From Adlercreutzia sp. ZJ141 (GTDB lineage: Bacteria > Actinomycetota > Coriobacteriia > Coriobacteriales > Eggerthellaceae): a DNA stretch of 33,121 nt. Numbering within the stretch: position 1 is the first letter of the stretch; each line of letters opens with the position of its first letter. The translations under genes and the position numbers were made by a program. The stretch is taken from positions 1 through 33,121 of the forward strand of contig NZ_JAAKEB010000023.1 of assembly GCF_011038965.1 (NCBI RefSeq). The letters run 5' to 3'. The notes beneath the pieces were generated by a model. It had not been told where the DNA came from. It saw nothing but the letters and a program-made list of their open reading frames with translations, and did no database searches. This document shows, one piece after another, positions 1 through 33,121 of this stretch.

Positions 1-50
1 CTATCTGTTTTTCTCTGACTACTACGAACAAGTACATGTATGTTAATGGA

Positions 51-82
51 ACCGCCGTGTACCGAACGGTACGCACGGTGGT
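51..82. repeat. Imperfect palindrome near the left edge
   Basis: Arms 51-59 (ACCGCCGTG) and 74-82 (CACGGTGGT) pair with one wobble, and an inner ACCG/CGGT pair (61-64/67-70) continues the stem. It lies about 60 bp past the stop codon of the minus-strand XRE gene. It could be a regulator binding site or part of a terminator, but no T-tract follows on either strand. Confidence 0.4.
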
Positions 83-92
83 GTGAGAGGAC

Positions 93-115
93 GGGATGTC
101 AACTAATGGCATCCC
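93..115. repeat. Short stem-loop downstream of the XRE gene
   Basis: GGGATG (93-98) pairs with CATCCC (110-115) around an 11-nt loop. It sits about 28 bp beyond the end of the minus-strand XRE gene, where a terminator would be expected, but the U-tract is missing. The function is open. Confidence 0.3.
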
Positions 116-142
116 TCCTACTCGATTGCTCCATCCGCCGTC

Positions 143-580
143 CTACAGGATGCGCGCATCCCGCCAGGCGGCGTAGCCCTCCTCTGTGATCTCTCCCGAG
201 TCCAAAGCGCTCCTCATATTGGCCCACTGCCTCAGGGCGGCGTCCAGCTTGGGAGCGTGCTGCGCCGATCCGTCAACGCCCATGGCGGCATTGCCCGCGT
301 CGTCAACGCTCGGCACGGCCCCGCATCCCGCGGCCTCAAGGCGAAGAAGCAGCCCCAGCACGTCCTCTGCGGTGGACAGGCCGAAGTCCACGAGGTCGGA
401 CACGCTCTTGCCGAGCAAGCCCGCTATCACCTCAAGCTGCTCGTCGGTCGGCTTGCGCGCACCGCTCTCGACCATGCTGACGTAGGACTTGCCGACGCCC
501 ATGGCCTCGGCGAGGTGGTGCTGACGAAGCCCTGCGGCCTTCCGCGCCTCCGCGATGTTTCTCCCGAGCTCTTCTGACAC
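143..580 (-). CDS. XRE-family helix-turn-helix transcriptional regulator
   Basis: A DNA-binding regulator with an N-terminal Cro/C1-type HTH covering roughly residues 8-60 from the chosen start. The motif LAEAMGVGKSYVSMVESG is a typical HTH with its recognition helix, followed by PTDEQLEVIAGLLG. The C-terminal 80 residues are not a family I recognise. I place the start at the GTG at 580, which has AGGG five bases upstream and puts the HTH at the normal distance from the N-terminus. A TTG at 604 would add eight residues but has no visible ribosome binding site. It is divergent from the amidoligase operon and separated from it by the structured leader, so it may control that operon or the island as a whole; this is inferred from position only. 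Confidence 0.8.
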   Translation of the reverse strand: MSEELGRNIAEARKAAGLRQHHLAEAMGVGKSYVSMVESGARKPTDEQLEVIAGLLGKSVSDLVDFGLSTAEDVLGLLLRLEAAGCGAVPSVDDAGNAAMGVDGSAQHAPKLDAALRQWANMRSALDSGEITEEGYAAWRDARIL

Positions 581-790
581 CTCGACCCTGCCTTTCTCGA
601 CCAAGCGGAGCGCTCATGCCCGCGCAGGGCAAGTCTAGGGCATAGGCGGGGCGTATGCGAGCGCCTTTCGCCAACCCTCCATATGCGTCGGCCTAGCGCA
701 CCTGCCGGCACAGCGCGCCTCCCATATCCCCTTCCTTTCCTGTACCCCGCGCTTCTAGGCGCATCTCATCGTCCGCACATGCTCGCCTGC

Positions 791-969
791 GAACCGCCGT
801 CGTGGCAAGGGCCGCAAAACTTTTCTCCGGAGCGACGCACAGCACACGACCGTAGAAAACTCGGGCCTTTCGGTTTTGCTTTCCCCCTTGCCGCGCCGCC
901 GAACCCCAGGCGCGCAAGCGGACAGATGAGCCGCGCCCGGAAGGCGCGGGAGGCTTTCAGGAAAGGAGG
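791..969 (+). promoter_or_regulatory. Structured leader element, copy A
   Basis: First of three related leaders in the window. Order: GAACC (791-795), stem arm 801-811, a 73-nt loop holding AAAAC...GTTTT (856-860/873-877), stem arm 885-895, GAACCCC (901-907), a second hairpin 931-937/943-949 with loop CGGAA, and the Shine-Dalgarno AAGGAGG at 963-969. The main stem has 11 pairs including one G-T wobble. Compared with copies B (5624-5841) and C (12468-12645), the pair next to CAAGG is G-C here and C-G there, so pairing is kept while bases change. It precedes the amidoligase operon. It could act as folded RNA in the 5' UTR or as a folded single strand of DNA. Confidence 0.6.
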
Positions 970-974
970 ATGAA

Positions 975-1046
975 GTGATCCGGCTTACCACCCATCGGCA
1001 GGCGACGCGCCGGCCCCGACGCTTCGAGGAGGCGCATCATGCCTAG
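975..1046 (+). CDS. Possible 23-residue arginine-rich leader peptide
   Basis: A GTG at 975 lies five bases after the strong AAGGAGG at 963-969 and opens a 23-codon frame ending in TAG at 1044-1046. The peptide begins VIRLTTHRQATRR and has six arginines. Its end overlaps the amidoligase start (1039) by eight bases, an arrangement that would allow translational coupling. The ATG directly after the Shine-Dalgarno (970) reads only Met-Lys-stop. Copies B and C of the leader place the same Shine-Dalgarno directly in front of their main gene, so this frame may be only a by-product of added sequence. Confidence 0.3.
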   Translation: MIRLTTHRQATRRPRRFEEAHHA

Positions 1047-2301
1047 GCGCAGCGCGAACCGCGCGAACACAGACCCGATGTTTGCCTTCTGCAGGCACTG
1101 CGGGCAGTCCTTCCCGGCAAACGAGCAGGCGGTTCAAGGCGTGTGCCCCGACTGTCTGGAGCTTCTCTACTGCGTCTGCGACGGTTGCGGGAGCCTCCAC
1201 CACATAGACACCTCGCGCATCGTCCACGACACCGACCAGGTCCTCTGCCCCAGCTGCGCGGCGATCGTGGCGACCGAGTGCGAGTGCTGCCACGAGATAT
1301 ACAGCGCCAACACCCGATTCGTCCGCGACAACGCAGGCCGCCTGCGCTGCCCTGGCTGCGCAGAGGAATACCGCGAGTGCCAGGGCTGCGGCAGGCACTT
1401 CCACTACGACGACCTCGTCGAGGACGATTGCGGCGACCTCTACTGCTGGCAATGCACCAACGGCGTCGACTTCCGGGGCGTGCACAGCTACTCCTTCAAG
1501 CCGGAGCCGAAATTCCACAGGCTGCCCGGCGAGGACGACAACTCGCTCGTCTTCGGCATCGAGCTCGAGATGGACGGCAACGACCCTGAAGCCGCCATCA
1601 AGCGCATCACCTCGAAGGTCGGCGAGGACTGGCTCTACTTCAAGCACGACGGGTCGCTCAACGAGGGCGCAGAGCTCGTGACGCACCCCATAAGCCCCGC
1701 GTACATCCTCTCGGACGAGGGTCGGGCGATGTGGAGGTACATCTGCGAGAGCGCGAAGGCCGAGGGCATGCGCAGCCACGACGTCGGCACCTGCGGGCTC
1801 CACGTGCACATAAACCGCGACTTCTTCGGAAGCAGCGGCGCCAAGCGAGACATCGCCGAGTACAAGCTGCTCACGATCATGGACCGCTTCTTCGAGCCCA
1901 TGGTCATCTTCTCGCGCAGAAGGCCCGAGCAGATTGGCCACTGGGCGCAGCGCCTCTCGCTCCCGAAGACGGCAGACAACTGGCTCACGAGCGCGAGGTC
2001 GGCGAGCAGGATCTCCAAGGGAACCAGGTACTACGCCCTGAACACCACGAACCGCTACACCATGGAGTTTCGCATCTTCCGGGGCACGCTCAGGTTCGAA
2101 ACGCTGATGGCGACGTTCCAGCTCCTTGCGGGGCTGTGCGACTTCGCAGCGCAGGCCACCCCGGGTCGCCTTCAGACGATCAACTGGTACGAGCTTATCG
2201 ACGAGGCGATAGCCCACTGCCCCGGGAGCACCGAGGAGCTTGAAGCGTACCTGCTGGAGAAGGAACTGATGACGGAAAGGAAGGAAACGAAATGTGCGTA
2301 A
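1039..2301 (+). CDS. Putative amidoligase (Amidoligase_2 family) with N-terminal zinc-knuckle array
   Basis: Predicted ATP-dependent carbon-nitrogen ligase of the glutamine-synthetase/GCS-like fold that forms an amide or isopeptide bond; the substrate is unknown. Residues about 18-140 hold at least four CxxC-type pairs (CRHC, CPDC, CDGC, CPSC, CECC, CPGC, CQGC, CWQC), probably binding several zinc ions. The catalytic domain runs from about residue 170: FGIELEMDG, KHDGSLNEGAELVTHPIS, CGLHVHIN and TMEFRIFRGTL are the acidic, histidine and arginine motifs expected of this family. The start has GAGGAGG six bases upstream. The next gene overlaps by ten bases and encodes a class II glutamine amidotransferase, the classic partner of these ligases in predicted peptide-modifying operons of phages and mobile elements. 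The exact reaction is inference. Confidence 0.85.
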   Translation: MPRRSANRANTDPMFAFCRHCGQSFPANEQAVQGVCPDCLELLYCVCDGCGSLHHIDTSRIVHDTDQVLCPSCAAIVATECECCHEIYSANTRFVRDNAGRLRCPGCAEEYRECQGCGRHFHYDDLVEDDCGDLYCWQCTNGVDFRGVHSYSFKPEPKFHRLPGEDDNSLVFGIELEMDGNDPEAAIKRITSKVGEDWLYFKHDGSLNEGAELVTHPISPAYILSDEGRAMWRYICESAKAEGMRSHDVGTCGLHVHINRDFFGSSGAKRDIAEYKLLTIMDRFFEPMVIFSRRRPEQIGHWAQRLSLPKTADNWLTSARSASRISKGTRYYALNTTNRYTMEFRIFRGTLRFETLMATFQLLAGLCDFAAQATPGRLQTINWYELIDEAIAHCPGSTEELEAYLLEKELMTERKETKCA

Positions 2302-3080
2302 TCGTATTCAAGCCGGAAGACCACGAGATGCCGACCCGCGAGACCCTTCTCGCCTGCTGGGAGCACAACCCGGACGGCGCGGGGATCATGTACCCCGCAG
2401 CCGGCGGCGTGCGCACCTGGAAGGGCTTCATGGAATGGGCCGACTTCGAGAGGGCGCTCGACGAGCTTGAGCGCACGGTGGACCTTGAGGCCGTTCCCGT
2501 CGCGCTGCACTTCCGCATCGCCACCCACGGCGGCGTCAAGCCCGGGTGCTGCCATCCGTTCGCGGTGTGCAAGGACTACAAGCTGATGCGCAAGACCGAC
2601 AGAGTCTGCAAGCTCGGGTTCATGCACAACGGCACGCTCTCGGGCCTCGACACGAGAAAGGGCGTCTCCGACTCGATGGCGTTTGCGGCCAACGTTTTGC
2701 TGCCCCTGACTCACCTCGACGACGACCCCCTCTCCAACAAGTGGATCGAGAAGGTGATCGCGTCTTCCACCCAAGGCTCGCGCTTCCTGCTCATGAACGC
2801 GCAGGGCAGTGTCAGCGTCTTCGGCGACTGGAGCCAAGTGGACGGGATCCTCTACTCCAACCTCAACCACGTGCGATACACCTACTCGGGCTGCTACGGA
2901 CAGCCGAGCCTCTTCGACGCCTTCATGGGGTTCGGAGGCGATCAGACAGACCTGCTCGACTACGGACTCTACGAGGCGTGTGCCAACTGCGAACTACTCG
3001 ACGAGTGCATGACGTTTGCGCCCTACTGCGCGACCTCGGAAGAGGCTGAGTCGATGGCCGAATACGCCCTGCCGCGATGA
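2292..3080 (+). CDS. Class II glutamine amidotransferase-like Ntn hydrolase
   Basis: The protein begins Met-Cys-Val-Ile-Val, so removal of Met would expose Cys2 as the N-terminal nucleophile of a class II (Ntn) glutamine amidotransferase. Other family motifs are present: NPDGAGIMY (about residues 26-34), HFRIATHGG (about 77-85) and the oxyanion-hole-like HNGTLSG (about 117-123), then SDSMAFA. The C-terminus has a cysteine-rich tail (CANCELLDEC) that may bind metal. It probably releases ammonia from glutamine, or cleaves a gamma-glutamyl amide, for the amidoligase whose gene overlaps it by ten bases. A DUF3846 gene follows at once, so the three are very likely co-transcribed. Its role in the mobile element is unknown. 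Confidence 0.8.
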   Translation: MCVIVFKPEDHEMPTRETLLACWEHNPDGAGIMYPAAGGVRTWKGFMEWADFERALDELERTVDLEAVPVALHFRIATHGGVKPGCCHPFAVCKDYKLMRKTDRVCKLGFMHNGTLSGLDTRKGVSDSMAFAANVLLPLTHLDDDPLSNKWIEKVIASSTQGSRFLLMNAQGSVSVFGDWSQVDGILYSNLNHVRYTYSGCYGQPSLFDAFMGFGGDQTDLLDYGLYEACANCELLDECMTFAPYCATSEEAESMAEYALPR

Positions 3081-3091
3081 AAGGAAAGACG

Positions 3092-3544
3092 ATGAAAAGC
3101 GATTTGGAGAAACACGGCGTGAAAGCCGTCGACGCCATGGTCGTCCCTGTCGGCCAGATGCCCCGGAAGGCTCGGCTCAAAGCCGACAGCAGCGGAAGCT
3201 TTCTGCGCGACATGCAGTCCCGCGTCGGCGGGCCCATCGAGGCCATCCCCGGCATCTTCGACGGCAGACCGGTCGTCTACGTCAACGAGGAGGACAAGCT
3301 TCCCTGGAGCAAGTGTCTTCCGAACAGGGCCGTCTACGCAGATGACATCCAAGAGCCCGTGGATATCGTGTTCGGCGACATGCTCTGCGTGGGGCTCGAC
3401 GTCGAAGCGGGCGAGCTGCGAGACATCTCAGCCGAGGAATGCCAAAAAGTGCGCGAGCGCTTCGGAACCAAGGACTCTATCGAGTCGGCTAATCGCGAGA
3501 TCATGAAGATGGTCGAGAGGAATAGCAGAAAGCGCGCAGGATGA
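3092..3544 (+). CDS. DUF3846 domain-containing protein
   Basis: A small protein with the DUF3846 pattern: a core reading MQSRVGGPIEAIPGI, then VVYVNEEDKLPW, PNRA, and VDIVFGDMLCVGLD. Such proteins are common on phages, plasmids and integrative elements of Gram-positive gut bacteria and have no established function. The ATG at 3092 is preferred because AAAGGA lies six to seven bases upstream. An alternative ATG at 3077 overlaps the stop codon of the amidotransferase gene and could allow coupled translation, but it lacks a Shine-Dalgarno. It is the third and last gene of the amidoligase operon. The C-terminal 45 residues are predicted helical and charged. Confidence 0.75.
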   Translation: MKSDLEKHGVKAVDAMVVPVGQMPRKARLKADSSGSFLRDMQSRVGGPIEAIPGIFDGRPVVYVNEEDKLPWSKCLPNRAVYADDIQEPVDIVFGDMLCVGLDVEAGELRDISAEECQKVRERFGTKDSIESANREIMKMVERNSRKRAG

Positions 3545-3561
3545 CGACCGCGCCTGCAAGC

Positions 3562-3666
3562 GCCCCTCTGCGGGAGCGCATGGCCCGAGGCTTTCGCCGG
3601 CACCAACCACGCTCTTGGCGAACCGGCCGGAACAAGCCTTGCCACCATGCGCTCCCGCAGAGGGGC
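3562..3666. repeat. Large inverted repeat with perfect 22-bp arms
   Basis: The arms 3562-3583 and 3645-3666 are exact reverse complements (22 of 22). The 61-bp interior is also partly self-complementary: AGGCTT/AAGCCT (3588-3593/3634-3639) and TTCGCC/GGCGAA (3593-3598/3617-3622). As RNA or single-stranded DNA this would form a long rod of about 105 nt. It lies between the amidoligase operon and the AbiE operon and contains no convincing gene. Confidence 0.75.
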
Positions 3667-3668
3667 AG

Positions 3669-3687
3669 CTGCGCAATTACTGCGCAG
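3669..3687. repeat. Short perfect hairpin next to the large inverted repeat
   Basis: CTGCGCA (3669-3675) pairs with TGCGCAG (3681-3687) around the loop ATTAC. It follows the large inverted repeat after two bases, so the two probably stack as one structure. There is no U-tract, so this is not an intrinsic terminator. Confidence 0.6.
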
Positions 3688-3752
3688 GATCAGACAGGCT
3701 CATCCCATGCCATACAAGCTTTCAAGGGCGCATATAGACGCAAGTTCACCGG

Positions 3753-3779
3753 AAGGCCGTCTATTTGTGGCGGTCTTTT
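3753..3779 (+). terminator. Probable intrinsic terminator of the amidoligase operon
   Basis: AAGGCCGTC (3753-3761) pairs with GGCGGTCTT (3769-3777), with two wobble pairs and a 7-nt loop, and runs into TTTT (3776-3779). It separates the upstream operon from the AbiE promoter 30-50 bp further on. Confidence 0.6.
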
Positions 3780-3804
3780 GATATTGCATCTCTTTTAACT
3801 ACAA

Positions 3805-3836
3805 AATTTCTAAATTCGTGCAGCATGACGTATAAT
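3805..3836 (+). promoter_or_regulatory. AbiE operon promoter with palindromic operator
   Basis: TATAAT at 3831-3836 is a perfect -10 box. A start point six to seven bases downstream would fall on or next to the ATG at 3844, so the message should be leaderless; no Shine-Dalgarno is present. AATTT-CT-AAATT (3805-3816) is a small palindrome over the expected -35 position. AbiEi antitoxins of known systems repress their own operon by binding inverted repeats, so this is a plausible operator. The -35 itself is poor. Confidence 0.5.
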
Positions 3837-3843
3837 CTGGCCC

Positions 3844-4470
3844 ATGGAAAAGACTCTCGACATATTGATTGAGCGTTTCGGCTACGACGCGCCCATTCTG
3901 GCGTGCGACCTGGAGGAGACCTTCCCCGACGTACCCAGGAGGACCATCTATTCCAGGCTGAACCGCCTGATCGAGTCGGGTGCGATCGAGCGCTACGAAA
4001 CGGGCGTCTATTACATCGCCTCCACGACAATACTCGGCAAGACCCCCCTCAACCCGTTGAAGGTGATCGAGAGGAAGTACCTTCGCGATCCGGAAGGCGG
4101 CGTCTGCGGGTTCTGGAGCGGGGCCACCTTGGACAACAGCGAGGGCATCTCCGAGCAAGTCCCCATGCGCTACGAGGTCGTGACCAACAACGCATCATGT
4201 GCGCAAAGGGAGGTCACCGTCGGCGGATACGTCAAGTGCGTGGTGCACAAGTCGCGCGTCGACGTCGACCGGGACAACGTCGACTCCCTGCGGTTCCTAG
4301 ACGTGCTGACCAGGCGCAAGCCCAAGGAGCTCACCGACGGCCAGCGTGATGCCGTGAAGAGGCTGGCGGAGGGCCTGTCCAAAGACGACCTTCTGGCGCT
4401 CTCCATGGCCTACCCCCAGAAAACCACCCGCCGCCTGGTAGAAAGCGAGATGCTCGGTGTATTTGCATAA
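3844..4470 (+). CDS. AbiEi-type antitoxin with winged HTH
   Basis: Antitoxin and autorepressor of a type IV AbiE toxin-antitoxin or abortive-infection system. The N-terminal 60 residues read as a winged helix-turn-helix: ETFPDVPRRTIYSRLNRL followed by ESGAIERYETGVYYI. The remainder matches the AbiEi-like region, with GFWSGATLDN and VPMRYEVVTNN. It is 208 residues, normal for AbiEi-like proteins of the DUF6088 group. The start is the only sensible ATG and has no ribosome binding site, consistent with a leaderless mRNA from the TATAAT eight bases upstream. The toxin gene overlaps its end by 14 bases, so the two are translated together. In known systems the antitoxin neutralises without a stable complex; that this holds here is inference. 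Confidence 0.85.
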   Translation: MEKTLDILIERFGYDAPILACDLEETFPDVPRRTIYSRLNRLIESGAIERYETGVYYIASTTILGKTPLNPLKVIERKYLRDPEGGVCGFWSGATLDNSEGISEQVPMRYEVVTNNASCAQREVTVGGYVKCVVHKSRVDVDRDNVDSLRFLDVLTRRKPKELTDGQRDAVKRLAEGLSKDDLLALSMAYPQKTTRRLVESEMLGVFA

Positions 4471-5386
4471 CGATCCCGAACTGTTCAACGCTGCGGTTCT
4501 GACGACGGCAAGCGAGCTGAAGCTCGTTCCGGGCTTCGTCACCAAAGACTACTTCATCTACATGGTGCTCAAGGGGATCACGGCGCGATATCCCGACATC
4601 ATCTTCAAAGGCGGAACAAGCCTGTCGAAATGTCATGGCGTAATTGACCGGTTCTCCGAAGACGTTGACTTGGGCGTCGAGGCGGAGCACCTCACGGAGG
4701 GCCAGAGGAAGAGGATCAAGGCCGCAGTTGTCGACGCCATCTCAGATCTCGGGCTTGCCGTCTCCAACCTCGACGAAATCAGGAGCAGACGCGAATACAA
4801 CAAGTACCTGGTCAGGCTCCCCGAGCCTTTGAGCGCTGCGGGCCTGAAAGAGGACTTGGTCGTCGAGACTGCGTTCATGACTCCCGTTTCCCCCAGCGTC
4901 GAAAAGACGTTCAGCTGCTTCATCTACGAGTGCCTCAGGGAAAGGACCGGAGGCGAGGAGCTTCTCGAGCGCTTCGACCTAGCACCGCTGCCGTTGGCGG
5001 TGACGTCGCTCGAGCGCTGCTTCTGCGACAAGGTCTACGCGATATGCGACTACTATATGGGAGAGCGCCCCGCCGAGCGCTGCTCGAGGCACCTCTACGA
5101 TCTGCATAAGATGCTACCCGTGGTTACCCTCGATGAGAAGATGCTCGACCTTTTCGCGAAGGTGCGCTTGCAGCGAAGATCCCTGCCCTACTGCCTTTCG
5201 GCCGAGGACGGGGTGGTATTGAGCGAGGTACTGAACGAGCTTATCAACAACAGGTACTATGCCTCAGACTATCGCGAAGTGACCTCGAAGCTATTGAACG
5301 AGCCCGTTGCCTACGAGGAGGCCATCAAATCGGTGAGCTTGATTGTCGATTTTCTTGACAAGCAAACATTGCCGTCGCAGAAGTGA
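4457..5386 (+). CDS. AbiEii/AbiGii nucleotidyltransferase toxin
   Basis: Toxin of the AbiE pair, a DNA-polymerase-beta-like nucleotidyltransferase. The signature is GGTSLSK (about residues 52-58) followed by RFSEDVDLG, whose Asp69 and Asp71 are the metal-binding acids. A helical C-terminal half carries SLERCFCDKVYAICDYYMG and RHLYDLHKM, as in other AbiEii proteins. Related toxins transfer nucleotides to tRNA or RNA ends and stop growth, which can limit phage spread or stabilise the element. Translation starts at GTG 4457 inside the antitoxin gene, 14 bases before its stop. The length of 309 residues is normal and the catalytic residues look intact, so the toxin should be active. The system probably serves for element maintenance or phage defence. 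Confidence 0.9.
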   Translation: MYLHNDPELFNAAVLTTASELKLVPGFVTKDYFIYMVLKGITARYPDIIFKGGTSLSKCHGVIDRFSEDVDLGVEAEHLTEGQRKRIKAAVVDAISDLGLAVSNLDEIRSRREYNKYLVRLPEPLSAAGLKEDLVVETAFMTPVSPSVEKTFSCFIYECLRERTGGEELLERFDLAPLPLAVTSLERCFCDKVYAICDYYMGERPAERCSRHLYDLHKMLPVVTLDEKMLDLFAKVRLQRRSLPYCLSAEDGVVLSEVLNELINNRYYASDYREVTSKLLNEPVAYEEAIKSVSLIVDFLDKQTLPSQK

Positions 5387-5623
5387 AAGAGGATGCCGGA
5401 CTTCGCCTGTTTCGCCGCTCGGCCACGGTCATCGTCACACCCACTTCGGTAATCATGACGTCGAAGGCCACGACAGCGTCTCGGCCCACATGCCCCGCGC
5501 TCGCCCATGCGGCAGCGCCCGCTCGAGGGTGCGGCGGCGCGCACCCGTAGCCCTCCCAGCTCCCGCCCTAAGGCACGCCACCCTTTCCGGCCTCCGCTCC
5601 CTTGTCCCTTAAAAGGTCGCAGG
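5387..5623. other. Gene-free GC-rich stretch after the AbiE operon
   Basis: I see no convincing gene here. A 7-bp stem GGGTGCG/CGCACCC (5527-5533/5540-5546) lies in it and could end the AbiE transcript, although no T-run follows. The next recognised element is leader copy B, which starts at 5624. Confidence 0.4.
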
Positions 5624-5841
5624 GAACCAGGTCGTGCGCAAGGGCGCGCGACACTTTCCCGAACTTTTCCTCCGCCTCTCGCACATCCGGTCCCTCGGAA
5701 AACTTAGGGAAACTGCCGGAGCGCAACCGAATCGGGAGCATGCGCCCCTTCGCCTCCCTCCTTGCGCGCGCCCAGAACCCCTACGGCCCCGTGCCAAGGG
5801 CGGAGCCCGGAAAGGGGCGGCTCCGCAGGAGCAGGCAGGAG
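5624..5841 (+). promoter_or_regulatory. Structured leader element, copy B
   Basis: Second copy of the leader seen at 791-969. GAACC (5624-5628), stem arm 5633-5644, a 114-nt loop containing AACTTTTCC, stem arm 5759-5770, GAACCCC (5775-5781), a strong second hairpin GCGGAGCC/GGCTCCGC (5800-5807/5819-5826), and AGGAGG before the ATG at 5848. The main stem has 12 pairs including two G-T wobbles. The gaps between GAACC and stem (4) and between stem and GAACCCC (4) are equal, as in copy A (5 and 5). The loop is about 40 nt longer than in copies A and C. Confidence 0.55.
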
Positions 5842-5847
5842 GCCAGC

Positions 5848-6285
5848 ATGGGCTACTACGTCGAAACCGCAGACTACATCACCATTCCCCTCGCCAACGT
5901 GGACGCCGCCTGGGAGGCGGCCAAGCAGCTCAACCGACGCGACGACCTGAAGCACGGCGGCCACTATCCCGCGACCCTTGAGCGTCCCCGAGACTCCAGG
6001 TCGGTCTCGATGAACCCGAACAAGTGGTTCTCGTGGCTTCCCTGGGACTACGACGTCCGCTACGGATCGCTCGACGAGCTCCTCGAAGAGCTCGGGTTCG
6101 AGTCAGTGGAAAGGGATGCGGACAGCCTCAGGTTCGGAGTCTACAACTCCAAGACCGGCGCGGAGGAGAGCTTCTTGAGGGCGCTTGCGCCATTCGTCGC
6201 CGACAACCAGGTGATGCGCTGGATGGGCGAGGACGGCTGCACCTGGCAATGCGTGTTCGAGGGCGGTCGGATGACCATCCGCTGA
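5848..6285 (+). CDS. Conserved mobile-element protein of unknown function
   Basis: A 145-residue soluble protein with no signal peptide or membrane segment. It starts MGYYVETADY and contains many aromatic residues (KWFSWLPWDYD, MRWMGEDGCTWQC). The sequence SLDELLEELGFE, then a run of short predicted strands, suggests a small alpha/beta fold. I do not recognise a named family. The ATG at 5848 is preferred because AGGAGG precedes it at the right distance; the frame stays open upstream to 5602, but that part is leader copy B and is not protein-like. It stands alone behind leader B, as the proteins at 12651 and 1039 stand behind copies C and A. This suggests shared control, perhaps early expression after transfer. 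Confidence 0.65.
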   Translation: MGYYVETADYITIPLANVDAAWEAAKQLNRRDDLKHGGHYPATLERPRDSRSVSMNPNKWFSWLPWDYDVRYGSLDELLEELGFESVERDADSLRFGVYNSKTGAEESFLRALAPFVADNQVMRWMGEDGCTWQCVFEGGRMTIR

Positions 6286-6396
6286 CGCCCACTGCTTCGG
6301 GAACAGGCGGTGCGGAATAGAGCACCTGCATAATGCACGAAACGCACCGCTTGACCATGTCCAATCATCGCAATGGCCTCATGAAAGGAGCACGCC

Positions 6397-7278
6397 ATGA
6401 TATCCAACATCGAACAGGCGAAAAGCGGCACCGCAAGCGAGTCGCGAGAGCCGGTCTACTATCCTCTCGACGAGAGCGCCGCTCGCACGGCGCACGAGAT
6501 GAAGAGCTTCCGCGGGTACAGATCGGACGTTCCGGATTACCGCTCGGAAGTGGACAAGGCGTACGAGCTTGCCGGCAAGGTCGCCGCCGAGAAGCCGGAG
6601 CACGCGGAAGAGGCGTACAGGCTGGCAAAGGGGTTCTCTCGCAAGTACGCCAAATGGCTGAACCGGGGATATCGCATCGAGGCGATGTGCCCGAGCATCC
6701 TCGTGGCGGGGCCCGCCGGGGTATCGCCCTCGAGAAAGGAGCGGCAGAGCCGGGCTCTCGACTCGCATATGGCCGAGCGCGCCGACGTCATGTCCATCAT
6801 CGACAGGATAGGGCGCCTCGCCACCACGCCCGACGTCATCAAATGCGGAGACGCCGAGGCCGTTGCGAAGCTCGCCGAGAAGGTCGAGAGGCTGAAGGCG
6901 CGCCAAGAAACGATGAAGCTGGAAAACGCCCGCGCCCGCAAGGAGGGCCGCGAAGCCCCGCACCCGGGCTGGGAGCTCTCCAACAACCGCCAGAACCTGA
7001 GGGCGGCCGAGAAGCGGCTCGAGGCGATCGCCCGGCAGAAGGAGACGGGCAGCTCCGAGCGCACCGCAACCATCCTCGGCGAAGAGGCCCGCGTGATCGA
7101 AAACGCAAGCGAGATGCGCCTGCAGCTCGTCTTCGAGGACAAGCCCTCGGAAGAGGTTCGCAGCCTGCTGAAGAGGAGCGGCTTTCGGTGGTCGCGAAAA
7201 ACCGGAGCGTGGCAGCGCCAGCTCACACACAACGCCCGCTGCGCCTTAGGGATGATGGAGGACGCTGATCACCAGTAG
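6397..7278 (+). CDS. Conserved plasmid/ICE protein with coiled-coil and C-terminal WS-WQR motif
   Basis: A 293-residue cytoplasmic protein. The middle (about residues 150-235) is very rich in Ala, Glu, Lys and Arg and is likely a coiled coil. The C-terminus holds LVFEDKPSEEVRSLLKRSGF followed by RWSRKTGAWQRQLT. That pattern (small strand, helix, GF-x-WS, then WQR) recurs at the C-terminus of many mobile-element proteins, including DUF3560-like and ArdC-linked ones, and may be a small nucleic-acid-binding domain. ATG 6397 has AAAGGAG eight bases upstream. No enzyme motif is visible. It sits directly before the par promoter in the same direction and may serve in replication, antirestriction or transfer; none of these can be chosen from sequence. 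Confidence 0.65.
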   Translation: MISNIEQAKSGTASESREPVYYPLDESAARTAHEMKSFRGYRSDVPDYRSEVDKAYELAGKVAAEKPEHAEEAYRLAKGFSRKYAKWLNRGYRIEAMCPSILVAGPAGVSPSRKERQSRALDSHMAERADVMSIIDRIGRLATTPDVIKCGDAEAVAKLAEKVERLKARQETMKLENARARKEGREAPHPGWELSNNRQNLRAAEKRLEAIARQKETGSSERTATILGEEARVIENASEMRLQLVFEDKPSEEVRSLLKRSGFRWSRKTGAWQRQLTHNARCALGMMEDADHQ

Positions 7279-7288
7279 CTTCTCATTG

Positions 7289-7327
7289 GCAGAAAGTTCA
7301 CTAAATTAGTGAACTTTCTGCTATAAT
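7289..7327 (+). promoter_or_regulatory. parAB promoter with a perfect 33-bp palindromic operator
   Basis: Arms 7289-7304 and 7306-7321 are exact reverse complements (16 of 16) around a single A at 7305. The palindrome ends one base before a perfect TATAAT (7322-7327), so a bound protein would cover the -35 region. ParA, ParB or the XRE regulator could be the ligand. The site is AT-rich in GC-rich surroundings, and it may also be a centromere-like ParB site, although only one copy is seen. Confidence 0.8.
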
Positions 7328-7395
7328 GTGGATACACGGGAAGAGCGGACCTTCCGAACCCAGCACCGCCCTTCCGATGCAAAGGAGAACCGAAT

Positions 7396-8166
7396 ATGAG
7401 AGTGCTCACCGTCAACAACTACAAGGGCGGCGTGGGCAAGACCACGACCGCCGTGAACCTCGCGGCCATCTTCGCTGGGCGGGGGAAGAGGGTTCTGCTC
7501 ATCGACTTGGACCCGCAAGCGTCCGCAACCGACTTCTTCGGGCTCTACGACGCAGGCAGGCGTGAGAGCCGAACCTCCATCGAAGTGCTCTATGAGGGGC
7601 GCCCCATCGCCGACGTCGCATACAGCACCAAGGTGGACAACCTCTTCATGGTCCCCTCTGTCATAGACCTGGCGGACCAAAACGAGCTCGCGCTGTCGGA
7701 GAACGCCTTGAGGTATGCCCTCAAAGACGTTGCCGACAACTACGATGTGGCGATCATGGACTGCGCCACCACCATGAAGCGGCTGTCCCTTTGCAGCTAC
7801 ATCGCAGCCGCCGACAACGCGGGCCTCGCGATCATCCCGGTCAAGATGGACGCGTCTGTCATGCGCGGGGTCGACCTGACCATAAAGGGGATAAAAGCCG
7901 CGTCACGCATGAGCAGGCTTGCACCCCCGACGATACGGCTCCTCCGGACGGTGGTGCCGGGCAGCCAGACCAGGTGCCAGGCATGCGGGGAGGACATCCT
8001 CGACACCTACTTCCCGAACATCCAGTTCGCAACCTCGATACACGCCTCGACCAAGGTGGGCGAGGGGTCGTGGACCTGGGACGCGGTCGTGTCCTTCGCG
8101 CCGAAGAGCCGGCCTGCGAAAGACTACCTCGCGCTGGCAGACGAGGTGGACCATGCGCTCGGCTAA
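7396..8166 (+). CDS. parA: ParA family ATPase
   Basis: Partitioning ATPase. The deviant Walker A motif KGGVGKTT is at residues 10-17, with the signature lysines Lys10 and Lys15. The switch I/A' region is LLIDLDPQASAT (about residues 34-45), and the Walker B-like VAIMDCATT follows near residue 118. There is no N-terminal HTH, so it belongs to the short ParA (type Ib/Soj-like) class and self-regulation would be by ParB or another factor. A CQAC pair near residue 194, just before the C-terminal helix region, is unusual for the family. ATG 7396 has AAAGGAG upstream. parB overlaps its end by 14 bases. Together they should segregate an autonomous or circular form of the element, or control its excision state. 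Confidence 0.93.
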   Translation: MRVLTVNNYKGGVGKTTTAVNLAAIFAGRGKRVLLIDLDPQASATDFFGLYDAGRRESRTSIEVLYEGRPIADVAYSTKVDNLFMVPSVIDLADQNELALSENALRYALKDVADNYDVAIMDCATTMKRLSLCSYIAAADNAGLAIIPVKMDASVMRGVDLTIKGIKAASRMSRLAPPTIRLLRTVVPGSQTRCQACGEDILDTYFPNIQFATSIHASTKVGEGSWTWDAVVSFAPKSRPAKDYLALADEVDHALG

Positions 8167-9055
8167 GGAGCTCGCGAGGTCGTTCACCCTCTCGGGCGTG
8201 ATCGACGAGATGACCGAGACGCGCAACCGCTACCCCGTAGAGCAGATCCCCGCAAAGGAGATCGAAGAGCACCCGGGAAATGCCGTCTACTCCATGGACG
8301 AGCGGGCGATTGTACAGCTCGCGGCATCCATCAAAAGGGACGGACTTACCGACCTGCCCTTGGTGAGGCGCCTAGACGACGGAACCTTTCAGATGCTCTC
8401 CGGGCACAGAAGGCGCGCCGCTTACCTGCTGCTGGCCGAGGAGGACGACGCGTTCTCCCGGATGCCCTGCCGCGTGGTCGAGGGCGTTGACGATGACCAG
8501 GCGCTCGTCATCCTGCACTCCGCCAACTTCTTCACGCGCGAGCTCACGGTCACCGAGCGCGCGCAGGCCACGCGCGCCCTCGACGGAAGGGTCGAGCAGC
8601 TCCGCGAAGAGGATCCCGGGCTTTCGGGCATGCGCACCGAGGACATCAAGGCGAAGATCATATCCGAGCAGACCGGCAGGCAGGTGTCCGGGCGCACCAT
8701 CAGGCGCACCGAGGACACGGCCAAAGCCATCGAGACGCAGCTGTCGCTCGGCTGGCGACGGGCTGCGGAGGGCGGGCTGCTCTCCGACGAGGCCATCGCC
8801 ATGCTCGCAGGGCTTCCCGAGCGGCAGCAGCAGGCCCTTCACGTGAAGTGGTCCCAAAAGAAGCTCGGAAAGAGGGCAACCACCTGCTTCATCAAGCAAG
8901 AGGCGGGGCCTGAGGAGGCGGACCCGAGGCTCAAGGCGGCAGACGCGGCGATCGTCCGGTTCCTCCGCAACAAGCCCGATACGCTGCGCGGCTGCGACCG
9001 CGAAATGCTGGACGCGCTCGGACGCCACATCCAGCAGCTGGAAGAATCGTACTAG
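8153..9055 (+). CDS. parB: ParB/RepB/Spo0J family partition protein
   Basis: Partner of the overlapping ParA. The N-terminal ParB nuclease-like domain spans about residues 25-125: VEQIPAKEIEEHPGN, then LAASIKRDGLTDLPLVRR and the nucleotide-binding box SGHRRRAAYLL. A central helix-turn-helix region follows (TEDIKAKIISEQTGRQVSGR), which should contact the centromere site. The C-terminus is helical and may dimerise. ATG 8153 lies inside parA; the frame is open further upstream, but those residues are a shadow of parA. The length of 300 residues is normal. Its DNA target could be the 33-bp palindrome at 7289-7321, the only large symmetric site close to this operon. Confidence 0.9.
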   Translation: MRSAKELARSFTLSGVIDEMTETRNRYPVEQIPAKEIEEHPGNAVYSMDERAIVQLAASIKRDGLTDLPLVRRLDDGTFQMLSGHRRRAAYLLLAEEDDAFSRMPCRVVEGVDDDQALVILHSANFFTRELTVTERAQATRALDGRVEQLREEDPGLSGMRTEDIKAKIISEQTGRQVSGRTIRRTEDTAKAIETQLSLGWRRAAEGGLLSDEAIAMLAGLPERQQQALHVKWSQKKLGKRATTCFIKQEAGPEEADPRLKAADAAIVRFLRNKPDTLRGCDREMLDALGRHIQQLEESY

Positions 9056-9088
9056 CCAAGGCCCCGGCAAAGCCCGTGCCGCATACGT

Positions 9089-9105
9089 CGAGGGCTCTGC
9101 CCTCG
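9089..9105 (+). terminator. Probable terminator of parAB
   Basis: CGAGGGC (9089-9095) pairs exactly with GCCCTCG (9099-9105) around TCT and is followed by TTTCGTC. It is 34 bp past the parB stop. The U-run is short, so termination may be partial. Confidence 0.5.
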
Positions 9106-9124
9106 TTTCGTCATAGCAAGTATC

Positions 9125-9271
9125 CCGTCGCGTGGACACATCCACGCGACGGTGGCGGCCTAGGGTCGCAGGAAGCGCCCTCAGGCCACCAAACGGCAAA
9201 GCCGCCGCTGGCCGGCGGGCAGTCGCTTCAGCGGGGGAGGCCCCGCACCCCTGGGGAAAGGAGGCGTTCGC
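9125..9271 (+). other. Candidate origin of transfer (oriT)
   Basis: The space between parB and the MobC gene carries a perfect 12-bp inverted repeat (9125-9136 and 9141-9152, loop CACA). About 20 bp later comes GGAAGCGCCCTCA (9170-9182), which resembles, but does not match, the nick-region core known from R1162-type origins. Origins of MOBP systems usually lie just upstream of mobC and the relaxase gene, with an inverted repeat 5' of the nick. Location and repeat fit; the nick site itself is a guess. Confidence 0.5.
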
Positions 9272-9676
9272 ATGAGCGACGAGAAGACGAAGAGGACATC
9301 GGACTTCCACATACGCATGACCGAGGACGAGAAGGCGAGGCTCGACGAGGTTGCCGGCATGCTCAAGATCACGCGCTCCGAGCTCGTCCGCTACCTCGCC
9401 CAGATCCCGGTCGCAGAGCTCGAGCCGGGAGCGCGCCCCGCGATCTACTTGGACAAGAGGGCGCTCGCGCTCATCCATCGCGAGATGCGCAGGTACGGGA
9501 CGAACTTCAACCAGGCCACGCGCGCGCTCAACACCATCGCGTTGCAGACGCGGGGGCACAAGCTGCGAGCACCCGAGATAAGCGAGGCGCTGGACGGCGT
9601 GAGCGCGCGGCTTGACAAGGCAAATGAGAACCAGAGCCGCGTTCTGAGAGCCTCGATGCGCTTGAGGACGCAATGA
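9272..9676 (+). CDS. mobC: MobC-like relaxosome accessory protein
   Basis: A small DNA-binding helper that positions the relaxase at oriT. Residues 10-50 form a ribbon-helix-helix-like segment (RMTEDEKARLDEVAG, then ITRSELVRYLA). The C-terminal part has the conserved MobC/MbeC pattern REMRRYGTNFNQATRALN (about residues 70-87). At 134 residues it is of usual size. ATG 9272 has AAAGGAGG upstream. It lies 14 bp before the relaxase gene and directly after the candidate oriT, the usual order in mobilizable elements. Confidence 0.85.
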   Translation: MSDEKTKRTSDFHIRMTEDEKARLDEVAGMLKITRSELVRYLAQIPVAELEPGARPAIYLDKRALALIHREMRRYGTNFNQATRALNTIALQTRGHKLRAPEISEALDGVSARLDKANENQSRVLRASMRLRTQ

Positions 9677-9690
9677 TCGTGAGGTGAGAC

Positions 9691-10989
9691 ATGGCATTGT
9701 TAAAGCAGATAGCGGGGCACACGAGCTGCGTGCCGGTGCACAGGTACCTGGAGCGCAAGATGCGCGCCATCGCCAAGGAGCTCTACAACTTCGAGGGATG
9801 GGACGAGCGCGACTGCGCCGGGCGCGACCCTGCGGAGAGAGACGCCGTACGCTGGGGCGCGGAGATGGACTTTATCAGGCGCGCCTGCGGAAACGACACG
9901 CCCTGGCACGGAAGCCCCGCCCGCACCTACAAGCATTTCGTCATATCCCCCTCGCCGAGCGACAACGTGAGCCTTGAGGACTTAAAGGCGCTTGCCCGGG
10001 ACTGGGCGCTTGCCCACTACGCCGACCACCAGATCGCCATCGTCTGCCACGACGACAACGAGAACCGCATCCCCCACGCCCACGTCGTAGTCAACAACAC
10101 CAACCTCTCAACAGGACGCCGCATGCACGATGACGACGCGCTAAAGCTCAACCGCGACCTGCAGAGAATGGCACGCGAGCGCGGCCTTTCCGCGTTCGGG
10201 GTGGACAAGGAACCCGATGGCGCGTACGCGAGGCTCGCGCAAAGGCGGGGCGAGACCGAGGTTCGTGGGCGCACGTCGCAGCGGCGCATGAGAAGCCGCG
10301 CCGAGGCGGAGCTTGTCCGCAAGGGGCAGTACTCGTGGGTGGCCGACATCCGCGACAGGGTGGTCATCGCCAGGTCGCTCGCCCACAGCAGCCAGGAGTT
10401 CGCCTCCGTGCTCGCAGCGCTCGGCGTAACGGTGTCGGAGAGCAGCCGAAAGGGCGCGAGCGCCGATTGGGTGTTTTCCCTCGCTAACCACCCGACCCGG
10501 CGCGTCTGCGGTGGCAAGCTCGGAGCGTCGTTTAGTCGCGCGGCCCTCGAGCGCTCGCTTCCCAGGCGCTCGGTCGCCTTCTCGGGAGAGGCGCGCAGCC
10601 GCGAGCTCATGAGCCGCGCGAGCAGCGCCATCGAGCTCAGAGACCTGAGGGGGCTCCATGAGCTGGCAGATGCAATGGACACGGCCTGCAAGTACCGCCT
10701 CGACTCTACAGACGCCTGCGACAAGGCGATGGCGAGGCTCTGCGCGCGGGCGACGGCAGCTCCGACGCCGCATGAGCGTAAGCGCCTCGACGCCCAGATC
10801 GCGCAGATCGACACGGCGAAGCGCACCCTCGCCCGACTGGGCATTCTGCCCGACGCATCGCCTAGGTCCCGCAAGGCGACAGGCGGCGACATGCGCTCTA
10901 CAGGATGGGCGGCGAGCACCCGCCGAGATGCGCACGCGCAGACGAGTAAGGACCAGCAGCGACACGCGGACGAGAGGGCCGGTCGATGA
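9691..10989 (+). CDS. MOBP-type relaxase/mobilization nuclease
   Basis: Nicks oriT and leads the transferred strand. The N-terminal relaxase domain spans about residues 1-145. The metal-binding triad is visible as His120, His129 and His131 in the stretch CHDDNENRIPHAHVVVNN. Tyr19 and Tyr32 are candidates for the catalytic tyrosine. FVISPSPSD followed by DLKALARDWA is the usual middle strand and helix. The C-terminal 250 residues are basic and helical, with no helicase or primase domain, so the protein is a compact mobilization relaxase. No coupling protein or type IV secretion gene is in the window, so transfer probably uses a helper element or genes outside it. The next gene starts inside its last codons (10986). 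Confidence 0.88.
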   Translation: MALLKQIAGHTSCVPVHRYLERKMRAIAKELYNFEGWDERDCAGRDPAERDAVRWGAEMDFIRRACGNDTPWHGSPARTYKHFVISPSPSDNVSLEDLKALARDWALAHYADHQIAIVCHDDNENRIPHAHVVVNNTNLSTGRRMHDDDALKLNRDLQRMARERGLSAFGVDKEPDGAYARLAQRRGETEVRGRTSQRRMRSRAEAELVRKGQYSWVADIRDRVVIARSLAHSSQEFASVLAALGVTVSESSRKGASADWVFSLANHPTRRVCGGKLGASFSRAALERSLPRRSVAFSGEARSRELMSRASSAIELRDLRGLHELADAMDTACKYRLDSTDACDKAMARLCARATAAPTPHERKRLDAQIAQIDTAKRTLARLGILPDASPRSRKATGGDMRSTGWAASTRRDAHAQTSKDQQRHADERAGR

Positions 10990-11537
10990 AGATAGAAATC
11001 CTCTACGCGAACTCGCGCATTGACGTGTTCGACACCGACAAGCTCTCTCCGAGAGAGCCCTTCGCCAAGACCGCCGCCATCGTGAACTACGAGCTGCGCT
11101 GCGACCTGTTGGGAGAGCGGGGGCTTTGGCTGTGGGTGCACACCTACGACACAGGCACTCCGCAGTGCGCCGATTCCGAGAACCCGCCCGTGGGCACCCG
11201 CAAGCGCGGCTGGAGGTTCCTCCTCGCAGAGGCGGGCGAGCTGGACGACGTCGAGCGCATAACCGCCGATGGGGAGGAGATCTCCTTCCGCATCGGAGGT
11301 GAGCTCGTCGACGCAGTCCGCTTCCGCTCGATGGTGGAGCTTCTGGTAGACGATGCGGGCAGGAAGTCGAAGGCGACGTGCGCATGCGAGCTCTACGACA
11401 TCCTGTCCGAGGCGCAAGGGTTCTCGGCGTCATCCCCGCTGGGAATCGCCCAAACGTTTGGGTTCGGGGTGCGCGCCATGGACGCGGCGCTTGCCCTCGG
11501 GGGAGGCGCGGGCTTAAACGACTTAGAAGACAACTGA
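10986..11537 (+). CDS. Conserved mobile-element protein of unknown function (copy 1 of 2)
   Basis: A 183-residue soluble protein overlapping the relaxase gene by four bases (ATGA), hence translationally coupled to it. It begins MKIEILYANSRIDVFDTDKL and has a well-kept centre, RKRGWRFLLAEAGELDD, then ADGEEISFRIGGELVD. I do not recognise a named domain. A second, truncated copy of the same family lies at 13846-14231, sharing GWRFLLA and DGEEI motifs. Both copies are followed by a gene or fragment for the zinc-finger-like exported protein, so the two genes travel as one module. The tight link with the relaxase suggests a role in transfer, but this is inference. Confidence 0.7.
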   Translation: MKIEILYANSRIDVFDTDKLSPREPFAKTAAIVNYELRCDLLGERGLWLWVHTYDTGTPQCADSENPPVGTRKRGWRFLLAEAGELDDVERITADGEEISFRIGGELVDAVRFRSMVELLVDDAGRKSKATCACELYDILSEAQGFSASSPLGIAQTFGFGVRAMDAALALGGGAGLNDLEDN

Positions 11538-11571
11538 TGGCCGAACCTGAAACGAAAGGACAAAAGCAACC

Positions 11572-12231
11572 ATGCAGAAGCCAACCGGAAGGAAAATCAC
11601 GGTGGCGTTTGCCGCCTGCGCAAGCGCCCTGCTCGTCGCGGCGGCCCTGTACGCCTCAAGCTGCGGGGAAAATGACCTCGCGCACGACGCGGAAGCAGAA
11701 GCCATGAGCCCGACCGCCGCAGCTCGCGAGAACGCCGAAGACAGCCCGCCCGAACTGGCAGAAAGCTCGCCGGAGGACAGCCCTGCGGATGACGTCGGCG
11801 AGGCGTCCAACGCCATACCTCCGGCCGATGGCCAAGATGCGTCGTCAAGGCCTCCTTCTGCGCAGGCCAGCGCCGCGCCGCCCGATGCGCAACCCCGAAA
11901 CAACGCTGGCGGAGACGCAGCCAGCAAGCCAGCCCCGCAGGAGGCGAGCCAGAGGAAATGGGTCGAAGACGAGGCGCAAGTCTGGATCGAGGACAAGGCC
12001 GCCTGGAGTGAGCAGGTGCCCGTCTACGGCACCGAAGAGGTCTCCGTCTGCAACATCTGCGGCGAGGACATAACGGGCAACACGTCGGCGCACGGTAAGG
12101 CGCACATGCTCGCAGGGGAAGGATCAGGACACCACAGCGAGGTCCGCCAGACCGTGGAGGGCTACCGCAGCGTGGAGCATCCCGCAGAAGGCCATTGGGA
12201 GACGCAGGTCATCGGCGGCCATTGGGAGTGA
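11572..12231 (+). CDS. Membrane-anchored or exported protein with a C2H2-like zinc finger
   Basis: Residues 8-30 form a hydrophobic segment after a basic start (signal anchor or signal peptide). ASSC near residue 31 is only a weak lipobox. Residues 32-125 are a low-complexity Ala/Pro/Ser/Glu linker of the kind that spans a cell wall. The C-terminal domain has Cys160-x2-Cys163-x10-His174-x3-His178, close to the classical C2H2 zinc-finger spacing, then a His-rich GSGHH and GHWE repeats at the end. A degenerate second copy of this domain is at 14277-14537. A zinc finger displayed outside the membrane is unusual. It may contact another surface protein or the mating partner, but no function is known to me. 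It follows the relaxase-coupled gene by 34 bp. Confidence 0.7.
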   Translation: MQKPTGRKITVAFAACASALLVAAALYASSCGENDLAHDAEAEAMSPTAAARENAEDSPPELAESSPEDSPADDVGEASNAIPPADGQDASSRPPSAQASAAPPDAQPRNNAGGDAASKPAPQEASQRKWVEDEAQVWIEDKAAWSEQVPVYGTEEVSVCNICGEDITGNTSAHGKAHMLAGEGSGHHSEVRQTVEGYRSVEHPAEGHWETQVIGGHWE

Positions 12232-12467
12232 TCGTCGGAGCGGCCCGCATGTGCACCCGCCATCACCAGCTCCAGCGAACGTGTTGCCGCTGACGCCCGC
12301 CGAAGGCGGCCCGCGATGCCACGCAGTGTTTCAAGCCCAGCAAACCCATGTTCTAAGTCCCTCGATGGTCGAGTGCCGCTCCTTTCCAAGTCGGTGCACC
12401 GCCTGTTTTCCAAGCGACCTCCCGTACGACATGCCCCGCCTCTCCTTCAGCCGCAAAGACTCGCCGG

Positions 12468-12645
12468 GAACCCGCAGAGCCGCAAGGGCCGCGAAAAACT
12501 TTTGCATGATGAACGACACTCCATTCCCTGCAAAACTCACACCCTCCGGGTTTTCGCTTTGCACCCTTGCGCCTCCCGCAGAACCCCGGCGCGCCTGCGC
12601 CCAGAAGGCGAAGCAAGGGGCATCGCCGAGACGATCAGGAGGTCT
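12468..12645 (+). promoter_or_regulatory. Structured leader element, copy C
   Basis: Third copy of the leader of 791-969. GAACC (12468-12472), stem arm 12481-12488, a 75-nt loop with AAAACTTTT near its start and AAAAC...GTTTT (12532-12536/12550-12554), stem arm 12564-12571, GAACCCC (12581-12587), a small hairpin CGCC/GGCG (12598-12601/12607-12610) with loop CAGAA, and AGGAGG (12638-12643) before the ATG at 12651. The 8-pair stem extends by three more pairs beyond one C-C mismatch. The remaining sequence from 12232 to 12467 shows only a small CCGCC/GGCGG hairpin near 12297. Confidence 0.6.
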
Positions 12646-12650
12646 TCACA

Positions 12651-13310
12651 ATGGGAAACAGGGCAGTCATCACAACGCCGAAGAAGGATCTGGCGCTTTA
12701 CCTGCATTGGAACGGCGGACGCGACACGGTGGAGCCGCTGCTTACGTACTGCGAGCTTCAAGGGTATCGACCGCCGAGCTGCGACAGCTACGGATGGGCG
12801 CGGATGGCGCAGGTCATGGGCAACTTCTTCGGAGGTGCCTTAAGCGTGGGCATCGATCGGTTCGACCGGCTCGGCGATCAGGGTGACAACGGCGTCTACG
12901 TCATCGACGGCTGGAAGATCGTCGGCCGCATCGAGGAGGAGCTCGACGACGACTACAACGTCACGGGCTGGCACGAGTTCCCTGAGTCCCGCGAGCAGCA
13001 CGAGCACGACTTCGACGACATGTTGCGAAGCTTCGATGAGGCCATGCCGAAGCGTCTGCGGCTCGGTGCCTTCCTGGACTCCATCGAGATTCCCGTATCC
13101 GAGCTGAAATTAGGCGACACGGTCTGGATGCGCGAAGTCGACGGCACTATAAGAACCTATCCCGTCATCGGGTTCGGAACCGACATGGTGAATGGGGCAG
13201 ACAGGACGGGCTGTGCCTACGTTGCGCGCTACGGTCGCAACGGCGACTACTCCCTGAATCCCAACAACTACCCGCACGGGAAGACGTGTCGGATCGCGCC
13301 TCGCAAGTAG
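12651..13310 (+). CDS. Conserved mobile-element protein beginning MGNRAVITT
   Basis: A 219-residue soluble protein of a family I recall as frequent on integrative elements and plasmids of Firmicutes and Actinobacteria but which has no known function. Typical stretches are LALYLHWNGGRDTVEPLL, then YGWARMAQVMGNFFGG, then DNGVYVIDGWKIVGR. The C-terminal 80 residues add VSELKLGDTVWMREVDG, a likely small beta barrel. ATG 12651 has AGGAGG seven bases upstream. It is the first gene behind leader copy C, and a second small protein gene follows after a hairpin (13388). Proteins of this kind lie near antirestriction genes in other elements, so an early role after entry is plausible but unproven. Confidence 0.7.
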   Translation: MGNRAVITTPKKDLALYLHWNGGRDTVEPLLTYCELQGYRPPSCDSYGWARMAQVMGNFFGGALSVGIDRFDRLGDQGDNGVYVIDGWKIVGRIEEELDDDYNVTGWHEFPESREQHEHDFDDMLRSFDEAMPKRLRLGAFLDSIEIPVSELKLGDTVWMREVDGTIRTYPVIGFGTDMVNGADRTGCAYVARYGRNGDYSLNPNNYPHGKTCRIAPRK

Positions 13311-13322
13311 GTCGCCCTAAAC

Positions 13323-13348
13323 GCCGTCGGCCCGAACGGGCAGGCGGC
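13323..13348 (+). terminator. GC-rich stem-loop between two small genes
   Basis: GCCGTC (13323-13328) pairs with GGCGGC (13343-13348), and GCCC (13330-13333) with GGGC (13338-13341), around the loop GAAC. It may attenuate read-through from the gene ending at 13310. No T-run follows. Confidence 0.4.
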
Positions 13349-13387
13349 ATATCCTCCAACTCATCTCACACAGAAAGGATCGCCGCA

Positions 13388-13756
13388 ATGGGATACAGAA
13401 GCGAAGTCAGAATCGCAACCACGAAAGAGGGTTACGGGCAGATGTGCGACCGCATCGAACTTGCCAGCGCGGGCTTCAGCACCTATCCGCTGATGGGCCC
13501 CGGGCGACGCCCTGAGTTCTACGAAGAGGACAGCGACTGCGTCGTTTTCGGCTGGGACTCCATCAAATGGTACGACGGCTTTCTCGCCGACGTCACGAAC
13601 GTAACCGACGCGCTCGACAAGCTCGAAGAGGACGGCGTCCCTTATGAGTTCTGCCGCATCGGCGAGAGTTGGGAGGACATAGAGTTCAGAACGGTCGGCA
13701 ACAACGATGAGCTCACGATGCACGTCGAGCCCTCCGTTTACATTGAAGTCCTCTGA
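13388..13756 (+). CDS. Conserved small mobile-element protein beginning MGYRSEVRI
   Basis: A 122-residue soluble acidic protein. It begins MGYRSEVRIATTKEGYGQM and includes DSDCVVFGWDSIKWYDGF and GVPYEFCRIGESWEDIEF. This resembles small phage and ICE proteins of unknown function that pair with the MGNRAVITT family. ATG 13388 has AAAGGA about nine bases upstream. It follows the preceding gene by 77 bp, with one hairpin in between, and is probably co-transcribed with it. Directly downstream begins a decayed duplicate of the relaxase-linked module. No motif points to a reaction. Confidence 0.65.
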   Translation: MGYRSEVRIATTKEGYGQMCDRIELASAGFSTYPLMGPGRRPEFYEEDSDCVVFGWDSIKWYDGFLADVTNVTDALDKLEEDGVPYEFCRIGESWEDIEFRTVGNNDELTMHVEPSVYIEVL

Positions 13757-13845
13757 CCGCTCGCGCAGCCCATTGCACCAAACGGGTCATGAGTCTTTTC
13801 GGTGCCGGCATTCTTCGAGGCGAACCGGAACGGGATCCTTTAAGA

Positions 13846-14231
13846 AGGATGCCGCCGAAAACGACGTTCCCGTTGCCAGGCGCACCAAAGGCTGGCGCTT
13901 CTTACTGGCATCGGCCACAGAACTTGAGCATGTCGAGCTTGTTGTGGTCGATGGCGAGGAGATCGTGAAACACGTGCTCGGGGAGCTCATCGACCTTCAG
14001 AGCTTCGACGAGAAGGCATACGAGTGCATCGGCTCGTCATCGAAGAGTCTGCACGAGCGGATCTGCGAGCTGTACACATATTCGCGAAAACTCACCGGTG
14101 AAGATGAGCCCTGCGTTCCCGGAGTGCCGAGGAGCGTCGCGTCGAAGCTCGTGGCGGCGAAGCTGGCAAGCGAAGCGGAAGAAGACGGCGAGGAAGAGAA
14201 ATGGGGTGATCTCGATGAGGTTGGTCGGTAG
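13846..14231 (+). pseudogene. Truncated second copy of the relaxase-linked protein
   Basis: This frame reads DVPVARRTKGWRFLLASATE and then VVVDGEEIVKHVLGELIDL, clearly paralogous to residues about 60-105 of the protein at 10986-11537. The first half of that protein is missing; upstream the frame runs into unrelated sequence, and the nearest ATG (13790) is in another frame. The C-terminal half differs from copy 1 and ends with an acidic tail (ASEAEEDGEEEKWGDLDE). It may be a broken gene or a shortened gene with a non-obvious start. I favour a broken gene, because the neighbour that accompanies this family is also broken here. Confidence 0.6.
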
Positions 14232-14276
14232 TTTTGTTCGCTGGCTCATCAAGGCAGTGTTTCGGTTCATGTAGGG

Positions 14277-14537
14277 AGTGAGCAGGTTCCAGTTTATGGC
14301 ACCAAGGAGGTCTCGATTTGCGACGTATGCGGCGCGAACGTCACGGGCAACACATTGGCGCATGGCAAGGCGCACATGCTTGCAGGGGTTGGCTCTGGAC
14401 ATCACAGCAAGGTCAAGCAGATCGTCACCGGTTACAGCACCGTAAACCATGCAGCAGAAGGCCATTGGGAAACCAAGGTGGTCGGCGGCATTGGGAATAG
14501 ATTCGGGGAACCCGGCAAATTGTCGATCATTCGGTAA
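14277..14537 (+). pseudogene. Fragment of a second zinc-finger-like exported protein
   Basis: It encodes the C-terminal domain only: SEQVPVYGTKEVSICDVCGA and then GKAHMLAGVGSGHHSKVKQ. This matches the protein at 11572-12231 with the same Cys-x2-Cys-x10-His-x3-His spacing. The signal anchor and linker are absent. Near 14488 one C is missing compared with copy 1, so the original ending GGHWE-stop becomes GGIGNRFGEPG and the frame runs on to 14537. Loss of the start and a 3' frameshift mark it as a pseudogene. With 13846-14231 it forms a decayed duplicate of the 10986-12231 module. Confidence 0.7.
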
Positions 14538-14577
14538 TCGTTGTGTTTGAGTTTGCGGTCATAGAAGAGTACCAAAA

Positions 14578-14604
14578 TTTGAGGTGCCGGATTGTCACCT
14601 CAAA
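14578..14604. repeat. Perfect 9-bp inverted repeat
   Basis: TTTGAGGTG (14578-14586) and CACCTCAAA (14596-14604) are exact reverse complements with a 9-nt loop. There is no U-tract, so it may be an operator or a relic of the element. The rest of the 14538-14857 gap shows no gene; a GGCGGA/TCCGCC stem lies at 14797-14822. Confidence 0.5.
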
Positions 14605-14826
14605 CGACACTGAGGGTGGACATATGGACAGGTCTCAAGCGTAATACTCTCTTACCAATTCCAGCAAATCGTACGTGTTTTGGATATGTTACTGATGTCT
14701 ATTGCGTTGCTCTCGGTGTGGTGCTTCGCAGTTCATCGGTGTGGGGTTGACTGAAAAATCGGCGTGGACGGTCTGCATGACCCTTGGAAACAACTAGGCG
14801 GAACCGCTTTCGCGACTCCGCCCTAC

Positions 14827-14843
14827 AAAACCTCGAAGGTTTT
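14827..14843. terminator. Bidirectional terminator-like hairpin after the Abi gene
   Basis: AAAACCT (14827-14833) pairs with AGGTTTT (14837-14843) around CGA, and TTC follows on the plus strand. It lies 14 bp past the stop codon of the minus-strand Abi gene and between converging transcription units, so it can serve both. Confidence 0.6.
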
Positions 14844-14857
14844 TCTATCTGTATGCA

Positions 14858-15850
14858 TTATACATCCTGAAACCAAGCTTGCGTGACGTTCACAAGAAAA
14901 CCGAGTGACGATCTGATTACGTCGTTCTTCGGCATCGCCTTCATTGCTTCAGCCATAGAAGTACATAGTGCCGCCAAGTTTTTAGTCGCCCTCGTGTGGA
15001 GCTCTCCGTCCTTGATCAGTTCCTTGTGCAGGTAGAGAAGCGAGGCAATCTGCTGAAGACGCGGGTTCTTCATTTTCGAACTGCGCTGGCGGGGTGAGAT
15101 GCCGATCTCCGCCAGGGCGTTGCTAACGTTGTTGTTGGTTTGAATTCGAGTTGCCTCGGAGCTGAGTCCGTTGAGAATGGCAGAGCCGTGTGCAGTAGCA
15201 TTCCTGACCATCTTCGATTGCCGGAGGAGGTAGTGCTCGTCGAGGAGCGTCTTGTCATCCCACCGCCGTGCACAGAAGAGGTAGAAGTCGATGAAGGCCC
15301 CGAAGGTAAGCAGCTCGGCGAGCACCCATACAGGAGGACGCAGTCCGTACTTCTCTACGAGAGCACCGCTGTAGGCATCTTTACTGAGCATAATAAGCTC
15401 GTGTTCACGGCGATTACGGTCATGCTTTGACAGGCTCTGCATGTATTCTTCGACGATGACGTAGCCGTCCTCGTCCACTTTTTCGGTGACTCTCTTGACA
15501 ATGCCTACGGCTGCGGCATGTTCCACATCTTGAGTCAGTGGGAAGAGTGTCTCCCGAAGAAGCCCGTCAAGCCGGTAGAGCATCACCAGGTTACCGAAGT
15601 CGAGGTTGATGTACTTGCCGTCGTTCTTGCCGCCGACGTACTTCTCAAAAAGCACGCGATAAGAAGCGATTTGGAAGTAGAACGCGCGGGTTGTGAGCCA
15701 CGTGCGCGCTTCTTGTTCGCTGCACAGCTCAAACTTCACGCCTTTGGACTTAAGATGAGCTATCTGCTCATCTGCGGTCAGCTTGGGCTTTGGCTGCTTG
15801 CAGGGCTTGGATTCTTCTATGTTTCCGTCTGCTTTTGTCATGTTTCCCAT
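14858..15850 (-). CDS. Abi_2 family (AbiD/AbiF-like) abortive infection protein with HEPN motif
   Basis: Phage-defence protein of the Abi_2 family. The N-terminal region has QIAHLKSKGVKFELCSEQEA followed by WLTTRAFYFQIASYR, the usual start of the fold. LYRLDGLLRETLFPLTQDVE is the family core. RPPVWVLAELLTFGAFIDFY precedes the key motif RNATAH (Arg216 to His221), the R-x4-H signature of HEPN RNases. At 330 residues it is normal and looks intact. The start may be ATG 15850, or ATG 15841 three codons in. It is on the strand opposite to the mobile-element genes and at their edge, like many cargo defence genes. Cleavage of RNA during infection is the expected role, inferred from the family. Confidence 0.85.
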   Translation of the reverse strand: MGNMTKADGNIEESKPCKQPKPKLTADEQIAHLKSKGVKFELCSEQEARTWLTTRAFYFQIASYRVLFEKYVGGKNDGKYINLDFGNLVMLYRLDGLLRETLFPLTQDVEHAAAVGIVKRVTEKVDEDGYVIVEEYMQSLSKHDRNRREHELIMLSKDAYSGALVEKYGLRPPVWVLAELLTFGAFIDFYLFCARRWDDKTLLDEHYLLRQSKMVRNATAHGSAILNGLSSEATRIQTNNNVSNALAEIGISPRQRSSKMKNPRLQQIASLLYLHKELIKDGELHTRATKNLAALCTSMAEAMKAMPKNDVIRSSLGFLVNVTQAWFQDV

Positions 15851-16002
15851 TTTACATTCTGCTCATTTGGCTCGCCTCGTATCTCCATGATCAGCCCCCT
15901 ATTTCCACTATTTGGTCGAGGGGATTCCGTAGACGACAGTTCTGAAGCAAAAGAATGAGCAGTGTTCCACTCATTGCTAAACACCGTTTCGAGCTGAAGC
16001 GA

Positions 16003-16086
16003 TTGACGTCAAGTTGGAATCGGGTACTATACAGTTAGCAAAGCGCCCGAACGGTGTGCAATACACCTACCTTCGGCGCTTTCTTT
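16003..16086 (+). ncRNA. Promoter followed directly by a long hairpin: possible short RNA or terminator
   Basis: TTGACG (16003-16008) and TACTAT (16025-16030) make a fair promoter with a 16-bp spacer. Transcription would begin near 16037 and enter AAAGCGCC (16040-16047), pairing with GGCGCTTT (16075-16082), with an inner GGTGT/ACACC stem (16053-16057/16063-16067), then TTTCTTTG. The whole transcript would be only about 50 nt. On the minus strand the same hairpin could end the capsule operon, whose last gene stops at 16310, so a plain bidirectional terminator is the simpler alternative. From 16087 to 16309 I see only two small hairpins (16217-16230 and 16256-16271) and no gene. From 15851 to 16002 I see nothing further. 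Confidence 0.4.
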
Positions 16087-16309
16087 GTGCTTGGGGCGCG
16101 CTTAGCACAACGGATCTATAGACGCGTGAGACACCGTAGGCAATTTACCGGCGTCGTACACGGTGCGAGCCGCCAAGCTGTGACGGTGAGTCGAGCGCCC
16201 CGCGAGCATGACGCGACGATGCCCGCATCGGGTACAACGAGCCCATCACCAGCAGTGTTGCGAACGCAACAGCCTCGAAACACACCCTGAAATACGAATG
16301 CGGACCTGG

Positions 16310-17382
16310 TCAAATCCCGAAGAATCGAGCTACAGCAGGATGTCGCCTAGCTACGGGAAGGACGACTGCTGCGCATGACAGCGAGCAGACGAGCGAGAGC
16401 ACGAAGACGAAGCCCATCTGAGCCCCGGCATTGTAGACCGACACACCGCCTCCCCCGAAGACCCCGTAGACGAGCAGGACGACGAACGCCATGTGCGTCA
16501 GATAGACGACCGTGCTGACATTCCTGGCGACGGGATGCCCGGAACCCGGGGATACCTTACCGACAGAGAGCAGGAAAACGCCCACCGACGCGGCGGCGCA
16601 GAAGGGCAGGTGCTGGTCCGCGCTCAGGAGGACACAGCCCGCCAGGCCCACAGCAACCAGAGCGGGGGCCACGGCGGGACTGAGCCGCGGCAGCTCGTCG
16701 GACCGAAGTCCGAACACCATCCCGAGCGCGACGTAGAAAAACCCAAGGAACAGCCCGTTGCGGACGTTCAGGAACACCGCGAAGTAGAGCTCGACCGGCA
16801 ACGCCACCCATGCGGGCGCCGCTTCCCACCCGCGCAGCAGCAGAAGGCCCCAGCCTGCCAACATGGCGCAGAGGGCGACCGCGAGGATGATACGCGGGCC
16901 AACCCCCCCCGAAGCATTAGGTAGATAACGGCGAACGACACCGCCGCAGCGAGCAGGTACCACAGCGGCCACGAGAAGACCGACTCCCCCACAAGAAGGA
17001 AGCCCCGCGCCCACCGGGCGGCGAACCCGGCGACGCCCCAGCCATTGAGCCAGGCACCGAAGGCGTCCACCGGCAGGTACACGAGCATCCAGATTACGTA
17101 CAGCCGGAGTATCCTGAGCGCCGTCCCCTTGACGCGGAAGAGCTTGGGGGCACCCTTTCCGACTACGTCGGCTACCGAAAGCCCCTTGAAGCACAGGAAC
17201 CCAGATGCAATGAAAAAGAACGGCACGGCGATGTTCTCGACCGCGAGCAGCAGGGAGCCGGCAATCCCGCCGAGCATCCCGAACGGGCGCGTGTGTATCT
17301 CGACCACCACGATGGCCATGACGAGCTTCGCAACGTCGATCCCCGGATAGGAGAGCCTCTGGCGCTCATTTTGAAAACCCAT
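16310..17382 (-). CDS. Membrane acyltransferase (acyltransferase 3 family), frameshifted in a G8 tract
   Basis: A multi-pass O-acyltransferase that would decorate the polysaccharide. It begins with YPGIDVAKLVMAIVVVEIHT, the typical family start, and AVPFFFIASGFLCFKGL. The first frame (start ATG 17382) continues normally to a run of eight Gs at 16910-16903 and then turns into nonsense, ending at 16768. The expected membrane helices resume in another frame (RIILAVALCAMLAGWGLLLL) and run to the stop at 16310. A tract of nine or six Gs would give one protein of about 357 residues, the usual family length. Both halves are otherwise intact, which suggests a phase-variable gene in the off state; an assembly homopolymer error is the alternative. 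It is the last gene of the operon. Confidence 0.8.
16903..16910. repeat. C8/G8 homopolymer inside the acyltransferase gene
   Basis: Eight consecutive Cs on the plus strand, Gs in the coding sense. It lies exactly where the two halves of the acyltransferase change frame. A gain of one or a loss of two bases restores the full reading frame. Confidence 0.85.
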
Positions 17383-17404
17383 AACAACCTGCTCTCTTAA
17401 TCTG

Positions 17405-17527
17405 TCATCCGACCATGGTGCGCAATACGGGAGTCTTCGCCAAGAATGAGCACATCATTCCAAACTCGTAGTCGTCGAGACCCCACTTGCCGACAAGCAT
17501 CGCGCAGAGGGTGAGGTGTAGAACTCC
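17405..17527 (-). pseudogene. C-terminal fragment of a second Wzx flippase
   Basis: The minus-strand frame reads LHLTLCAMLVGKWGLDDYEF, which matches the end of the intact flippase at 18047-19639 (MYLVLYALIVGKWGLNDYER). At the DNA level the similarity is partial and clear, including a shared ACCCCA-TTGCC stretch. Only about 40 residues remain, with no start of its own. It is probably the 3' relic of an earlier flippase left by cassette exchange. The fragment begins about 30 bp after the shortened end of the acetyltransferase gene. Confidence 0.6.
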
Positions 17528-17555
17528 GTCCACCTTGCTCGTCGTTGCACTCATT

Positions 17556-18050
17556 TCAAACTCGTGCACCTGCCTCGATATCCTTGGTAACAATCCGAGC
17601 TGCCTTCACGATCACGTTATCGCCAACATATACGGGGCCGAAAACGCAGGCATTTGTGAAAACAGTGCAGTTCTTCCCAAAATGAGGCTGAGTGAATACG
17701 CTTCCTCGAGAATCGTCACGAACACGTCCGAGAGAACCGCCAAGGGTCACACCTTGGTAAAGGGTCAGCGGACCGTCACTAACCACATCGGCGCCAACTA
17801 CGACTCCAAGCCCGTGCACAAGCTTGAATCCAGGCGCTAGCCGAGCTCGATAGTCTAGATCAACGCAGTACATGACGCGATTTAGATACCAAACGACTTT
17901 GGCGAAGGGCTCAAGATGCAGGCGGTACAACATGGCAGAGAGTCTGAACAAGGCAACGGAATGCCAGCAGGGATTAAAGAAGAAAGTGCCTATGGTACGA
18001 GAGAAGCCCTTCCCCTCGGCACTGGCCTTGAAATCTTCGGATATATTCAT
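17556..18050 (-). CDS. Serine O-acetyltransferase-like hexapeptide transferase, C-terminally shortened
   Basis: A left-handed beta-helix acetyltransferase of the CysE/WcaB kind, likely to acetylate a sugar of the polysaccharide. The N-terminal 50 residues are helical. LVHGLGVVVGADVVSDGPL, LYQGVTLGGSLG and QPHFGKNCTVF are hexapeptide-repeat coils, with the catalytic-type His in LVHG. The protein stops at KDIEAGARV, just before the VVGNPA motif that normally closes this fold, and a relic of another flippase follows. This end was probably created by recombination. The core is complete, so it may still work. It overlaps the flippase stop by four bases (ATGA). Confidence 0.8.
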   Translation of the reverse strand: MNISEDFKASAEGKGFSRTIGTFFFNPCWHSVALFRLSAMLYRLHLEPFAKVVWYLNRVMYCVDLDYRARLAPGFKLVHGLGVVVGADVVSDGPLTLYQGVTLGGSLGRVRDDSRGSVFTQPHFGKNCTVFTNACVFGPVYVGDNVIVKAARIVTKDIEAGARV

Positions 18051-19639
18051 AGCTCGTCCGACTCCCTCTTGATCAAATGAAGCTTCATCATGACGTTCTT
18101 TATCTGATTGCGTTCATAGTCATTCAGACCCCATTTGCCAACGATGAGGGCATAGAGTACGAGATACATACAACCGCCGAGAAGAAAAGAGAGAATGCCG
18201 TTATAACTTTCGAGACAGAGACGATAAGCAGCAACCGCCAGCGCCGTCGCAAGACAGAAGGGAACAGCAAGTCCTCGTATCTCATTCCAGAAAAGATGGA
18301 TATCAAGTCCAATGTGCTTTGAGTAGTACCAATTCATGATAAGGCCGTTGCCAACGAACATACAGAGACCGCTTGCGAGCGCTGCGCTTACAACACCAAA
18401 ACGAGGAACGAGTAAGACGGAGGCAACCACATTCACGATAGCTAAGGCAAAATAAACGATGCCTCTAAAAAGGTACCTGTCTTCGACCTGCATGATAGTG
18501 AGACCAAGATTCTGAATCAGATCGACGGTCATCGGCACCATGACCACAATCGCAATCCAGAAGGATGCCTCATAGCCTTCTCCGGCCCAAATGGCGATAA
18601 AATCTTGACCGAGAACGAAGAAGCCACCTAAGATGAGAGAGCAGGCGAGGAAGGTCACCCTGCCAACCTTCGCGAAAAGGGCGGATATGGCCCCCATGTC
18701 TCGATCATGATGATAAAGAACCGAAACGCGCTGGAAAAAGACGCCCGAGACGCCCATACCTGCTGACATGTAGGCCTTGTAGACTTGAGAGCCGACAGCA
18801 TACACAGCTACAGGACCCGCCCCGTAGAAGTATGCAACGACAAGGTTGCTAGAATTCCAGAATACTTGGTCGGCGACGGCAACCAGTACGATCGCTACCG
18901 AGAAGCCAAGGAGATCCCTGACAAGCTTCTTGTCCCAGCCATGGAAGGTATACCTGATTTTCAGATAGCACTGCGCAAAGATGCGCTGGAGAGTCGAACT
19001 CAATATATTCATAGCAAGGATAACGAATGTCACGATAACGGCGTTGGGGTAAAAGTGAGCTACTATAGCAACAAGAATAGGCTGAGCTGCCAGCGCGACC
19101 ATCGAAACGCCCTTGAGAAAGACAAAACGCTCGTTAGCGTTTATCGCAGCAACATTAACAGCATTGTTAAAGGTTACAACGGCGTTTGCCGCCATGACCA
19201 CGAGCATAATGGAGCACTCATCAAGTTGAGAGTCGGTGAAGGATCCGGCGTATGCGCCGCGAAAGACTGGAATGATGGCGCCAATGATAACGAGGACAGC
19301 AATCGAAAGAACCCAGTAGAGCCGCTTTGCGATGGCGAGCGTGCTCTCCATCATATGTTCATTCTCCTCAGCCTTGTACATGCTATAGTACCGACCGACC
19401 CCGGCAGAGAGAATGCCGTTGATCGAGATAACATAGGTCATAATGGAACCCACAGTCTGGTAGAGACCGTACTCGTCTTGGCCAATTGTCGACAAAAGCA
19501 GGGGGACATATATAAGGTTAACGACAATTTGCACGGCAGTGTAGATATAGGAGACGACGACACCCTGCTTCCTGCGCCTCGCGGAACCTCCTTCACCATC
19601 CAACGCAATGCGCTGACCGATGTTCTTCGCTATGCCCAT
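18047..19639 (-). CDS. Wzx-type oligosaccharide flippase
   Basis: An integral membrane protein of 530 residues with about 12-14 hydrophobic segments, of the MATE/MVF-like polysaccharide transporter group. It should move the undecaprenyl-linked repeat unit across the membrane. VVSYIYTAVQIVVNLIYVPL is the first membrane helix, and LLSTIGQDEYGLYQTVGSIM is the typical loop after it. The C-terminus ends in GKWGLNDYERNQIKNVMMKL. ATG 19639 has GGGGG six bases upstream. It overlaps the end of an upstream fragment by ten bases and the next gene by four. The gene is clearly poorer in GC than the two ends of the operon, fitting a transferred serotype cassette. Confidence 0.9.
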   Translation of the reverse strand: MGIAKNIGQRIALDGEGGSARRRKQGVVVSYIYTAVQIVVNLIYVPLLLSTIGQDEYGLYQTVGSIMTYVISINGILSAGVGRYYSMYKAEENEHMMESTLAIAKRLYWVLSIAVLVIIGAIIPVFRGAYAGSFTDSQLDECSIMLVVMAANAVVTFNNAVNVAAINANERFVFLKGVSMVALAAQPILVAIVAHFYPNAVIVTFVILAMNILSSTLQRIFAQCYLKIRYTFHGWDKKLVRDLLGFSVAIVLVAVADQVFWNSSNLVVAYFYGAGPVAVYAVGSQVYKAYMSAGMGVSGVFFQRVSVLYHHDRDMGAISALFAKVGRVTFLACSLILGGFFVLGQDFIAIWAGEGYEASFWIAIVVMVPMTVDLIQNLGLTIMQVEDRYLFRGIVYFALAIVNVVASVLLVPRFGVVSAALASGLCMFVGNGLIMNWYYSKHIGLDIHLFWNEIRGLAVPFCLATALAVAAYRLCLESYNGILSFLLGGCMYLVLYALIVGKWGLNDYERNQIKNVMMKLHLIKRESDEL

Positions 19640-19948
19640 GTGCTACCCCCACACCAGCGCAGATAACCTTCAAGCTCAGCGTAGAGTGTGAAGATCTGGT
19701 CAGGTAAGGCGTCAAGTGAGTATGCTTGTGCGAGGAGGCGTACGAGAACCATGGCCCTCAGCCGAAAGAACATCAAAGAAAGATGGGGATCGGGATGAAT
19801 GATATGCGTCCGAAATCCAAGAAGCGAGACTTGGTGTTGCCGAAACCCACACCAAGTTTTGTTGCAAACCTTCCCGGAAAGCAGACGAAGACAACCTATG
19901 TCAGAGACGATCAGCCAACTTGAGAGATTTTCGATACAGCCCATATTA
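19630..19948 (-). pseudogene. Probable 3' remnant of a lost polysaccharide gene
   Basis: Between the glycosyltransferase at 19949 and the flippase lie about 310 bp without an intact gene. The minus-strand frame that ends at 19630 overlaps the flippase start by ten bases, a spacing typical of real neighbours. Its last 45 residues (LRAMVLVRLLAQAYSLDALP, then QIFTLYAELEGYLRWC) look protein-like and resemble glycosyltransferase tails in composition. Upstream of about 19800 the frame looks non-coding. I read this as the tail of a gene removed by recombination. No family can be named. Confidence 0.35.
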
Positions 19949-21043
19949 TTACCGCCGTACCCGGAAGAGAGGCTCATGATGAAAAGATTCTTCGACTGAA
20001 GCCGCCGGATTCCACGAGGCCATCGTAGATCTGCCGTTTTTGAGCGCTCTTGCCTTGAGAAAGGCGGCGTACAATCGCCAATATCCATTGACAATAAGCT
20101 TGAAATCCAAGTTATACTCCTGGACAAGCGACCCTAGACATGCGTTGCACCGCCATGCTGGGAAGCGGTCGTCCATCCACCCGAAGAATGCGTCTTTGAG
20201 CTTCGAAGGATCCGGGCACGCTTTGACAGCACGCACGCCACCCCAGAATAGAACATGGAGTATGCACAACGCCTCAAGCTCCACAGCATACTCCGCACGG
20301 TTCTCGGATGAGATCTGCTCGAGCATGCCATCGGCGGCGTCGAGTATGTCGAGCAAGCATCCCTCTGGCACATCATGCAGGATGCTCATGGGATGCTGCA
20401 CATAAAGGTAGGGCGCTGACTCCGTCAGCGCAACCTCACCGATTGCAAGCAGCAAGGCGACAGCGGAAGCCATATCCTCACCTATCCTCGGCCCTTCAAC
20501 AAGTCGCACGCCCGACTCGACAAAGTGCTTTCGACTATACAGCTGTCGCCAGAGCGAATCGCTCTCCTTTATGTGACGGGAAAGCGATTCGCTCTGGCGA
20601 TAGGAACCCCTCCAGGGACAACAACGTGAGATCAGCGTACCGTCTGGGGCAACGCGATCATAGTTGAAGCAGAGAACCCCTGGCCTGTTCTTCAGAGCTT
20701 CCGCGAGCACACGAGCAAGCTCTGACGGAACAAGACGGTCATCGGAGTCCATGAAGAGAAGGTATTCCCCTGTAGCATGGGTAACACCCCAAGCCCGCGC
20801 GGAGTTTTGCCCACCGTTTGCTTTACGAAAGACGCGAGCGTTAATGTCGTATTGGTTGACGATCCGAAGCAGAGTCGTGCCGTAATAGGGCTCTGATCCG
20901 TCGTCTACAATAACAACCTCAGGATGAAACCCCGCCGCACCGCATGCTTCAATGGAAGCGAGACAAGGGCGAATATATTTTTCTTCGGTGTTATATACGG
21001 GCATGATGATAGAGAGAGGTGGCCCCATGCGAGAATCGATCAT
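19949..21043 (-). CDS. Family 2 glycosyltransferase
   Basis: A GT-A fold sugar transferase adding one residue to the lipid-linked repeat unit. LSIIMPVYNTEEKYIRPCLA is the N-terminal signature, VVIVDDGS gives the first acidic motif, NGGQNSARAWGVTHATGEYL the nucleotide-sugar helix, and LFMDSDDRLVP the DxD-type motif. GEDMASAVALL lies in the acceptor half. ATG 21043 is preferred over longer starts because GGAGG lies six bases upstream and the GT2 motif then begins near residue 9. It overlaps the GT32 gene by four bases. The length of 364 residues is normal. The last 20 residues run up to a recombinant-looking gap, so the extreme C-terminus may be altered. Confidence 0.88.
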   Translation of the reverse strand: MIDSRMGPPLSIIMPVYNTEEKYIRPCLASIEACGAAGFHPEVVIVDDGSEPYYGTTLLRIVNQYDINARVFRKANGGQNSARAWGVTHATGEYLLFMDSDDRLVPSELARVLAEALKNRPGVLCFNYDRVAPDGTLISRCCPWRGSYRQSESLSRHIKESDSLWRQLYSRKHFVESGVRLVEGPRIGEDMASAVALLLAIGEVALTESAPYLYVQHPMSILHDVPEGCLLDILDAADGMLEQISSENRAEYAVELEALCILHVLFWGGVRAVKACPDPSKLKDAFFGWMDDRFPAWRCNACLGSLVQEYNLDFKLIVNGYWRLYAAFLKARALKNGRSTMASWNPAASVEESFHHEPLFRVRR

Positions 21044-21837
21044 CGAACACCTCCATGACTCTTTTTGGCTTCGAGCCAAACGGAAAGAGGCCGGGAGCTT
21101 TTCATACACATGCAGGTCTGTAACATGGCGAGAGCAGCAACACTCCTGCGAGGTATGAAAGGCCACGCTTGTACGAGTCGGTCCCGGCGGCGCTGAAACT
21201 CACCCACTTCCGGAGGAAGCCATGAGCCGTCGAAGTGATGGATGGTTCTCGTGTTCTTTGTAAGGCGGAGTTGCTTTGTTCTGTAGTCCTTCGGGCAGAA
21301 GTAATCCTGCGGATAGAGCGTGAACCCAGCAATCGTCTGTTTCTCTCCATTGAGAACAAGACCCTCGTCGAGGCACGCCTCCGTAATGTAAATTACGTTG
21401 GTGGTAGTGTCGAACGTGCCGTCTGGCTTCAAGAAAACGCGGTTGTCGTAGTCACGCAGAAGGCGCACGAAGAGCGGAAAGGAATCCCGACAGGCCATTA
21501 AGCCTGTCGGGATTTGGGTCTCCGACTCAAAACCTGAGAAAGCTTCTTCGTCAAGGAATAGGTCTAGAGACCCTAGCACCTCCACATCAGTGTCCATGTA
21601 GATGCCTCCTTCGTGCGTCAGAATCCAGAGTCGCGCATAGTCGCTGACAAAAGCCCATTTCTTTGCTTCATAGGCTTCGCGGCAATAACGGTTCTGCATA
21701 ACATCGAAGTTGGACTCATCCCAACGTTTGATCTCATAGTCTGGACAGTATTTCTCCCAAGATGCAATGCATCGTTTGGCTAAAGGGGAGAGCTGGTTTC
21801 CACCGAACCAGATATAGTGAATCACTTTCGGTATCAT
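21040..21837 (-). CDS. GT32-type glycosyltransferase (OCH1/capsular polysaccharide synthesis family)
   Basis: A sugar transferase with the DxD-containing glycosyltransferase sugar-binding region. IPKVIHYIWFGGNQLSPLAK starts the domain, SWEKYCPDYEIKRWDESNFD follows, and AFVSDYARLWILTHEGGIYM then DTDVEVLG carries the DxD metal motif. HHFDGSWLP near the C-terminus is also typical. ATG 21837 is chosen because the family normally begins within a few residues of IPKVIHYIWF; longer frames reach into the polymerase gene. The protein is 265 residues. Its end overlaps the next gene (ATGA). The sugar it transfers cannot be deduced. Confidence 0.85.
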   Translation of the reverse strand: MIPKVIHYIWFGGNQLSPLAKRCIASWEKYCPDYEIKRWDESNFDVMQNRYCREAYEAKKWAFVSDYARLWILTHEGGIYMDTDVEVLGSLDLFLDEEAFSGFESETQIPTGLMACRDSFPLFVRLLRDYDNRVFLKPDGTFDTTTNVIYITEACLDEGLVLNGEKQTIAGFTLYPQDYFCPKDYRTKQLRLTKNTRTIHHFDGSWLPPEVGEFQRRRDRLVQAWPFIPRRSVAALAMLQTCMCMKSSRPLSVWLEAKKSHGGVR

Positions 21838-21865
21838 TGAGAATCCAATCTGCAACTTGAGCTGA

Positions 21866-23014
21866 CTACAGGATGCCAAGGAAAGTCGACGTGTAAGGAA
21901 CGGCGGCGCTGAAACCTTGCCAAACGAAACAAAAGAAAAACCTGAACATGCAAGCACCTACCACGAGCAAAAAACCGAAGCTTAAGTCATGAGCGTGCGA
22001 TTTAGAGAAATAGATACCTACATACGGGATGATGAAAAGAGCACAGTATTCCATCATTCTTCCTATAGTGTTGTCGATGCCGCTAAGGATATAAAAGGGA
22101 ATACAGAGCGCCACAAGATAAGAGAAGAACACCGCATGAACGCGCCAACGCCAATCGACTGCCTTAATCATGAGGAGAGCCCCCGTGACCAGCAGGACGA
22201 CATAAACAAAACTCGATGTTCCGAACTCGCTACCGTTGTGCGTGCCATATGCGAAGAGCCTCCCGATACCCGCAGCCCCCGAAAGAAATCCAGCAATCTC
22301 CCTAAAGAAAAGAATGCCTACGACAATCACAACAAGAGATGAGAATATGAGTATCTGAGACCATTTCTTATTGCCCCACTCGTTCGTTTTTTCATCACGT
22401 CGAAACAAAAAGCACCAGAGGAGGCAGAAAACAACTCCGATGAGAGCTGAAGAGTGAATTAAAGCCGCGACAAGCTCCAGAAGAGCAGCCTGGACAAGTT
22501 TTCCATCCATAACCTTCAAAACAGCAAGGAGTACAAAGCCCAGAGCGACGGACTGCCTCATCATATTAAAACTCGGAATGTAGAGTATGAGCATATATAA
22601 AAGCATGGGTACGCCCAGATGACGCGCGCAAATGCGCCTTGAAACCAAAAACACAGGTAAAACCACTGCAAGCTCAACGGCAAAGAAATAGGCGAACTGC
22701 GTCCCAAAGAGTTTAACGACAACATATGAGTACAGCGCGTATAATGGAGCAACATCCCAATAGCTATTGTCAACAACGTATAGATACGACGCGAAACTGT
22801 CTGCAACTAGCCCCTGTTGATACAAAAAAGCTCCGTACCCACCGGTATCAGTACCAATATTAAGATCACGTACGCCAGCCAAAAAGCAAAGCGAGAAAAG
22901 GGCAAGCACATAGGCCAAAACGGCAATGAGCCTGCCCCGACGCAGAGACTCCGCAGATTTGCCCACTTCAAAGAGGACGGTTGCGAGCATAAATGTCGAG
23001 AGATATGGAAGCAT
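21866..23014 (-). CDS. EpsG-family polysaccharide polymerase (Wzy role)
   Basis: A membrane protein of 382 residues with about ten hydrophobic segments. LCFLAGVRDLNIGTDTGGYG is the EpsG-type motif (R-D-x3-G-T-D), and MLILYIPSFNMMRQSVALGF is the second conserved stretch, with its N-x-x-R-Q. Proteins of this family polymerise the repeat units on the outer face of the membrane. No other Wzy candidate is present, which supports the role. It lies between the GT2 at 23018 (4 bp) and the GT32 gene. Its lower GC suits the exchangeable middle part of the operon. Confidence 0.85.
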   Translation of the reverse strand: MLPYLSTFMLATVLFEVGKSAESLRRGRLIAVLAYVLALFSLCFLAGVRDLNIGTDTGGYGAFLYQQGLVADSFASYLYVVDNSYWDVAPLYALYSYVVVKLFGTQFAYFFAVELAVVLPVFLVSRRICARHLGVPMLLYMLILYIPSFNMMRQSVALGFVLLAVLKVMDGKLVQAALLELVAALIHSSALIGVVFCLLWCFLFRRDEKTNEWGNKKWSQILIFSSLVVIVVGILFFREIAGFLSGAAGIGRLFAYGTHNGSEFGTSSFVYVVLLVTGALLMIKAVDWRWRVHAVFFSYLVALCIPFYILSGIDNTIGRMMEYCALFIIPYVGIYFSKSHAHDLSFGFLLVVGACMFRFFFCFVWQGFSAAVPYTSTFLGIL

Positions 23015-23017
23015 CAG

Positions 23018-24037
23018 CTAGCAACCCCTCATCAAAGAGGAGAAGAGCCTGCGTACACGGGCTAAAACCCAAACAAGACGGAGTCGTCTTGCGGATAGAA
23101 GATGTGCAACAAAACGCGTATGTAAGGTATGCTCGGCAAGAAGCGAGCGATCATTTAAACAAGCAGCGACAAAGGGTGATGCGGCGGCGGCCTCCAACGC
23201 CTCGCGAGACTCCCTGAAGCCTATGTTCGAGGTATAATGAAGCACGAAATGGCAGATTTCTTCGATACACCTCGGGGCAAAGGCTCGGGTGTACCTGCCA
23301 ACGTCGCACCCTCCGTCCCACTTGTTGGCATAGGCCGCCAAGTTAGTTTGAACCTTCTCCATGTCGACAAGATACGAACGGCCAATCCGAGAGCTTATGC
23401 TCGCGCGGTTTGGGCGATAGAAGTAGAGCACCTCAGAAATGAGCACGGCGCTTCGAGCCCTATCGAAGATAATGGCCGACTGCACGGCGTCTTCTCCCAT
23501 ATTGAGGCAGCCAAATTGCTCGAAGAGTATCTCAGGCCCTACGCAGGGCCTCGCAACAGCTTTGAAGCACATGGCGTTCATACGGTTCGTCGAGCAAAAG
23601 AGCTGACGCATCTCATCCGAATCGTAGACTCGATCGGCTACCATAGGAGGAAAGGAGGGATCACTGAAGTCTTCCTTGCGCGAAAAACCGAAGAGTACGA
23701 CCTCGGCTTCAGTGCGAGTTATAGCCTCGTCGATCTTCCTCAAGGCGTCGGGATGGAGGACATCATCGCTGTCTAGAGAGATTAGATAGTCGCCGCTTGA
23801 AGCTGCGAAACCTGCTCTGCGAGCAGCGAGAAGACCCTTGTTCGCCTGGTTGACCACAACAACCGGAAAACCAGAGGTATTACTGAAGTCTTCGCACAAA
23901 TCAGAACTGCCGTCAGTTGATCCGTCATTCACCAACACGACCTCGAAACCCGCGAAGCCTTGAGAGCGAATGGATTCTAGGCAGTGCGGTAAATACCGCT
24001 CGACATTATAGACGGGTACAACAATGGAGAATCTCAA
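23018..24037 (-). CDS. Family 2 glycosyltransferase
   Basis: A GT-A fold sugar transferase. MRFSIVVPVYNVERYLPHCL is the family start, VVLVNDGSTDGSSDLC the first acidic motif, NKGLLAARRAGFAASSGDYL the donor-site helix and ISLDSDDVLHPDAL the DxD-type motif. Near residue 190 GEDAVQSAIIF matches the usual E-D motif. The start is TTG at 24037 with AAGGAGG upstream. It overlaps the stop of the GT4 gene by four bases (TTGA), so the two are coupled. The length of 339 residues is normal. It is one of four assembly glycosyltransferases acting after WecG in this operon. Confidence 0.9.
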   Translation of the reverse strand: MRFSIVVPVYNVERYLPHCLESIRSQGFAGFEVVLVNDGSTDGSSDLCEDFSNTSGFPVVVVNQANKGLLAARRAGFAASSGDYLISLDSDDVLHPDALRKIDEAITRTEAEVVLFGFSRKEDFSDPSFPPMVADRVYDSDEMRQLFCSTNRMNAMCFKAVARPCVGPEILFEQFGCLNMGEDAVQSAIIFDRARSAVLISEVLYFYRPNRASISSRIGRSYLVDMEKVQTNLAAYANKWDGGCDVGRYTRAFAPRCIEEICHFVLHYTSNIGFRESREALEAAAASPFVAACLNDRSLLAEHTLHTRFVAHLLSARRLRLVWVLARVRRLFSSLMRGC

Positions 24038-25179
24038 TTCCCACCCTCCTTATAAAGCTCTGAGAGTTGGAGTCCTAAATCCTCCAGGGAAAAGCCAGCC
24101 GTTCTTACAGCCTTTGCCGACACCACTGTCGAAACTACATCGCGTCCAAATCCCCTCTCTGCAGCTTCACACGCCGCGTGCGCCCATTCCGAGATGTCGC
24201 CGAGCGGAAGATACCGGAGTAAGCCCGCAACGTCAGCCTCGCTCGATACGACATCGGAAACAAGGCAAGGCAGTCCATTTGCTTGAGCTTCTACGAGCGC
24301 GATGGGAAGACCCTCGTAACGACTGGGCATTAGCAGCACGTCTGCTGAGCTGTAGTAACGCCACACGTCGCCAACGGTACCGACAAAGTGGGAGAAGCTC
24401 GAAAGCCCCGCTCTATCAACCTCCGCCCGCAAAGCGCAAGATTCTATCCCTTCGCCAACGAGCAGAAGATGCACGTTTGAACCTCGACTAAGCAATTCAG
24501 CAAGAATGCGAATCGCAAAACGGGTGTTCTTTGCGGGAATGCCTGCTCCCACGAGAACAAGCACGGCAGCGCTCCGCGGAATGCCCAGCTCATCGCGAAC
24601 TGCCCCGCGGTCAACGTGCGAAAACACAAAGCGCTCCACATCTATACCATTTCTCAAAATCGCATAAGGCCTATCAGCAAAAAGCCAATCACCAGCTAGC
24701 CGGGAACAGGCAACCCGAGCAGTGGGGGCATCGGCGAATAATTGCTTCAGTATCGAGTCTGCGAGGCGCTTATATAACTCGTCGCTGCCCAGCGACGAGT
24801 TATGTGAGTGCACCACTCTCACAACTTGCCCCGCCCTCTTAGCCGCCTCGGCATAGAGCAGAGCAACTCCGTTATTACCGTGGATATGAACAATGTCTGG
24901 GCTCATCTCTCGGAGACGTGCTTGAAGAGCATCCGCTGCCATCAAAAGATTAAGAGCATCCGCGGGATTCTTGAGAAGAGTATCGACTTTGAGGCCGAGA
25001 GTGTCACCTTCCAGTGCACCTATTGAGAGGATGCAGACATCATAACGATCGGCATCAAGGGCGTGGGCAGCGTTGATAATAAAGCGCTTGACACCGCCCA
25101 TGCCGACACTCCACTTCGAAACGACGTGAAGGACGTGCTGCTTGTCTACAATGTTCTCTGTGCTCGTAACCCGGGACAA
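24034..25179 (-). CDS. Family 4 glycosyltransferase
   Basis: A GT-B fold transferase. The N-terminal half has VLHVVSKWSVGMGGVKRFII, DIVHIHGNNGVALLYAEAAK and VRVVHSHNSS. The C-terminal half has VLVGAGIPAKNTRFAIRILA, LLLVGEG and MPSRYEGLPIALVEAQANGL, the last holding the E-x7-E donor-binding motif. The start is probably TTG at 25179, eight bases after an AGGTGA and seven bases past the WecB stop. It is 381 residues, normal for the family. It likely acts soon after WecG on the growing lipid-linked oligosaccharide; the sugar is unknown. Confidence 0.9.
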   Translation of the reverse strand: MSRVTSTENIVDKQHVLHVVSKWSVGMGGVKRFIINAAHALDADRYDVCILSIGALEGDTLGLKVDTLLKNPADALNLLMAADALQARLREMSPDIVHIHGNNGVALLYAEAAKRAGQVVRVVHSHNSSLGSDELYKRLADSILKQLFADAPTARVACSRLAGDWLFADRPYAILRNGIDVERFVFSHVDRGAVRDELGIPRSAAVLVLVGAGIPAKNTRFAIRILAELLSRGSNVHLLLVGEGIESCALRAEVDRAGLSSFSHFVGTVGDVWRYYSSADVLLMPSRYEGLPIALVEAQANGLPCLVSDVVSSEADVAGLLRYLPLGDISEWAHAACEAAERGFGRDVVSTVVSAKAVRTAGFSLEDLGLQLSELYKEGGN

Positions 25180-25185
25180 AATAAC

Positions 25186-26298
25186 TCACCTGTCCTCAGC
25201 AAGAACGCTAGCAATTTGTTCGCTTGCATGACCATCGCCGTACGGGTTGCTCGCATGAGACATAGACTCATACTCCGACGGATTGTCGAGCAGATACGAG
25301 AACTCGCTATAGATTGTTTCTTCCTGTCTCCCGACCAGGCGCAGTGTTCCCGCAGCCACGCCCTCGGGTCGTTCGGTGGTGTCGCGCATGACGAGGACGG
25401 GCTTGCCAAGCGAAGGTGCCTCTTCCTGGATACCGCCAGAATCGGTAAGAACGAGATAGCTTCTCGCCATGAAGTTGTGGAAGTCCACAACTTCGAGCGG
25501 ATCGATAATGTGCAGGTGGTCGAAGCCGTCCAGCTCCTCGTGAGCCGCTCTTCTCACTTGCGGGTTCATGTGGATGGGGTAAATGGCCTTGGTATCCGGA
25601 TGTTCCTCCATAACACGACGAATGGCACGGAACATGTGATGCATGGGTTCACCCAGGTTCTCGCGGCGGTGGGCGGTGACGAGGATAAGGCGCGAACCCT
25701 CCGCCCAGGCGAGTTCGGGGTGCGAGTAGTCGCCGCGTACTGTGGTTTGCAACGCATCAATGCCCGTGTTTCCAGTGACATATATCCGCTCGGCAGGCTT
25801 GGCCTCGTCAAGCAAGTTCTGGCGCGAAATGTCTGTGGGCGCGAAGTACCAGCGAGATACTATGTCCACCGCCTGTCGGTTGAACTCCTCAGGGAAGGGG
25901 CTCGCGAGGTTTCGCGTTCGCAGTCCCGCCTCCACGTGACCCACCGGGATCTGAAGATAGAACGCCGCAAGTGCTGCGGCGAACGAGGTGGTGGTGTCGC
26001 CGTGGACAAGCACAATGTCGGGGCGGGCTTCTTCAAGAACTGCTCTTACCTTGAGTAGCACGTTACTCGTAATGTCGAACAAGGTCTGCCCCGACCTCAT
26101 GACGGAGAGGTCATAGTCGGGGTTAACCCCGAAGACGCGCAGCACCTGGTCGAGCATCTCACGATGCTGGCCGGTGACGCACACGATCGCCTCGAACTTG
26201 TCGGGGTGTGATTTCAGCTCGTTCACGAGCGGACACATCTTTATCGCTTCTGGGCGCGTCCCGAAGACGAGCATGACCTTCTTTCTCAACGTCGACAC
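25186..26298 (-). CDS. wecB: UDP-N-acetylglucosamine 2-epimerase, non-hydrolysing
   Basis: Converts UDP-GlcNAc to UDP-ManNAc. MLVFGTRPEAIKMCPLVNEL is the family start, VCVTGQHREMLDQVL follows, and VLVHGDTTTSFAAALAAFYL and GHVEAGLRTRN are active-site segments. The C-terminal half has VTAHRRENLGEPM and LTDSGGIQEEAPSLGKPVLV. I choose GTG 26298, two bases after the WecC stop; ATG 26274 is the alternative. The length of about 370 residues is normal. With WecC next to it, the operon can make UDP-ManNAcA, and WecG/TagA then uses ManNAc or ManNAcA. GC is higher here than in the middle genes, so this belongs to the conserved end of the operon. Confidence 0.95.
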   Translation of the reverse strand: MSTLRKKVMLVFGTRPEAIKMCPLVNELKSHPDKFEAIVCVTGQHREMLDQVLRVFGVNPDYDLSVMRSGQTLFDITSNVLLKVRAVLEEARPDIVLVHGDTTTSFAAALAAFYLQIPVGHVEAGLRTRNLASPFPEEFNRQAVDIVSRWYFAPTDISRQNLLDEAKPAERIYVTGNTGIDALQTTVRGDYSHPELAWAEGSRLILVTAHRRENLGEPMHHMFRAIRRVMEEHPDTKAIYPIHMNPQVRRAAHEELDGFDHLHIIDPLEVVDFHNFMARSYLVLTDSGGIQEEAPSLGKPVLVMRDTTERPEGVAAGTLRLVGRQEETIYSEFSYLLDNPSEYESMSHASNPYGDGHASEQIASVLAEDR

Positions 26299-26299
26299 C

Positions 26300-27517
26300 C
26301 TACAGCTTCCAGACATTGGCGTCATCACCCATGACGTTGCGCGGGTCAATCAGGATGCAGTCGCCGAACACCTCGGGCTTGCCCTTAACCTGGGAATGGC
26401 CGACCATAACAATCACCATTTCCAGGCCATCGAGGAACTCGTCCATGGAGTGAACCTGGTTGGGCACGACGTCGACCTCCACCCACGGGTCGTAGACCTT
26501 CATGGCCGCACCGCCCAGATGCTCTGCCTGCGCTTCGAGCATCTGCAATGTGGGGCTCTCGCGCACGTCGTCCACGTCTTCTTTGTACGTGAGGCCGTAG
26601 ATGCCGACCTTTGCAGGGTCGGTGATACCGTACTCGGCCATTGCCTCATGCGCGCGGTGCAGCACGTACTCGGGCATAGAAGCGTTAGTCTGTAAAGCGA
26701 GCCGCACGAAACTCGCGGTCTCGGGGTAGTCGCCCACGAGGAACCAGGGGTCCACTGGGATGCAGTGACCGCCCACGCCCGGTCCCGGCTGTAAAATGTT
26801 AACGCGCGGGTGCTTGTTGGCTATGCGAATAACCTCATGCACGTCCATGTCACCGACGCGACAAACCTTCGCGAGCTCGTTGGCGAAGGCGATGTTGACG
26901 GCTCGGAAGGTGTTCTCCACAACTTTGGTCATCTCGGCTGTGCGGATGTCGGTGATAGCGATCTCGCCCTGGCAAAAACTAGCGTAGAGTTTAGCCACGC
27001 GCTCGCCAACCTTAGGATCATCCGCACCGATGGTGCGGTTGTTGCGCAGTAGCTCGCTCACCATGTTGCCGGGGATGATGCGCTCCGGTGCGTGGACAAG
27101 CGCAACATCCTCGCGACCCGCTTCGACCAAGAGTGAGCGCACGAAGCGGTCGATTGTGCCCGGGGAGATAGTGGACTCCACGACGAGCACTGCGTTCTCG
27201 GGGGCTACCTGAAGCACCGTCTTGCAGGCGGCAACCACGTAGCCTGGGTCGATCTTCTTATCCACCTTATCGTAGGGCGTGGGCACGCTCACGATGTAGG
27301 TATCACAGACCTGGTACTCGGTGGTGAACCTTATGCCGGCCTCAACAGCCTTGGCGAAAAGCTCCTCTAAGCCCTCTTCCTTGAAGGTGGTCCTACCGGC
27401 GTTGAGCGTCGCCACAAGATCTGCGTTGTAGTCCGTACCGATGACCTCGACTCCGTGCGAGGCCATCATGAGGGCAGTGGGCAGGCCGATGTAGCCGAGG
27501 CCGATTACGTTAACCAT
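26300..27517 (-). CDS. wecC: UDP-N-acetyl-D-mannosaminuronate dehydrogenase (nucleotide-sugar dehydrogenase)
   Basis: Oxidises UDP-ManNAc to UDP-ManNAcA with NAD in two steps. The N-terminal Rossmann motif is VIGLGYIGLP (residues 4-13). IVSVPTPYD and VVESTISPGT are typical, and EMTKVVENTFRAVNIAFANE carries the conserved Lys and Asn. The catalytic cysteine is Cys252 in GVGGHCIPVDP. The C-terminal domain has GLTYKEDVDDVRESPTLQ. It is 405 residues, standard for the family. Its start overlaps the end of WecG by eight bases and its stop is two bases before WecB, giving a tight sugar-supply cassette. A general nucleotide-sugar dehydrogenase of other specificity is possible, but the WecB neighbour argues for ManNAcA. 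Confidence 0.93.
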   Translation of the reverse strand: MVNVIGLGYIGLPTALMMASHGVEVIGTDYNADLVATLNAGRTTFKEEGLEELFAKAVEAGIRFTTEYQVCDTYIVSVPTPYDKVDKKIDPGYVVAACKTVLQVAPENAVLVVESTISPGTIDRFVRSLLVEAGREDVALVHAPERIIPGNMVSELLRNNRTIGADDPKVGERVAKLYASFCQGEIAITDIRTAEMTKVVENTFRAVNIAFANELAKVCRVGDMDVHEVIRIANKHPRVNILQPGPGVGGHCIPVDPWFLVGDYPETASFVRLALQTNASMPEYVLHRAHEAMAEYGITDPAKVGIYGLTYKEDVDDVRESPTLQMLEAQAEHLGGAAMKVYDPWVEVDVVPNQVHSMDEFLDGLEMVIVMVGHSQVKGKPEVFGDCILIDPRNVMGDDANVWKL

Positions 27518-28307
27518 TCGAGGCGGTTCCTTTCATCCTTTTCCCGTATTTCAAAGTGAGCAGCACGAATCTCGCGTTGCCGACGATGTACCTTTTCCAG
27601 AGGCGCCCCGGCTCCTGGATAAAACGGTAGAGCCACTCCAGACCGTGCTCCTGCATCCACTTGGGCGCGCGTACCGTCACGCCCGCCACGACGTCGAAGC
27701 TGCCGCCAACACCCATGACGAACGGGATTCCAATCTTGTCCAGATGCTCGTGGACCCAGTACTCCTTCTTAGGAGAGGAGAACGCAACGAACATCATGTC
27801 GGCACCTGACGCAGCCATGTCGGCGACGATGTCAGGCTCGTCGGTCTTCGAGAAGTAACCGTTCCTGCACCCCGCGATGCGGATCCCTGGATACCTTTCC
27901 TCGAAGGTCTCTTTGACTACGCGCACCACCTCGTCCTTAGCTCCGAAAAGGTAGATCCCATAACCCTTCTCGGCGGCAAGTTCGACTAGACGAAGGAACA
28001 GGTCAATTCCCGTGACACGCTCCTTGAGAGGTACCCCGAACCTCTTGGCCACCCATACGATGGACGCACCGTCCGCATTGATGAGAGGGCAGGCGTTGAC
28101 GATCTCCCGCAGCCTCGGGTCGCCTTCCATGAGGTTGACCTTCGAGGCGTTGATCACGACGTGCTGGGTTGGAACCCCACGCGAGATGATCTCCTCCACC
28201 GCAGCGACCGTCTCCTCAAGCGAGAGGACGTTGACATACGAGTTGAGAATGGGGTATCTGTTCGGAGCGAGCCAGTCCCGCTGTGCGTTCTCAAGTCTCT
28301 CTGCCAT
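27510..28307 (-). CDS. WecG/TagA/CpsF family glycosyltransferase
   Basis: Transfers ManNAc or ManNAcA to the first lipid-linked sugar. The GT26 domain covers nearly the whole protein: VVINASKVNLMEGDPRLREI, CPLINADGASIVWVAKRFGV, ERVTGIDLFLRLVELAAEKG, then YLFGAKDEVV and FVAFSSPKKEYWVHEHL. VMGVGGSFDVVAGVTVRAPK is the conserved end. ATG 28307 has GGGGAG six bases upstream and lies two bases after the sugar-transferase stop; a longer frame upstream only covers that gene. The length of 265 residues is normal. Together with WecB and WecC this predicts a ManNAc(A)-containing second sugar. Confidence 0.9.
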   Translation of the reverse strand: MAERLENAQRDWLAPNRYPILNSYVNVLSLEETVAAVEEIISRGVPTQHVVINASKVNLMEGDPRLREIVNACPLINADGASIVWVAKRFGVPLKERVTGIDLFLRLVELAAEKGYGIYLFGAKDEVVRVVKETFEERYPGIRIAGCRNGYFSKTDEPDIVADMAASGADMMFVAFSSPKKEYWVHEHLDKIGIPFVMGVGGSFDVVAGVTVRAPKWMQEHGLEWLYRFIQEPGRLWKRYIVGNARFVLLTLKYGKRMKGTASNG

Positions 28308-28309
28308 GC

Positions 28310-29038
28310 TCAGCTCCCCTGTGCGGTGAGCATGCAGCCCACGGTCTGGATAATCAACTTGAAGTCCGTCCATATGGAGCATTTCTTGATGTAGAGCAGG
28401 TCAAGGTCGACCCACTCGTCGAAGGTTATGGAGTCGCGATCGCGCCTGGTCTGCCAGTAGCAGGTGATACCCTGCTTGCAGAGTTGCCGTTCGCGCTGAC
28501 GTGGCGTGTAGGAGGCGACCTCGGAGGGCAGCGCCGGGCGTGGACCAACGACGGAGAGATCGCCCTTGAGGACGTTCACGAATTGCGGCAGTTCGTCGAG
28601 CGACAGCTTGCGCAGCCACTTGCCTACGCGCGTGACGCGGGGGTCGTTCGCCATCTTGAACACAGGCCCCGTCTTTTCGTTGAGATGACATAGCTCCGCC
28701 AGGCGATCCTCTGCGTTAGCACACATGCTGCGAAACTTGTACATGGTGAACTCGCGACCGTCCTTGCCAACGCGGACTTGCCTGAAGACGACGGGGCTCT
28801 TAGGGTCGTCGAGCTTGACAGCGACGGCGACAATGAGGAACAGCCAGCTGAAGAACACAAGAATAAACACGCTGAAAACGATGTCGAAGGCGCGCTTGAC
28901 GGCACGATAGCCGAGGCGTCCCGATCGCAGACGCTCTACGGCCTCGGCCAGCGCGGGGTCGTCCGCAATGCCAATGGGATCCCTCACAGCTTCCGCGCAG
29001 ACAACGTCCACTGCGTCTTCGGCCAGACCGTACGACAA
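28310..29038 (-). CDS. Initiating undecaprenyl-phosphate sugar phosphotransferase (Bac_transf family)
   Basis: Starts the repeat unit by moving a sugar-1-phosphate from a nucleotide sugar to undecaprenyl phosphate. One membrane hairpin, [20 protein letters not shown] (about residues 50-70), is followed by the catalytic domain with [31 protein letters not shown] and [20 protein letters not shown], then [13 protein letters not shown]. It is the short form without the N-terminal multi-pass part of WcaJ/WbaP. The start appears to be TTG 29038 with AAAGGA seven bases upstream. The first 45 residues are acidic and not conserved. It is the first structural gene after the two NusG-like regulators, 66 bp downstream of them. 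Confidence 0.9.
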
Positions 29039-29104
29039 CCCTGTATCCTTTCCTTGCTCCTAGGTACCCTTCGTGAGGGCGTGTCCTTCTCTCGCTTCTT
29101 TTCT

Positions 29105-29641
29105 CTATCCAGTCGCCACTGCGCCCGTAGTGCTCCGCCGGCAGGTGACTCTCAGGCCCACTTGGGCTTCCACCTCTTGGCCGGCCACGCTCATGCGCAC
29201 GTAGGCGCGCTTGCCTCGGTGTCTTACGCGGCGGATCAGGTTCTCACGGCCGCAAAGCGGGCCGCTCGTCACTGTGATCGCACCGCCCGTGCCGACAAGG
29301 CCCTCCGAGAAGCCGACGGTGCGATGCCCTGGACACGTGAGCGCGCCTAGAAGCGCGACCTCGCCCGGCTCCATTTCTGCAGCGCTGGGGCCGTCGAGCA
29401 GCAGCTCGTCGATTCCGCGTGCGTGGCGCAGAGCCGCGCGGATTTCGCGCTTGCCAGGTGCCACGGCCACAAGCAGACCCGGTGCCAAAGGTTCCTCCGG
29501 CGGGTCAGAGCCTTCGCGCGCCGCGCCCACCTCGACCCTCGGCACGAACAGCTCCTCAAGGCCGTCGGGAAGCGCACGCTCCTGCAAAAGGGCCAGTGCC
29601 CGCTCCTCGCAGCCCGGCCTCACGTTGATCGCAAACCACAT
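29105..29641 (-). CDS. NusG-like antitermination protein (LoaP/UpxY type), second of a tandem pair
   Basis: A specialised NusG paralogue expected to bind RNA polymerase and let it read through terminators in the long operon. The NGN start is MWFAINVRPGCEERALALLQ, and a KOW-like C-terminal part reads VTSGPLCGRENLIRRVRHRG. The linker between them is rich in Glu, Pro and Gly, and the NGN core is shorter and more diverged than in the partner protein at 29651. ATG 29641 has AGGGG seven bases upstream and is nine bases past the stop of that partner. Having two such genes in tandem recalls UpxY/UpxZ of Bacteroides, though UpxZ is not a NusG protein. This one may compete with or modify its neighbour. 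Confidence 0.75.
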   Translation of the reverse strand: MWFAINVRPGCEERALALLQERALPDGLEELFVPRVEVGAAREGSDPPEEPLAPGLLVAVAPGKREIRAALRHARGIDELLLDGPSAAEMEPGEVALLGALTCPGHRTVGFSEGLVGTGGAITVTSGPLCGRENLIRRVRHRGKRAYVRMSVAGQEVEAQVGLRVTCRRSTTGAVATG

Positions 29642-29650
29642 GGCTTACCC

Positions 29651-30226
29651 CTAGCTTTTGAAGGGAACGTCCATGGGCACGCACTCGGCGAACCCCCCGT
29701 CCACATCCACGAAGCAGAAGCGCTTGTGGCGGTTGACCTTCACCACCCGATCCTCCTGGCCGACAAGCGGGCCTGACTGCACGTGCAGCACGCCGTCCTC
29801 AATGACGGCGGTGCTCGTGCGGATGACACGTTCTGTGTCAAGAACGCCCTCGTACCATTCCTGCGCGGCTGCGGAGAGCGGCGCGAAGTGGCGGGTGGCG
29901 TCGGCTTTCGCTATGCGCGCAGGGAAGGAGAGCTTGGCAAGCTCCTTGTCTAAGGTGAGCACATCTTTCGTCACGACGAAGAAGTACTCGTGATACATGG
30001 GAACCGGGTAGAGACTCCACGTACCGTGGTACTTGCGCCAACGCTCCTTGCGCATGACGAAGGCGTCTTCCAGCAGGTCAGGAGACATGAGCTTGCGCAC
30101 CTTGTCGCAAGTGGCCTGCTCGCGCCCAGGGGCATGGACCACATACCAGCGCCTGGTGCCGCGAGGCGTGCGTCTGCCGACAGGCATGCCCCCGAAGGCT
30201 AGTACCCCTGCAGGTTGTTTGGCCAT
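29651..30226 (-). CDS. NusG-like antitermination protein (LoaP/UpxY type), first gene of the capsule operon
   Basis: A dedicated antiterminator of 191 residues. After a basic N-terminal tail, RRWYVVHAPGREQATCDKVR starts the NGN domain. PVPMYHEYFFVVTKDVLTLD covers the polymerase-binding face. The KOW part has VQSGPLVGQEDRVVKVNRHK, then RFCFVDVDGGF. ATG 30226 has GGGGG five bases upstream; a GTG two codons earlier is less likely. As the first gene after the leader it is placed to act on its own transcript, as LoaP and UpxY-class proteins do. A weak terminator-like hairpin lies just ahead of it at 30253-30279. Specificity for this operon is inferred from position. Confidence 0.85.
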   Translation of the reverse strand: MAKQPAGVLAFGGMPVGRRTPRGTRRWYVVHAPGREQATCDKVRKLMSPDLLEDAFVMRKERWRKYHGTWSLYPVPMYHEYFFVVTKDVLTLDKELAKLSFPARIAKADATRHFAPLSAAAQEWYEGVLDTERVIRTSTAVIEDGVLHVQSGPLVGQEDRVVKVNRHKRFCFVDVDGGFAECVPMDVPFKS

Positions 30227-30252
30227 ATCCACCCCCTTGCCTACTTTTAGTC

Positions 30253-30279
30253 AAAACAAGGCGTGACCGCGGCCCTTTT
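30253..30279 (-). terminator. Weak terminator-like hairpin in the capsule-operon leader
   Basis: On the minus strand AAGGGC pairs with GCCTT (one bulged G) and is followed by GTTTT. It lies about 30 bp before the first NusG-like gene, where a processive antiterminator would have its effect. The stem is short, so support is modest. Confidence 0.3.
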
Positions 30280-30316
30280 ATGAGCGACGATCTGCGCCTC
30301 TTGCCGGTAAGGGTGT

Positions 30317-30473
30317 TGGAAAAGTACACTTAAAAATTAAGGGGTACCAGTAAACGAAAAACGGTAATGAAAACCATGTGAACAGGGTAAACATTTCGAG
30401 AGACGTGTATAATCCGCTAAAAGACGTGTATAATTCACGACATTGTCGGTGAGTGAAAAGGTGTACTTTTTCA
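30317..30473. repeat. Inverted repeats flanking the capsule-operon leader, candidate invertible segment
   Basis: TGGAAAAGTACACTT (30317-30331) and AGGTGTACTTTTTCA (30459-30473) are reverse complements at 13 of 15 positions, with an exact 10-bp core (30320-30329/30461-30470). They enclose about 127 bp that hold two TATAAT boxes, both pointing to the plus strand, away from the capsule genes. A serine recombinase gene lies 80 bp beyond the right repeat. Inversion would turn these boxes toward the operon. A further small palindrome CTTAA-AAA-TTAAG (30329-30341) abuts the left repeat and may be part of a recombinase site. The gap 30227-30553 contains no gene. Confidence 0.5.
30401..30434 (+). promoter_or_regulatory. 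Two direct repeats AGACGTGTATAAT, 21 bp apart
   Basis: Exact 13-bp copies start at 30401-30413 and 30422-30434, so their centres lie two helical turns apart on the same DNA face. Each ends in a perfect -10 sequence, but neither has a good -35 at 16-18 bp. They could be tandem promoters helped by an activator, or binding sites for a regulator or recombinase. A palindrome CGACA-T-TGTCG (30438-30448) lies next to them. Confidence 0.5.
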
Positions 30474-30553
30474 GACGTTGAAAACGTGGTCTGAACAGGT
30501 CTTATTCAGTTGTTTTTAAGGATTTGTTTTTCAGCGGCGGTTGTCATGTGCCG

Positions 30554-31171
30554 CTAGCTTACGGCCTTGTCCTTGCGCTCTTCGCGCAGCCACTTGTCAA
30601 ACGTGCTCAGGCTCACCTTCAGTCTCCCGGCCGCCTCAGCGCGTGTGATGTGCCCCTCCAAATACGCCTGCCTTGTCGCCTTATAGCTCGTAGGCTTCTT
30701 CTTGCTTGGGCGTCCGAACCGCACCCCGCGCGCCTTCGCCGAAGCAATACCTTCGGCTTGGCGCTGGCGAATGTTTTCGCGCTCCATCTGAGCCACGTAG
30801 CTCAAAAGTTGCAGCACGATGTCGGCGATGAACACGCCGGTGACGTTTTCCTTGGACTCCCGGGTGTCAAGCAGTGGCATGTCAAGCACCACGATCGCGC
30901 ATCCCATGTGCTTTGTGATGTTTCTCCACTCATCGATGATCTCGTCGTAGTTGCGTCCCAGCCGGTCGATGCTTTTGACGACCATCACATCACCCGCCTT
31001 CATCACGTCCATGAGCCGCTTGTACTCAGGCCGCTCGAAGTCCTTGCCGCTTGCCTTGTCTGCGAACACGTTTGACTTATCAACCGGGAAGGCTAGAAGG
31101 GCGTCGAGCTGCCTGTCCAGGTTTTGGTCTTTGGAGGATACTCGGGCGTACCCGTAGGTTGCGTTTGACAT
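30554..31171 (-). CDS. Serine recombinase of the resolvase/invertase family
   Basis: A small site-specific recombinase of about 205 residues. YGYARVSSKDQNLDRQL carries the nucleophile (Ser12) and the conserved Arg. VVKSIDRLGRNYDEIIDEW and LLSYVAQMERENIRQRQAEG are typical of the catalytic core and the long E helix. GVRFGRPSKKKP precedes the C-terminal HTH, HITRAEAAGRLKVSLSTFDK. The size fits resolvase/DNA invertase enzymes, not the large integrases. ATG 31171 has AAGGAGG five bases upstream. It is transcribed toward the capsule leader, whose flanking inverted repeats are candidate substrates. No transposase or Tn3-like terminal repeat is seen nearby, so an inversion role is favoured over transposon resolution, but both remain possible. 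Confidence 0.88.
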   Translation of the reverse strand: MSNATYGYARVSSKDQNLDRQLDALLAFPVDKSNVFADKASGKDFERPEYKRLMDVMKAGDVMVVKSIDRLGRNYDEIIDEWRNITKHMGCAIVVLDMPLLDTRESKENVTGVFIADIVLQLLSYVAQMERENIRQRQAEGIASAKARGVRFGRPSKKKPTSYKATRQAYLEGHITRAEAAGRLKVSLSTFDKWLREERKDKAVS

Positions 31172-31279
31172 GGATGCCTCCTTCATATGTCGCATCGCAA
31201 TCGCAGAAAGCGATACTCAACACCGCATGGGGCGCACGGGGCGCATGCGTGTCTCATGCGGCACTGTCGTATCTCTTAA

Positions 31280-32068
31280 TTAAGCAGGTTGAGATGTGGA
31301 TGCATACACGACGGTGCGATAATTTCCCGTCTGATCGCTGCAGGTCGCAAAGGCCCAGACCACCTCGTTTGCGATCACGCTCCCGTCGAGCGCCAGGTCG
31401 CTTCGGGCTACGGCGCCTTCGACGTATGCGACGCGCTCCTCATCTGTGGCGAAGCTCGTGTGTAGCATCTCTTGGCGTGCGTCAACCACGTCAACTGCCC
31501 TGACCTTGAGCTCATAGCACCCGCCATTCGAGCGCGTGTGAACGTAGATGACCTCGTGCTGCCGCGCGTAGTCGCGATCGCTGAACTTTGCAAAGTCAGC
31601 AAAGACCGTGCCGTCGCTTAAGTTGTGGCCGTAGACCATGACGAATGGGGAGTGCGCCGTGCACTCCCAGTCGATATACGGAGTGCCGTATGCACCTTGT
31701 GCCAGCGCGTCCTCGTAGAGGTATCTGTTCGGGTAGTCCGGTGTCGCCTGCGCTATGGGCTCATCGATGGTTGTCCCAGGCACCTCCACCCATGTGACGA
31801 TTGACTCAGGAAGCGCGTCCCAGTCGATTGGGCAAGACATCTCGCCCTCAGATCCGGTTTCCGTCTCTGTAACAGGCGTCTTTGCGGGTGCGAGGGAAAC
31901 ATCAGGCGGGATTGTCTGCCAGAGCGCGAAGGCAAGCAGGCATACAACCGCGATGATCAGAAAAAGGCGCGCTACGATGCCGCGGAGGCGGGCAAAACAC
32001 CCGCCTCCACACTTAGCGCTGCGTGTGCGCCTACTTCTCATCGGAGGGTTCCGCTTCGCTGCGCTCAC
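31280..32068 (-). CDS. Class B sortase
   Basis: A membrane-anchored cysteine transpeptidase joining sorting-signal proteins to the wall or to pilin subunits. One membrane segment lies near residues 31-50 (IVARLFLIIAVVCLLAFALW). The SrtB-type core has VTWVEVPGTTIDEPIAQA, then MVYGHNLSDGTVFADFAKF with catalytic His148. Near the end are WAFATCSDQTGNYRTVVYA with catalytic Cys243 and Arg251. The start may be GTG 32068, with AAGG upstream, or ATG 32041; both overlap the end of the surface-protein gene. That overlap strongly suggests the surface protein, which ends with a YPKTG motif, is its substrate. Confidence 0.9.
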   Translation of the reverse strand: MSAAKRNPPMRSRRTRSAKCGGGCFARLRGIVARLFLIIAVVCLLAFALWQTIPPDVSLAPAKTPVTETETGSEGEMSCPIDWDALPESIVTWVEVPGTTIDEPIAQATPDYPNRYLYEDALAQGAYGTPYIDWECTAHSPFVMVYGHNLSDGTVFADFAKFSDRDYARQHEVIYVHTRSNGGCYELKVRAVDVVDARQEMLHTSFATDEERVAYVEGAVARSDLALDGSVIANEVVWAFATCSDQTGNYRTVVYASTSQPA

Positions 32069-33121
32069 GTCGCCTTAGGAACGCGCTTGTGCCCCCTGCT
32101 AAGCTAAACGCAACAAGTGCGCATGCGCTTGCCCCGACGGCGCACGCTGTGACGACAGCACCAGTCTTGGGATATCCCTTGCCGGAAGCCTCAGGCTCAG
32201 GCGTTTGCCCAGGTACGGGTTCTGGCTCAGGCGTGGGCTCATCAGACACGATGTTTACCGTCTGGGCCTCATCATTGATGTCGGCATGGGTTGCAACCTC
32301 AATGCCATCCTTTACGAGCGTTTCGAATACAACGGCGGTCTTTTCCTCAAGTCCCGTGGCGTCGAACTCGAAAGTGACCTCGACTTCGCCGTCGGGCTGC
32401 TCGGGCGTGAACACGGAAGACGCTGTGATTTCTTTGCCCTGGGCGTCCTTTAGCGGCTCGCCTGTGGCCTTGTCCATAAGGGTGCCGGTTACGACGTACT
32501 CCTTGCCGACGGCGAGGTTTTCGTAAGACACTGTGTCTACGATTTTGGCCTTGTCATTGGCGATCACGTTCTTGTCGCCGTCAGCGCCGTCTGCTGCTGT
32601 CGTGTGGATGGACGGAAAGCTCACTGTCTGACCTTCGTCGTTGATGTCTTCGTGTGTGGCGATGATGCTCTCATCCTTGTCGGTGAGCTTCTCGAAGAAG
32701 ACAACCGACGTGCCCGCAAGCTTGGTCGTGTCGATGTCGACCGTGACGTCCACGGTTCCGTCAGGAGTATTCGGTGTGAACACGGTAGTACCCACCTTCG
32801 GAAGCCCGTCATCGCCTGTAAGAGCAGTGTTTGTAGACTTGTCCATGAGGGTGGTAAAGATGCGGTACTCATGTCCGGGGGTAAGGCCTGTATAGGCAAC
32901 AGTGTCGATGAGCTTGCCGTCTTTCGTGGCGGCTCCTTCGCTTGTATTCGTGATGCCGTCACGTGCCTGGGTAGCGATGTCAACGATGGCGACCGTCTGG
33001 TCAACGTCGTCAATGTCGGCGTGCACCATATACTCGGCGTCTTCGAAGAGCATGGTCTCAAACGCCACGAGCGACTTACCCGCAAGGCTTGTGCCTGCGA
33101 ACGTGAAGGTCACCTCGACCG
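32031..33121 (-). CDS. VaFE-repeat surface-anchored protein with YPKTG sorting signal (partial, 5' end outside the window)
   Basis: The C-terminal 360 residues or so of a large adhesin or pilin-like protein; the frame stays open to the window edge. Three tandem VaFE-type domains are visible, each with the pattern (V/I)DTV-(A/S)-Y-x-(N/G)L, then TLMDK, then (T/S)VFTP, and a closing TSVVFFEKLTD, TAVVFETLVKD or SLVAFETMLFE followed by ATHEDINDEGQTV. Such domains usually form internal isopeptide bonds. After a Pro/Glu-rich spacer come GKGYPKTGA, a hydrophobic helix (VVTACAVGASACALVAFSLA) and a basic tail RRRERS, a standard sorting signal with YPKTG in place of LPxTG. The sortase gene overlaps its 3' end. 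It likely serves in adhesion. Confidence 0.92.
   Translation of the reverse strand, partial: VEVTFTFAGTSLAGKSLVAFETMLFEDAEYMVHADIDDVDQTVAIVDIATQARDGITNTSEGAATKDGKLIDTVAYTGLTPGHEYRIFTTLMDKSTNTALTGDDGLPKVGTTVFTPNTPDGTVDVTVDIDTTKLAGTSVVFFEKLTDKDESIIATHEDINDEGQTVSFPSIHTTAADGADGDKNVIANDKAKIVDTVSYENLAVGKEYVVTGTLMDKATGEPLKDAQGKEITASSVFTPEQPDGEVEVTFEFDATGLEEKTAVVFETLVKDGIEVATHADINDEAQTVNIVSDEPTPEPEPVPGQTPEPEASGKGYPKTGAVVTACAVGASACALVAFSLAGGTSAFLRRRERSEAEPSDEK

Follow-up and report, generated by a model that had tools for sequence, protein, structure and literature searches.

The inverted repeats at the ends of the transposons IS10 and IS200 sequester Shine-Dalgarno (SD) sequences. Multicopy folded leaders stand before the leading-region genes of conjugative plasmids such as F and ColIb-P9, where they serve as single-stranded-DNA promoters (Frpo, ssi) of genes that point towards oriT and the transfer genes. 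In PMC9849209, the stems formed by Frpo1 and Frpo2 are described as carrying -10 and -35 boxes, and, ygfA excepted, the leading genes tested in plasmid F have the transferred strand as their template. The EGeRS1 element of the pLS20 plasmids, as described in PMC8708921, is a multicopy structured leader of 400-600 bp that precedes variable establishment operons, ends at the ribosome-binding site (RBS), has neither a constitutive nor a recognisable sigma-A promoter and blocks read-through expression. The same paper states that the transferred strand of pLS20 is the non-template strand and calls the switch-on of establishment genes unknown for most plasmids of this family.

The window analysed here (33,121 nt of Adlercreutzia sp. 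ZJ141, an entire contig of a 2.29 Mb assembly) carries three plus-strand copies, A, B and C, of a structured leader (Table 1). The sequence-only reading had placed them at these sites with a common layout, GAACC, CAAGG and CCTTG arms, GAACCCC, a small hairpin and then an SD, which all three display. The pair change that it had reported next to CAAGG concerns the second pair outside this motif, which is G-C in A but C-G in the other two copies; the first such pair is G-C in every copy. The genes behind the copies are unrelated, as it had held. Beyond this description, the stem runs far outside GAACC, P3, P4 and P5 form a three-way junction at the top, and an anti-SD is present upstream. The amidoligase start is 141 nt after core A, compared with a family median of 73 nt; the possible 23-codon ORF begins 78 nt from the end of core A, which fits this median.

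Table 1. Leader copies, genes and oriT candidate in the window (scores and E values of covariance model R1 with default filters)
Feature	Position	Strand	Remarks
Leader copy A	753..975	+	70.3 bits, E 1.1e-15; outer ends approximate
Copy A, inner parts		+	core 799-897; P2 804-813 with 885-892; P3; P4 816-826 with 854-862
Copy A, flanks		+	outer rod arms; GAACC 791; GAACCCC 901; hairpin P6 about 930-949; SD 962-970
Possible 23-codon ORF behind leader A	975..1046	+	GTG 975; overlaps amidoligase start at 1039; from translation
Amidoligase_2 protein	1039..2301	+	behind leader A; Pfam PF12224
Anti-SD of copy B	5589..5595	+	GGCCTCC, complementary to own SD GGAGGCC
Leader copy B	5624..5847	+	29.0 bits, E 2.1e-5
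Copy B, parts		+	GAACC 5624; core 5632-5771; GAACCCC 5775-5781; P6 5798-5825; SD 5837-5844; start codon 5848
Protein behind leader B	5848..6285	+	no Pfam or NCBIfam match
oriT candidate	9116..9152	not assigned	perfect 12-bp inverted repeat, preceded by GCAAG
NikA-like mobilisation protein	9272..9676	+	Pfam PF21983 over cut-off; MobC PF05713 below cut-off
MobA/VirD2-like relaxase	9691..10989	+	Pfam PF03432
Anti-SD of copy C	12416..12422	+	GACCTCC, complementary to own SD GGAGGTC
Leader copy C	12430..12650	+	70.6 bits, E 9.1e-16; outer 5' end approximate
Copy C, inner parts		+	GAACC 12468; core 12476-12576; P2 12482-12490 with 12564-12570; P4 12497-12506 with 12529-12537
Copy C, 3' parts		+	GAACCCC 12581-12587; P6 12605-12627; SD 12637-12644
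MGNRAVITT protein	12651..13310	+	behind leader C; no Pfam or NCBIfam match

All three copies are genuine members of a large family. Covariance model R1, built from 30 copies of relatives and none from the window, found all three with default filters together with numerous homologues. With the filters off, A and C kept their scores, and the 15 listed matches (E up to 1) did not include B. Copy B is thus regarded as a diverged member; its apical part is longer, and the search mode decides whether it is detected. The claim that the leader matches no known RNA family agrees with Rfam: a gathering-threshold search of the window and of four loci with consensus-like copies gave no leader match, and a permissive search of positions 600-13000 gave three microRNA-type matches, none over a leader. 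Copy C had no blastn match in a plasmid collection that included plasmid F and no DNA similarity to phages, and the exact 20-mer was absent from viral contigs. None of the titles and abstract openings retrieved on single-stranded-DNA promoters, leading regions, establishment genes, Coriobacteriia and structured RNAs describes the leader, which may be listed in a catalogue of candidate structured RNAs such as PMC8040213.

Many genomes of the taxonomic family contain exact matches to the pattern CAAGGGCCGCNAAAACTT, and a single contig often has several. From outside to inside, the leader family consists of an anti-SD that often reads GACCTCC and stands about 50 to 80 nt 5' of an invariant CAAGGG; a long imperfect rod with a GAACC/GAACC internal loop in many copies; the nearly invariant stem P2 (GCAAGGG/CCCTTGC); and, at the top, P3 (GCGAAA/TTTCGC), P4 and the CCC/GGG hairpin P5. 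The arms of P4 vary freely but keep pairing (TTTTCT/AGAAAA, TTTTGCA/TGCAAAA, CTCCGCC/GGCGGAG). The rod is followed on its 3' side by the hairpin P6 and by an SD such as AGGAGGTC, present in 99 of 101 copies, and the core lies at a fixed distance from the start codon (median 73 nt, quartiles 70 and 76; 101 copies, left from 106 after removal of near-identical ones). In many copies the outer rod arm and P6 have bases in common and are therefore mutually exclusive. A role of GAACC as an ECF-sigma box was dropped, many copies being without it.

This structure was drawn by hand and then counted on two alignments. The core pattern marked 51 distinct places in the loci; a 3' arm was recognised in 46 copies, of which 42 entered alignment A2, alignment A3 and model R1 took 30 of 32 selected copies, and one copy set kept 49, leaving out a partial copy in locus L001. 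In A3, a plain MAFFT alignment of 30 rows, 92.5% of the cells pair, against 84.6% in shuffles, and both sides change in 12 of 25 pairs. A5 (97 matches, 83 distinct), which is fitted to the model and hence leans towards the drawn structure, has 92.8% of cells paired and a covariation score of 0.280 vs 0.100. Covariation is strong, 19 of its 27 pairs having changed on both sides. RNAalifold did not recover P4 from the first alignment, since MAFFT shifts the copies with an extra A.

The upstream anti-SD co-varies with the SD of its own copy. In 53 of the 90 copies (out of 101) used for this test, the stretch from 70 to 44 nt before the core contains 6 or more nt complementary to the copy's own SD, against a mean of 8.0 and a maximum of 17 in shuffles; the same count gives 4 to 11 in distant windows and up to 48 in neighbouring ones. 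When the SDs were re-dealt among copies, the observed mean was reached in none of 500 trials. An earlier, wider test was weaker, with 3 of 500 re-dealings reaching the observed value and four copies unscored, copy A of the window among them.

R1 has matches in 62 of 138 genomes of the taxonomic family, spread over 30 of its 48 genera, and in 84 of 396 genomes of the class, where every matched genome listed is labelled as belonging to the same family or the same order. Of 346 genomes sampled from the phylum, 6 match at E up to 1e-5, and all six are in the order. A search for the exact 20-mer with one genome per species (84,980 species) returned 31 stretches, mostly in Eggerthellaceae, Coriobacteriaceae or related genera according to record titles. 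One of the stretches is from Bifidobacterium merycicum DSM 6492, where two R1 matches of 88.7 and 66.3 bits suggest that the leader moved between orders, the order and class names being those of record titles.

Many unrelated genes stand behind the leaders. Among the first genes behind the 101 copies, 24 start with MGN; of the 138 genomes of the taxonomic family, 40 encode relatives of the MGNRAVITT protein itself. Others code for YraN-like UPF0102 proteins, for a ParB-like cluster (12) and for an amidoligase cluster (6, that of the window included). Rarer ones are one ArdC, by its Pfam name an anti-restriction factor, two DprA-like proteins and two members each of a DUF3846 and an HTH_17 cluster. 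The Pfam assignments come from a single member of each cluster, and cluster 0 merges at least two protein families by chaining.

Most leaders that have a relaxase gene nearby lie upstream of it. A relaxase search gave a match in 29 of 36 genomes, and 60 of the 75 leaders entered, a subset of those found, have a PF03432 relaxase within 25 kb on their contig. Of these 60, 57 are on the relaxase strand and 55 have the relaxase downstream on that strand; the five exceptions are copy C of the window, which lies beyond the relaxase, G032:C136, two copies on G032:C133, and G015. Of the 25 loci scanned for oriT, 11 contain a candidate site, and each of these sites has a variable repeat flanked by GCAAG on the side of the leader. 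The site in the window sits between parB and the NikA-like gene, and the ten others belong to 9 genomes. The oriT pattern returned mostly chance matches, with similar counts in controls, and only sites near relaxases were followed; one more match, on the plus strand of L076, had the appearance of a chance hit.

Read on the minus strand, the oriT sites present the repeat and then, after 8 nt, a possible CTTG/C nick, a spacing for which RP4 is the comparison. The repeat of MOBP oriTs is upstream of the nick (consensus YATCCTGY; PMC3772185). This suggests that the transferred strand is the minus one, which serves the leader genes as template; the leaders would then enter before the relaxase gene. 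CTTG occurs also on the other flank in 7 of the 11 sites, which leaves the nicked strand uncertain and lowers confidence in the strand argument. What supports the polarity is therefore the invariant left side, together with the usual succession of leading region, oriT and relaxase. The leading genes of plasmid F also run towards its transfer genes.

Mismatches in the stems provide a second view on the strand, with a score that treats both strands alike and counts transitions flanked by Watson-Crick pairs. The outer rod contains 151 A.C and 43 G.T mismatches, spread along the rod, compared with 519 and 313 for permuted partners and 509 and 275 for shuffled 3' arms; when two pairs on each side are required, the counts are 67 and 17 vs 175 and 112. 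A plus-strand A.C is a G.T on the minus strand, so that the A.C excess leans to folding of the minus strand. A.C is the more frequent in 46 of 63 loci and G.T in 5; the whole model alignment has 54 A.C and 29 G.T, and neither here nor in the outer rod do coding-strand G.U wobbles exceed A.C. P4 goes in the same direction (21 A.C and 8 G.T in one count, 18 and 9 in another). Grouping of related copies into 41 clusters gives A.C above G.T in 26 and the reverse in 4, with 19.05 and 7.55 after permutation, one cluster of 9 copies being without bias (12 G.T, 11 A.C). P6 is unbiased (20:20), so the mismatch bias is partly due to base composition.

Folding energies lean to the same strand. With DNA parameters, the minus strand folds more stably than the plus strand in 98 of 101 copies (mean difference -7.4 kcal/mol; -4.1 for shuffled leaders and -0.9 for random windows), and with RNA parameters it does so in 101 of 101 (-16.4 vs -12.3 shuffled). 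Much of this bias is base composition, shuffled leaders keeping more than half of the energy difference. In a control with 30 TPP riboswitches the plus strand was favoured in 26; the mean of +4.6 is close to that of shuffles (+4.5), so that this control informs on the sign only. Comparison of plasmid F with itself placed its Frpo pair at 58081-58621 and 63469-64011. The two stretches with this pair lean the same way, with -7.5 (shuffled -2.8, sd 2.6) and -7.0 (shuffled -4.8, sd 4.1), and differ from shuffles by no more than about 0.5 to 1.8 standard deviations. The sequence in front of the F antirestriction gene (-6.6 vs -3.0 shuffled) is outside this pair and was not counted as Frpo, and a fourth F stretch gives +13.1 vs +12.4 shuffled.

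Promoter boxes were not recognised. Sigma-70 -35/-10 boxes, scanned with one consensus only, are not above shuffles in the upstream 200 nt, the rod or the 3' arm, and no copy scores 10 or more in any of these stretches. Two further candidates were discarded: an antisense RNA of the minus strand, whose promoter scores are like those of shuffles (mean 7.63 vs 7.48), and an intrinsic terminator, since none of the 101 copies has a TTTTT run in the 75 nt that follow the core.

With numerous homologues, co-varying stems and no Rfam match, the leader withstands the conditions under which the sequence-only reading would have been refuted. That reading had left two roles side by side, a single-stranded-DNA promoter like Frpo and a regulatory 5' UTR RNA. 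Mismatch types, folding energy and oriT layout favour the first, for which the missing -35/-10 boxes are the main gap; the co-varying SD:anti-SD pairing indicates a component at the mRNA level, which retains part of the second, although the strand evidence leans to single-stranded DNA. We give a probability of about 45% to the combination of an Frpo-like start signal on single-stranded DNA with a translation lock on read-through mRNA. The leaders would be copies of one expression signal for the early, leading-region genes of conjugative elements, and we infer that the transferred strand is the template of these genes. In a new cell the incoming single strand would fold at each leader into the long rod topped by the invariant three-way junction, and transcription of the downstream gene would start in or near this fold, before second-strand synthesis. 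In resident double-stranded DNA, mRNA reading through from upstream would carry the anti-SD too; the SD would be locked in the helix that closes the leader, and the gene would be silent. The read-through mRNA of IS10 and IS200 resembles this in that an extra upstream arm would hide the SD, but the leader is not a transposon end and serves many unrelated genes.

The Frpo-like proposal draws on the covariation, the fixed spacing, the relaxase downstream, the oriT layout, the A.C excess, the stability of the minus strand, the anti-SD and the one ArdC. The leaders share with Frpo and ssi their multicopy folded form, the direction of the presumed leading-region genes and a folding preference for the template strand, in part compositional here. 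They differ by their sequence, their hosts, the lack of rebuilt -35/-10 boxes, the SD:anti-SD lock and the three-way junction. It is conceivable, if doubtful, that they form a new class of single-stranded-DNA promoter in which the invariant junction replaces the -35/-10 boxes and is joined to an SD lock that silences resident double-stranded copies. Such a junction-type promoter might be read by an unusual polymerase or primase.

The main rival, a serious possibility, is a cis-regulatory 5' UTR RNA only, transcribed from double-stranded DNA by an unseen promoter and switching among the SD:anti-SD helix, the outer rod helix and P6 in response to a protein or ligand. SD:anti-SD pairing would be expected of such a plain RNA regulator too and counts to that extent against the Frpo-like proposal; the constant proximity of the leader to an SD and start codon and the bases common to the outer rod arm and P6 also fit an RNA. 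However, G.U-type mismatches of the coding strand are not enriched, the plus strand folds worse and no sigma-70 promoter was seen upstream. A read-through insulator like EGeRS1, in which expression from upstream promoters is stopped by the structured leader with its SD lock and another route activates the genes, is unlikely. By description, the two are alike in copy number, structure, the end at the RBS, the missing promoter and the variable operons that follow (the roles of the leader genes here are known in part); against it, the leader is shorter than EGeRS1 of PMC8708921, and the transferred strand suggested here is the opposite one. A single-strand initiation or protein-binding site for replication, for instance for second-strand priming, would suit the stronger folding of the presumed transferred strand and the primer synthesis that a title by Masai and Arai, cited in PMC11541004 and PMC9849209, names as second role of Frpo, but is very improbable given the fixed spacing to SD and start codon and the 10 model matches within one 19-kb stretch (L068).

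The leader may bear on how establishment genes of Gram-positive conjugative elements are activated within the first minutes. The family is multicopy, strongly conserved and easily found by the model, in cultured genera that include Adlercreutzia, Gordonibacter and Olsenella according to record titles. If the doubtful case of a junction promoter joined to an SD lock were true, the leader would be a two-layer sensor of the recent entry of DNA into the cell. If it marks leading-region genes, it would provide a positional handle for new anti-defence genes.

The AbiEii-type and Abi-like proteins encoded in the window lie close to the relaxase region. The direct repeat, whose copies share 76% identity, looks like a gene end that was partly duplicated, and the window has also a perfect inverted repeat. 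A possible short ORF overlaps the start of the amidoligase gene behind leader copy A, an arrangement that resembles translational coupling.

Coordinates of repeats, ORFs and leader matches in the window and in other loci
Feature	Locus	Coordinates
Direct repeat, 228 nt	window	12005-12232 and 14275-14502
Inverted repeat, 22 bp, arms separated by 61 nt	window	3562-3666
Possible ORF, 23 codons	window	975-1046
AbiEii-type and Abi-like proteins	window	4457-5386 and 14858-15850
Partial leader	L001	from 1499 (G000:C7:17588)
Two leader model matches	L187	6048-6144 and 7650-7749

Elements L006 and L074 have in common an inverted repeat of 13-14 bp, found ~1.04 kb 5' of the relaxase match and followed by a TGTACAAT-like sequence, perhaps an operator. 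Locus L068 (G134:C17) has 10 matches to the leader covariance model, all on the same strand within ~10.7 kb, and many of these leaders stand 5' of small genes of unknown family. The leader beginning in L001, with no recognisable 3' half, is perhaps a broken copy. Because the matches in L187, from Bifidobacterium merycicum DSM 6492, fall outside the order, they suggest that a conjugative element passed between orders.
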